Positions 1 through 64,000 of a DNA stretch of 64,000 nt are shown here, piece after piece (positions within the stretch are counted from its first letter, which is position 1; each line of letters begins with the position of its first letter). A model generated the notes under the pieces. The model did no database searches, had not been told where the DNA came from, and was given only the letters and a program-made list of their open reading frames with translations. This stretch comes from Norana najaformis (lineage: Eukaryota; Annelida; Clitellata; Crassiclitellata; Hormogastridae), in assembly GCA_964023275.1 (NCBI GenBank), contig OZ029917.1:31262005-31326004 (forward strand). Reading direction: 5' to 3'. A program made the translations under genes and the position numbers.

Positions 1-470
1 CACTGCCTTTCTGCCTCACTGCTTCACTGCCTCTCTGCCTCCCTGCCTCACTGCCTCTCTGCTTCCCTGCCTCACTGCTTCACTGCCTCCCTGCCTCCCT
101 GCTTCACTGCCTTTCTGCCTCCCTGCTTCACTGCCTTTCTGCCTCACTGCTTCCATGCCTTTCTGCCTCACTGCTTCACTGCCTCTCTGCCTCACTGCTT
201 CACTGCCTCTCTGCTTCCCTGCCTCACTGCTTCACTGCCTCTCTGCTTCCCTGCCTCCCTGCTTCACTGCCTCTCTGCCTCCCTGCTTCACTGCCTCCCT
301 GCCTTTCTGCCTCACTGCTTCACTGCCTCCCTGCCTTTCTGCCTCCCTGCTTCACTGCCTCCCTGCCTTTCTGCCTCCCTGCTTCACTGCCTCCCTGCCT
401 TTCTGCCTCCCTGCTTCACTGCCTCCCTGCCTTTCTGCCTCCCTGCTTCACTGCCTCTCTGCCTTTCCTA
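1..470. repeat. Degenerate CTGCCT/CTGCTT satellite, runs off window edge
   Basis: Pyrimidine-rich tandem repeat of 7-8 bp words such as CTGCCTC, CTGCTTCA and CTGCCTTT, in a loosely repeated order (CTGCTTCACTGCCTCCCTGC recurs many times). It begins before position 1. The reading frame through it from 155 gives only repeats of Leu-Pro-Ala-Ser-type words, so I do not call a gene. Confidence 0.95.
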
Positions 471-1568
471 CTGTCCCTTCGTCCGTCGATACGAAGTCCG
501 ACTCATCAGGCATGTCCGTGCGTTTGGCCGAGTAGGGAGGATGTGAGTCACAGGGTCAGAGATAAGGAGAAGAGATGGAGACAAACAGATAAACAGACTT
601 ATAGACATATAGAGATAGACAGAAACAGAGACAAGACACAAAAGGAGACGGAAGAAGGATAGCATTGAAACGAGGAAGAAATCAAGAAGAAACGAAGAAG
701 AGGAGAAAGAATAACTGAGGAAGAAACGGAGAAGAATGAGAGCAAGAATGACTGAAAGAGAGGAAAGATAAAGAGAAGAAGAAAAGGATGGATCTGTCGA
801 AGCAGAGACGCGGAATGCCATAGCAAGGGAATCTCTGCGACCAGAATTTCCCTCGAGGTTCTTGATTCTTTGAAACTAAGGCACATTGTGTCCGTTGAAT
901 TATGATGTCATCCAAACAGTTGATTTTTCTACCAAGTTCTTAGATGCTGAATTCACTGACCTGATTTCCCGCAAAATCTTCTTCAGATGACCTGTTCATT
1001 TCTGGCTGATTTCAAAGACGTATTTATTTTGTTCCAAAGTGACTTTTCGCTGAGTCATAGGTCACTTTAGACTTCATTTCCAAGTGACTTGCCCTAGTCT
1101 CAATACAACTTACTATTGATTTGAAGGTGATTTCCACATCTCACCAAACTGATTATTATACGATTATCAGTTTATTTCAAGACTGATTGTTTTCAGTCTG
1201 ATTTTAAAATCTCTCGAGCATGATTTCAAACCAATTTTTATTTGAAAAAATAAGTTGTTCTGCTGACGGCACCGGGACACTTTTTCTTTTGGCGTCTTTC
1301 CCCTGTATCCAAGCGTCTTCTTTGGGGCGATTTTACAAACTCGGGGAATGAAAAAAGTAAAGAAACACATTGTCTTTCTTCCTTTTTCATTATATTTAGA
1401 TCCAGAATATATCTCAACTTTCTGTCTAATTCGTTTACTTTACTTTCAACCTGCCCGTTCCAATACATCTTTCTAAGTGATCGGACAGGATTAAATCAGC
1501 TCTGGTTTAAAGCGTGACCCTTCCAGCTATTGGCGGAAAAACATTTGTTAGACCGATATTAATCTTAC
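471..1568. other. No recognisable gene; purine-rich tract, then unique AT-rich DNA
   Basis: From 545 to 790 the plus strand is purine-rich (GAAGAA, GAGACA words). From 840 to 1568 it is ordinary AT-rich sequence. The next exon of the minus-strand gene that ends at 1569 should lie here or beyond the left edge. I looked for a Cys-x2-Gly-aromatic-x-Cys segment behind an acceptor site and did not find one. Confidence 0.5.
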
Positions 1569-1815
1569 CAAAAATGTGTAGCAAAAGTGTGGATGATGTA
1601 TTCGTCATCGCCAGATGGCAGTCGTGAGCTTGGAGTGATGTGTTTACAGCGAAACTGGTTCGAAACCTGCTCTTTTGAGGCATCGCGAAGTGATCCGTAG
1701 AGTCGTTCTCCTGATTCGTCGACGATGTAGCGAAAGCGTCCAGCCAAATCGCGCCATGTCACCCCCATCACCCAATCAGGAAAATGACAAGATGGCGGCG
1801 GCCACCCGGAATTAT
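1569..1815 (-). CDS. Exon F of DUF7042-7045-type secreted protein (DUF7045-like part)
   Basis: Internal exon of 247 bp on the minus strand. The acceptor is a T-rich run ending in CTAG at 1816-1819, and the donor is GTAAGA starting at 1568. It begins with two bases (AT) that complete a Gly/Asp codon left open by the exon at 4327, giving Asp, and it ends with two bases (TG). The frame encodes a segment containing SCHFPDWVMGVTWRDLAG and later SNQFRCKHI and EYIIHTFATHF. Cys-x-Phe-Pro-x-Trp followed by Trp-x2-Leu, then a later Cys, is the arrangement I know from the DUF7045-like part of these invertebrate proteins, usually extracellular. The molecular function of the family is unknown. No stop occurs, so the protein continues into exons to the left that were not found. 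Confidence 0.8.
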
Positions 1816-1960
1816 CTAGAAAATTTAAAAAAAAACATTTCATGCTTTAAACAATCGTAGGCTAACTTTAGTCTCCACAAATTGTGACGCAACCAAATAT
1901 TCATATTTTTCTCCCAGCTCTCGAGAGCTGGTTAGCATCATAAATACATGTTCTCGTACT

Positions 1961-2023
1961 TGATTTGTCCGCATTAAGGAATGATTTGTCCGCATTAAGG
2001 AATGATTTGTCCGCATTAAGGAA
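1961..2023. repeat. 21-bp tandem repeat, 3 perfect copies
   Basis: The unit TGATTTGTCCGCATTAAGGAA occurs three times head to tail at 1961-1981, 1982-2002 and 2003-2023, with no differences between copies. Confidence 0.98.
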
Positions 2024-3788
2024 TTTACCTCAGCACCGGCTGCTTTGAGCTGTCGTGTATCAGAACGCTTTCTACTTGCCCTCTTCTTTACATCCTTTAT
2101 ACAACACCCTGCTGAGCGATCAGAGAACTGCCATCCGTAGGCTGACGACGCTCAACTTCTGATTTCATTTCACGCCTACTCCTTTCCTCTAACTTCTCTC
2201 ACCTATGTTTGGAGGCGTACAGACTTGGCTAACAATCAATAACCTTTAATCGAACCCATCATAAACCGATTTTCGTCTTAAGGCATGAAGGCAGCTGCTG
2301 CACAAGCAGAGCATATACTGTACAATTGGCTTACTTCTATTCACTTTGTGGCTCGGTTGTCACTCGCACTGGGGCATCACGTATTCAGGACATTTAGAAA
2401 TCAGTTCAACGTAATATGCTGTGCATGAAAGTGAATAGATTCGCAAATGACCTGAATAGGTATATGTTCAGTAAAGACATCGGAATAAAAATGGCGCTCT
2501 CTGAATTCCCGGTTTTCTCGGTTACTCGCCGGAAGCTCAAGAATTCAATGCTTGTTTCTGTCCGCTCTGCTGGTTCTGTAATGTCTTTAGGTCGGAGCCG
2601 AAGTTTCATCTTTTTCGGATTGCTTGTCATCCGTATCCTGCCATCCGGAGTCCTCTGGAGTCTCACGGATCTCGACTGGTTCTGCCAGATGGAGTCTGTG
2701 GATTCGGAATAGGTTTGCATTGGCAGAGATGATTGATTGATGCCTTGAGGTAACAGTGCTATACAGGTCTACAGAATAAATATGGAGCATCACATCGCAT
2801 CGATGTCGCTCGTTTTTCGAAATGGGGCTAAAGAGGCCAAAGGGGCTTCAGTTGAAAGAGGGCCACAGCAATCTTAGACTGAAAGATGACTTTGTTTCTT
2901 ATTAACGAATGTGAACCGCTGTATGCTTAGTAAAAGGTAGTTTTGAGTCCATGCTACATAGATCGATTAGCTTTAGTTCTATGACAATCATAATATTACT
3001 ATTGGCAATTCCCTTTAATGGCTTCCAGTTGTCGGAACAGTGAAACTGTTACGGCTTCCATTAGGCCAGAAACAATGCTGAATTGCAAAGGTGCATCTAG
3101 TTATGCGGATGTCCAACAACAGGACTTAGTCGGCAGTTTTTTTTTAGTTATTCACAGAGTCAACTGGCGATCCCCTGAAGGAAACTAGACTTTTTAAACA
3201 TGATGTTTGGTCGCTAAGAATTTACGCTGCTGCTGCGTAGCGCTGCATCACGCGTTTTATGAATACACGCCATGAAGGGATTACGTGCTGCTGTTCTAGG
3301 TAAGCTGCCGTGGAGACCTTCATGTTGCTCCTTCACATAACACGCTGACAAATTCTCTGGGCCGTGCCTTAAGCCAAAGAGAACTGTACGTAGCACAGTT
3401 AGGAGGACTATGGTAGGGTGGACAAGAGCAGAGCCTCAAATCGAGGTGCCTGAGATGACGGTTTTCTTCGATTCGATCTGAAAACATACGTTCCCTCTCA
3501 AGGACGGTCGTCTTTATGTTGTCCTCTGATGGAAAGCCATATGCCACAGCGCCACTTATTATGTATAGGGACTTTCCATGCCGGATTTTCCTCTTTCCAC
3601 TTGCCAGCATCTTTATGACCGTCAATCGCCGACAACATAAAAACCCGTTTAGCGGTCGACCGCTTATCAGAAGGAACGACCGTCGCTTGACCAAGGCCTC
3701 CAATCCTCTCCAAACTATTCTATTATTTTCACTACATCCAAGGGCTATCTATAGACCTACAGGCCCCTCACTCGAAGGCCAACACTTT

Positions 3789-4016
3789 ATGTATGTATGT
3801 ATGTACCTATGTGTCTATATATGTATGTATGCATGCATACATACATGTATGTATGTCTGTCTGTATGTTTGGCTGTGTCTGTCTGTATGTATGTATGTCT
3901 TCATATATGTATGTATGTATTATGATGAACGGATGGATTTGGCAAGTATGTATGTATGAATGTATGCATGCGTGTATGTATATACATGTACATGTGTATG
4001 CATGTATGTGTTCATG
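3789..4016. repeat. (TATG)n microsatellite, interrupted
   Basis: ATGT/TATG tetranucleotide tract with interruptions such as TGTCTGTC and GCATGCATAC, plus a short non-repeat gap near 3920-3945. Apparent Tyr/Met/Cys-rich frames are repeat artefacts. Confidence 0.95.
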
Positions 4017-4326
4017 TGGTATTCATAATTATACAGTTTGCTGGATAATTATGTTTCATTTCAAAAAGCCGTTTCTTTATTTTGTCTTCGATGGATGGGG
4101 GGGGGGGGGTTGAACTGTAAATCACTCGACTTGTGGCGGTTGTTGTGTCGCTCTTGTTCTATTTTTCGTTCGATCAATTCTCGCCAAATCTAACAAAACC
4201 TTCGAAAGAATTTGCGCCGAGATCGTATTACATCTGCCGTCTTCGTCACTTATTATTCGAATTGCAATGCAACTGTGTTTGGTACTCGTTGTACTGCGTT
4301 GTGTATTTTGCGTTGCAAGAACATAC

Positions 4327-4423
4327 CTTCGGTGAATTCGAGCAGAAAGGGACCGTCTTTGGCTGTACGAAGACCTCGACACGTGGCATCGGCGCTCATT
4401 GCCAGCGACACTTCGTTGCCATA
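4327..4423 (-). CDS. Exon E of DUF7042-7045-type secreted protein
   Basis: 97-bp minus-strand exon. The acceptor ends ATCACCAG at 4424, and the donor CGAAG/GTATGT has its GT at 4326-4325. It starts in phase 0, matching the phase-0 end of the exon at 5249, and ends with a single G that pairs with AT of the exon at 1815. The 32 full codons include VSLAMSADATCRGLRTAKDG. The core Ser-x-Asp-Ala-Thr-Cys-x-Gly-Leu is the most family-specific motif of this group; related proteins carry it about 20 residues after the RYRCF motif found in the preceding exon. The exon is too short to be seen as an isolated ORF. Confidence 0.85.
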
Positions 4424-5248
4424 CTGGTGATATTTCTAGGCACAGCACAGACAGACTGCGCTATAGTATGCTCCTCGTGATACTTTTAGATGCAAAGAAA
4501 CTAGCTGAGTTTGCTCCGCTGGTTATGGCTCTATTAACAATTTAGAAACTTATTTGGCCAAATTGGTGATATATATATATTTGCACAAAAGTCAAACAGT
4601 AATGTGGCCGTGCTGGCAGCGTCGGCGTCATCATCATCATCTTCTTCTTTTTCCTCCTCCTCCTCTTCTTCTACGGCTACTGTTTCTCCTCTCACACTCA
4701 CACTACCACTTAACATCTAATGCATCTTATCTAAAGCTTTATCGTGAGAATTGAACCGGTTTTTACCTAAATTCAGCCAGTAGATTATTTTTGACTGCTT
4801 TTGCTCAATTGAATAAATTAAGTTGAAAATGTATTCTACTGTCAGCATCGGACTACTGTATTCATTCGTTGGCTAAGCTTTAAAAATTAAACATTGCGGA
4901 CCTACTACTTACTTAATGACCCTTCCAATAATTAATAAGAGTTTTCTGGACTATAATTATGTGGTTTTACGCCTTTAAAAGACGCCTTAAGTTATGATGT
5001 TCTAATTTCTTGGGGTTTCGTTGGATAAGCTGGTGCAATATTTCACTCTTAACGGGCGTTGAGAGAGATTTTGTGCCGGGAGCTTGTCTTTGTTTGATCG
5101 TCATGTCTTATTGTTCTGTGTAGCGTTAAGACGAGAGAGAGAGAGAGTGAGAAGGTGAGAGAAAGAGAGAGACAGACAGACAGACAGAGCGGCATAGAGA
5201 GACAGAAATTTAGTGAGAGACGTCGGAAGAGGCGTCCGAAGCACTTAC
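4424..5248 (-). other. Intron between exons D and E (825 bp)
   Basis: AT-rich with a short (TCATCA)/(TCC) tract near 4630-4670 and a GA/CAGA tract around 5133-5220 close to the upstream exon. Nothing else recognised. Confidence 0.75.
5133..5220. repeat. GA / GACA microsatellite
   Basis: GAGAGAGAG and GACAGACAGACAGA runs separated by short non-repeat words, inside the intron just downstream (minus sense) of exon D. Confidence 0.9.
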
Positions 5249-5358
5249 AAAGCATCGGTATCTGTCGTCCTTTGCATCGGAATCCATTCCTGTCAGTCGG
5301 CTGTAAAGATAAGTTTCGGATCCATCTTTCCAACTGGCCAGACATTCAAAGTCCAAAT
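5249..5358 (-). CDS. Exon D of DUF7042-7045-type secreted protein
   Basis: 110-bp minus-strand exon. The acceptor has a pyrimidine-rich run ending TGTTGCAG (AG at 5360-5359), and the donor is TTT/GTAAGT with GT at 5248-5247. It opens with AT, completing G|AT (Asp) with the exon at 6152. Its 36 codons read LDFECLASWKDGSETYLYS followed by a linker and DDRYRCF. Cys-Leu-Ala-x-Trp-Lys-Asp-Gly-Ser and Arg-Tyr-Arg-Cys-Phe are hallmark motifs of the DUF7042/7043 part of this protein group. It ends exactly at a codon boundary, as exon E requires. Confidence 0.88.
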
Positions 5359-5865
5359 CTGCAACAGGCACAAGCAGCAGCGATCAACGTCTAAATGAGA
5401 AGACGGACAGAGCTCAGCAATCTCTGCTGATCATCAGAGACCAGGACTTAATGGAAATCCATTTGAAAGCCAGTTATCATGAACGCAGCCATCGCCTTCG
5501 CCTCAGCCGCCTCCGCCGCCGCCGCCGCAGGGGCTGTGCGTAGATTTCTTGCGAAGCAGGAACGCGGAATCATCTGCAGAGGCGATCTTTCCAGTGCGGC
5601 TGTCTTCTCTATTCGGCAAATTGATGCAGCTATAATGATTTTATGTAGGAAAACATTTTCATTTGCAGCTGCTTACGTTCGGTGTAGCGTTCGGTGATCG
5701 CCCCAATAACATCAGCAGCCCTTGGGCGAAGCAATTTCATGGAAACATTGATGGGGATATTTTTATTTCTGACTGAACTCCTGTTTGTGGGAAATCATTA
5801 CATTATATAAACATCACAGTCGACGATGAGGTACGACAAAGCAACTCATATCAAGTCAGATCCTT

Positions 5866-5941
5866 TCGGTTAAGCTAGGGTAAACTAAGGTCAGGTTAGG
5901 CCAAGTTAGGTCAGGTTAGGTTAAGTCAGGTCAGGTCAGAC
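5866..5941. repeat. Degenerate AGGTCAGGTT decamer-like repeat
   Basis: About seven imperfect copies of AGGTTAGGTC/AGGTCAGGTT words in the 793-bp intron between exons C and D. Confidence 0.8.
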
Positions 5942-6151
5942 AAATGCCTATGTGGAATGCAACCCTCATGACATTGACTTTCTCAATATTTTCACTTTGC
6001 CCCATTTCTTATTATTCTTTGTCATCACTTCTTTCTACTTCCCACTGCGTTTTACCTCACCAACTCACCTTAGCGCCAGTTGACCTAGGAGTCGATTACT
6101 TCATTCTGATCTGAGCTTAGCGGATAGCAGCGCATGTCATGGCGTACATAC

Positions 6152-6325
6152 CCTGGCCGTTGTAGAGCGCTGCAACTTCGCAGTGTTTGAACTGGAGTCT
6201 GTACTTGGACGGACTGGCGCACGGCTGGGCATAGGAGGCGTCGGAGTCACAGAAGCCGTGCGATAGGTCGTTGTATTTGAAGTGATATGCCTCTTGGAAT
6301 GGACACCGAATCGGAACAGACGGCT
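6152..6325 (-). CDS. Exon C of DUF7042-7045-type secreted protein (DUF7042-like part)
   Basis: 174-bp minus-strand exon. The acceptor is GGATGATAG (AG at 6327-6326) after a TTG-rich run, and the donor is CAGG/GTATGT with GT at 6151-6150. It starts with AG (completing G|AG, Glu, with the exon at 9191) and ends with a single G. The 57 codons hold PIRCPFQEAYHFKYNDLSHG, then three further cysteines and YRLQFKHC. Arg-Cys-Pro-Phe-x4-Tyr-x-Phe-x-Tyr, then Cys, Cys and Leu-x-Phe-x2-Cys at these spacings is the DUF7042 signature as I know it. All four cysteines fall where disulfide partners are expected in the family. Confidence 0.88.
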
Positions 6326-7062
6326 CTATCATCCAACCACAACAACAACAACCTTTAATATAAATCCTTCTATATTATCTGCGTCACATCCGTTTATCAC
6401 AATCACTACCATCTTCGTTATCATGAGTAAAGTCATTAATATGATTAGAATCAGAGTCAGTGCCGTTTATGTCGACGATATTTATGAAGACGAGTTCCCT
6501 GCAAACATAGAACACGATATGGCAACGCAATCTTCTGCTCATCCACTTCGATAGAAGCATATTTCGTTTCATTACGATACTTGTTCTGTCTACGACGTGA
6601 AACTGAGGCGATCGTAGTCTGATTGATTTCAATGGAAATGTTCGCTTCTTTACATGAGTACCAATTTGAAGACGCCTTCTTCAAAGCGAGGGGTTCTCGG
6701 ACGCAGCAGCGCCACATGCATCCTTCGAAGGGGCAAACATCGGGTGGCCAGGCATCGGCATCGGCGGGGGCGAGGGCGGGGGCGGCGGCAGCGGGCACTG
6801 ACCTGGATTCATGCGTCCGATGAGATCAGCCGAGGGTCGGTCCATTTCTTAGCGTCGTGTCATTTTCTTCGGCATTTGCAATGATTGATGAAAAATTGAC
6901 CGATCGTTGGACACAACGCCCGATAAAACCCAATCACGTTCTCGCTAAATTAAATTTGACAGGGCGTCTGACAGCGCCATCCAGGGCGCATAACAGGCCC
7001 CGCAGTCCGCTCCCTACCCCTCGGCCACACGCAGCGCCCTTCCATCCAACAGCTGTCCAACT

Positions 7063-7065
7063 GCT

Positions 7066-7096
<31 letters not shown>

Positions 7097-7127
7097 ACGG
7101 CGAAGATGATCATAATGATGATGCCGC

Positions 7128-7173
<46 letters not shown>

Positions 7174-7266
7174 ACAGGTGACGATAATAATGACGATGAC
7201 GATGATAATGACAACGATGATGATAATGATCATGATAATATTCATCATCATGATAATGATGATGAA
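7063..7266. repeat. (ATG)n / (GAT)n trinucleotide microsatellite
   Basis: GATGATGAT runs with CTG, ACG and AAT interruptions. The His- or Met-rich frames across it on either strand are low-complexity artefacts. Confidence 0.95.
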
Positions 7267-7703
7267 AACAACGAAGCCAATGCGGAATTAGTGTTGTTGA
7301 GCCGTGTGTCCTACGTTCTAAAGAAGAGTGTCTGCTAACAGACCACACTAATGTGGTTAGAGCAGCGGTAGACACCAGTTGTCTGATAAGTAATCGAACA
7401 CATTCGGGGTGGTCTTGATAGATAGATACTTTGGCATGGACTTTCATAGCAATCAGACAAAATTATCTGCTTCAGCTTTTATTTAGCGCCGTGCGAATTG
7501 TGATGTCTACGAGTGTTGTATATCCACAGAAGTGTCTGCTGGTAGCGTTGATGATAGTGGAGACGGGTAGGAGGCCAAGACAAGGGCCGTCGTCTCAGGC
7601 GAACAGGACGTGATGCTATGCAGAATCATAATTCCTTCAATTCAGCCGATTTCGCGTCAGACTCTGGACTCAGCGGCTGATTTATTTAGCCTTCGTGTAT
7701 CGC

Positions 7704-7726
7704 CAGAGAGAGAGAGAGAGATAGAG

Positions 7727-7771
<45 letters not shown>

Positions 7772-7795
7772 GAGAAAGGGAAAGAGAGAGAGGAA
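7704..7795. repeat. (GA)n microsatellite
   Basis: Nearly uninterrupted GAGAGA tract decaying into GAAAGAGAAAGG at its right end. Confidence 0.95.
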
Positions 7796-7864
7796 GTAAG
7801 ATATAGATGCCAAATACAGCGCATCTTATTCAAAAACGGACTGAGAAAACAACAAGTCCAAATT

Positions 7865-7979
7865 CGTCATTCACCATTCACTTGATTTGTCATTCACCAT
7901 TCACTTGATTCGTCATTCACCATTCACTTGATTCGTCATTCACCATTCACTTCATCGTCAATCACCGTGTACTTGATTC
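7865..7979. repeat. 23-bp minisatellite, about 5 copies
   Basis: Unit CGTCATTCACCATTCACTT plus GATT. Copies at 7865, 7888, 7911 and 7934 are nearly identical; a fifth from about 7956 is diverged (CGTCAATCACCGTGTACTTG). Confidence 0.93.
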
Positions 7980-8104
7980 GAGCGCATTTCACAGGATTCC
8001 TTTTTAAGTCTAAGTTTCAGCTGATTTTACTTTAGCGTTCTTCCCCACACGTCCGGTATATAATCGTTTAAGATTAGCTGATACAATTGTGGCTTTCCTA
8101 CAGC

Positions 8105-8165
8105 GTTGGAGCCACAGGAAGTTCGAACCTGCCCGGGCGCAGAGAACTTGAAGAAGAAGGTCTGC
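8105..8165 (+). mobile_element. 3' terminal fragment of the retrotransposon seen at 18.15-19.03 kb
   Basis: The segment GTTCGAACCTGCCCGGGCGC followed by AGAGAACTTGAAGAAGAAGG aligns with the 3' end of the element near 18965-19025 (GTTTGAACCTGCCTGAGGGC then AGAGAACCAGAAGATGATGA), ending in a GAA/GATGAA tail. Only the last 60 bp or so are present, a typical 5'-truncated copy. Confidence 0.65.
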
Positions 8166-8959
8166 AGGGAAGTTCATCTGTGATGTGGGTGAGGCTCGTG
8201 AACAGCATCGTGAATTGTGCGATTCTTCTTCAGTTCCAAGTCGTAGTTCAAGTGTTCACATTAAGTGCGTTCACTCACACAGAAACTTTCAATTTGATTA
8301 TTACTACATATCCACATATTACTTACTTGTTCAAAGGTTGCTCTCAGGAGTCTAGAGAATTAGAACTGACGCTAATTTTCAATAAACACGAAGTCACAGG
8401 CTTCTGGAATTCCATTAGTACGTAGCTCAGTTCTCCAGTTTTCCCTAATTTGCCTGAACACATGATACACTTTACCCTTCTTTATGAACCCCTATGCCTA
8501 CCAAATCACCTTAGCAAAATCTATCGCCATTGAAAATGTCGCACTATGTTAGATTCGCACATTTAATGAGCTACTACGATTAGCGATCAGTTATGAGTTT
8601 ACAGCTTGAGATATTCTCATAAGCATCGCCGTAGGCCTGCAGTGGTGGTGTTCTGCAAAAGGCGACTTTAATTTAACTAAACGTTGCTTACAATTTCTCA
8701 CATTTTCATAATTTCACGTGGATCAAATGTTGTGATTTACAACTGCAAGAATCGCACTAAACTCGGAATGCAGACTCGCGCAACCGCATGGGCCTGAATA
8801 TCAAGACTTCTCTGATTTCCATCAAATTGTAGCAGCAATGTCCTGTGGGATCTTATCCGATGAGCAGCTGTGGCCCAGTGCATACAGAAATCTTTCCAAT
8901 TCAAAGTAAGGCGAAATGGAGAGAAAACGTGCTCTGCTTGTTATAAACCGAACCTGATC

Positions 8960-9045
8960 CTTTTGCGCGGCTCCTCTGAGGGCGCTATACAAATGTCCGG
9001 TTTATGATATCCCATCACACCACATCACATTTCAATACGTTACAT
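8960..9045 (+). mobile_element. LINE 3'-end fragment with CATCACA-type tail
   Basis: Contains GAGGGCGCTATACAAATGTC followed by a CATCACACCACATCACAT tail. GGCGCTATA-AAATGTC is the 3'-terminal motif seen in several LINE families of this window. No coding part is kept. Confidence 0.5.
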
Positions 9046-9190
9046 CAGAACAATGCGCACTGGTTCAGGTAACTTTTTGTGTGAAAGGAATTTCTCAAAA
9101 TAGTTTATTCCGAACGGAATATTAGTAACGACAAGAATAATGATATAACGATAAGCCATTGCAATTGAGAAAAGAACTTGCTTATCTTAC

Positions 9191-9249
9191 CCCTGACGAG
9201 TGTGTAAAGAGGAGTCTCGACTCGAATCTGGCCACAGACCATTTTCAAA
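9191..9249 (-). CDS. Exon B of DUF7042-7045-type secreted protein
   Basis: 59-bp minus-strand microexon. The acceptor is CATCTCCTTCCAG (AG at 9251-9250), and the donor is GGG/GTAAGA with GT at 9190-9189. The first base T completes AG|T (Ser) with the exon at 17871. Then come 19 codons, LKMVCGQIRVETPLYTLVR, and a final G. Cys-x2-Ile-x4-Pro-Leu-Tyr-x-Leu-x-Arg just ahead of the Cys-Pro-Phe motif of exon C is the expected linker between the first domain and the DUF7042 part. Its phases fit on both sides, which argues strongly that it is real despite its size. Confidence 0.78.
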
Positions 9250-9919
9250 CTGGAAGGAGATGTACAGAAACCTAGCAAACACAGCAGAAGCAAGACTTAG
9301 ACTCACTTGATAATAGTTCGCACAGATTAAAGTCTGCTATGTTTGTAAAGGTTAACTTAACTAAGCTCGGTACTGAGAAGCGAAGAGAAATAGAAAATAT
9401 GAAAGCGAAGGAAAAAGAGACAAATATTAATATTGCAATTAATAAGCTCTTACAAGTACAAATTTAAGAAAGGAAAGAAATGGCGATAACAAGAGAAAAA
9501 TAGAAGTATTACGTGAAAATAGATGAAATATTAGAGTGGGAGACTAAGAAAACGGAAAGAAACACAAGCAAAGACAGAAGATAAAGGGAGAAGAGGATAA
9601 CGAGTTAAAAACCCGAGCGAAGATTAAGACAACACACGGCAGATGTAGATAACATAACACTAGACGAGAAGTTGGGAAGAGTCGACTCAGGCGAAATACA
9701 GACTTCGGGCGATTATAGCAAGCTATTCGCGAGACACAGAGTGGAAATGACTTTGAAGTTGATTACGTTTGATTTGAATGCTCACTTTCTTTGTACTGGA
9801 TTAGGTTTTTGTGTTGACGAAGAAGCAGCAGACAATGAAAGCAGTTCTGTTCCCTAAACAAAAACAGTGCAAAGTTGTGATCGTCTGATTCGAAGTGCGT
9901 TTAATAATTTATCTACCTT

Positions 9920-10304
9920 CGATGGCGTAACCAGTATTTCGGAGCCCGGATCGAGTGATTGCAATCCCCTCCACAATAACAATTTTTAATTTTATAAAAA
10001 TATCAATTTAGAGACACATCATGTGTTAGACATAATCGATGAGGGAATATGATAACATTTAGCAAACAGTCAAACAAAACTTTTTAGCCTTGATAGCTGC
10101 AAAATTATTGAGAACCTCGCCGAAATTGATGGAATCGACTACTTCATTCTCATAAAAAACAGCAAGGTTTGTTAGTTTTTCTTGTGACACTGTAGACTGC
10201 AAATCAGATTTAATAAGTTCTATTTTGCTGAAAGAACGTTCAAGACATTGATCATCCATTTTCATATGCAGAGTTCTAGATCGGATTATTTTCTCTCTTT
10301 ACCA
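9920..10304 (-). pseudogene. hAT transposase C-terminal fragment (ZMYM1-like/DUF4371 type)
   Basis: A minus-strand frame from about 10304 down to the stop at 10059 encodes LERSFSKIELIKSDLQST, then VSQEKLTNLAVFYENEV and FGEVLNNFAAIKAKKF. This is the C-terminal hAT dimerisation region in which Glu-Arg-Ser-Phe-Ser-Lys, Ser-Gln-Glu-Arg/Lys-Leu and the final Phe-Ala-x2-Lys-Ala-Lys are conserved. Everything upstream (DDE core, N-terminal zinc fingers) is absent or unreadable, so this is a dead copy. At 9922-9934 the plus strand reads ATGGCGTAACCAG, resembling a decayed CAGTGGCG-type hAT terminus, which would mark the 3' end of the element. Confidence 0.75.
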
Positions 10305-11399
10305 GGAAGTTGCTAAATGAAACAGAAATTCGGTTTGGCCATGCGCATGCATCTTGCAAGGCTTCCTGATCTATACTTCCATCATCAACCCGAGTAAGCA
10401 CTTCATCCTACTACTGCGTAGGAGTCAAAGCCGCGCTAACGTCTTGATTAGTACTTTCATAGCTTACAGTCTCATTTTAAAGAAATCGTGGTACTTCTAG
10501 GCTTAGATGCATCAGGTTATCACACTCCTCTCCTCTAGTTATACTGACCGCTGAAACTGCTGTAGCACGCTGGACTCTGTCTTGGTCATTTGAAACTGCT
10601 GAAGAATTATTGCCTGATTCCAGCAGAATTGCTATTTGTGAATGCTATTCTTGCGTCTCTCTGTCTGTATATCTGCCTGTATGCCTGTCTTTGTATCTGT
10701 CTGCATGAACCATTTACTTTGTGTTGAACGTAGCTGCATTGCATAAGTACCTTGTTCGTTATCGTTTTTCTGTTTTTGCTTGCAGTATCTTCATTCTTAG
10801 TCTCAAAGCAACTGGACGTGAATCAATGTTCAGCCTGTAGTTGTGCGTTTCTTCAGACTTCTTCTGTCCGGTCGACGGCAGACATTAAGGAGAGACGGAG
10901 ATTCGGTTGCTTTGTTTCGTGGCCAAGATTAAGACGGTTCATTGGCCTACTAGACGACGATAAATCACGATCACATCTAGTATCCTACACGTGCCTCATA
11001 TTTTATTAACTATAATCACACAACTTAACCAAATTCGCCTAAACGTGGGTTTCTGGTTGATGTCTTCCGCCAATCGAATGGTAGGTCGCCTCGTAAATTC
11101 TACACCGCTTTCCTTTCTGTGGCATGAAAATAATTGACGATAAACGAGTTTTGACGCCGAAGGGAGAATTCATTGGCAACCGGTGCCGCTGCCGTCGTCT
11201 GCAGCGGTTGTTCGGACGGTCCGACGAATGATCGCATTTCGCTTCGGATGCTAAGTTTATGCACCTCATAACTTCTGACGATTCAGAACTCTTGCTTTAA
11301 GACGCACCTGCAGATTGTATGACTGTTTTAGTTCTGCGATATATTCATGCGAGTTTTAGATGTTTTTTGAATGCATCTAGGCATTCACTGTGCATGTAG

Positions 11400-11610
11400 G
11401 GTATCCGAACACATGAACGAATGTATGTATATATGCATGTTTTTATGTAGTTATGCATGGGTGTGTGTATTTATGTATGTACGCATGCATGCATGTTTTC
11501 ATATATGTATTTATTTACGGATGTATGTATGCATGCATGTATTTATGTATATGTATATCTGTATGTATGCGTGTTTGTATGTATGTAAGCATGTATGTGT
11601 ATATGCATGT
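11400..11610. repeat. (TATG)n microsatellite, interrupted
   Basis: TATGTATG/GCATGCATG words over about 200 bp inside the long intron. Confidence 0.93.
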
Positions 11611-11951
11611 GTGAAACTCCTCTGAAGCGTGGTCTAAATGTTGAAGACCCATCTAATCCTTCAATCAGTCTACCTGTCTGTCTATATCCTTCTAAACTGT
11701 ACCCTTCCTCCTCCTGCCTCTATTCTGTCTCGCTGTCTTTCTTCCGGCCTCCGTAGGCCACCTGCCTTCATGTTCGTCGACCTGTCTTCCTGCATGGTTA
11801 TGGCCAAATCAGTCTGTCTACCTGCCTGCCTGCCAACCACGAAGGGGCCCCTTAAGCTGTCAGTAACATGCCCAGGTTGCGTGTATGTCTTGCTGCCTGC
11901 CCTGTTTCCTCTTCGCCTAGGGGAACGTAGACATTTCCTCGGCTGGTCTGT

Positions 11952-12111
11952 CGGTCGGTCGGTCGGTCGGTCGGTCGGTAGGTAGGTAGGTAGGTAGGTA
12001 GGTAGGTAGGTAGGTAGGTAGGTAGGTAGGTAGGTAGGTAGGTAGGTAGGTAGGTAGGTAGGTAGGTAGGTAGGTAGGTAGGTAGGTAGGTAGGTAGGTA
12101 GGTAGGTAGGT
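11952..12111. repeat. Compound (GGTC)n-(GGTA)n microsatellite
   Basis: About seven GGTC units pass abruptly into about 33 perfect GGTA units. The change is a single clean C-to-A switch at about 11979-11980. Frames across it (Tyr-Leu-Pro-Thr repeats on the minus strand) are artefacts. Confidence 0.98.
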
Positions 12112-12749
12112 CTGTCTTGTACGTATACTGACGTGAATTGCTTTCAAAGTCTGTTGTAATGAGAATCGCAGAAACCATAAAACGACGCAATTAAGTCACC
12201 CATTCGCACCGACCAATAGCTCGCTCACTTGGCCAAAAGAAATTTATATGGCGCCAGTTTGTCTACGGATCATTGGGCCGAAGGATCATGCTGAAGTCCA
12301 GCGCACTCGAAACCTATTTCGACGAACTCGCTTCGTAAGACGACGACGCATCGCGAGATTTCAATTTGCAGCCACGCATCGCTGCGTTTTATGGCCGAAG
12401 TTCATGCGCTGGTAGCGTAAGATAAGTTAACCTTAGATTTATTATGCGACTTTATAGTAATATGCCTTTGATTGAAGAGTCTGTTGATGAAGTGTGATAA
12501 GTGCGATCCTGCAACAGCGCAGTCTGTTCACTCATGCCTGCTATAGAGAAGACGCTGGTCGTTTCAAATTGCGTATTGAGACGAGAACTGTAGGCGCAGA
12601 GTTGATCGTCCAACACGTTAGTCAGTAAGGCGATAGGGAAATAGGAGAGGAGAGAAGATAACATAGTGTTCGAAGGATGACAATTTGATTTGCAAAGACA
12701 GCGGCGGCACTTATCATTCATAAGTGCCATCAGAATGACAAACGCACGA

Positions 12750-12778
12750 CTCGGGTCTCGGGTCTCGGGTCTCGGGTC
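12750..12778. repeat. 7-bp CTCGGGT tandem repeat, about 4 copies
   Basis: CTCGGGTCTCGGGTCTCGGG continues to 12778. A short perfect minisatellite. Confidence 0.9.
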
Positions 12779-12859
12779 ATGAGATGCGATGTAAGTCTCA
12801 CAGGAAGCGATCGAAATGGTATTCATAAAGATCACAGCTGGTCAACAATTATATCATAG

Positions 12860-12921
12860 ACACACTCACATTCACACACACTCTCTCTCACTCCCTCTCT
12901 TTCTCTTTCTCTCTCTCTCTC

Positions 12922-12994
<73 letters not shown>

Positions 12995-12995
12995 C
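12860..12995. repeat. (CT)n plus (CTAT)n microsatellite
   Basis: CACA and CTCTCT tracts, longest pure CT run about 12929-12976, ending in CTATCTATCTATCTAT. Confidence 0.95.
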
Positions 12996-13397
12996 ATATA
13001 ATACATAATATATGTATAGCAAGCATAGGTACTGGTCATTCTATAATACACTTCGTTACTCGTATAATATTGTAAGAGAGTGAGTGAGCAAAAGTAGTGA
13101 AACGATGGTCAAGGGACCCCGTCGCTGGTTGGCGTGGGATGTGGCTGGAAGTGTAGAGAGGGTGAATGATCGATTGATGTGTCTGCTTCTCTGACAACCA
13201 GTTCATCTTCTGACATCGAAAGCAGATACATCGCCATCGTCGTCGTCGTCTTCTTCTTCTTCTAGGGATCATTCGATTGCCGAAAGGTTAAGACCGATCT
13301 GGCTCAGTTACGATAAGAGAGGCACGAAAACACTTGGCCCAGAAACCACAGTGTTTTTTTGTCTCTCTACTCTGCTGATGTCTGCTTCTGTGCATGT

Positions 13398-13491
13398 TTG
13401 TATGTAAGTATGTATATATGTATGTAAGTATGTATGTATGTAGGTATGCATGTATGTATGTATGCATGTATGCCTGCCTGCCTGCCTGCCT

Positions 13492-13588
<97 letters not shown>
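13398..13588. repeat. Compound (TATG)n-(CCTG)n microsatellite
   Basis: TATG words to about 13471, then about 29 CCTG units with one TCCC interruption at 13491-13494. Like the GGTC/GGTA tract, it changes register-preservingly from one tetranucleotide to another. Confidence 0.97.
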
Positions 13589-15239
13589 ATTGACTCTCCT
13601 TTAACTTGCATGTCTATTAATGTCTGCATTACGTCTGGCTGTGTATGCGTGCCTCTGTATTTCATGTCAGTAGAGCTGCGTGTTTTAACAGTCTGCGTGT
13701 CTGCGTGTCTTCTGTTCCTTTTGTCTCTCTTTGTGTCCGTGCGTCTTTCTTTCTCGTTCCGTCGATTTATATGTAGGACTGTAGCGCCTTCTTATCTCTG
13801 ATTATCGCTGTCATAATTTTCATATCATCTTAAAACAAAGTCAAGCTTCGTATCATATTGATAGGTTGGAAAAGGCTCTATATAAAGCTACAGAAATGAA
13901 TACAACGTATTAGGCTACAATAGTATCAGATTATGATGGCTCTCATCACAAAACAACATGTGTATGTGTACCAAACGATTTGAAAATACTAATTCAGGGC
14001 GTCTAAATTTTATTCAAATGCACACATCCTTTAGGTTTTTGTCTCGAATGATTTAAGTAGCATGATCGAAATTCATCATTTGGAAAGTGACAACAAAGAA
14101 TAGCGAAATGGCGCTGAATAAATCTTCGCTGAATATAACTTGCAATTCTGTATTTCCGCCAGATGCAACGTTGAAATCAGCTTTCTGAGAAACCGATACC
14201 CGTTGTTCAAACCAAGTCTAAATCTATGATCGCGCAAGACACTTATCTTGTAAGCAGGCTTCAAGATAGTCTGTGCAATCGCAATCGCAAATTCATATAG
14301 CTTCTGTTCGAATGAAAATCCTCAGAGGGGAAAAGAAACACACGCAGAAGAGTGTGGTTTATAAATTAACCAGCGAAAATTGTCTAGCTGTTGGCCTCAG
14401 CGAGTTTACTCAGGAAATCTGAATCCGACGAGACTGACAGTTAGTGTCTGATGATTTGTTGGTGGTTAATCTCAGCTTCATTGTCTTCAGACGATGAATA
14501 GGCCATAGATAGACACATACAGACTCAATCTGCACCGCTTTCAGTGACATTCGAGGAGACGAAATGACAGTTTTATATCCAGCTTTAAGCACCTTAAGTT
14601 AAGTTTCCTCTCGAGCAGTCGCATAAAGACCAGTTATTTAAGACTAATTCGAATTAAATTTCATTTCATTATTGTGAGATTCCTGCTAAATAGTCAGCTT
14701 AGCCTATATAATTAGCTGCCCTTGCCTCGACCAATAGTTGTTTACTAGATAAGGTCGGACATAAAACACGTCATTAGTAACATAAACAAAGTGTACTGAA
14801 GTGAGCGCACCATCTACCAACATTGGAAACAAGTGGCCCTGTGTCTACTACGAAAGGATATCAGTTGCTTGCGCAGTCTTGCGGAAGAGCGATACTGGTA
14901 AACTGTTCTTCTCAAGGGAACCAGGCTCTTGGACATTGGTCGATGCATCACAGCTAGAAGCATCTGCAGTCAATTGAGGAAGCAGAGGAGGAGCAGGAGA
15001 ACCAATAGGTAGACGGCTAATTATTAATAAAATTAATAGAATGCAAGTAATTATATTGCACGAATACACGATCAACTGCCTTCAAACACCAGACAACAAA
15101 ACGTGTTGAACTAACAATTAATTAGTTTGCTAATTTATTAGATATGGCCTAATAGATAATAATACATTGTCTTCAGTACAATAATGTATAATACTTAGAT
15201 CTGCACACATTCCTTTCCATTTTTAGGTTAAGTATATGT

Positions 15240-15420
15240 ACATGCAATGTATGTATGTGTGTATTTACGTGTGGATGTATCTAGACACTTACAATAGCGC
15301 TTTTAAGTACCTCCACAAAAGGTGCCACCCTGAATGATATTAAAATCATTAAGAACAAAAAAGGTAGTCAATAAGGAAAGAATGCTCAGAAAACTAGAAG
15401 AGCCACCACTGGCGAGCTCC
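15240..15420 (-). mobile_element. LINE 3'-end fragment with ATAC-type tail
   Basis: The minus strand reads TTTTGTGGAGGTACTTAAAA then GCGCTATTGTAAGTG and an ATACACACATACATACAT tail. The same terminal sequence occurs on the plus strand at 28697-28727 (TTTTGTGAGGTACTTAAAAG, then GCGCTATG and CATA repeats). This pair defines a LINE family whose tail is CATA-like. The 5' boundary is uncertain and may extend to about 15680. Confidence 0.6.
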
Positions 15421-15694
15421 CGCAGATACGCAGAACCCAACCAACCAGATCTGATAATAGACACCATGTTCAGAGTTCCTGGACGCATCGAGAAAGAGAA
15501 GCGACGACTGGCGACAAGGCTTGCGTGACACGAACCCGAATGCCAAGCAGTTCCTCACAGATGATGCAAGATGCGGCATCCGCTGATCCTTCAGTCACCA
15601 TGTTCGTGGAGCCGACCAACTAACTGGTCGTAGAGCGTCTCTCCAGTAGAACGGTCAGCACCGATCCAAGGACCATTGGGCTTTCTAACTGGAG

Positions 15695-15780
15695 ATTTAT
15701 TGTATTGTATTTGATAACTTATATAGCGCTTCTACCAGAACAAACTACTCATAGGCGCAGCATGAGAACCCCGGGGAAAT
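15695..15780 (-). mobile_element. LINE 3'-end fragment with AATAC tail
   Basis: On the minus strand, GGTAGAAGCGCTATATAAGT is followed by TATCAAATACAATACAAT. This is the GCGCTATATAA motif next to a pentanucleotide tail, a pattern shared with the other LINE ends here. No coding remains. Confidence 0.45.
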
Positions 15781-15789
15781 AAGAACATC

Positions 15790-15903
15790 TTTATTATTTG
15801 TATTATTTGACAGTGGTCTCACTGGTTCAGGTCGGGAGCGCCTCTGATGAGTCTATTCTTGAAGTGGCGCTTTATAAATGTCAGATTACAATTACAATTA
15901 CAA
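15790..15903 (+). mobile_element. 3' fragment of the LINE subfamily found at 48.57-49.52 kb
   Basis: From TATTATTTGACAGTGGTCTC through GAGTCTATTCTTGAAGTGGC, GCTTTATAAATGTCAGATTA and a CAATTA-repeat tail, this matches the reverse complement of 48573-48690 almost base for base. Only the 3'UTR is present. Confidence 0.88.
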
Positions 15904-17404
15904 TCTTTAAACAACGAGCTGACTGAGCTCTATCACCAACAGTTACCCTTGCACAAAACGATAGCGGAAGTCCATTCCATAGAGTTTGACACTGGCCCGC
16001 TAGTAATCTAAAACTCCTCAGAGCGGACGAGTTCACTGGCGATAACAAACGTCCGGCATATCTCCATCAAAAACACTCAGAAACGACGACATAAAGCGAG
16101 AGAAAACTCCAATAACGCATAGTTGGTAACATTACATGTCCGAACGAAGAAACATTTTGAGCAACATCCTCATGTGGCCAACTTATTGATCAAAAACAAC
16201 GCGCTACAAAAACATTCGGCCATCTTGGATACTTACGCCAAGGTTTGGCGTATATATGTGCGTATGTATTTCTGTATGTATATCTGTATGTATGTAAGCA
16301 TGTATGTATAGATGCACATATTATGTTACTTTGCCTGAGAAATCCCTGCAAAGTCGGAAAATATCAAGACTGGGTTTGATATTGCACTAGATTGTATTGG
16401 AACTGCTGAATGATCAGATGAAAACCGCATGTTTCTATCACGTTTAGCTGCTTTAGTTACTTTTGAGAAATCGCAAGTTAAAGTTTGCCTGAACTATGAC
16501 CCAACCTAAGTCTCTGTATCTAGGGTGCGTGAATGAATATAGTAAATTGGGGCGTATTCATTCGCCCCTGAGGCTGCGATCAACGAAACCTCAATAAAAA
16601 CTGGTTAAAACGAATATTTACATGACTTGGTCATTTGCATAATAATCGATGCACTCGACTTCAAATTAGGGCACCAAGGAGACATGTTAAATTTAGTTTT
16701 TTGTGGCAGGGTATCATAAAAAAAATTGAAAATAAAATACTTAGACTGGAAACTTGAGATAACGACTTACAGTCTGACAGCTAATACAACAATGAATATA
16801 AATATGAATATAAATATGAATATAAATATAATAAGAACCCATTGTATGCCTACTCCTTTCTGAGCGAATTTATCGCAAATTAACTTTTCCGACTTTGTGA
16901 CGCTTTTCTCAAGCACAGTTACATATGCCTATAAATATATAACTCTAACCTAATTATGTTGTGTGTTTTTCTACGTGTGTGCGTGTGTGTGCGTTTGTGT
17001 GTTTGTGTGTGTGGTCGGTTCAATTATGAAGGTCACCAATGCGAGCAGACGCTTTAATACGATGTTGAAATGCATGCAACTGGACACATGTTAATACGGT
17101 TGATGGAGCTGATTGTAATATTGCTGTCGTTCGTGTAGTTGCTGTTAAAACAACAGCCGACCTTTGCGCTGCTAATGAGCGCCCCCTCCCTGGCCAATAC
17201 AGCGTCGATGCTACCATCAGCTGTCGATGAGAGGCTGAATAATGGCCTGACTGATTGCTCTGTGGCAGTGTTTCAGCCGAAAGATCAGGCGCCAAGCTGT
17301 CTATAGGGCTATTGTTTGCAGATGCGCTTAATAATGTACTCTAACTTAACTTATCGTATATCTTACTCTATCTTACCTTAACTCAACTTACTTTATCTTA
17401 CCTG
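15904..17404. other. Intronic sequence, nothing recognised apart from short repeats
   Basis: Contains a short TATG tract (16255-16310), a 12-bp ATGAATATAAAT repeat (16795-16833) and a GT tract (16974-17012). A minus frame at 17020-17295 is open but shows no domain I know. Confidence 0.6.
16795..16833. repeat. 12-bp ATGAATATAAAT repeat, about 3 copies
   Basis: ATGAATATAAATATGAATAT continues in register to 16833. Confidence 0.9.
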
Positions 17405-17578
17405 AAATAGCCCTGATGTTTCTCACCTGAGCATTCCTGATGTAGACTACCTGTCCTTATTTAAAGCGGCTTAAGACCTATTTGCATTGTCTTTCTTCTG
17501 TTGCTGATCGCTGTGACTCACCTCGTTCAGCTGATGGACATACGGCATGTTAACAAATGCTTGCTTACTTACTTAATC
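17405..17578 (+). mobile_element. LINE 3'-end fragment with CTTA tail (family also at 43.76-44.05 kb)
   Basis: The reverse complement aligns with 43790-43945: CATTTGTTAACATGCCGTAT, GTCCATCAGCTGAACGAGG, GTGAGTCACAGC and CAAATAGGTCTTAAG all have counterparts there. It ends in GCTTACTTACTTA. Confidence 0.75.
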
Positions 17579-17870
17579 TGTCGCATATCTAACACAGTTA
17601 GATAGTTTACATAGCCTTAACTTATTTTATCTGACCTTAGCTTGACTGAGCTGACAGGACCTGACCAGACATGACCCTAGGAGTCATCTGCCATGCTACA
17701 GAATGCCAGCCATTAAGCTGGATTTGTGCCAGACACAATCATTCATTTCCATGACAGGTCAATAACAGCAAATGGGGCTCTGGCGCCACCAGACAATCGG
17801 TCGGCCACTACAGGGCGGCCAATGCCCAGCCGCAGATGCATCGAAGGGTGAGATAAAGACAATGGCGCAC

Positions 17871-18012
17871 CTGTTATCGAACAGGTAGTAGTCACGGTCA
17901 TGTTCGATGCAGATGCCTTTGGTTGTTATGACGTTGTCGCGGATGATGATCTCACCGAGGCCACTCTGGTAGTAACGACCTCTCCATTCCTGAGAAAAAC
18001 GACACGGCAGAC
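17871..18012 (-). CDS. Exon A of DUF7042-7045-type secreted protein (DUF7044-like part)
   Basis: 142-bp minus-strand exon. The acceptor is an excellent CTTTGCTTTTTTCAG (AG at 18014-18013), and the donor AACAG/GTGCGC has its GT at 17870-17869. It begins with GT, so the preceding exon must end with one base of a codon, and it ends with AG. The 46 codons include PCRFSQEWRGRYYQSGLGEI, then the motif TTKGICIEHDRDYYLFDN. Cys-x-Phe-x2-x-Trp-x-Gly-x-Tyr/Trp-x-Gln-Ser-Gly, then Lys-Gly-x-Cys, is the DUF7044 signature that normally follows the signal peptide directly. The signal-peptide exon is not identified. With the five downstream exons it yields 829 bp of continuous frame. Confidence 0.88.
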
Positions 18013-18147
18013 CTGAAAAAAGCAAAGACACAAACAGTGACACATACGCAGAGTGCTATATCAAACCAGCAATTTAGAATTTTATTACATAATTTACAAT
18101 TAAACATCCAATTGCTTCATATTTAAAGCGCTTTATTTCCTAAATAA

Positions 18148-19030
18148 ATTCGCCACTACTACTCTTCAACATCTACATAGAAGAGCTTATCCGAGAGGCA
18201 CTAGAAGATATGGAAGTAGGAATAGAGGTCGGAGGCAGATTGGTAAAGGCTCTAAGATTCGCAGATGACCAAGCAAAGTTGTCGGGTAGCCAAGAGGTCT
18301 GCAAAGAATGGTGGACCGTCTGCACACCATGTCAATCGAGTATGGTATGAAAATAAATATAAAGACAAAGATCATGAGGATAGGCAAAAGAGAAGAAACA
18401 GTAGTAAGAAAAAACATCAACAGACAGGAAATAGAGCAGGTAAAAGAATTCTATTACCTGGGGAGCATTTTCGCGCAAGATGCCAAATGCCACAAGGAAA
18501 TCAAAGAAGAATAGCATTGGGAAAAGGCGCATTCTCAAAACAAAAGAGTTACTGAGAGGAAAAATGAACAAGAACTTAAAGAAACGAATGATTAAAGCTC
18601 TGATATGGAGCGTGGTGTTGTATGGATCTGAAACATGGACCATGAGAAAGGAGGACATCAAGAGATTGGAGGCCTTCGAAATGTGGATTTGGCACAGGAT
18701 GGAAAAAGTTATAAATGGATGGAGCACATAACACACGAGGAGGTGCTGAAAAGAGCTGGGGAAGAAAGATCTATGATAACTACAAAAAAGGGGCAACAGC
18801 GAAAATGGATTGGTCACATACTGAGAGGAGACTCGCTCTTAAGAACCGCCATTGAGGGCAGAATGGATGGGAGGAGGACAAGAGGAAGACCCAGACAGAT
18901 GCTGCTGGATTGGATGATGACGGGCGGATAGAGCAGGATGAAAGAAGAAGTTCAACACCAAGAGGAGTGGCATCATCGGACGTTTGAACCTGCCTGAGGG
19001 CAGAGAACCAGAAGATGATGAAGAAAGAGA
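18148..19030 (+). pseudogene. RTE-like (clade uncertain) non-LTR retrotransposon, 3' half, frameshifted
   Basis: Begins inside the reverse transcriptase at LLLFNIYIEEL, reaches LVKALRFADDQA (the FADD catalytic box at about 18258-18269), then the thumb (EYGMKINIKTKIMRI, FYYLGSIF), GSETWTMRKEDIKRLEAFEM, KKGQQRKWIGHILRGDSLLR and RTRGRPRQMLLDWMM. At least three frame changes (near 18290, 18510 and 18720) break it. It ends in FEPA-type 3' sequence and a GATGAAGAA tail. The Cys-free RKWIGHILRGDSLLRT block is typical of very common animal endonuclease/reverse-transcriptase elements. It is 5'-truncated. Minus-strand frames here are antisense shadows. Confidence 0.88.
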
Positions 19031-19109
19031 AATAAATTTCTTTAGTACATCGGATTATAAACAAAATATAAGCATCCCACTTACAAAACGTTCTCGCAAC
19101 AGATACTAA

Positions 19110-19600
19110 CTAGTTCACGAATGCACATTGACACATTTCGACAAGCTTTTTCTTAAAGGGTTTGACAGTGTCCACTGAGATAGTACTATCATCCAAACTA
19201 TTCCACGAGTCTACAACTCTTACACTAAAAAATCTATGCCATAATGTTCATTTCGGCTTCCTAAACAGTTAATTTGTACCCGTGTCCTCGAGTCTCCTTG
19301 TTTGGTGCTAATTCAAAGAACCTCTACCACTGCAAAGCCGCCTTTCCAGTGATGGTCTCCTGAGCTTCAATTAGGTCTCTATCCACTGTTCCTTCTTCTC
19401 TCCAGTGTTGGTAGCCCACACCCTTTTAACCTCAGATTTCTGTAACCCAGAATCATTTAGGTAGCTCTCCTTTGCACTTTCACCAGATGTTCTGCATCAT
19501 ATTTGAGATATGGATTCCATACCTGGATGCAATATTCCAACCAATATTCCAACATAGGTTACACATTTTTAAGTATAGGCTAAATTCATTTTCAAACTGC
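19110..19600 (-). pseudogene. CR1/L2-like non-LTR retrotransposon, C-terminal RT remnant
   Basis: Minus-strand reading in shifting frames gives LEYCIQVWNPYLKYDAEHLV, KVQRRAT, LPTLERRR, TRGHGYKL and FFSVRVVDSWNSLDDSTISV before a stop at about 19112-19110. The order Glu-Tyr-x2-Gln-Val-Trp-Asn-Pro-Tyr, then Arg-Arg-Ala-Thr, Gly-Leu-Pro-Thr-Leu, Thr-Arg-Gly-His-x-Tyr-Lys-Leu and Phe-Phe-Ser-x-Arg-Val-Val-x2-Trp-Asn-Ser-Leu is diagnostic of the RT tail of Jockey/CR1-group LINEs. Stops and indels make it inactive. It lies tail to tail with the 18.15-kb element. Confidence 0.85.
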
Positions 19601-21590
19601 TTGTATGTATTCAGTGTGAGGCTGACCACTCAAGCATCGTCTGTTAGCTCCAAACGCTCGGTAAGAACTCTGTAGCTGTGTTACTGCTTTACGAACATAG
19701 ACAACTGGGCCTGTTGATTGCATTTTATGGTTAAACTTTTTAAAGTATTCGACTTTTTATTATAATACACAAAACATCGCTGAATCATTTTGTTGCAGTT
19801 GTATAGCGGTAAATAGCGTAGCGTGGTTCGCCTGAAATAAAATCGGTTAAGCTTATGCGTGCTTCTATTAACAAGACAACGAATTAAAGCGTCGCAATGC
19901 GCGCTGAACGTAACGCGATGCGTTATTATTTAGCATAGTCATAAGTCACAGACACTGAATTCCTATCGTTGCGAATATATTTACGATAAACTGACAAAAG
20001 AACTCGATTCTGTTTTTCATTAGTTATCAACCCGACTAAATGAAGTGATCCACTTACAACTTGCTATTTACAACTACAGTTCTTTGACGATGACTGAGCA
20101 CTGTATCGTCTTCCACAGTCAACAAAACAGAACAAACTCTCATAAGATGCAGTTTACATTTGACATTTACAGTTTACATTTACATTTGACATTTACAGTT
20201 TACATTTACATTTGACATTTACAGTTTGCATTTACAGTTCACGTTTACAGTTGACATTCGGCACGGACGCTGTAGAAGATCTGAGCAGAGGACTTTGTCG
20301 TAGCTCCGTCCGCCGTTCTCGACCATCACCACATGAACCATTCTACAGAGATCTGATTAGATTCTAAGTCCCTCCGTAGCCGTCAAAGACAAAGGTTAAT
20401 TGGGATAACGGTTCCAGCTCCAAGTGTCCAACAGACTAAGAATCCGCCATTCCTTGACTATCGGTTCACCAGTCTCCGACTGACCGAGGCAAATGGTGAA
20501 ATAAGGAGGTCAAGCTCTGCTTCACGACCTACCGTCTGCGTTCTGTCAACAAGTAACCTTTCTCAAATTCCCCGAATTCTATTTCAACTCCTAGGTCGCT
20601 CCGTAACATAGCGACTGTCCTATGGCGCTAGCTGGCAAATGCGTCTGGCACTAGTCCGCAATGCCCGACAGCCTGTTCTTCACTCCAGCAAATAAGGTCA
20701 GGTCACCAGGTGATACCTGGCCTAATATAGCATTTCATGACATCCATGCTAGAAACGCTTAACGGGGAAACTGTTAAGTTCGAACAAAGTCGTCGTTTTT
20801 TAGTGAACAGTAAAGCTTATTTGAAATATCAGTGAAATATTACTGTCAGAAGACCACAGAGCTGTTATAATATTCGATTATTTAGGCCGAATGACTAAAC
20901 TAACCGTTTATAGGTTGGGTCAGTTGAATTGCAATTGACAGGCGATGACATCGAAGTATAAAAGCAGCTGATGGCATTTGTAGGTTTATTGTGTTTGATG
21001 GCCTGATCTGGTTTTAATGACCGTCTAGTCGATCGATTGGTCATCTGCGATGACCGGTGCATAGTAAGGGGCAAATGAGTCAATGGTCAGTGGCAGTGAC
21101 CATAAGCCAGCAGGCATCGACATGGACTTATGACAGCAATAAACTGCACTATAAAGATGGCTCTCTGTCGCCATTAAGCTGCGGTGTAGGCGCGATGTCT
21201 GATTTCGAACAATGCATGTACAGCCCGGGCGCCATATAAATGGCACCTGCCAGCCCATCTGCAGTCGCCTTATAATGAGTATCAGGGACTGAATTGTCTG
21301 TCTGATCCAAGTAAGCATTTGACAATTATGATAATTTTCCCGTGGTTTGCTACTGTGCAATAATTGTGAATGTAAAATGGGTCAATTAAGTATACTTTGT
21401 CAAATATATGGTGATAAACAGCGAAATAAGTGGTAGCTGGTCTGCCTAATTTGTGAACGAGTTGTAAACGGTCCGTCCATCCACTCAAGTTCTGCTAATA
21501 TTTGACAATTTGGGCGCATGTAGAATTCTTCAAATGAGTTGTCATCAGCGACTGGCAACAATGTAACAAATGACATAAAACTATGCACAC
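19601..21590. other. No gene recognised; AT-rich unique DNA and a short minisatellite
   Basis: Apart from the ACATTTACAGTTT array at 20147-20262 I see nothing coding. A (GGGCGCCATATAAATGGCAC) word at 21226-21245 resembles the LINE 3' motif but has no tail. Confidence 0.55.
20147..20262. repeat. TTTACATTTGACATTTACAG minisatellite
   Basis: Copies of CAGTTTACATTTACATTTGA with alternating short and long spacers, about 26 bp per full unit, degenerating at the right end. Confidence 0.93.
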
Positions 21591-24390
21591 ACCAAACGAC
21601 AAATGGACCAAAAAACAAATGGACCCAACGACCAATGGAAAAATTAACGAATGGACCAAACGGCGAATGAATCAAACAACAAATGGTCCAAACGACGAAT
21701 GGACCAAACGACGAATGGACCAAACGACGAATGGACCAAACAAAAATGGGCCAAACGACGAATGGACCAAACAACAAATGGACAAAACGATGAATGGACC
21801 AAACAACAGATGGACCAAACGACGAATGGACCAAACAACAAATGAACCAAACGACGAATGGACCAAACAACAAATGGACCAAGCAACAAATGGGCCAAAC
21901 GACGAATGGAAAAATGGCGACTGGATCAAACGACGACTGGACCAAACAACAAATGGACCCAACGACGAATGGAAAAATTAACGAATGGACCAAACAAAAA
22001 ATGGGCCAAACGACGAATGGACCAAACAACAAATGGACCAAACGATGAATGGACCAAACAACAGATGGACCAAACGACAAATGGACCAAACAACAGGTGG
22101 ACCAAACGACGAATGAACCAAACAACAAATGAACCAAACGACGAATGGACCAAACAACAAATGGACCAAGCAACAAATGGGCCAAACGACGAATGGAAAA
22201 ATGACGAATGGACCAAACGACGAATGGACCAAACGACGAATGGAAAAATGACGAATGGACCAAACGACGAATGGACCAAACAACAAACGGACCAAACGAC
22301 GAATGGACCAAACAACAAATGGGCCAAACGACGAATGGACCAAACAACAAATGGGCCAAACGACGAATGGAAAAATGACGACTGGATCAAACGACGACTG
22401 GACCAAACAACAAATGGACCCAACGACCAATGGAAAAATTAAAGAATGGACCAAACGACAAATGGACCAAACAACGAATGGAAAAATGAAAAATGGACCA
22501 AACGACGAATGGACCAAACGACGACTGAAACAAACAACAAATGGGCCAAACAACAAATGGACCAAGCAACAAATGGGCCAAACGACGAATGGAAAAATGA
22601 CGAATGGACCAAACGACGAATGGACCAAACGACGAATGGAAAAATGACGAATGGACCAAACGACGAATGGACCAAACAACAAACGGACCAAACGACGAAT
22701 GAAAAAATGGCGACTGGATCAAACGACGACTGAACCAAACAACAAATGGACCAAACGACGAATGGACCAAACAACAAATGGGCCAAACGACGAATGGAAA
22801 AATGACGACTGGATCAAACGACGACTGGACCAAACAACAAATGGACCAAACGACGAATGAAAAAATGGCGACTGGATCAAACGACGACTGAACCAAACAA
22901 CAAATGGACCAAACGACGAATGGACCAAACAACAAATGGACCAAACGACGAATCGACCAAAAAACAAATGGACCAAACGACGAATGGATCAAACAACAAA
23001 TGGGCCAAACGACGAATGGAAAAATGACGACTGGATCAAACGACGACTGGACCAAACAACAAATGGACCCAACGACGAATGGAAAAATTAAAGAATGGAC
23101 CAAACGACAAATGGACCAAACAACGAATGGAAAAATGACAAATGGACCAAACGACGAATGGACCAAACGACGACTGAACCAAACAACAAATGGGCCAAAC
23201 AACAAATAGACCAAACAACAAATGGACCCAACGACGAATTGAAAAATTAACGAATGGACCAAATAACAAATGGACCGAACAACAAATGGACCCAACGGCG
23301 AATGGAAAAATTAACGAATGGACCAAACAACAAATAGACCAAACAACAAATGGACCCAACGACTAATGGAAAAATTAACGAATGGACCAAACAACAAATA
23401 GACCAAGCAACAAATGGGCCAAACGACGAATGGAAAAATGACGAATGGACCAAACGACGAATGGACCAAACGACGAATGGAAAAATGACGAATGGACCAA
23501 ACGACGAATGGACCAAACAACAAACGGACCAAACGACGAATGAAAAAATGGCGACTGGATCAAACGACGACTGAACCAAACAACAAATGGACCAAACGAC
23601 GAATGGACCAAACAACAAACGGACCAAACGACGAATGGACCAAACAACAAATGGACCAAACGACGAATGGACCAAACAACAAATGGGCCAAACGACGAAT
23701 GGAAAAATGACGACTGGATCAAACGACGACTGGACCAAACAACAAATGGACCCAACGACCAATGGAAAAATTAAAGAATGGACCAAACAACAAATAGACC
23801 AAACAACAAATGGACCCAACGACTAATGGAAAAATTAACGAATGGACTAAACAACAAATGGACCGAACGTCAAATCGACCAAACAACAAATCGATCAGAA
23901 GAGAAATTGTCCAAGTCCACCAAACAACGACAAGTCGACGAATCGACGAAAGGACCAAACGACAAATGGACCCAACGACGAATGGAAAAATTAACGAATG
24001 GACCAAACGTCGAATAGACCAAACAACAAATGGACCAAACGACGAATCGACCAAACGACAAATGGACCCAACGACGAATGGAAAAATGACGAATGGACCA
24101 AACGACGAATGGACCAAACAACAAATAGACCAAACAACAAATGGACCGAACGTCAAATCGAGCAAAAGAGAAATGGTCCAAGTCCACCAAACAACGACAA
24201 GTCGACGAATCGACGAAAGGACCAAATGACAAATATGCCAAACGAGAAATTGACCAAACGATGAATTGACTAAACGACAAATGGATCAAACGAGAAATGA
24301 ACAAATCGACAAAAGGACCAAACGTCAAATGCTAAACCGAGTAAAGGACCAAACAAGTAATGTACCAAACGAGAAATGGACCAATCAAAG
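21591..24390. repeat. 2.8-kb satellite of 16-bp ACCAAACGACGAATGG units
   Basis: About 170 units of ACCAAACGACGAATGG alternate with ACCAAACAACAAATGG, interrupted by longer variants containing GGAAAAATGACG or GGAAAAATTAACG. Longer blocks recur: GGATCAAACGACGACTGG follows GAAAAATGRCGACT at about 21908, 22370, 22690, 22800, 22860, 23028, 23540 and 23702, and GTCCAAGTCCACCAAACAAC recurs at about 23909 and 24176. No 16-mer variant contains a stop in any frame, so frames stay open for up to 319 codons on the minus strand and 194 on the plus strand. These encode 16-residue repeats and are a by-product of the satellite. The array decays from about 24230. Confidence 0.97.
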
Positions 24391-26574
24391 AACAGGTTGA
24401 TGACTGATGGGTGGAATAGAAAGAAGTGTCTGTGGACAAAGTCGTTGATAGATGAATTAGGAATTGAGAAGGAATAAGAAGTCAGCGTGGTTGAATGAGG
24501 TTTTTAGAACCTTCGTCGACTATCGATGACCTCTGGGTCTTCGAACGCAACAGCCATGTTCAATGATACGCCATTGGTCACTAAATGAACAGTGCATGGC
24601 CGAAGGAGGGAGGGAGGGAAGGAGAGAGAAGAAGAAGAAGAAGAAGACGGAAGGTCGTAGGAGAGACCGGCGAATTCAGGCGAATTCTTCTAATGAAACG
24701 ACTGACAGACGAACGTTTTATCCGGACTCAGCAACGCACCGTTCACCTACATTGTCCGCTATCTAATGAAGACCGTCGATAAATCTTTCTGGCATCTGCA
24801 AAGTAAATCTCGTGACTGGCCTACGTAATGGAATAGGCTCTCTGTCTGTCTCTGTCTCTGTCTATCTCTCTCTCTTTCTCTTTACTTCTCTTCTGTATGT
24901 CTGTCTGATTGTGTGTGTGTGTGTGTCAGTGCCTCTACATGTTTATCTCTTACAGTCTGTGTCAGTAGGTCTGTTTCGTATCTTTGGACATCTGTCTGTC
25001 TGCGTCCATCTTACTTGCTACTAGAGCCCAGGATGCAAATGTGTCTAATGTCGTTGTGACGGAAGAGCATCAGCCCTAAATTGGCTCCAAACGAACCGAG
25101 ATGTGGCTCAGCGGAACCGGAGATGATTCCAGCGATGCCCCAGACCCACGGAGGGCAAGAGGGATGATTGGAAGGAGGGGCATTATGAGCGGAGGTATCA
25201 GACAGACAGAGGATTCACCAGCATGCGATAATCAAGGTTGGCAAAGGGTGCGAGGGAGAGACTGGCCTAGAGACTGTCCTAGACGGTCCTCTCAGCGCCT
25301 CACACATTTTGTTTCTCTCTTCTTCTGGCTCTGATTTTGTCTCCCAGTACCGCTGTAAGTGAGCTTATTCGTCTGTGTCTTTGACCTATCGGAGAGATGA
25401 CGATCGACAGATGTCGTCAGTGAACGAAGAATCCAACCAAGAGACGCCTAACTCAATCACTTGATTTGACGCAGACAACAACAGCCACCGCAGCCGATGC
25501 AACGTCAGCTGCGACGTCATATGCACAGCAGACGACGCTCATCTTCCGTCCATTCGCGTCGCTTACACCAAACTCCGGTTATTTTTACACTCATCTTCTG
25601 TGCATCAAGTATTATTGCTAATCTAAGTTAAGGCAAGATAGGCAGACAGAACAGTTGCAGAAGACACCGGGCTTTATGGTTGGCGTCATTGCTCCACAAT
25701 GATATCCTCTAAAAGTCTGGCGATTGACGGAAACAATCTAGAGTTGTTGTTGAGGCGAAGACGAGATGAGTCAGATTTCGGTTACGGATCGAGGGAGACT
25801 AGGCGGATAAGCTCCCGGTTGCGACCGATAGTAATGGCAAGCAGTGTCCTTATTGGGCGTGGGATGTCGGTGGCTTTGGCCCGTAGGGTGGGATGGACCG
25901 GCGCTTTGAAGCTTCTTGCTCGGTTCGTTAGGTATAGTTAGGAGTGGCGGAGGCATTTCGATGTTGACGACTGAGAGCAGCGCAAGGTCGATTCCGCCGC
26001 AGGGCATCGTGGTAAATTAGGTCAGATTGAGGGCGTGGTTTTATGGGGAGCGGCAACCGCAAGGAGTCGATGGAGTGGGTGCAGCAGTAGGCTTAGAGAA
26101 AGGGGCTGACCACGACGCTACACCAGCTACATCCCTTGGGCACTATAAGGATATTGGAAAATACACGGAGATCAGCGGAAAGAGCCAAAATGCACTGAGT
26201 GGAGCAAGAATAAGACTAAGAGAACACGTCTTTAGCACAAGACTTATACCGGAAGCTTCCCATTCTTATTACCACCAGTACACTTAGGCCTAATGTGCCG
26301 GATGGAGTTGGCTGCTTCCGCTGCTTTGGGGCAGACCATCGGTTGAACGGAGTGGAACATTCGCAGCGTTTTAAAGGCAGACGACGGAAGCAAGAAATCA
26401 AGCGAACTGTGAAGGAAAATCGACCGTAAGGGAGTTTCTGGTAATATTACTCGAAAGCACTTGGAACACAGCGTTCACAGCAACGCCAAGGACAGTGGAT
26501 TCCGTTCTGTAATTTACCGAATTGATCCCTCATATGATGCCTTAGCAATGCTGTATCATATCATAGCACATACA
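24391..26574. other. No gene recognised
   Basis: Includes a GAA/GGA purine tract (24605-24660) and CT/GT tracts (24838-24930). Frames at 25101-25334, 25699-25941, 25771-26007 (minus) and 26027-26287 are open, but without motifs or splice support. Confidence 0.5.
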
Positions 26575-26664
26575 GCCTCATCACACTCCATCACGTCACA
26601 TTAATTTACATCAGATGACGCCTCATCACATCACATCATATCTCATCACATCGCATCACATCAC
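26575..26664. repeat. Degenerate CATCACAT repeat
   Basis: CATCACATCACATCATATCT and similar words, resembling the tail of the LINE fragment at 8960-9045. It may be a LINE tail whose body has decayed. Confidence 0.75.
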
Positions 26665-26763
26665 ACAAAGTGCAATGTTGTGTTTTCATCGGCATGATTT
26701 TCCGGGTAAAGTCTATGAATCGGAAGAGTTGTTGTCTGCACTTGGCAATGTTAGAATTGGGCG

Positions 26764-26857
26764 CAGACAGACAGAGAGACAGACAGAGAGACAGACAGAG
26801 AGACAGACAGAGAGACAGACAGAGAGACAGACAGAGAGACAGACAGAGATACAGACA
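26764..26857. repeat. 12-bp GACAGACAGAGA repeat, about 7-8 copies
   Basis: GACAGACAGAGAGACAGACA continues in strict 12-bp register to about 26850. Confidence 0.97.
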
Positions 26858-28308
26858 TAACATGTGCTTGAGTTTGTACAAAGACCGACTGTTTACTCCG
26901 TTCTGTTACTGTAGGCTTTCAATGTCTAACATTATGTCACGACTAATGCCTAACTGGTCCTATTTCTATTGTTTTCCTGCTTTATAGCCAATCCTGGCAA
27001 TCTATTGTAATGCTCCAATATTACAATGGAGAAGCAAACAGGTAGATACATGAACAGGTAAATAGACAGATAGATCGACAAATCGATCAATCAAATAAGC
27101 AGTCAATCAATCAATCACTTGAACGTCTGAATAAGCGCAGCGCGTCTTGTTAAACTGGTGAGAGCCACAGTGGCCACGGATGCCTCTCCTTTATATCTGC
27201 AGCTGTTTGCTCTGCAAGCCAACTATCTTACGATAGAGCTCAGACCACTTCTCCATGCGCTGCAGCTGCTTCGAATGGCGCCAAGTAAACGGGCCATGAC
27301 AACGACGTGCCAATTGCCATAGAAACCACCGCCACAGCAGAAGATCTGAAGAGGACCGAAGTGTCTGCATCTGATTCGATGCCACTGTCTCCGCGAGTAA
27401 CAGGGCGAGACATGGATGGAGGCAGACGGAAGACCATTTGCTGGTCAGACACATTAGTCGAACTCATTTAACACGCTCGATGTAGACGAATCGACTTAGC
27501 TGCAAAAGGCAACTCGTCCATAGAACTCCCAGCACGAACACTGTAACTTACCTTTCCTCAACTTATATTATCTTGTCTTACCTTACCTAACTTTTCCTGA
27601 CATTACCTATGCTTAACTTATATACCCCATCTTAGTTTAATAGTCTTACATTTGCCCACCGTACCTTATTTATTTGTCATTTTCCTGAGGACAGTGGCCG
27701 AGGGTTGCATGCATGTCGATCGGAGTGTTAACTTCTGGAAAACCCTTCTACTTAAGTAAGGGGCAAGTTCTACAGAAATCGTTCGATCGTGCAAGTGCAG
27801 ACGATGGTCAATGCATCGTCCAAATGATAAAGTCTCGTGACTGGGTGTGTCGTGTCCAAAAGCACGATGTCCGCAGCACCAACTTCATCAACATCGTGCA
27901 GAAAAAGCGCCAGTTGGCCGAACCATTCAATCGAAGTTTGAAAACAAGCAACGCCACCTATTGACGAGGACTGAGAACTTGCCAACTGGATCCCTCCACT
28001 AACGTATGCTTGATTAAACATCTTTCACCAGCCATCGACCCAATATCGCGCGTTTCTTAGCAGATGACGACGGCGGCGGCGGCGGCGTTGCAGTCTTTTT
28101 CAGGCGCCCTAGAAGTTTCCCTTCCATCTTCTTTTGTGCGCTGAGCATAACTGATAGGCTGGATCGCAGTTGAAAAGACGCACGGCCCAGACAATTTCGT
28201 TATAGACGACGATATCACACGACGCCGCAGCCGCCGCAGACAGCGCGACGCCAACCATTCGCCGCCTCACACGATCAAAGCACCGCAGACAAATCAAGAC
28301 GACGACCG

Positions 28309-28340
<32 letters not shown>

Positions 28341-28690
28341 GCGGAGGCAGAGGCAGAGGCGGAGGCGGCGCAGGTGCGGCTACCAGCGGCGCTTCTTCCT
28401 CTGCGCCCGTAGCATCGATTGAATCGGATTCAGGAATTACCATAGATGTCTTCTTGTCATGTGTCTTCTGCTTCGGTCCGTTCCAGCCGCTGCAGATCTA
28501 AACAGATCTACATACATTATTGCATCACGTTCTCTGAATGCAAGGACAACAGTTCTAATGTCCCCACGGCCTTAAATGTCACAGCTGGCCTCGGTTTCAG
28601 CTCTGACTGACCACAGATTCAACTTAGATTGACTACAGTATAAACTTAGATTAAAGACGGGTTTAGCTTTGACTGTCAGCTCTGATTGAC
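26858..28690. other. Unique DNA with unassigned open frames
   Basis: Open stretches at 27191-27467 (minus), 27713-28021 (both strands) and 28057-28297 (minus) have amino-acid-like composition but no domain I recognise. The minus frame from 27454 starts with a signal-peptide-like hydrophobic stretch and reaches a GTAAGA donor at about 27231 in the phase exon A needs; see findings. Clusters of GAC/GGC triplets lie at 28300-28370. Confidence 0.35.
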
Positions 28691-28774
28691 CCCAGCGCTT
28701 TTTGTGAGGTACTTAAAAGGCGCTATGCATACATACATACATACATACATACGTACATACATACATACATACAC
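28690..28774 (+). mobile_element. LINE 3'-end fragment with (CATA)n tail
   Basis: TTTTGTGAGGTACTTAAAAG then GCGCTATG and nine or so CATA units with one CGTA variant. It matches the minus-strand fragment at 15240-15420. The microsatellite is the tail of the element. Confidence 0.65.
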
Positions 28775-31700
28775 CGTTCCAGATTTGATTGACCACAATG
28801 TAAACCTTGATTGACTCGATTTTAGCTTTAAATTTCTGCTTTGATTGTCCACAATTTCAACTCAACTGATCACAATGTCAGTTTGATTCACCACAGTTTC
28901 AACTTAGACTGAACAGAGTTTCAGCTTTGATTTGCCGGAGTTTCAAAGTTATAAGCAGAAAAATACAGACTTAGACACAGAGAGGGAGACCGGAGAAAGG
29001 ATATTGAATTGTTAGCAGTGATCGGTTGTTTTTCCTCTATTACGAGGCTTGTTGTACGGTGGTCAACCTGAGTCCAACAGAGTTGCTGATAATTGGCGCC
29101 TTCTTCCAGGCTTATTTATTATGCCTCAAGGAGGTCTCAGTTCGACCGTAGACAATGCCGGGAGTTACGTACAATTCGAAGAGTGTAAATAGTGCAAGCA
29201 GAAGTGCTGCATCCCCGACGTTTTTGTCCTTTAGGGAAAGCTACTTTGAGATTGGTTGGCTCAGAGAGGCACAAGAACAAGAGGAAAGGAGAGCAACAGA
29301 AGATACATTACAGAAGCAAACATTGAGGGGCAAAAAAGTGAAATACGCAAGTGAAATACATTTGAATATATATGCACAGAATGAAAACATTTATGTCGTT
29401 TTAAAAGCAAAGACGATCCAACATTAACTCTTCTTCTTGTACATCCAGACACCGCGTTGTTTTCCGAGCCCATTTTCACAATCATTTCTTCTTTTTTCCT
29501 TTGGGTAATTTCTCTTTTCCTTCACATTCGTCGCAACCACCTCTTCTTCTTTCTCCTCCTCCTTGTTCTAGTCCGCTTCCATTTATTCCTATTTTTCTTT
29601 ATCATCCTTCCTCCAAAGCTCGTTGTTCCTCTTCTCATTATTCCATGTCAGCATTTGCCTTCATTGTCTTTTTGCCATCTCTCCAGTTATTTCTCCTTAT
29701 TCTCTTCTTCTGTGTTTTCTTCTTTTTTTTCTTCTTCTTCTTCTTCTTCTGCTTCTTTTTTTCTTCTTCTTTTTCTTCTTCTTCTTCTGCTTCTGCTTCT
29801 TCCTCATATACTCCTCATTTCTTTATAGTTCTAATATATTTGCCATTCTTTCGAATTTCACACATCCTCCCCATTCAGTCATTTCTATTCCTCCTCCTCG
29901 TCGTCGTCGTCATCGTCGTCGTCGTCCTGCCTTTCCTCTGTGGTCGCAGTCGGTAGTTGAATTGCGTCGATCGTTGAGTCGAGAGCGCGTAGGGATTGGC
30001 TGTAACGGCGGTTGAGGCCGGTCTACAGGGACGGCGCAAAGGCTATTTCGATGCGATGCCAAACAGACGCAGTATTAGACGACCAACAGCCACGAATCAT
30101 CGACCACGGCGTCACGATTGAATTATCCTCTGCAACCTGCGTCTGTCTGCCTGTCTCTCTGTCTATCACTGCATCTCAGTGTCTTCAACTTCGTCTGTTG
30201 CTAGGTGTCTTCTGTAATAGCCCGTGTCTTCGCCTATGTCCGCCTTTCTGTCTGTCTGCCATAGACTGTGCGTCTGTCTATCATTGCTATAATGCGAATA
30301 GGCAGACGGAAGACTTATCCAGTTCGGCTCAGTTTAGACTCCGTTGAATCTAATTCGACCGTCATCCGTCGAAGAAATCGAAAGAAAGAAGAAAGAAAGA
30401 AGCGAATGAAATGGCCAAGAAGCAATTGCCGCATAGAAGAAGACAAGTTGCTTGGAGATATCCGGAGGCCAACAGACGCATATAGAACCTGTCTGTATCT
30501 TTCATTTCTCCATATCTACGGCAACATCTCCCATTTAAGCTGGCATCCACTCCCATCCTCTCTCTTAATCTCTCTATCTCTCTATTTCTCTCTCTCTATC
30601 TCTCTCTCGTTCTCCCTTCTCTATCCTCTGCCTTTTCGTTCCCTCGCTCTTCATTCTCAGCCTCATCGCTTTTAATTTCTATATCTTCCCCTCTCAATAC
30701 ATACAAAGGATTCTGATATAAAAAAATAATAACATTGAATGTAATTCTGTATGAATCTGGAAATTCGACATGAAACGAGGATCGAGGCAGAAAATGTCGC
30801 GGCTTCAGTCTAAGCGACAAATGAACAGATGGATCCAATAATGCAGACAGGCAGGAGGAGGAGGAGAAGGAGGAGGAGAGGGAGGGGGAGAAGGAGGAGG
30901 AGAGGGAGGAGGAGAAGGGGAGGAAATGGCTGACGTAGGTGGAGGGGTAACAGAAATGGAGGCAGAGACGGAGGGAGATGCACTGGGCAGCTGGGAAGGC
31001 TGTTTGGACTGTTGTTCCGAAGAGACGAACGAACATTTCATTCTGTTCAGTCTCTCATCGAAGACAAGAAGCAACGTTGAATGTCCGCTCGTTATTCACG
31101 AAATTATATTTCGCTGTAACTATACATGTAGTTAATTATTAATTTAGAGGTTAAATTTGTATACATTAGAAAGATGAGTGGAATACAGAGATGCGGAGTG
31201 AGACAGAGACGAATAGTTTAAAAAAGAGAGAGCCATATAAACATACAAGGCAGGCGTATAGACAAAGACAAGCGATAGAACTGAGAAAGAGGAGGTCCGT
31301 GAAGCTAAATAATGACAGGAAACTGTTACGAAATCGAGTTTCTAAATGAATCGCATCCACGGAGCATTTGATTGAAGACCGAAACGCAGGCACACGTGAG
31401 TGAGTGAGTAAGGGGGATAATGTATGCGGCATTTATTAGTTCTGTGTCTGATCACTGCAACGAGGGCTTCTAATTATATTATGGGGATTATCTAGAGCAA
31501 CCATCATCATCATCATTATCATCATCACCGTCGTCGTCACCATCATCATCATCATCTTCACCACCACCACGACGTCATTGGCTGTTGACTGGTGAGCCAG
31601 ATGCGGGGCCGCGGGGCCTTGTTGCGATGGCTGAAGAGAAAGAGGCCGTTGGCATCCTCTCTTATTTCACGCTGTCTTAAGCAATCGTCTCAGCCACTGA

Positions 31701-32735
31701 GTCCATTGCCATTCAGATCGATTCCATGTCAATCGGTTCGTAGGCGTGCAACGGTTGACGGACTATCCCTCGTCTTATGGATAGCCAAAATGGCTTCTAC
31801 GTAAAATGTAGAGGCTACACGTCTTTGTAGCTAGAAACTCCTACAGCCGGTGTGGTTCTGAGGCCAGAAGAAGTAATTATAGCATCAGTTACTATCAAGT
31901 TTTCTTCTATAATGTATTGTGTAAAATAATAGGCGTCACACTATGGGTAATCTCAAAATCGTAATCGTAAACGTGAGACTTCTACAGCGCCCACCTTCGA
32001 TTTACATTGCACCGTACATTTTAACTGTTCGTCTCATCTGTCCATTTCAACTGTCCATTTCAACTGTCTATTTCAACTGTCCAGTTAGAAAGTCCAGTTA
32101 AAAAGTCCTGCGCATATGTTGTCGAGAATCTATGACGCTAGAGAACGCACGCAGGCACATATGACGAAAACATGATTTACTTTTAACACGCAATCATCGT
32201 AGGATTGATGCAGGTGGTCTGAATTGATGCCAATGGTCTCAGCCGCTGAAACACACGAGTTTGCATTTAGCAGACTGATTCTTTACTGGTTTTGAAACAG
32301 AAACGACTAGTTTTTGATTCCATCAAATCCAATCCTATGGAAATAATGTCGAATGTCTTCCAAACCAAACCAATCTACTGAAACGTCATTTAAATTAATC
32401 ATATTCTGTATTATTCTGTACTATTCCATTCTATTTCATTACAATATCATTCTATTCTGTTCGATTAATATTCCATTGAATATTGTATTATTTTCCGAGT
32501 TGTTCTCTAAACTTGACTTTCAACCTTTTTGATTGTTTTCACAACTCAGAGCAAGAAAAGCTGTACGCCTACTCGGTTGTCTGACACTTAGGCAACTATT
32601 CCTCGCAACAGGTTAGCGTTGCACTCTCGGTCGATCTCGTTGCAATTTGTTGCATTGTCCACTCTCACCACTATCTGATGTCATTCATGGCGATATTCAG
32701 ATCTCATCTGTTCAACGTCCTTCCCCACCGCAGCC
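28775..32735. other. No gene recognised; several simple-sequence tracts
   Basis: CTT-rich tract 29715-29800, CGT tract 29895-29925, CT tract 30555-30610, GGAGGA tract 30853-30925 and ATC tract 31500-31560. The fairly long Phe/Leu/Ser frames at 29457-30015 are products of the pyrimidine-rich strand. Not assigned to any gene. Confidence 0.5.
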
Positions 32736-33152
32736 TGCCTTTCGGTTTTCCTTTCCTTTCCGACTGCCTTTCGATTTTCCTTTCGGACTGCCTTTCGGTT
32801 TTCCTTTCCGACTGCCTTTCGATTTTCCTTTCCGACTGCCTTTCGGTTTTCCTTTCCTTTCCGACTGCCTTTCGATTTTCCTTTCCGACTGCCTTTCGGT
32901 TTTCCTTTCCGACTGCCTTTCGGTTTTCCTTTCCTTTCCGACTGCCTTTCGGTTTTCCTTTCCTTTCCGACTGCCTTTCGGTTTTCCTTTCCCTTCCGAC
33001 TGCCTTTCGGTTTTCCTTTCCTTTCCGACTGCCTTTCGGTTTTCCTTTCCTTTCCGACTGCCTTTCGATTTTCCTTTCCGACTGCCTTTCGGTTTTCCTT
33101 TCCGACTGCCTTTCGGTTTTCCTTTCCTTTCCGACTGCCTTTCGGTTTTCCT
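32736..33152. repeat. 24/29-bp minisatellite (CTTTCGGTTTTCCTTTCCGA core)
   Basis: About 15 units of GACTGCCTTTCGGTTTTCCT with either TTCC (24 bp) or TTCCTTTCC (29 bp) before the next GACTGC. GATTTTC replaces GGTTTTC in some units. Because 29 is not a multiple of three, all three frames interchange and stay open (213 codons plus, 182 minus). I read this as a repeat, not a gene. Confidence 0.93.
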
Positions 33153-33890
33153 GAGCTTTTCAACTCTGATTGGATTTCTCCAACGGATAACGATTGTGGG
33201 CTGTAGTCTCTTTTCGGAGCGACCGCCAACCGGTGTCTTCTACATCACCATGACAACAGCGCTGCAGAAGTTCATGACAGATTATTAGCATCCGTCCATA
33301 AAATTGAGAAACCGAGACAGTCAGAAAAGAGAAATCGTACAATGACCCTTACGCTCAAAATTGCAGTGTTTTTAAAATCACTGGTTCTTTTTATCGACTA
33401 ATATCATAAAACAAATATCAACGCAATGTTGGCGAAGATTAGATATGGTTTGTTGCTTAAAAGCACGGTATATTATTAATTAATTAGTGTTTCATGATTG
33501 ATTAGCTTACTGACTGCTCTCGGCAGATACGTAGTGCATCGGGAACATTAAGTAAACAAATGAATCATTTGCGATGCACTTTAAAGAACAAAGAATTTCT
33601 GTTGGCAGATTTCGATTTCGAATTACGATGACTCGTTGCACTTTAGCAAATGCCAACGAGGCCGACATCAAATTAGACCCATTGCGGGGCTACATAAATC
33701 TCGAATATAGGATATAAGTGCAGATGGTTTGTATGATCGTCATGATCTGCATCGTCTGCGTCGTCTATGTTCCTACTGATCGCAGACATATTAAACAGGT
33801 TCCATGGCGCAGATATACTGCTAAATCCTGTTTTCGTTCGGTCTGTGGTCGTCCGATGAGGCACTGAAAGAGTACGAAAGACATACATAC
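33153..33890. other. No gene recognised
   Basis: Unique AT-rich sequence without motifs I can name. Confidence 0.5.
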
Positions 33891-33927
33891 AGAGAGAGAC
33901 AGAGACACAGAGAGAGAGAGCCAGAGC

Positions 33928-33975
33928 GACCGACTGATTGACTGATATATATATATATAAGTCAATCAGTCGGTC
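33928..33975. repeat. Perfect 16-bp inverted repeat with TA-rich loop
   Basis: GACCGACTGATTGACT (33928-33943) is matched exactly by AGTCAATCAGTCGGTC (33960-33975), with a 16-base loop of GATATATATATATATA. It is flanked by GA and TA microsatellites. Confidence 0.95.
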
Positions 33976-34020
33976 TTTATATATATATACATATATCTAT
34001 CTAGACAGACATATACAGGG

Positions 34021-34023
34021 AGC

Positions 34024-34080
<57 letters not shown>
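34021..34080. repeat. (GA)n microsatellite
   Basis: GAGAGA tract with one GGG interruption at about 34050. A complementary CT tract lies at 34188-34214. Confidence 0.95.
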
Positions 34081-34084
<4 letters not shown>

Positions 34085-34214
34085 CGGCTAGACCGTCCGC
34101 TCGAAATGGCTTTCATCGAAGGCCAATGTTCATTAGTCATTGAGCCCCATAACACTCGTTTCCAACTGCAGTGACAACCACCAATCATTCTCTCTCTCTC
34201 TCTCTCTCTCTCTC

Positions 34215-36590
34215 GATCTATTTCTCTCTTTCTGTCTATCTGTATGTCTGCATCTGTCTATCTGTATGTATGCCGGCTGTGTAATTTCTCTGTATTGCAG
34301 AAACGCCGTTTATAATCCTTTGTATTGAAAAAGAAAACCTTCAGAATTGTGCATCTGCTCGGCTGGCGTCTGCGGCGTCTCGCAGAGTGATATGCTCTTC
34401 GAATTCCAATACGTTGGATAGAAATAGAATGTTTAAATAGTCGGTTCTGCAATGAATAAAGTCCTTCACTTATCATGAAAATAATATCTAATGTCCACAC
34501 AACACCAACAATCGTATCTAGTAATTACACAAGAAACAGTTCATTAACATATCTAGCTAAGTTAAGTCTACGTTTTACCTGTCCGTATAGCTAAGATTAG
34601 GCCTACTAACCTAATTGTAATATCTATACCAAATGCCTCTCTCGTCGCCATGCAAGAATCACTTGAGCCGCAGATCCCTGTCGCACGAATCAGACAGACT
34701 TTCGCTGTTGGCGTCTTCAAGTGCAAGGAATTCTCTTTCTCATAGTCTCTGTAGAACCATAGGTTGCATTTGACTCTGATGAACGATTGGATTCTCTAGT
34801 CTTTCGTCTCACCAGAAGTCCTTCTCCGCGATTTCGCAGCTTAGTTGAAAAGCCAGACTTTGACGACGATCAAAGCCCTTCACGTTGCTAGTTGATAAAA
34901 CGTCGATCAACCCAACATGGATCCTCTCCAAACCTCAAAATATCATCGCTTGAAAGTTACAGTTCGCTTTTCACTGGGACCTCGAAACTCAAGCGCTTCG
35001 ACAGGTCTTCAACTTCCACCATGACGACATTACCACATGACACAATCGCCGTGAGCAACTATTCGATAACTTAGACACTGTATTTCTTTTCGGTCGTTCT
35101 AGCAGTTCTTTCTCGATTTGATCTGTTGCTCACGGATTAACTTTCATGAGATTCTTACGCCTTCGACAAACTCTGTTCGGCTGAAGTCGCTCTGTTTGCC
35201 CGACAGATTTCGCAAAATCATGGAAACTTAATCATAAAAACAACTTTTTCGGGACTTCAAATGAACACACTCACCAGAGGAGTGTTCCAACCATCTATGC
35301 TCTTGCATTCGGAGTAGAAAGTTAGAAGAACACTTCAGGTCGACACTGCCGTTTGTAGAACTCTACTTACGTAGAAACTGTAGTTGCAGCTCGCTGCTCA
35401 TCAAACTGCTCGAACCTTTTCAATCTTCAGATCGAAACCAAGTATCAGTTAATGCACCGAATGACAAGCGCCGCATACGCTCCGCCTGTGCGACGGTCGC
35501 TTTCCAAGTTCAAAACTTGAAAACTCGCCAGACAGATTGTACGATCGTCTGCTTAACTGATCCAATCCAATGCTTTCCTAAGACGGCTGCCATAAACAGC
35601 CGACGAAATTATATCGTAATACAATTCCAGACTCGATAGTCGACTTCGAATATTAGCATGAACCATTCAGTTGACTGAGATGATATTCGATCCCAGTCTC
35701 TCCAACTTAGAGTAATTGTCATCTGCTCCTTTCTCATCTCATCCGATCGGATGATCCTTATCAACGTTTAGTTTTTTACGGGTTTTCCCTTTTTAATTTT
35801 CCGTGGTGTCACTCTGCCTCTGTGTTCACTTATATTAAGCCTATATATGGTGCCGAACTATCAGTCCTAAGGTGCCGTGTTATGTTATCTTAACGCTTTA
35901 ACTAAATAAGAAGTTACTAAAATAGACCAAACAAGTTGTTTGAATTGAGTGAATCGCTACAATATCTACATCTATCCTAGCATCATTTAGGCTTTACAAA
36001 GAAACAAGCTAACACATCTAACGTAAATGCAACTATAAGAAAATGAGAATGTGATAAATTCGTATATAAGAAAAATCGCCACATCACCCTCCATAAACAG
36101 CTAGCAATGCCTCTTAATCATTTGCTTCAACAGAGGCAACGCACAAACCCTCTGTCATTCTATAACATAAGATGAGGTAAAATAAGCATAGCAAAACACA
36201 ACGTGATTTTGCACAGCAGTACCATATTGCATGGTAGCTGCTCACAGTCGTTGTACTTTAGCATTCAGAAGAGAGGATTTTTGGGAGAATCATTCAGAAG
36301 AGAGGATTTCTCGGATGGTCCTTTAGAAGCCGAACAGACAGCGTTCAGACAAGTTTTCCAGTTCACTGACCATGAAACTACTTTCGTAAATGACTGATCG
36401 GTCGATAGGTTGACAGAGAGACGCAAGACAAAGCAGAGGGGCTCGGTTGGCAGCAGATAGGGAATCGACTTGAAATCATCAAGGGCGACGTTGAATGATC
36501 ATAGCGGCTACACAGCCATCATCATCATCGATCCGGGCGTCGAATCCCAGTCCCGTTCGTCATCGGTCATCGCATTATCAGCCATTCCAG
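34215..36590. other. No gene recognised
   Basis: About 2.4 kb of unique sequence without simple repeats. Neither strand shows a frame with known motifs. Confidence 0.5.
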
Positions 36591-36619
36591 GCAGAAGCCG
36601 GTGTCGAGTAGGGACCACT

Positions 36620-36675
36620 CAACATCGCAGAGCGTTTTCAAGAGAAGTGGCGCCATATAAATGTCAGATTACGTT
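36620..36675 (+). mobile_element. LINE 3'-end remnant without tail
   Basis: TTTTCAAGAGAAGTGGCGCC then ATATAAATGTCAGATTACG matches the 3' end of the LINE copies at 15861-15890 and 48600-48625 (TTGAAGTGGCGCTTTATAAA, then TGTCAGATTAC), but the CAATTA tail is lost. Confidence 0.6.
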
Positions 36676-37722
36676 ACGCTGAATGTGCAGGGTAAGAGAG
36701 CATGATGGCCCTTGCGATTGCGCAACTGCGACCCTTGCCCCATTTAAGGCAATTGAGAGCCCTGTGTAAACTGGCAGAACAAGTGCCAGCATATTGATAA
36801 TCGCGCTTGTTTGTGTGATGCGTTGGGGAGAGGAGAAGAAGGAGAGTTCATCTGAAACAAGGCAGCGGGTACAGCGTTCGTTCAAGGACAACTGTACCCG
36901 ATTATCAAGAAGGAAGAGTTCGAGCTGCAACTCATGTCATTTCGAAGCAACAGCAAGTTCGATCGCCTGATTTGGTTAAATGTCGAGGCTCAGTTGTAGG
37001 TGGAAGCTTGTCTAATTTTGACTCGAAATGTGACCTATTCAGGCGATTGAACTTGCTTGAACACTTCATTTTTCGTAATCGGATAGAACGGAGGCAAATA
37101 ACTCTTTCAACTCAGAGTCTACGGTTCGAACCCGGTGAGTACACTGAGTCGTACCAGATCGGCAAATTTGTTGTCAAGCGATGTAAATCAAACTCGGTTG
37201 GTGGCAGCGGTGCAATCGCGTCATCTCCCTTTAGCTGTTCATCACAAGATTCAGCAACAAGTGCCGAGATGGCTGGTCATGTTGAACCCGTTCTTTGCAC
37301 CACTAAGGTTGCTTAGTCAAGGAATGTTTGGCCGAAACATTACGTCTTTTGGATTTGTATCGTCGCATCTTTCGTTCTAGTCTAATTTCGCCTCATTCCT
37401 ATAATTTTTCGTTTTTTCCTGTTCTTTCACCTTCTGTTCGTCCAAACATGACCCTTGGCTATCCTTCGAAAATTTGAATCTCGGTTTAGCACGATCCGTA
37501 CACGGGAACTTTAAATGGCGTGGCGTCCATTTAAACGGGCAGCGGTGTCAGGATCTCGCTACATCAATTCATTGCAAAAATGAGCAGGGTAGAGGCTATA
37601 CATTCGCTATAGAAAAGAATATAATTTATAACTATAATTATAAGAGGAGGGCGACGGCAACGGCCTTTGATGTCATAAGCTGTCGTTAAACATTGGAACT
37701 TCTACTACTGGTATAGAAAAAC

Positions 37723-38364
37723 GTGTACATTTACTACATTTACCCTTTCGGCATCTTAACGTTGGGTTCCTTCTACTTACATTCCTCATTCTTCCTTGTT
37801 ATTCCCTCCGCTTTCCTCTCCGCTTACTACACTTCCTTTTCTTTGTTTTTGCTTTGCTTTCTTCCAACTAAAGACCCACTCGCAGCGCCCATCTTCCATC
37901 TATTTCGTCCTAACTTATCCTTCGCCTTCCTACTTTCTGTCTCCATTGCAATCGGCTTCTCATACTATTTTTTTGGTGTATACTTGCTCGGTTTCTTCTT
38001 TCACTGCTCATTCCTTTTTATAATTCTCCTCTTTATGTTCGATCTCCTGTCCTTCTTTCTTCTTTCTTTCTGCTTTTTCTCCTCTGGTGAAATGATGACA
38101 AGCCTTGTCGATTCATCTTCTAATGCACTTAAGATTTTCAAGCCATTGACAGGTTGTAAACCATTCCAATCTTTCCTCCGTCGTTCGCTCTTTTCCAGTT
38201 TTTTCACGTCTTCCAATCAGTTTTTCGACTCTATTCATGGAAGACATAATTCGGCCTTTGAAATCCACCCCAAGCGCAGTCTTCTCTTTGTTCACTTGAA
38301 TCTATCCACCAAAGATTCGTCCTTTCTAACCAACAATTCCATTTATCTCTTTCTCGTTCGTTGA
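37723..38364 (+). other. 213-codon pyrimidine-rich ORF, unassigned
   Basis: The longest frame outside tandem repeats. Its first 120 codons are extremely Phe/Leu/Ser/Tyr-rich and could pass for membrane segments; the last 90 are mixed (SSNALKIFKPLTGC, SIHGRHNSAFEIHPKRSLL). The strand is pyrimidine-rich throughout, which by itself produces such residues and keeps frames open. The minus strand also has two long open pieces with Lys/Glu-rich composition. I cannot match it to a family. Either an orphan gene, a decayed element or chance. Confidence 0.2.
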
Positions 38365-40870
38365 TTTCAACTTCAAACAGGCCGAAATAATATTATAGCC
38401 ATTCTATATACGCAGATAACATATAAAGGCATACCATAGTTGTTACTAACGTGAGCGTGTATATGAAGGCCTATGTGTGTATATATATAGATATATCATG
38501 GTTCATGAGAAACTTTATGCTGCCATTTGATTTTCCACCGATTCGGCATTCATTCGCAGTCGGATCCATTTCTATTACTGCTGCTGCTGCTGCTTTTGCT
38601 TCTGCTGCTACTGCTGCTGCTGTTGCTGATTCGTTCAACAAATCCGTTTTTTTTCATTCCTATAGTTCCGTCTGACTGTTTTATCTGCTTCAGCTAGACG
38701 TTCAATTTGCAGCCCATCCTCAGCATCATGCTTCGTTTGCATGGCTCAGTCGAGTTCCGCTGTCTGCAGGTATGCCTCCTTCCTTCGTCCATTATCGTCC
38801 TTTCGTCCGTTTTTCCTCTTTTCATCCTTCTTTTGTCCTCTCGTTCTTCCTTCGTCCTTTTCATCATTTCTTCTTCGTCCTGATTCCTTTGCCTTTCTAT
38901 CTAACATTAAACGATGGTTCTGTTCATTCAAGTGAACAAAAATTTACGTTATAATTCGTTATCCTGCTCCTCTTTCCGTTGCTCCTCCTGCTACCTATTC
39001 CTTCTTGTCTCTGTCCTTCACTTCTTCCTCTATCCCTTCTGCTGATTGATTCATGCCAACCACCTGCAATCCTCCAATTCTGTCAAGCGCATGCGTGGCG
39101 GTATATAATATGTTATTCGTTCGTCCTACGCTTCTTTGATCATCGTGCATAACTATTCCTTCCATCAATTCGTCGAAGCAAATATATAATTCGCCATCCG
39201 CACTTGATACATACGTGTATACATATCGATTCTGTTGACCTGCACGCAGCCAGTTCTCCTCCTTCCTTCTTCTGCTTGGTCTTCTTCTCCTCCTGTTCGT
39301 CAGTCTGTTGCTCTGTCTGCAGCTCTTCTTCCTGCCCTCTTCCCCACTCCAACCCAGCCTACAACGAGCCACGGCCACCGCCCGCCCAACCCACGTCCAT
39401 TCGACAGATTAATCACTGAGCGACAACAGCGCTAAGACTAAAACTCTAAAAATTGTAAAACCAATTAATTTTGGATAATATCAGGCGACAAACGTCGTCT
39501 TTCATTCTTCCATATATTACTTTAATACATCTACAACGGTCATATATATTTTATATACAATTCTATACACATAAATATCATCTTGTAATAAAACATAAAA
39601 TAACTATAACGGTCACAATTATTTATTATACATGTTGCATTATATATATATACGTATTAGGATGGTCCAAAAATTTATAGTTTAAGTTCCTTGTTGAAAC
39701 AGACCATTGCAGTTCATTTATTAGAACAATGATATACTGAAATTTCAGGTAAAATTGAACCATAGGTGGAGGTCATACAAGTCGGTCAAAGATTTCTGTT
39801 TATATTTCTGTTTATTTCTATTTTCTGTTTATACAGATTATTTATACGGCTTCGTGGCAAACAAACTAGAATCATTACACAAACATAACGAAATATGTAT
39901 TTTACTATGAGTTAAACTGTCAGTATTAGATTACTGTCCTGAAGCAATAGTTTAATTCAGCGGTGACTGACTCCAGAAGCTAGGAAGTGAATGGCTCGAG
40001 ATGACGTTTTGTCCAGAAATATGATTATTATCTTCAAGACTTCTTTGAAGTCATCTATTATGACCCCTGCATTTAATGAGCGCCGCTATCTAATGATTAA
40101 GCTCCAATGAATTGCGCTGAGCAACAGTACGTGAAGGATTTGTTCAAGGTCTTTACACATTAACTACCTCGGGAGGCTAGAACCCTTACTGTGGGGTGTT
40201 TGACTTCCATGTTTGTCTCTGCGAAGGCAATAACTCACTCGCTTCCTGAACTCAATAATCTCGGCCAGATCCGCTGCTGTCTGCAAACCACTCTGGTCAA
40301 TCCAGCACCAATTGTCTTGGAAAAGATAAAACATGGCAGGTATCCTATAAAAAGGGCAAAATTAAAAAGGGCAAAATCTGAAGAATTGTAAATGCCGTAT
40401 CTGATTATTTGCCCCTTCTCCATACAGAGTAATTTAGCACGGTCTTTAGTGGGCAAACCCTCACTTATACGCAAGATGAGCGAGTTAAGGACTAGTCCTG
40501 TGGGCACGCCATCTGCTTGCTAGGAGCTCTTCACTGGCATTGGCGCTTCCGGATAAAGCCTACAGTTGATGTGGAGCAATTTCAAGGACCACACTATTAA
40601 GGAGACTGTTGCTCTGTGTACATGTTAAGCATTGCTTAGAGACACGACGGAGACAGAATAGTAGACTTAGAAGCCAGTACAGACCACATCACCTACTCAG
40701 CGTGTCCCATCTAATCTCACCTGATGACATAGATATCAATGACGGCGCTATCATCATAAACAACGAATAGAACGATCTTCGATCTGCATTTCAAACAGGA
40801 ATTGAGGCCCTTGGACTGGAATTCAGAGCAAGGGGAACTGCAATGCTTTCGGCTGAACACTGCATAGATG
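38365..40870. other. No gene recognised
   Basis: Contains a CTG-rich patch (38578-38630), a TCC/TTC-rich patch (38770-38900) and TA-rich DNA (39460-39660). Open frames are short and antisense to one another. Confidence 0.5.
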
Positions 40871-40938
40871 GATATAGGACAACGAAGGACAACGAAGGAT
40901 AACGAAGGACAAGGAAGGACAACGAAGGACAACGAATG
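40871..40938. repeat. 10-bp GGACAACGAA repeat, 6 copies
   Basis: GGACAACGAAGGACAACGAA continues with single-base variants (GATAACGAAG, GACAAGGAAG) to 40938. Confidence 0.93.
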
Positions 40939-41608
40939 GCATCACATCATCGATACTCTACGCTCGTCTGGCTTCGCTCCAGAAACCCATACGGAAGGCT
41001 GTAATTCTGTCCGTCCGTTTGTTGATTAGTCTGTCTGTCTGTCTGCATTGCTGTCCGCCTCCGTATATCTGTCTGTTGTGCATGACTGTCTGACAAACTG
41101 TTTGTCTTCCTGTCTTTTGGTCAGTCTGTAGACATCTGTCGGTTTGTCTGTCCTTCTGTCTGTCCTTCTGTTTGTTTGTCTGGATGGATGGATAACGTAT
41201 GGCGTAATGTAGTTTACTGCATCGTCTCTGATTATCGGAGCGTTAGTTCTGCTTCCGTTGTTGAGATATTCGGAATTATCAGCTCTTTCAGTCTATCGTG
41301 GCGTCGCACATGTGAGTCTTTTAGAAAGCAGCACAGACTGCACTGATGACTGAATCACGCACTGCTGCACTTTTTACTCATTCACTTGCACATTCATTTA
41401 CTCACTCCTCTATTACTGCTAAATGCAACACTGCTTTTTGTGCATACACAAATACATGTGATGCGTTGATATGCTTCGTTCATGTTGTATTATATTTCAA
41501 TTCTGATATTTACTCATTTAGGGAGTTGATGGTTGGCTAATGCAATGGCAGATACGCATTGATTTAAAATGCTTCATTGTCTTTGTGATTCTATGCGTGA
41601 ATACTTAT

Positions 41609-41935
41609 ATACATACATATCATACATACATATATACATATCACACATACATACATACATGCATACATACATATATACATACATACATATCATACATGCA
41701 TATATACATACATACATATCATACGCACATGCATACATACGCATCATACATACATGCGTACATACATACATGCATACATGAATACATGCATACATACATG
41801 CAGAAATACAGATATATACATACATACAATACATACATACATACACACATACATAACATACATATATACATACATACATACATGACATACATATATACAT
41901 ACATATCATACATATAGACATATCATACACACAAA
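41609..41935. repeat. (CATA)n microsatellite, interrupted
   Basis: ACATACATAC with ATATATAC and CATGCATA variants across about 325 bp. Tyr/Ile/His frames here are artefacts. Confidence 0.95.
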
Positions 41936-42641
41936 TTTTACACAAAATGTTTCTTACTAAAACGAAACCATTTGAGAGGGTGAGAATTACAAATTTCTAA
42001 AATGAGAAAATTAGGGCCATCCTACTGTGTATGTTATAAGATTGTTGTGTAATGGACGGTTATTCGCTGTCGAATTAATAACACGCACAATGCGTATGTC
42101 TTTGCATTGTCCATGTTGGAACTATATGAATATCCAGATAACTATATGCACATAATAAATGCGGTGTAATTTGCCTTATTATTTGAACAACATACTGGAA
42201 TTTATCGATGTTGTTACTGCAGCTGCTGGTTATGCTGATGATGATTATGCGGATATGGTGTTACTTGCGTTTGATGTGGGACTGTTTCATGTATAAGCGA
42301 CAATCAAAATAATAATCGTTGACTGGATGATCATAAATGACCCAAGTATTCACTTGGACGAGTGATTTTTGTCAGACGATCCACCTATACATCAAAAGAA
42401 GAGAGAAGAGCTACATGCGCACTTGGCCGTCATCGCATTTGTTACTGTGCAGTCAAATTCAACCTCTCTCTTTTTTCTCTCCTCTCTCTGTCCCTCTGTC
42501 TCCCTGTCTCTGTCTGTCTCTCTCTCTCGTTTCTATGCCTTTCAAAACCCTGTCTGGGTTTCAAATCCATGTGCATCATGTGATGCTGTCAACCATTGCT
42601 ATACACAAAGCAAGTTTCATTCATTCGTTCGGTTGCTGGAC
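41936..42641. other. No gene recognised
   Basis: Unique AT-rich DNA, with a short CT tract at 42465-42530. Confidence 0.5.
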
Positions 42642-43010
42642 TATTATGTGTAGGCCTATGTCTGTTATGTGTAGGCCTATGTCTGTTATGTGTAGGCCTA
42701 TGTCTGTTATGTGTAGGCCTATGTCTGTTATGTGTAGGCCTATGTCTGTCATGTGTAGGCCTATGTCTGTTATGTGTAGGCCTATGTCTGTTATGTGTAG
42801 GCCTATGTCTGTTATGTGTAGGCCTATGTCTGTTATGTGTAGTCCTATGTCTGTTATGTGTAGGCCTATGTCTGTTATGTGTAGGCCTATGTCTGTTATG
42901 TGTAGGCCTATGTCTGTCATGTGTAGGCCTATGTCTGTTATGTGTAGGCCTATGTCTGTTATGTGTAGTCCTATGTCTGTTATGTGTAGGCCTATGTCTG
43001 TTATGTGTGT
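42642..43010. repeat. 21-bp satellite, GTAGGCCTATGTCTGTTATGT, about 17 copies
   Basis: Near-perfect tandem array. Variants are GTAGTCC at 42839 and 42965 (126 bp = 6 units apart) and CTGTCATGTG in two units 168 bp = 8 units apart. Each unit carries the palindrome TAGGCCTA. All frames are open because the unit length is a multiple of three and lacks stops in some frames. Confidence 0.97.
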
Positions 43011-43127
43011 TTTTACGCCATAAAAATCGCACCCGTTATGTGATCTTTTCGTACTTAATCTGCTCCGAGAGTCCTTTGTTTTCAGGTGTAGACTTACTTG
43101 AAATAGAGGAACATGCATTTGTCTGGA

Positions 43128-43228
43128 TGGCCTATGTCTGTTATGTGTAGGCCTATGTCTGTTAGGTGTAGGCCTTTGTCTGTTATGTGTAGGCCTATGT
43201 TATGTGTAGGCCTTTGTCTGTTATGTAT
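43128..43228. repeat. Outlying copies of the 21-bp satellite
   Basis: Four to five more diverged units (GGCCTTTGTCTGTTATGTGT etc.), separated from the main array by about 115 bp of non-repeat sequence. Confidence 0.9.
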
Positions 43229-43762
43229 GTATATCTGTATCATGTCTGTATGTCATTAAATATGTGGACATTTGTTTAAGCCCATGCCTGTAGATGCAGT
43301 AAATATTTCTGGTATCAAATAAGTGTTTCCCGTCCTTTCCTGTTTGACACGGTGGCAGGTAGACAATTCCCACGCCATCAAGCACACGCAGACATATGAA
43401 AATCTACTGACGAACACTTGGTTCGTTGTTATTGGGTATGCGCCTCAGTCGAAAGATCCATCAATATGAACCCAAAGTACTGAAGCCTATGGTTCATGCG
43501 AAGAGGAGGTGTGAGTAGCTAAACCCTACCGTGCTGCCATATCAGAGTGACACTCTTCTCTCACGGAACAATAACCGCTCAAGGACCGTGAAATTGAAAA
43601 ATAGCAGCCAGTTGGATCCAACTGAGACGAACGAACGACCAACGAGGGTCGAGGGCGAGGGACGGAGGGAGTCCTATTCTCCATGGCCTCTACAAAACCC
43701 CCTCCTTAGATCGACGTCCGTATGTGGGCGTTGACCTACTCGGCTGGTCTGGTATCTAGCAT

Positions 43763-44045
43763 AAGTAAGTAAGTAAGCAAGTAATTAATTAATTAAGTAA
43801 GTAAGTAAGTAAGTAAGTAAGCAATGCATTTGTTAACACGCCATATGTCCATCAGCTGAGCGAGGAATCGTAGACCTGGGTGGGTCACAGCAGACACCAA
43901 AAGCAAGGTGGTACAAATAGGTCTCAAGCAGCTTTACGAACATGTCTAGCGAGGTTCTTTTGTGAGAGTACGGTAAACAGGGAGTGCATTCCAGAGGCCT
44001 GGCGCAGAATTACTGAATCCGAACTAATTAGTCGTATTGAAATTA
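43763..44045 (-). mobile_element. LINE 3' fragment with (CTTA)n tail
   Basis: The minus strand gives FSNSAPGLWNALPVYRTLTK in one frame, the Ala-Pro-x-Leu-Trp-Asn-Ala/Ser-Leu-Pro block found near the C-terminus of Jockey/CR1-group RTs. Further 3' are the sequence shared with 17405-17578 and a long CTTA/ATTA tail at 43763-43823. It is 5'-truncated near 44045. Confidence 0.72.
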
Positions 44046-44159
44046 GCTCTAATTAGTTGCCATGAAAATCATCGGACGTCTATGTTTTCGGTCGTTGTCA
44101 CCAAAGAATTGTCAGCCATGTTGCACCTACTACAGCCTTTGTGTATTCATATTGTCCAG

Positions 44160-44261
44160 TGATGTGCAAAATATTATTTTGAAAATAGTAGTTTTATTTT
44201 TTAAATACGAAATAGTATTTTTGTATTATTTAGTTTAGTATTTTCAACATTCTTTGAAATA
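44160..44261. other. AT-rich segment resembling a hAT-type end (weak)
   Basis: Begins CAGTGATGTGCAAAATATTA at 44163, followed by TATTTT-rich repeats of the kind seen in hAT-derived MITEs, and is cut off by the LINE that starts at about 44262. No matching inverted end was found, so this is only suggestive. Confidence 0.2.
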
Positions 44262-45690
44262 AAGTATTTTTTAATTGTAATTGTAATTTGAGATTTTTAA
44301 AACGCCTCTTAGAGATTAAACTCAACAGAGGTGCTTCCAACCCGAAAAAGCAAAATCACTGTTCAACAGTACAGTCTTCAGGCGCCTGCGGAACATTGAA
44401 AGGGGGAGAGAAAGGAACTCAATTTTTGAGGGAGACGATTCCAGCAAGTGGGACCAACGTAGGCGAAGCTTCTGGACTGGGCAGTAGCGGTGCGCATTCG
44501 AGGGACAAACAGGAGATCTTGAAAGCCGAGCGAAGGGCACTACGGCCCGGCAACGAGGAGACCAAAGTGCAGAAGTCAATGAGGTAAAGGGGAGCAGAGC
44601 CAGGAACACAATTGCGCATGAGGGAAAGGATCTTAAAGTGGAAACGCTGCTGGACGGGGAGCCAGTGAAGAGTGTCACGAATATAAGACGAGATGTGGCC
44701 ATACTTTGGAATGCCCCCTATGAGACGAGCAGCAGAGTTGAGCACAGATTGTAGCTTAGCCGTGTTGGCAAGCGATAGACCGGTAAAGATGGAGTTCCCA
44801 AAGTCAACCGTGGTGCAAATGAGGGCATGGACCAGAGTGGAGATAGCGTGAAAGGAAAGAGTACGGTGAATGGTACGGAGCGGACGAAGATGGTAAAAAC
44901 AAGAGCGAGAGACGCTGTTAACATGAGCAGACAGGGTAAGCTCCTGATCCAACACAACCCCGAGATTCCGGACCGTAGTAGAGAAAGAGATATCCGGAAA
45001 TCTCTGGCGTAAGGAAGAGAGATTGATCTTGGCGAGCTGCAAGCGGCCACCAAGCCAGATGAACTGGGTCTTGTTACAGTTCAAACATAGGCGATTGGAG
45101 GACATCCATAGGTCAAGGACAGAGGTGGCGTCGAGAATCCTCTGGACAAGGGCAGGGGCCGCCTCCGTCGGACCATGGGCATAAGTCTGGGTGTCGTCTG
45201 CATACTGAAGGACGGCAACACTCAGTGGGAGGAGGGTCCGATCTAGATCAGAGGTATATAAAAAATACAGAGAGTAGCTAGGACGGAACTCTGGAGGGGA
45301 CCAAAAAAGACGGGAGACCATAGGGACCGCGAGAACCCAAAAACGACAGATTGAAAGCGGTCTGAGAGGAATGACCGAAACCAGATGAGGGCAGAACTAG
45401 TTATGCTAAAGGAAATCTCCAAACGCTCCAATACGATGGAGTAATCAACAGTATCAAAAGCAGCACTTAACTCGAAAAGAGTCAGAAGGGTGACCTGCCT
45501 GCAATCAATAGCCCCAAATACGTCAGCAAGAAGACGAGACATAATTGATTCGGTGGAATGGTATTTCCTGAAAATACGTTTTACAAAATACTTTCTAGCT
45601 GGAGACGAGAAACTGTTTAGTACCCAAGTATGATGAACCATAATTTAAATAATCTTCGGTACCAGTTCTGGTTTGGACTTGTTTATTTCA
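44262..45690 (-). pseudogene. CR1-like non-LTR retrotransposon, RT region, decayed
   Basis: The minus strand carries RKYHSTES, motif A (LFELSAAFDTVDYSIVLERL), motif C (VLQYADDTQTYAHGP, YADD at about 45193-45204), RLCLNCNKTQFIWLGG, NLGVVLDQELTLSAHV and RLIGGIPKYGHISSYI, LHWLPVQQRFHFKILSLMRN. Two frame changes separate motif A from motif C and the thumb from the C-terminus. It ends in a TTACAA tail at about 44262-44286. The endonuclease and ORF1 are missing. It is closely related to, but a different subfamily from, the copy at 48573-49518. Confidence 0.92.
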
Positions 45691-46400
45691 GCAATGATAC
45701 CCATTGTTTTGCGAGTTTACTTTTCAGTCTAAAACTGCGACTGCAACTTTTGAGACAGTATGCTTAGCTTACACTAACTTAAAGTCACTTTTCAGTATTT
45801 CACTTATTCCACTGTGTTGTTCTGACCTAACGTGTAGCATAATGTCACTACTGTAATATCACCATATTTTAGCTAATTGTAAGATTGAAACTTGTTCTTG
45901 TCTTGGTTTAAATGTCTTTTGAAGATTTACTTACTTACTTATTTATTTAAAGCAAGCATATATATCTATACGTGTATATATGCCTCTGTTTATATTTTCC
46001 TGGGGCCATAGCAATCCCTTAATTCCGCGACAATTGAGCTCGTATAATTAGCTAAATATCGTGGATAATGCATGTGGAATGTAACTGTTTGTCCGTCTGC
46101 TGCATGTCCTTCCAATTTGCCAGCCATTGCATTAACTCTTAATATTTCCATTGATTGGCCGTTCCTTTCTTCCTTCCTTCCGTTCGTTCGTTCGTCTGCT
46201 CGTTCGTCTGTTCGTACTGCGGCTAATTAAGCAAAATGGCGCCATCGCATTAATCACAATTACAAAGCAGCAAAAGTTGCACTCCACTTTCAACGCTTGC
46301 TCAACAGAACGGCAGGTGTAGTTGGACGAGATAGGCGAACGAGTAAAGATCCCGTCCCTGCACTATATCCCTGGAGGATGCACTCATTTCCTTTTCTTGG
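45691..46400. other. No gene recognised; LINE-like tail at 45925-45955
   Basis: GAAGATTTACTTACTTACTTA at about 45920 resembles a CTTA-type LINE tail on the plus strand, but the preceding 200 bp show no RT motif I can read. Confidence 0.4.
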
Positions 46401-46409
46401 ACCTCTGAG

Positions 46410-46600
46410 CCGGCAGTGGACGAATCCCGTGGATCTGGACAATGGGTCAGTGAAAAGCAGGACTTGCCGGTACAAAATTTACTTCTTGGTGACAGAGGCA
46501 GCGTGTGCACAAACAACTTTGCCCAGGGTCGTAACACGGACTCCGTTCAATAGGCTCGAACCGAAATCGTTAGATTACAGATATAGTTTGTACACATTCA
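46410..46600 (-). mobile_element. tRNA-related SINE fragment (tentative)
   Basis: On the minus strand GGTTCGAGCC at 46562-46553 is a perfect RNA polymerase III B-box, followed by GGAGTCCGTGTTACGACCCT, GGGCAAAGTTGTTTGTGCAC and CTCTGTCACCAAGAAGTAAA. This is the layout of common marine invertebrate SINE bodies (a B-box, then a conserved GGGCAAAGT/CACCCAGGTGTAAA-like domain). The A-box half is unclear. Overlapping open frames on both strands are probably incidental. Confidence 0.4.
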
Positions 46601-47560
46601 GAGGTGCACAGTAATTGAACAGCTAGCTTTCGTTACCTTTCGACCGTTACTTTCGCTGATCGTCCGTCCTTCAACTTCATAAGACATATCAGCTTACTAG
46701 CAGGATAGGCGCCCCTCCTCTAACTTATCCTCCTCCTCCTCCTCCTCCTCCTCTTTGTCTTCATCGTCCTCATTCTCCTCGTCCTCCTCCCCTCCTCCCC
46801 ATCCTGCGTCTGTTGGGATTGACGCACCTGCGCCTCACGATAGCTAATGCGTCTTCTTAGAGACGCCGTCATCCGACTGTGCGCGTAACTATGGCGACGC
46901 CGTCCAATCTGAGTCTTTAAAGGCGCTACAGCAATGAATTTATAGCGTCCACTAACTCCACGCCGCACACCTTCCCACCTTTTCCAGCTCTCCTTCCAAC
47001 CCGCCATACTCTACCACAAATCCACCGAGCACCATATCCCATATCTCTTCAAACCACACCCACACCTCATTCTACACCCCTACTCCCTCGCCTATACCCC
47101 AGTACACACCCGTCAGACACCACACATCACACCGAACCCACACCTTATCCCACCCATGTGTACCACACAACCTACCCAACAACATATCTCTACCCCACTC
47201 TAGCCTAAACCCAATTTCACACCCTTTAGACGCCAATCACATCTCACACCTCCACCCACTCTATCTAAAACCCCATTCTACACCTTAACCATCACATTAT
47301 CTGAAACCCCATTCCACTTCTTAGCCTACCCCCTATCTAAACCGCAATCCTCCAACTTCTCTATCGGAGAACCGGCTTAGACTTGCATTGCTATAATTGC
47401 TAAGATGTCGATCTTTAGAAGCTCTGTCTGAGGTTTGAATCCGATTGAAATTGTTAATTCTATGCGGAGCTACTCAAGTCTTTATCTGGTGGCTGGACAT
47501 ATTTGGATTTGTTCTTCAAGCAACAGATTGTTCAACCTCAACATGAATCATAATGATCCT
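46600..47560. other. No gene recognised
   Basis: CCT tract 46729-46790, then a C-rich, G-poor stretch (46980-47350) of ACACC/CACCC words. Confidence 0.5.
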
Positions 47561-47567
47561 CACACAG

Positions 47568-47570
<3 letters not shown>

Positions 47571-47607
<37 letters not shown>
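47571..47607. repeat. (CT)n microsatellite
   Basis: Pure CT run, 18 or so dinucleotides. Confidence 0.95.
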
Positions 47608-47612
<5 letters not shown>

Positions 47613-47788
47613 GTCTCCATGTATGTCTCTGTGTCTCTGTTTCTACCTCTATGCCTGTCTATGTTTAAGGAGCCTCAGTTGATGAGCGTCACCATATTTA
47701 TGATGTTCCTTTCTGTGTTGGTTCTTCTCCCACGAAGTGTTCAACCTCGCAGCGTCTTTGATGCCAAGACGTCTCTGCCTCAAACAGT

Positions 47789-48572
47789 CCAAGAATCTTG
47801 TGATCCAAGAATCTTGTGATCCAAGAATCTTGTGATCCAAGAATCTTGTGATCCAAGAATCTTGTGATCCAAGAATCTTGTGATCCAAGAATCTTGTGAT
47901 CCAAGAATCTTGTGATCCAAGAATCTTGTGATCCAAGAATCTTGTGATCCAAGAATCTTGTGATCCAAGAATCTTGTGATCCAAGAATCTTGTGATCCAA
48001 GAATCTTGTGATCCAAGAATCTTGTGATCCAAGAATCTTGTGATCCAAGAATCTTGTGATCCAAGAATCTTGTGATCCAAGAATCTTGTGATCCAAGAAT
48101 CTTGTGATCCAAGAATCTTGTGATCCAAGAATCTTGTGATCCAAGAATCTTGTGATCCAAGAATCTTGTGATCCAAGAATCTTGTGATCCAAGAATCTTG
48201 TGATCCAAGAATCTTGTGATCCAAGAATCTTGTGATCCAAGAATCTTGTGATCCAAGAATCTTGTGATCCAAGAATCTTGTGATCCAAGAATCTTGTGAT
48301 CCAAGAATCTTGTGATCCAAGAATCTTGTGATCCAAGAATCTTGTGATCCAAGAATCTTGTGATCCAAGAATCTTGTGATCCAAGAATCTTGTGATCCAA
48401 GAATCTTGTGATCCAAGAATCTTGTGATCCAAGAATCTTGTGATCCAAGAATCTTGTGATCCAAGAATCTTGTGATCCAAGAATCTTGTGATCCAAGAAT
48501 CTTGTGATCCAAGAATCTTGTGATCCAAGAATCTTGTGATCCAAGAATCTTGTGATCCAAGAATCTTGTGAT
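47789..48572. repeat. Perfect 16-bp satellite, 49 copies of CCAAGAATCTTGTGAT
   Basis: 784 bp equals exactly 49 x 16, with no variant unit that I can find. The left flank is CAAACAGT. The right edge is followed directly by CGGCC and the TTACAA tail of the LINE at 48573-49518. 16-residue repeat frames (Ile-Leu-Gly-Ser-Gln-Asp-Ser-Trp type) stay open on the minus strand for up to 330 codons for the same reason as in the 21.6-kb array; I do not call them genes. Confidence 0.99.
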
Positions 48573-49518
48573 CGGCCTTTGTAATTGTAATTGTAATTGT
48601 AATCTGACATTTATAAAGCGCCACTTCAAGAATAGACTCATCAGAAGCGCTCCCGACCCGAACCAGTGAAACCACTGGCAAATAATACAGACTTCAGGCG
48701 CTTGCGAAACTGCGGAAGAGACAAACTGAGGATTACTAGCCGGAGCTCTCGGGAAAGGCGATTCCAGCTATTGGGTCCAACATAGGCAAAGCTTCTAGAC
48801 TGCGCTGTAGCAGTGCGCATACGAGGGACAGTCAGAAGTCCAAGGGAGGCCGACCGGAGAGTGCTACGGCCTGGAACCAAGGAGACCGAAATGCAGAAGT
48901 CCTTAAGATATGATGGAGCAGAGCCAACGAGACAATTACGCATAAGCGTTAGGATCTTGAACTGGATACGCTGCTGAATGGGAAGCCAGTGTAGAGTGGC
49001 CCGTATAAAGGAAGTTATATGGCCATACCTGGGGATGCCTCCAATAAGACGGGCAGAAGCATTGAGAACAGATTGAAGCTTGGAAATATTGACAAGTGAG
49101 AGTCCAGCAAAGATAGCGTTACCAAAGTCCACCCTGGTGCAGATAAGGGCATGACTTAGAGTAGTAACGGCATGAAAGGAGAGGGAGCGGCGGATGGTAC
49201 GAAGCTGACGAAGGTGGTAGAAGCATGAGCGGGAGACACTGTTAACATGATCGGTCAAGGAGAGTTCCCGGTCCAGAACAACCCCAAGATCACGGACTTT
49301 GGAACAGAATTGAATGTCCGGAAACCTCTGGCGTAAGGATGATGAATCTATCTTTGCCAGCTGAGCACGACCACCAAGCCAGATGAACTGGGTCTTAGCA
49401 GAGTTCAGTCGGAGGCGATTGGAGGACATCCAGAGACCAAGGGCAGATGTGGCGTCAAGAATACTCTCAACCAGAGAGGAAGCCGCTTCCGCTGGGCCAT
49501 GAACGAAAGCCTGAGTGT
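48573..49518 (-). pseudogene. CR1-like non-LTR retrotransposon, 5'-truncated, RT thumb to 3' end
   Basis: Minus-strand frame with an intact 262-codon stretch from 49429: RLRLNSAKTQFIWLGGRAQL, VRDLGVVLDRELSLTDHV, FYHLRQLRTIRRSL, RLIGGIPRYGHITSFI, LHWLPIQQRIQFKIL and GPNSWNRLSRELRLV. Upstream it opens with DTQAFVHGP, so truncation falls just inside the YADD box at about 49518. The 3' end reads GAAGTGGCGCTTTATAAATG then TCAGATTAC and four TTACAA-type tail units. The long uninterrupted frame suggests a fairly recent insertion, but the copy cannot be autonomous. Confidence 0.93.
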
Positions 49519-51082
49519 CGCTTTCTTTGTTCTGCGGTCATATTACTGTGTTTTGGTTAAGCTTTGATGTTCCACGCAGACGAAGGAAGAGCGGCCGAAT
49601 GAAGACAGAGAGCGACTGACAGGATGGACTGAGCAAATGCAGCAGCTTAATGAAAGGCTTTAACACCATCAACGTGAAATGGCGTCATTGGAACAACGAC
49701 TTGTGACAAACATTGGGAAGGATGGGCCACATGGCTAAGTACTTTAGTAAGTACTTTAGCAGAAGAGGTCAGAGAGAGTGAGAGAGAGAGAGAGAAAGAG
49801 AAAGAGAGAGAGTGTGTGACTGATAGACGAACAAGGTTGATAGACTGTCCATGGGCAGCGCTCAAGTTAAGTAACCTCCCGCCAAAACTCACGCTTTACC
49901 AAAAAAGATAAAGCGAGAATAGCGAACTGCTGGGCCCATAAGAACTCTGCCAAAAGTGGCCATGTCTTGCGCCAGCCGGGGCGGAAACCCCATTTTGGAA
50001 ACTCTATATAAGCGTTGGGTGGAAGCAAGTGTCGGGATACAGAAAGATCGTGCCTGACTCTTCACTGGTGGGTCCGATTAAGCGTCTACAACCGATGATC
50101 CTCTACAGTCTACATTGAATGTTCGCTACTACTATCGGTCGGCTATCCCAACACATCGGCCGACTATGGATCAACACTAGACACACACAGCATCTGGTGG
50201 GTCTCTCTCTGCCTCTCTCTCTGTCTCTCTCTGTCTCTCTGTCTCTTTGTATGTCTGTCTCTCTCCCCTCTGTATCTCTCTCTGGCCTCTTCTGCTAAAG
50301 TACTAACTAAATGACTAAGCCAAGTGGCCTATCCTACCTATCCTTGGATAGAATGCAGTGATGTATGGACGTGTAAAATATGCACATGGCAATTGGTTTT
50401 TGTGCCAATTGCCGTTTTTATGCTTGTCATGTAAACTCCGATTTGCAGGCGGACGAATTGCCTCGTCGGATCGAAATGCAAAAGCCACAGTTGCGCGAGT
50501 GCCTTCGTGTGAAAGGGTAGCAGTTAGTTGGGGTTACTAGCAGCGTAGCAATTGGACGTCCCCTTTCTAATAGACGAGGCCATGTCGCGCGGCAGGGTTA
50601 CGATAGCATACAATGAAATCTTCTGAGGGAAAACGAGGCCCAGATGGAAGACCCTGATCACGTGCATTGGGGCAAAACACAGCCGCATTCAGTCCATTCA
50701 GCGTCCCTTGCGTCTCCCGATGTTTGGAATTAATTGCTTCTCATGGGTCGACATCGATGCATTCACCGACACCTATTATTAAAATCCCATTAACATGACC
50801 TTTAACCTCTCTTAATATATGACACTCCACACACATATACACACATACATATATATATATGTCGATACGTAACGCGATTATATCAATATATATATACATG
50901 TATGTCTACATATTATATATACAGTACATATCTGTATAACAAGTCAGGCAAATAAGAAACGATCGTCGCCTTTTATGAGAATTGTCGTGAGTTTTATGTG
51001 GAACGTAGTCGATGCCATTTGAGAATCGTCTGAATGCAGCACTTGACGCTCGTCACGCTATTTCGTTCACAGCAACGACACC
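49519..51082. other. No gene recognised
   Basis: GA tract (49768-49815), CT tracts (50200-50285), TA-rich (50835-50935); otherwise unique. A frame at 50358-50540 is short and unassigned. Confidence 0.5.
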
Positions 51083-51806
51083 AGAGCAAGCAGGGCTCAG
51101 AGCAAGTAGGGCTCAGAGCAAGTAGGGCTCAGAGCAAGTAGGGCTCAGAGCAAGTAGGGCTCAGAGCAAGTAGGGCTCAGAGCAAGTAGGGCTCAGAGCA
51201 AGTAGGGCTCAGAGCAAGTAAGACTAAGAGCAAGCAGGGCTCAGAGCAAGTAGGGCTCAGAGCAAGTAGGGCTCAGAGCAAGTAGGGCTCAGAGCAAGTA
51301 GGGCTCAGAGCAAGTAGGGCTCAGAGCAAGTAAGACTAAGAGCAAGCAGGGCTCAGAGCAAGTAGGGCTCAGAGCAAGTAGGGCTCAGAGCAAGTAGGGC
51401 TCAGAGCAAGTAGGGCTCAGAGCAAGTAGGGCTCAGAGCAAGTAAGACTAAGAGCAAGCAGGGCTCAGAGCAAGTAGGGCTCAGAGCAAGTAGGGCTCAG
51501 AGCAAGTAGGGCTCAGAGCAAGTAGGGCTCAGAGCAAGTAGGGCTCAGAGCAAGTAGGGCTCAGAGCAAGTAAGGCTCAGAGCAAGCAGGGCTCAGAGCA
51601 AGTAGGACTCAGAGCAAGCAGGGCTCAGAGCAGGCAAGGCTCAGAGCAAGCAGGGCTCAGAGCAAGCAGGGCTCAGAGCAGGCAAGGCTCAGAGCAAGCA
51701 GGGCTCAGAGCAAGTAGGGCTCAGAGCAAGCAGGGCTCAGAGCAGGCAAGGCTCAGAGCAAGCAGGGCTCAGAGCAAGTAGAGCGCAGAGCAGGTCTCAG
51801 AGTAGG
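51083..51806. repeat. 16-bp satellite, GGGCTCAGAGCAAGTA, with 112-bp higher-order period
   Basis: About 45 units. A marked variant unit (AGACTAAGAGCAAGCA) starts at 51221, 51333 and 51445, each exactly 112 bp (7 units) after the last. From about 51570 the array shifts to a diverged type with AGCAAGCAGGGCTCAG and AGCAGGCAAGGCTCAG alternating. Unlike the 47.8-kb array, it has clear internal structure. Confidence 0.98.
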
Positions 51807-52083
51807 CCAAAAAGCTGCTTTTAGGTCAAAGGACAGACAGGCGGCAACGCTCTCAGGCTCTAAGCCATTCATTCAAAGACTGAGCTGGCCGAAGCTGATT
51901 GATCCGCCTGTCAGCTTCTTCATTTACTAGCCTGTTGATTAACTATCGGTGATTGACTGATCGATTGCTCGATTCTCTCATCGATTGAGTGATTGATTTC
52001 AACTATCAGTTCATTTACCTGTCCATTAAAAATTTACTAACTAGAATATTGAGTGAAATATGAATAATTGCGCAAACAGATGA

Positions 52084-52211
52084 TCGAATGCCAGTGGCGG
52101 CACCAGGATTGTTTGCGTGGGGGTGCATGGTCTGAGGGGCGCCGGCATATAACCAAGAGGGGCGCGGGGGCAATCCGCCCCCACGCCTATAAATCCGCCA
52201 CTGTCGAATGC
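52084..52211. mobile_element. 112-bp hAT-type MITE with perfect 8-bp target duplication
   Basis: The element spans 52092-52203. Ends CAGTGGCGG (52092-52100) and CCGCCACTG (52195-52203) are perfect inverted repeats. The direct repeat TCGAATGC lies immediately outside both ends (52084-52091 and 52204-52211). An 8-bp duplication and a CAG...CTG terminus are the hallmarks of the hAT superfamily. It has no coding capacity and must have been moved in trans. Confidence 0.9.
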
Positions 52212-52547
<336 letters not shown>

Positions 52548-52868
52548 ACATCGTAGTCGTCGTCGTTGGTTGTTCTTGCATATCAATCGCTGCGCAATTG
52601 TTGCACAACAGTTGATTTCCGTCACTTACATCTCGCCTTCTTACTCTTATTCTTTCTCTGCTTACATCTTCTTCCATCTATCACTTTCATTCTCAACCTC
52701 TTTCTTGATCACCTCTCTCTCCCTCTCTCCTCTTTCCATGCGCTGCCCTTTCCTCCTACCGCTGTCCCTCCTTATCAAAATCCAGTGGTTGCCCCTGCGT
52801 TCCTTCTTACATCTTCTAAACCATCCTAGTCCTCTTCATTTCGCTTCTCCTCCCCTCGGCCTCCTACG

Positions 52869-52915
52869 TTCCTCCTCCTCCTCCTCCTCCTCCTCCTCCT
52901 ACTCCTCCACCTCTT
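52869..52915. repeat. (CCT)n microsatellite
   Basis: CTCCTCCTCCTCCTCC run in a C/T-rich segment. Confidence 0.9.
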
Positions 52916-53354
52916 TCTCAATAGCCATTACTAATCAACTCAGGTAGATGGAGCAGGTGCCCGATCACGGACTGATAGCTCTTAATTATCTCGCACCGGC
53001 TTCTTAGAGAAAAACTGCACCACACCAAGTACTTCTCGCCATCACGCGAATACATTTTTATCTGCATACATTCATAGACATCGATCATTGTATAAACGGA
53101 ATATCCGAGTCATATTTTTGTGAGCACGCAAACATGTCTGCCATTGTTGAGTAAATCGCATGGACAGCAATTGTCGTCGAGAATGAAAAGTCACTGTCGT
53201 CATCGTCGTCGTCCTTTTATTTTCTCTGATTAGCATCCTGTGCTTTGACCGTCAGCTGCTGCAACTGCGGCGGATGCTGAGCGCAGCTGCCATAGTTCCA
53301 TGTACCAGATGCTCTGGTTCTGGTCGTGTACACTTACATATGATGCACTTTGTA

Positions 53355-53395
53355 AGGATCTGAAAAGACGATATATAAATGTCCTGATACAAGCC
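53355..53395 (+). mobile_element. Possible LINE 3'-end remnant
   Basis: GATCTGAAAAGACGATATAT then AAATGTCCTGATAC resembles the GCGCTATATAAATGTC-type terminus of other LINE ends in the window. No tail or coding part. Confidence 0.3.
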
Positions 53396-53396
53396 A

Positions 53397-53591
53397 ATGT
53401 ATCTTTATGGTGTTAAAGCCATATCCATTGGTATGTTTTTTGTCGTTTTGTTTTTGCTTTTGCATAGCGTTGGCTGTGTAACAAAAGTGTCTGATGTTAT
53501 TTGCAATCAGAACATCATCTCAGATTGTTTACTCTCCACTGACTTCGATAGCGACTTTTGTAGTTTTGAGACACAACTTCCTCTTCAGTGA
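53397..53591 (+). CDS. Small secreted-protein-like ORF, unassigned
   Basis: 64 codons starting MYLYGVKAISIGMFFVVLFL and continuing LLHSVGC, a good signal-peptide shape (charged residue, about 15 hydrophobic residues, small residues near 27-29). The mature part has four cysteines (ICNQNIISDC, DFDSDFCSFE). The Cys-x-Phe-Glu ending recalls the start of a MAM domain, but nothing more of one is present before the stop. The frame begins right beside a LINE-like 3' end and ends in an acceptor-like TTCCTCTTCAG, so it could be a first exon, an orphan peptide or chance. Confidence 0.2.
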   Translation: MYLYGVKAISIGMFFVVLFLLLHSVGCVTKVSDVICNQNIISDCLLSTDFDSDFCSFETQLPLQ

Positions 53592-54174
53592 CAGTCATTA
53601 CGATTCAAAAAGAATTGATACAGCAACTTTCAATCAGCTGCTTTTAAATAGAGACTTCACTGACAGTTAAAAAATAGTTCCGGAAGTGGTTTCAAGTTAT
53701 CATTGTTCTTTACTCTGCTCTTCATACAGCAAACTGATTTTTCACAAATTCAGTTTGTTTCCGTAGAAACGTATGCACAAAGACAGGTTGGATGGGCGCT
53801 GGAGGCTGGGTGAGTGGGTGGGTGGCTGGTGTCGGGCAGGCGGACAGACACACTGGCGCGCAGGTTGGCTGGTGGCTTATATGTATCGATTCTGCCATGT
53901 CATCATCAGGATAAGTGACCCGTGTCATGTCATCATCGTTCCGTGGAAAGCTGCAAACTCCATTATCTGCACACCTCTAACCTCGATTGGATTAGATAGA
54001 CAGACAGAAGGAGGCGGACTCCATCATTCAAGGGAAGCGCGACAGACAGCAGCATCAGCAGCTGGCTGATGGGAGGGATACGCTGGACAACGAACAAAGC
54101 CTCATGTAAGCAACATAAAGACCAATAGAGTATGCAGTCTATACAATCTATGGAGGACTCATAAGATGGCAACA

Positions 54175-54212
54175 GACAGACAGACAGACAGACAGACAGA
54201 TAGACAGAGAAG
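54175..54212. repeat. (CAGA)n microsatellite
   Basis: CAGACAGACAGACAGACAGA followed by TAGACAGAGA. Confidence 0.93.
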
Positions 54213-54796
54213 CACACAGAGAGTGGTTGAATATTGAAGACAGAGATACAGAAAGGCAGAACGATAAATACAGAGGGTGAGTAAGTGATATAGTGAATGA
54301 GTGAGTGAGAGAGAGGGAGAGGGAGGAAGGGAGGGAAGGATGGAGGGACAGAAAAACGGGAGGCCTGGAGAGATGACAGAATGACTAAGAAGTGAGGCAT
54401 GAGGCAGAGTAAGAGATAACCACAGAGAGATAGAATGAAGGAGACAGGTTATCTTTCTTTCTGCCTGATACATGAAGGTCAAGGTAGAGCACTTTTTTAC
54501 CCAATCCTCCGCATAATGGTCCAGACTGAGTTGAAGTATTTGTCAGAAATCCAGTGCAGGTCACCTTTTTAACAATCCGTCTCCCACTGGTGTCATTTAC
54601 TGACCCCGGCGGGATGGCTGGCAGAGTTGGCCCAGATGGTCATTCACCCAGCCGCATAAGGCGTTGCTTAATTTCGCTGTGCTTGTCAGCCTCATGCCTA
54701 CAGCGCCAAACCGCCGCAAAGGTTGAAACACATAGACAAGCAGAGAAGCAGAGACAAAAAGACAGAGAAAGAGTTAGAGAAAGAAATACCGCAAGA

Positions 54797-55275
54797 TGAT
54801 CTAATCTAATCTAATTACTTCTATAGCGCCACTGTAATAATGCTCAAGACATCAATCGATGGTCGCTGCTGAGCAAAATTATTGTCCAAGCTAACTATTC
54901 ATGGTGAATCTGGTCGAAAAGCCAACGGGGAATCCAGAAGACACAGAAACAGCCTACGGAGGAAATGAGTCAAGGAAGAGACGAATTCTTAGTTGAGATC
55001 TGAAGGCCAAAGCAGGCTTTGCGGAGCGAATATTTGCCGGAAGAGAGTTCCAGAGTCTAGGGCCAGCGATAGGAAAGGCACACCTGCCGAGAGCTGTTCT
55101 TGTGCTTGGAACAGTGAGATTTAGACAGCCAGAAAACCTGGTCGAGTAGATATAAGTCTTGGGAGTCAGTACAGAGTGAAGATACTGAGGTTGGCTGAAA
55201 TGTAGAGTCTTGTATACAATTAGCCCAGTCTTAAACATTATTCGTTTTTCTATGGACAACCAATGCAACGATTTT
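54797..55275 (-). pseudogene. Jockey/CR1-group LINE, C-terminal RT fragment with TTAGA tail
   Basis: Minus-strand frame of 104 codons from 55268: LHWLSIEKRIMFKTGLIVYK-like start, then YIYSTRFSGCLNLTVPSTR and CAFPIAGPRLWNSLPANI. This is the standard order His-Trp-Leu-x3-x-Arg-Ile, Val-Tyr-Lys-x-Leu, Ala-Gly-Pro-Arg-Leu-Trp-Asn-Ser-Leu-Pro. The 3' sequence has GTGGCGCTATAGAAGT and an ATTAGATTAGATTAGA tail (54799-54816). It is a different family from the TTACAA-tailed elements. Confidence 0.9.
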
Positions 55276-57170
55276 TAGTATCAGTGATAAATGTTCGTAT
55301 GTGGAGTTTCAGTGATAGATGAGAGATGGAAAGAACTAGTGCGAAGGCGATATGCGTGTGTGGGGGGAGGAGAGGTTCTGATCAAGAGTACAGTAAATGA
55401 TTCTCGAAGAGACTTCTTGGCGTTGAGTAAGTCGATGGATGAAGTTGTCGACAACCTCTGTCGATTGAAGGCTCCCGTCGCCATTTATTTTTCATATCGT
55501 TTGTCGCTTCGAGCAATGCCAGTTTTGCCTGCCTGTCGATGGAGGAGACCATTGCTACTTCGGACTCACCAATTAGTCATTAGGAAAATCATTCACGTCC
55601 TCCCGATCAACTATCGCTTCCACTTATTCTAGTCCGTGTTTTATTACAGAATTAATCATTAACCGCAAAGTAATTAAGTAATTAAACAGAATCTCGCGGT
55701 CCGTTAAGGCCTTTCTGCTGTGCAATACACAAATCCAGTCGCACGATCTTCGCTCTTAAGACAAAAGCGCGAGTCAGAGCGGATTGTATTGTCGTCGTGT
55801 ATGAGTAAAGAACAGCCACAGTAGCATTCAATCACTTTTTCCGATTGTCGTACACCGACGCTCTGGCAGAAGTGGTTGCAGTTGTGTTGTGGGAGAGCGT
55901 TTTGGCGAGAGAAGTGTCTGCCGTAATCAGATATCCCTTTGACGGGTGATGAATGTGTCTGGTGCATGTGGCCAGTCTGCAGCATGGCCTCAACTGCGGC
56001 GCTGAGTATGCAACTGGTGCTAATTCATAATTCACCATTCAGCGAAGACACGAAGGCCGACAAACGCACTGCCTGAAGAAGCCTGACAGACAGACGCACA
56101 GCCGGAGAGACATCGTTCGAGCAAACTGACACTGAGGCAGTGAAAGCAAAAGCAGGCAGCCAGAGACAGAAAGACATTTGGGTAGAGATAGGCGGATCAG
56201 ATGTTGTATGGCGTAATTCTGTGCGATTTAACTAAGCACAGGACATTTCTCATTGGATCAGGACAGCGCCAGGTTCAATATAAAATGGCAGCAACTTTTG
56301 ACGAACGTTTCGATGATCAATTAGAAAGCCGTGTGCCATGGCCAATTAACTCAGTACTCATCTCTAACTAAGCAGTATGCTCAACTCCAATCCAGTATAT
56401 TCAGCTTCTTTTAACTGCTCCGAATTGCACAGAACTGCATATGTATGTTAGCGCGAGTGTTTTCTCTGTCGAAGACCAGGAGTAGTTAGATGCTGGAGCC
56501 CACAGCCACCCAGCATGCCACGTAGCGGATGGAGACAGAGACCCAGATGTATTGGGAATCGACTGATAGATGCAGTGGATTATGATCACTCTTTGTCCAA
56601 ATGACGGTGTTTATCTGTAGAGGCAGACAGACAGATAAACAGACAGACAAACACATACACAGACGCATGGGAACAGGCGGTGATAATTAGCCAGCCCCTA
56701 TGTAACTAAGTTTCCTCCTAATGTAGCTAAAGCGACTAAATAGAGATGTGGCAGAAGGGCAGAAATTACTTTCGACAGTAGTTATAGTCTCACGCTTTCT
56801 CTCTCCACCCTCCCTCCCTCCCTCCCTCCCTCTCTTCTTTCCTTCCTCTCAGTCTGTCTATCTTTCCTCCTGCTCCTTTTTATGTCTCATTGGATTTAAA
56901 TCTAATCTGCGTTGTTCGATAGGCCTTACTTCTGCTGAGTTCTGCTGAGCTCCAAAATAGTTAGGACAAAATTAAGGTTCGCGAACTTTCTCACTGAATA
57001 AAGCTTATTGCAAGTTCAGAGTTCAGATCCAGCAGCCATTCTGGTCCCTTAGTGCGAGCAAAACATTCCTCCTGTCATAAGCACCAACTGATGAAGGCTA
57101 AAGCGACAATCTCCCTCCCCTTCGCACGTAGACCTATACACATCGAAGAACTGAAAGCAAATGAAAGCAC
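55276..57170. other. No gene supported
   Basis: A minus frame at 55704-55985 encodes a Cys-rich piece (HNCNHFCQSVGV, VIECYCGCSLL) with an acceptor-like CATGCTGCAG upstream but no donor. I note it as a doubtful exon only. CTCCCT tract at 56806-56835. Confidence 0.35.
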
Positions 57171-57176
57171 AATCAT

Positions 57177-57465
57177 GAATGGATGGATGGATGGATGCAG
57201 GGATGGATGCAGGGATGGATGCGTGGATGGATGGATGGATGGATGCAGGGATGGATGGATGGATGGATGCAAGGATGGATGCGTGGATGGATGGATGGAT
57301 GGATGGATGGATGCGTGGATGGATGGATTGATGGATGGGTAGGTGGATGGATTGGTGGGTGAGTGGATGGATGGATAGATGGTTGGATGTGTGGGTGGGT
57401 GGATGGATGTATGGATGGATGGGTGGATAAATGGGTAGATGGATGTGTGGGTGGGCGAGTAGATG
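57177..57465. repeat. (GGAT)n microsatellite with GCAG/GTGG variants
   Basis: GATGGATGGATGGATG interspersed with GCAGGGATGGATG and GTGGGTGG words over nearly 290 bp. Confidence 0.96.
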
Positions 57466-57602
57466 AACAACCATATAAATGATTAAATTGAGCTCGCAAT
57501 TCAGCAAAAGTAAAAGTAATATTATTGTTGTTGCTATTACTGATAATAATTGTTGCTATTACTACTAATAATAACATTTATTATTATTACTAGGCCTATT
57601 AA

Positions 57603-57604
<2 letters not shown>

Positions 57605-57680
<76 letters not shown>
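57605..57680. repeat. (ATT)n microsatellite
   Basis: About 25 perfect ATT units. Confidence 0.98.
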
Positions 57681-57681
<1 letters not shown>

Positions 57682-57835
57682 CTAAAATATCATAAAGAAT
57701 TGACAATGTTATTAATCTGCTGTAAGATTGAGATGGTGATGGTTTTACTGCTTGTTCCCTTTGATGATAATGCTAACGGTGAAATCCGTCTTCATGAATA
57801 AATTCCATGATATAACGTCATTATTCCAGGGTAAC

Positions 57836-58165
57836 TCAATCACTCCAAGAAGACTATTTTGTTCAAAGGCACTTATATCACTTCCAAGATGACTATATTA
57901 TTCAAAGGCACTTATAACACTTCTAAGATGAATATGTCATTCAAAGGCACTTATATCACTTCCAAGATGACTATATTATTCAAAGGCACTTATAACACTT
58001 CTAAGATGAATATGTCATTCAAAGGTACTTATATCACTTCCAAGATGACTATATTATTCAAAGGCACTTATAACACTTCTAAGATGAATATGTCATTCAA
58101 AGGCACTTATATAACTTCCAAGATGACTGTATTATTCAAGGGCAATTGCATCACTCCAATTTGAT
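57836..58165. repeat. 39-bp minisatellite in alternating A/B dimers (78 bp)
   Basis: Units TTCAAAGGCACTTATATCAC...TTCCAAGATGACTATATTA and TTCAAAGGCACTTATAACAC...TTCTAAGATGAATATGTCA alternate, so the true period is 78 bp, about four dimers. A 101-codon plus frame (FKGTYITSKMTIL / FKGTYNTSKMNMS, 13 residues per unit) stays open. Degenerate CCAAGATGA words continue to about 58460. Confidence 0.95.
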
Positions 58166-59384
58166 TGACTCTCCAAGGTATCGCTTCAAGATGTATCACT
58201 TGTTATTATTAATCCAAGATGATTATTTAATTTTCAGATACAGAGACAATACTATTTTTATCGAGTGTGGTTAAGACGAGAACATCAGTGTAAGGCAATG
58301 TCACTGAATATTATGATCATATAGTTTCAAGTTGAGTACATGTCCCAAGATGATGCCATCACTTCGACCTTCGCAGATCATTCCAAGGTAATCTTGTCAC
58401 TCCAAATAATTAGAAGCCGAATAGACTACATCAACTGAGAATGAGGACATCACTCTCTGATGTTTACATCGTTCTGAAATGGTTACAGTTTACATCACGC
58501 GGAGGTGGTTCGGTTTCATCATACGCGTGAATTGAGGAAGCCCATGCAGGGGCTGGGGATCCAATTTATCCCTCCGCCAACCTAATCGCTCATAATTGTG
58601 TTCGTAACAATTTAATAAACAGATGACAGACTCATAAATTCCAGAGGTCATTCGATGCTATTAATATCGGAGGGGAATGTATTAGACGAAGCCGTACAAA
58701 GCCAAGACGATTGTTCATTCCCCGGAGCTTACAGAATACAGACTGATGGTGAGTCATCAACTGTTCGCGAACTAAGCGGATGATGATTAGAATAAGATGT
58801 AGGTCGCACAGTGCATCTATAACGTAGCATCATGTCAACAGGACATTCATATTTCGCATTTGAAGGAAACTCAAAAGTGACAAATATTCAGACCGGCATA
58901 ACGACGCAAGGATACACGAAGAGACACGAACAGACATGCAGACATATAGACACAAAGCAAGCAGATAACGACACAAACGGACTGATAGAAAGAGAAACGG
59001 AACCTATAGAGGACTCAACAGCCAAACAGAGGCAAATTACGACGTTTGAAGTTACGAAACAGACAGATCGCTGACTTATTGTGATTTCAAAACTTCGATT
59101 ACCATCACATGTTCTTAAGACTACAGAACAAATACCTCGTGAAAGCAGACGCCTGACTATTCCCGACTTCTGCAGAAAAGCATCGCTTAGACAATAGAGT
59201 CTGCAAGGCAAGTTTCAAAGGCTGAACTACTGCAAGACAAATGTTGCAAAAATGCGTGCAAGGCAAGCATAAAACGCTAATCTGCTAAAGGCTAAATTAC
59301 AAGACGACGCAGCAAGACAACAGACGGATACAAGACATGGCTGCAACATATACTACTACACTATACAATATATAGTAGAGTATA
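58166..59384. other. No gene recognised
   Basis: Decayed copies of the CCAAGATGA repeat to about 58460, then unique AT-rich DNA. The frame at 58832-59074 is rich in GACA-repeat-derived residues. Confidence 0.5.
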
Positions 59385-59388
59385 TGTG

Positions 59389-59500
59389 GCCCAAGCACCT
59401 GCCTCCCACGACCTTCGCCAAACGATGACGCGAACAAATCCTTAAGTCGATTCATTTAAATCCGAGTGTGAATCATTGCAACAGATCGAAGACTGGCTCT
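59389..59500 (+). pseudogene. Degenerate duplicate of the exon at 59727-60158
   Basis: GCCCAAGCACCTGCCTCCCA to ATCGAAGACTGGCTC aligns with 60000-60110. One frame gives CPSTCLPRPSPNDDANKSLS and, after a 1-bp shift, DSFKSECESLQQIEDWL, against RPSTCLSRPPPNDNANR and DSFKSDSESLLQIEDWL in the intact copy. The shift makes this copy non-coding as it stands. Confidence 0.6.
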
Positions 59501-59726
59501 ACTATACCAGCCTGCTTACATGGCAAGATTACAAGGTTGGCCCCCACGTAACAATTCTATATAGCAAGGCAACGAAGAATGTTTAATTGAGTTCATTTTG
59601 CATGTAAGGTGAGATTAGAAGCAGAGGGGTAACGATCTATAAACAGGGGCGAAACTATTGGGGTAAATGCAACCAAGTGTGGAATAGTCTGAGCCAGCGG
59701 GGGATTTTTTCATAATTTCCTGATAG

Positions 59727-60158
59727 AATCGCCCCCCTGGCCAAATAGCAGTCCTTGATTATTCAGATCTGTTAGCAGATGAGACGAATAGTTGGAACTT
59801 ACCCAAAGACCCGAACAGAAACTCAGAAAATATCACAAAACGGACGACGACAATCGGACTGAATGACGAAGAAAAGCGATCGTTTGTGTTGGCCATCGAT
59901 GCGTCGCCTAATCCGGTCGGATGCACGAGCAGCTCAGCAGTGACGACGACGACGACACGATCTGCTCCAGCAGCAGCAACGACGATGAGGGCGCATCGCC
60001 CAAGTACCTGCCTCTCACGACCCCCACCAAATGACAACGCCAACAGGTGCTCTTTCGACTCGTTTAAATCCGATTCTGAGTCGTTGTTACAGATCGAAGA
60101 CTGGCTTTGGCGCAGACTGTGTGTAGCCAGCGACAGGTGCACGATCTATTCGCTTTGA
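59727..60158 (+). CDS. Candidate terminal exon, unknown protein
   Basis: A plus-strand frame is open from the acceptor-like TCATAATTTCCTGATAG (AG at 59725-59726) to TGA at 60156-60158, about 143 codons. It reads from VLDYSDLLADETNSWNLP through LNDEEKRSFVLAIDASPN, a Thr/Ala/Ser-rich low-complexity stretch, and DSFKSDSESLLQIEDWLW to the C-terminus. There is no start codon near the beginning, which fits a 3' exon. No domain is recognised. A duplicated, partly conserved segment lies 600 bp upstream. A minus-strand frame also overlaps (60142-59759), so the call remains tentative. Confidence 0.35.
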   Translation, partial: NRPPGQIAVLDYSDLLADETNSWNLPKDPNRNSENITKRTTTIGLNDEEKRSFVLAIDASPNPVGCTSSSAVTTTTTRSAPAAATTMRAHRPSTCLSRPPPNDNANRCSFDSFKSDSESLLQIEDWLWRRLCVASDRCTIYSL

Positions 60159-61721
60159 TTCGATGCATGTAGCAGAACAACACAGACTCCTCAGCACTTC
60201 GTTCGTTCGTTCGTTCGTTCGTTGGTCGGCGAGGTTACAGTGTCAAGCGGAAACCCGTAAAGTCTCGTTTCTATTGGCGCCCGGCCAGACTCAAGGCCCG
60301 GTGCCAAGTAGCAGCAACTCCCATAGACTACGATGAGTTCGTCCCCTATATGATACACAACGCCGCGTCGAGCGACGCAGGCAGTCACCCGCTCCTCCTT
60401 CCCTCCCTCCCTCTCTTTCCTGCCCTCCTTCCTCCACAGGCCAGAGACGACGACGACTAAGAGGAGGAGGAGGTGGAGGAGGAGTAGGAGGAGAAGGAGG
60501 GGCGGGGTTGGGGCTGGACCATGAGCCACTGCAAGGCTGTCGTTCATGGGGTTCAGACGACGATTGCTTTTCAGCCTGCCTGTCAGTCACCGGCCGTCGT
60601 TTGTCCCACTGTGCGCCGTCAACCTCGACAAAGACTCGGCCGATCGCTCGGCCGATCGCTCGGTCGGTCGGTCGGTCGGTCGTCAGCCGACCGTGTAAAT
60701 CCAAGGACCGATGTTGTCGATGATAATGACCAATTACGCTACGCAAACGTCGTCGTCGTCATCGTTGTCGTTGTCGTTGCGTCTATAGTCATTGCCGTCG
60801 AGTTTATTGGTCAGGTGATAAACGTCCGTCTGTCCGTGCGTCCGTGCGTCCGTGCACTGGGCAGTCTGTGGAAGTGGAGCAACGAGGGGTCATAGGGGAG
60901 AAGGAGCAGAGGATGGACGAAGGAGAGGAGGCGAATAATGGACAAGAGGAGACGCGGGGACGAGAGGAGACAAGAGAGAAAGCTTGGAAGAAGAGAGTTG
61001 AGATTTTGTCGATTGAGCGTTAGATGGACGGTGTGTGGCTGCGTGATTGCCCCTCTGAGCACTTGGCCAGTGAGACGATGCAGTCGCATTGATTGATTGA
61101 TTGGCAATCTGACCCATCCTGACCAATCGATCGACTGGAGGTAAGTAGCTAAGAAAGTCAGATCGTGTGTCAAGTGACAGATTGAAAACGCATCAGTCTC
61201 CACGTCACGACAAACGCTCCCTATACAGCAATCATGTCTGCTCAAAGCATACACTGGTGTGACCAAATATAAAGAGCATTTCTTTAGCGCCAGGGATTTA
61301 ATCGCACCCTGGGACTTAGTTAACAGCAGGAAACCCGAAAGCAGCGTTCGGGTCAGGTTCGTTTACGGGTCAAATAATAAAGTCTGTTAGCCGCAATGAA
61401 CGACACAAAGTGCAGCATGAAGTCAGACATTTTATGTCGTTTTGCTATTCGTGTGAAACACAACCTTCAAGTGGCAATAACGATTTTGGATTTTACGACC
61501 AGTCAGACCAGTTCCTGCAGTTGCTCGTCTTGTAAACTTAAACATTTCTATAGAAGGTATGAGCCTCTGATAAGCGCTCGTTGCAACCTGGAGGACATCT
61601 CCTGGTTGCACGATTTTTTAGCGACTTTCACGCGGACGCAACGTGTGTTAGAAACAAAACCCTGTAATAGTTGAATCCATCCAATCATTTTGTTATATTT
61701 TATATAATATGTCATATATGT
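60159..61721. other. No gene recognised; GTTC, CCT, GGTC and GTC simple tracts
   Basis: (GTTC)n at 60199-60222, GGAGGA at 60460-60500, CGGTCGGTCGG at 60650-60680, CGTCGTCGT patches. Open frames on both strands overlap these. Confidence 0.5.
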
Positions 61722-62112
61722 TTGTGATTGTAATTTGTAATTGTAATTTAAGATTTTTAAAGCGCCTCTTAGAGGATAAACTCAACAGGGGCGCTCCCGA
61801 GCCGAACAAGTAAAATCACTGTTAAACAGCACAGTCTTCAGGCGCCTGCGAAACCCTGAGAGGGGAAGAGAGAGGAGCTCGAGTCGCAGATCTCGAGAGT
61901 GACGGTTCCAGCAGGTGGACCGACATATACGCAAGGCTTCTGGACTGGGCGGTAGCAGTTCACATGCGAGGGACAAACAAGAGATCATGGGTGGCCGAGC
62001 GGAGGGTGCTACGGCCCGTTAACGAGGAGAATAAAGTGCAAAAGTCCACGAGGTAAAGAGGAGCTGAGCCAGCAACACAGTTGTGCATAAGAGTGAGACT
62101 CTTAAAATGTTA
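61722..62112 (-). pseudogene. CR1-like LINE 3' fragment, TTACAA tail
   Basis: The minus strand reads SLTLMHNCVAGSAPLYLVDF, CTLFSSLTGRSTLRSATHDL, LLFVPRM, then a stop and AQSRSLAY; the C-terminus RDLRLELLSLPLSGFRRRLK follows in another frame. The 3' part GAGGCGCTTTAAAAATCT ends in TTACAATTACAAATTACAAT. Same family as 44262-45690; 5'-truncated near 62112. Confidence 0.87.
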
Positions 62113-62249
62113 TACTTTAATGTAGGCTATATAGTGATACGTACGTTTAAATTGACGCTATTGCGACGATTAATGATAGCCCTTGGATGGTCCACTGTGT
62201 GAATGACATTTGTAAGTCGTCATACCTGTATACTCGTGACATGCCCAGA

Positions 62250-62765
62250 ATTGGGCATTATGTGCCCTTGTCTTAAGGATATCTATGGCAGTTTGCAGTA
62301 GTTTGCAGTCGCCTTGATTACTGTAGCTCGCTTCTTAGTGCTATCTCAAAGTCAAATAAGCAGAAACTCCAGAATCAGGAGCTTTATAGTATAGAACCAG
62401 AGCCAAATGATGAACACATGACGCCTGTGCTACGCCTGTCCTTAAATCTTTGCATTGGCTTCCTGTTCAACAAAGGATTTGTTTACAATTGCAGCATATA
62501 GTTTATAAAATATTAAACTCTGGCCAACCACATTACTCAAAATCAGTACTCGTCCCACAGTCTTATCATATTTCAACCAGGACATCTGACTGTCTTTCGC
62601 TGGTTGTGTCAAAACTAGAACTGTTTCTGATGAACAAGCTTATTCGGTGGCTGGACCTAAGTTTTGGAATTCTCTTCCTGCATTTGTTCGTGTGCTCAGT
62701 TTCTTATGTCATTTCGTTCTCCACTTAGGATTCATCTTATCAGTTAGCTTATGCGACATTGACTG
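62250..62765 (+). pseudogene. Jockey/CR1-group LINE, RT C-terminal remnant, multiply frameshifted
   Basis: Plus-strand pieces in different frames: RLDYCSSLLSAISKSNKQKL-like text near 62310, LHWLPVQQRICLQLQHIVYK near 62450, STRTSDCLSLVV near 62575, and FRSPLRIHLIS near 62715. The order matches the thumb and C-terminal region of these LINEs (Leu-Asp-Tyr-Cys-x-Ser-Leu, His-Trp-Leu-Pro-Val, Ser-Thr-Arg). No 3' tail is evident. Confidence 0.75.
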
Positions 62766-64000
62766 CCTCTCTGTTATAGCGGACTGACTGACTTTCTCGA
62801 TATTAACATGATTGTGGGTCGTCGGTTGATGTCTGATGCATTAGACACCGGTGCTCTGTGGAAGTTGCAAATTACGATGACTGCATGAAAACAAGTTTCA
62901 TGGCAGAATTCTAGGGGACAATTGCACAGATTCGGGATTGATGCACCTATAACACTATAAAGAAATATGAGTCAACACCCGTGCCTCTGCGGATTGGTTG
63001 TCTCTAGGAATTAGTTGTTGATTGATTACATGGAGTCTAATAAATGACCGATTGCCGTACGTTACAGAATACGTGATTTGAAAACTATATGCTTATCTTG
63101 ATCATATATAATACATTTATGACACAGAGTTTGTACAGTGGTCAACATTTAATCCGGGATTAGAACACCGGAGAAGATGGCGTGTGTGAGTGGGGGGGGA
63201 GGGTAGGTATGGCGTCTGCAGTAAATGTGAGATTAGTGGTGGGATGGACAATGAGTGGCAGCCTGCTGCAGGCCGTGCAACGAGAACCAATCTGCCATGT
63301 TTTAGGTGCGTCTTTTAGGGCTTCGAGCGGTTCGGCTGGTGCCAAGTGAGGCATTAGCATGCAGGGAGAAACAGCGCATTGACCGACGGAGGAGCAAGAA
63401 CACGAGCTGCAATAAGAGCTCTGTGAGCATCAAGATGATCACGAGGATAAACAGGAGGAATAAGTGGAGGCAGGGAAGCAAGTGTAGGAAGCAAGGAAAG
63501 AAGAATAGAAGAAGCAGAAGATGAAGGAGACAAAGCAGACGAATTGGTCCAGTGAAATGGCAACACAAAGAGATACGGAAAGAGGATAAGGAACAGGCGA
63601 GGAAGAGAACGAAGGGCAAAATTAAAACAAGAACTAGGAGAAGGAAGAATAAGTATAATTTGCGGGAAGAGTAGATTAAGAGGAAGAAGACGGAGAGGAA
63701 CTAGTAAGAGGATGAGGACGTTGTGAGGAAACATTTAGTAAGGAGATAGTATACAAGGGAACGAGAAGAAGGAGGGAAGATAAACAATAACAAGAATATG
63801 TAGAATGGGAGAAAGCAGAGTAAACAGCCAGAGTGGCAGAAGAGAAAATACAACAGACTGAGGAAGATCATTGGAAATGATTTTGAGAAGCAAGACTAAG
63901 AGAGCTCTTTTGCTATTTTTTACTGTTTTTTAACAGTAATTTCCACAACGCAACTTAAAGAACATTTTAGCTCATCTAAATTAACCTCTGACTTGTGTGG
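62766..64000. other. No gene recognised; purine-rich to the window end
   Basis: Unique AT-rich DNA to 63300, then a purine-rich stretch (AGGAAGAAGAA words) from 63350 to 63900. Phe/Leu-rich frames on the minus strand come from the complementary pyrimidine bias. Confidence 0.5.

Follow-up and report, generated by a model that had tools for sequence, protein, structure and literature searches.

A dispersed family of DUF7044-DUF7042-DUF7043-DUF7045 genes: an intron-rich member with an apparently duplicated domain pair and predicted barrel folds

A set of short exons in a 64-kb stretch of DNA (bases 31262005-31326004 of contig 5, or C5, in a 608-Mb, 17-contig genome; hereafter the window) raises the question of how large the gene is to which they belong, and of what its four domains, DUF7044 (A1), DUF7042 (B1), DUF7043 (A2) and DUF7045 (B2), might do. 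The preliminary description had joined six exons into a gene of at least 16.4 kb for a secreted protein made of orphan domains. We confirmed all six in the window sequence; every one lies on the minus strand, preceded by AG and followed by GT, and their phases agree as claimed, giving one open frame of 275 codons over 829 nt in total. The assignment to the DUF7044-7042-7043-7045 family and the domain order are likewise right. The locus adds a member to a family that has been described, though not in its function. The count of six is nevertheless wrong: we found at least twelve exons, seven of them within the window, and the span, while it holds as a minimum, is an underestimate, since five further phase-compatible exons carry the gene past position 1569, up to 12 kb beyond the left window edge, for a total of about 30 kb or more. 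Their positions, in window coordinates unless marked C5, are as follows.

17871..18012, minus strand: exon of 142 nt, start of A1 (DUF7044), LPCRFSQEW..GICIEH..; phase 1 in, 2 out; GT-AG borders, Pfam DUF7044
9767..9853, minus strand: exon of 87 nt overlooked in the six-exon join, EQNCFHCLLLLRQHKNLIQYKESEHSNQ, second half of DUF7044; phase 2 in, 2 out
9191..9249, minus strand: exon of 59 nt, LKMVCGQIRVETPLYTLVR, end of A1; phase 2 in, 1 out; matches annelid homologue P0003, CAQIRVETPLYTLVREP
6152..6325, minus strand: exon of 174 nt, first half of B1 (DUF7042), RCPFQEAYHFKYND..; phase 1 in, 1 out; Pfam; shared phase-1 GT
5249..5358, minus strand: exon of 110 nt, LDFECLASWKDGS..RYRCF, DUF7042; phase 1 in, 0 out; GT-AG borders, Pfam
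4327..4435, minus strand: exon of 109 nt from the probable acceptor 4435 (97 nt from 4423), KYHQ YGNEVSLAMSADATCRGL.., end of DUF7042; phase 0 in, 1 out
1569..1815, minus strand: exon of 247 nt, second A domain (DUF7043), CHFPDWVMGVTWRDLAGR..; phase 1 in, 2 out; GT-AG borders, Pfam
C5 31258692-31258756 (window-relative -3248 to -3312), minus strand: exon left of the window; splice sites and phases
C5 31257690-31257761 (window-relative -4243 to -4314), minus strand: exon left of the window; phases, CAG/GTAAGT borders, conserved cysteine restored
C5 31255012-31255164 (window-relative -6840 to -6992), minus strand: exon left of the window; splice sites and phases
C5 31253451-31253542 (window-relative -8462 to -8553), minus strand: exon left of the window; splice sites and phases
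C5 31250023-31250137 (window-relative -11867 to -11981), minus strand: exon left of the window; splice sites and phases

Ten 10-kb flanks (six left, four right) were added to the window, and the exons to its left were located by tblastn with the annelid homologue P0001 as query and refined by splice sites and phases; the exon at -4243 gave no tblastn match with P0001, and it adds little to the Pfam scores (DUF7043 rises from 64.5 to 66.2 bits). Joined together, the twelve exons encode 474 residues and run from 18012 to -11981 (29,994 bases), in what is apparently an intact, intron-rich animal gene. We searched for a signal-peptide exon between 18013 and the far end of the right flank, where none of the best 60 of 81 candidates was convincing and many of those 60 came from one simple-repeat stretch at about 41.6-41.9 kb, and for a last exon to the left of the last one found, where none of 8 candidates was convincing.

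The exon at 9853-9767, which the proposed junction at 17871/9249 skips, came to light through a stretch in the first domain, CxxC...H.N..QYKES, which we took to be typical of the family and which is absent from the six-exon join. It was the best-scored of 67 cysteine-rich, phase-compatible candidates between the exons at 17871 and 9249, and homologues fetched after the find show the same stretch. A family motif, written from the relatives' pattern once this exon had been found, occurs in one of the 337 open, phase-compatible AG...GT stretches of 9250-17870 and a single time in the six-frame translation of the whole window. Adding the exon extends the DUF7044 match from profile positions 3-50 only (27.8 bits) to positions 3-90 (62.7 and 61.0 bits; 60.3 in the in-window join). 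Its length of 87 nt is divisible by three, so that the frame survives its omission and the six-exon join looked consistent; with exons of 59 to 247 nt spread over some 30 kb, a whole exon can be missed when skipping it preserves the frame. Its 3' end is less sure than its remainder, since the donor is a weak GTAATC and the cysteine just after QYKES (ESYC), nearly invariant in relatives, is absent from the gene as read; a search from 9776 to 9250 for a micro-exon restoring this cysteine gave 11 candidates, none with both a good donor and the motif.

The junction proposed at 5249/4423 does lead to a real exon, but its acceptor probably lies 12 nt upstream, at 4435 rather than 4423, where a TAG forms an in-frame tandem acceptor and the longer exon adds KYHQ. 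With this start the residue number equals that of the Lamellibrachia/annelid relative P0001, the sequence KYHQYGNEV compares with KYQHYGTEM in Paralvinella, and the DUF7042 score rises from 89.3 to 98.8 bits, the second value being that of the in-window join with both the 87-nt exon and the 4435 start; the score and the equal length are our reasons for favouring 4435.

Profile searches against Pfam, in which the curated cut-off is 27 bits for each of the four families, gave a divided result for the 829-nt join, with DUF7042 (PF23069; 89.3 bits, E 2.4e-25) and DUF7044 (PF23071; 27.8 bits) above it and DUF7045 (PF23073; 25.7 bits) and DUF7043 (PF23070; 20.7 bits) below. In the 12-exon model all four are above the cut-off: DUF7042 reaches 111.1 bits; DUF7043 reaches 66.2 bits, with its best stretch (residues 234-349) on the second A domain; and DUF7045 totals 40.3 bits over the protein, split between two stretches, the better of them on the DUF7042 region, B1, and not on B2.

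Protein searches returned 2, 10 and 40 matches at E <= 0.001, amounting to 50 distinct proteins whose given names are hypothetical, uncharacterised, unnamed or DUF-containing protein. The named homologues come from annelids (Lamellibrachia, Paralvinella), molluscs (bivalves, gastropods, a chiton and cephalopods) and crustaceans; no insect or vertebrate member appears among the named rows of these searches, which were limited by word sharing and length and include some nameless rows, so that this is no proof of absence. Three relatives, Paralvinella LSH36_411g02016, Lamellibrachia LSAT2_007797 and Mytilus LOC127727229, are 32, 45 and 32% identical to the window gene in local alignments and share its domain order, motifs and most cysteines, whereas the window gene is one of many copies in its own genome and lacks one A1 cysteine as read. 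Drosophila snsl, which we had taken to be a possible member, was neither supported nor excluded and was dropped. A literature search found no paper naming these DUFs, two of their accessions, the presumed family name or the homologue locus names searched, although a member described under another name would escape it; LP06548p, PTHR22255 and IPR055470, names presumed to be linked with the family, led to no paper either.

Searching the whole genome with the DUF7042 profile revealed at least 54 matches, at least 33 of them over the cut-off, and thus paralogues of the window gene in its own genome. Grouping rows within 60 kb by eye, with one row of four stops left out, these DUF7042 matches amount to at least about 25 loci dispersed over 12 of the 17 contigs. 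We examined the corresponding exons in 18 of 20 rows with loci (L029 and L030 left out), the window exon among them. A phase-1 GT falls exactly 51 codons after the cysteine of the CP motif in 17 of the 18, some of these donors being weak relative to the consensus, and an AG of the same phase lies six to eight codons before that cysteine, again in 17 of 18; the dispersed family therefore has common exon borders. Among 17 of these exons (L026 also left out; 136 pairs), the average number of differences was 18.0, 16.5 and 29.0 of 51 at the first, second and third codon position, as expected for coding sequence under constraint. In a tree of 34 rows and 54 columns, a number of columns that the tool itself warns is small, 17 genome copies and Paralvinella stand apart from molluscs and crustaceans (96/100), the window copy groups with L028, L031 and Paralvinella (98/98), and L029 lies outside on a very long branch. 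By this grouping the host is probably an annelid, presumably a marine worm.

What is new here is the relation among the four domains and their predicted barrel fold. The four DUFs have the look of an A-B unit present twice, (DUF7044-DUF7042)-(DUF7043-DUF7045), since profile comparisons and, for the B domains, intron phases agree. In the in-window model of 308 residues, the DUF7043 profile matches residues 2-85, the DUF7044 region (44.5 bits), and the DUF7045 profile matches the DUF7042 region (29.4 bits). Comparing by hhalign the domain alignments built from 42 of the 50 proteins (all but P0002, P0043 and P0045-P0050), we obtained 95% for B1-B2 (E 3.9e-8, 94 columns) and 59% for A1-A2 (E 9.4e-5, 29 columns only), against less than 2% in all four A-B comparisons; with 12 rows the values were 92% for B1-B2 and just 4.9% for A1-A2. 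The B1 exons (174, 110 and 109 nt) and B2 exons (153, 92 and 115 nt) share the phases 1-1, 1-0 and 0-1 and are cut at corresponding places, before CLASW/CLVTW and after YRCF/LNCY, while the A-domain phases agree in part (1-2, 2-2, 2-1 in A1; 1-2, 2-1, 1-1 in A2). The duplication is firm for the B domains and likely for the A domains.

The structures that AlphaFold predicts for two relatives consist almost wholly of beta strands, and each of the four domains is predicted to be a small calycin-like barrel. In comparisons of the modelled folds, one domain appears to match the lipocalin fold clearly and the others less so, with single-domain matches that include nitrophorin 4, Tp0751 (the best), CRBP1 and streptavidin. 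Matches to PCNA, DPP8, TbpB and factor H binding protein had weak scores and were taken as general beta-sheet similarity. The family would thus have its single-domain fold in common with the lipocalin/calycin superfamily and differ in joining its barrels in four, of two alternating types, with no match to the Pfam lipocalin profile up to E 10. A lipocalin-like G.W at the start of A1 is seen by eye in most homologue rows, where the window gene has GRY. To call the domains orphans was hence too strong, as they fall into two related pairs whose predicted fold can be recognised, and if the four 'unknown' domains come down to two barrel types, each duplicated, their function becomes testable as a matter of whether there is lipid inside or not.

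Where the protein resides is suggested by the 41 of 50 homologues that are at least 480 residues long, examined by simple hydropathy counts rather than a trained predictor. A hydrophobic stretch precedes the first CxF[PS] motif, and so the first domain, in 30 of the 41, which supports secretion for the family though not directly for the window gene, whose first exon was not found. Another such stretch lies within the last 60 residues in 38 of the 41, with 34 ending no more than 12 residues after it; this short hydrophobic end resembles a GPI-anchor signal, and by analogy the window copy may be held at the cell surface by GPI.

The reading that we favour, at about even confidence, is a disulphide-rich extracellular protein of several barrels that holds small hydrophobic ligands at the surface. 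With a signal peptide in front and a hydrophobic tail at the C-terminus, as in the homologues, the four linked barrels of A1, B1, A2 and B2 would reach the cell surface, probably on a GPI anchor; the barrel interiors, in a fold that often serves to carry hydrophobic molecules, might hold a small hydrophobic ligand or an acyl chain, and the protein could then capture, buffer or pass on lipidic ligands there, a role also proposed for APCDD1 and its lipid-binding barrel. The ligand class is put forward by analogy with that barrel, an analogy that is structural, and weak for APCDD1 itself.

A possible though clearly less probable reading keeps the same gene and fold with the barrels packed: braced by disulphides, they would form a scaffold, and the protein would serve in adhesion or in the apical matrix, with other proteins rather than lipids as its partners. 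The 23 to 32 cysteines per long homologue would suit it, as would the best fold match, since Tp0751 is, by the title of a study, reportedly a non-canonical lipocalin fold that mediates adhesion; against this, calycin barrels usually bind small ligands, and no known adhesion domain came up when the model and those homologues that were scanned were compared with Pfam. That the protein, secreted or at the surface, instead binds small ligands of another kind (haem, pigments, metals or foreign molecules), in a family expanded within the lineage for defence or chemoreception, we regard as unlikely. The dispersal over at least about 25 loci, the separation of 17 loci and Paralvinella from the mollusc and crustacean rows and the presence of nitrophorin 4 among the fold matches are consistent with it, but cysteines and length are nearly constant among the paralogue exons and the supporting tree has just 54 columns.

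We also compared the family with APCDD1 itself (vertebrate; PDB 8e0p, 8e0r and 8e0w). According to PMC10193966, APCDD1 is a transmembrane Wnt inhibitor whose ectodomain consists of two apposed barrels, one holding lipid, and the structural relatives that its authors found, lipocalins among them, are only weak. It has two barrels against the four predicted here and, unlike the window family, a transmembrane span and a small cytoplasmic domain (PMC10193966). We detected no sequence similarity between the two: the APCDDC domain was not among Pfam families up to E 10 or, with the 12-exon model, E 1, and no APCDD1 chain appeared up to E 10 when the PDB sequences were searched by profile. It is doubtful, a speculation at best, that DUF7042-7045 proteins are the invertebrate counterpart of APCDD1, by convergence or remote descent, acting as GPI-anchored four-barrel traps that titrate acylated morphogens (Wnt, Hedgehog) and multiplied to about 25 in annelids.

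At the level of the transcript, it is improbable that the six-exon join is also made, as an in-frame shortened isoform skipping the 87-nt exon (phase 2/2); the preserved frame and weak GTAATC donor would allow it, yet the product loses the CxxC and QYKES part of A1, kept in 8 of the 9 homologue rows spanning it, and in the exceptional ninth, P0003, this part seems to be poorly predicted. Chance exons or a decayed pseudogene, to which the first and last exons not found in the flank scans and the one absent cysteine might point, are highly improbable given the 111.1 bits for DUF7042, the other three families above the cut-off in the 12-exon model and the codon pattern among the paralogues, with less weight on the twelve exons chaining without a stop, since they were chosen for it.

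Among the roughly 25 DUF7042 family loci in the same genome, we identified a paralogue of the window gene on contig 6 (L029, C6:13469187) with no introns within the stretch spanned by its single open frame of 697 residues (ORF 991-3084). Pfam profiles for DUF7042 and DUF7043 matched this frame at 49.4 and 31.6 bits, respectively, and the encoded protein combines a signal-like N-terminus with a hydrophobic C-terminus; its sequence is far diverged from the remaining family copies in the genome.

Among the protein homologues, arginine is the final residue after the hydrophobic tail in 31 of 33 rows (P0004, P0005 and P0013-P0043; all those with a named organism are molluscs), and the annelid homologue P0001 likewise terminates in arginine.

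The window also contains tandem arrays and reverse-transcriptase-like remnants:

2-464: tandem array with periods of 24 and 32 bp, within the intron that adjoins the last in-window exon on its left side
21591-24384: array of ~176 copies of the 16-bp unit ACCAAACGACGAATGG, 75% matches
44419-45396, minus strand: first reverse-transcriptase-like ORF remnant
47788-48573: array of a 16-bp unit, TCCAAGAATCTTGTGA, 49 copies, 100% matches
48641-49537, minus strand: second such remnant, similar to the first in appearance

The TCCAAGAATCTTGTGA array is probably young, because its copies match completely. Several frames are open through the ACCAAACGACGAATGG array. In a Pfam scan, the first remnant gave a weak RVT_1 match under the cut-off (E 0.00068) and the second gave no match; by eye, the ORF adjoining the TCCAAGAATCTTGTGA array looks like a reverse transcriptase fragment.
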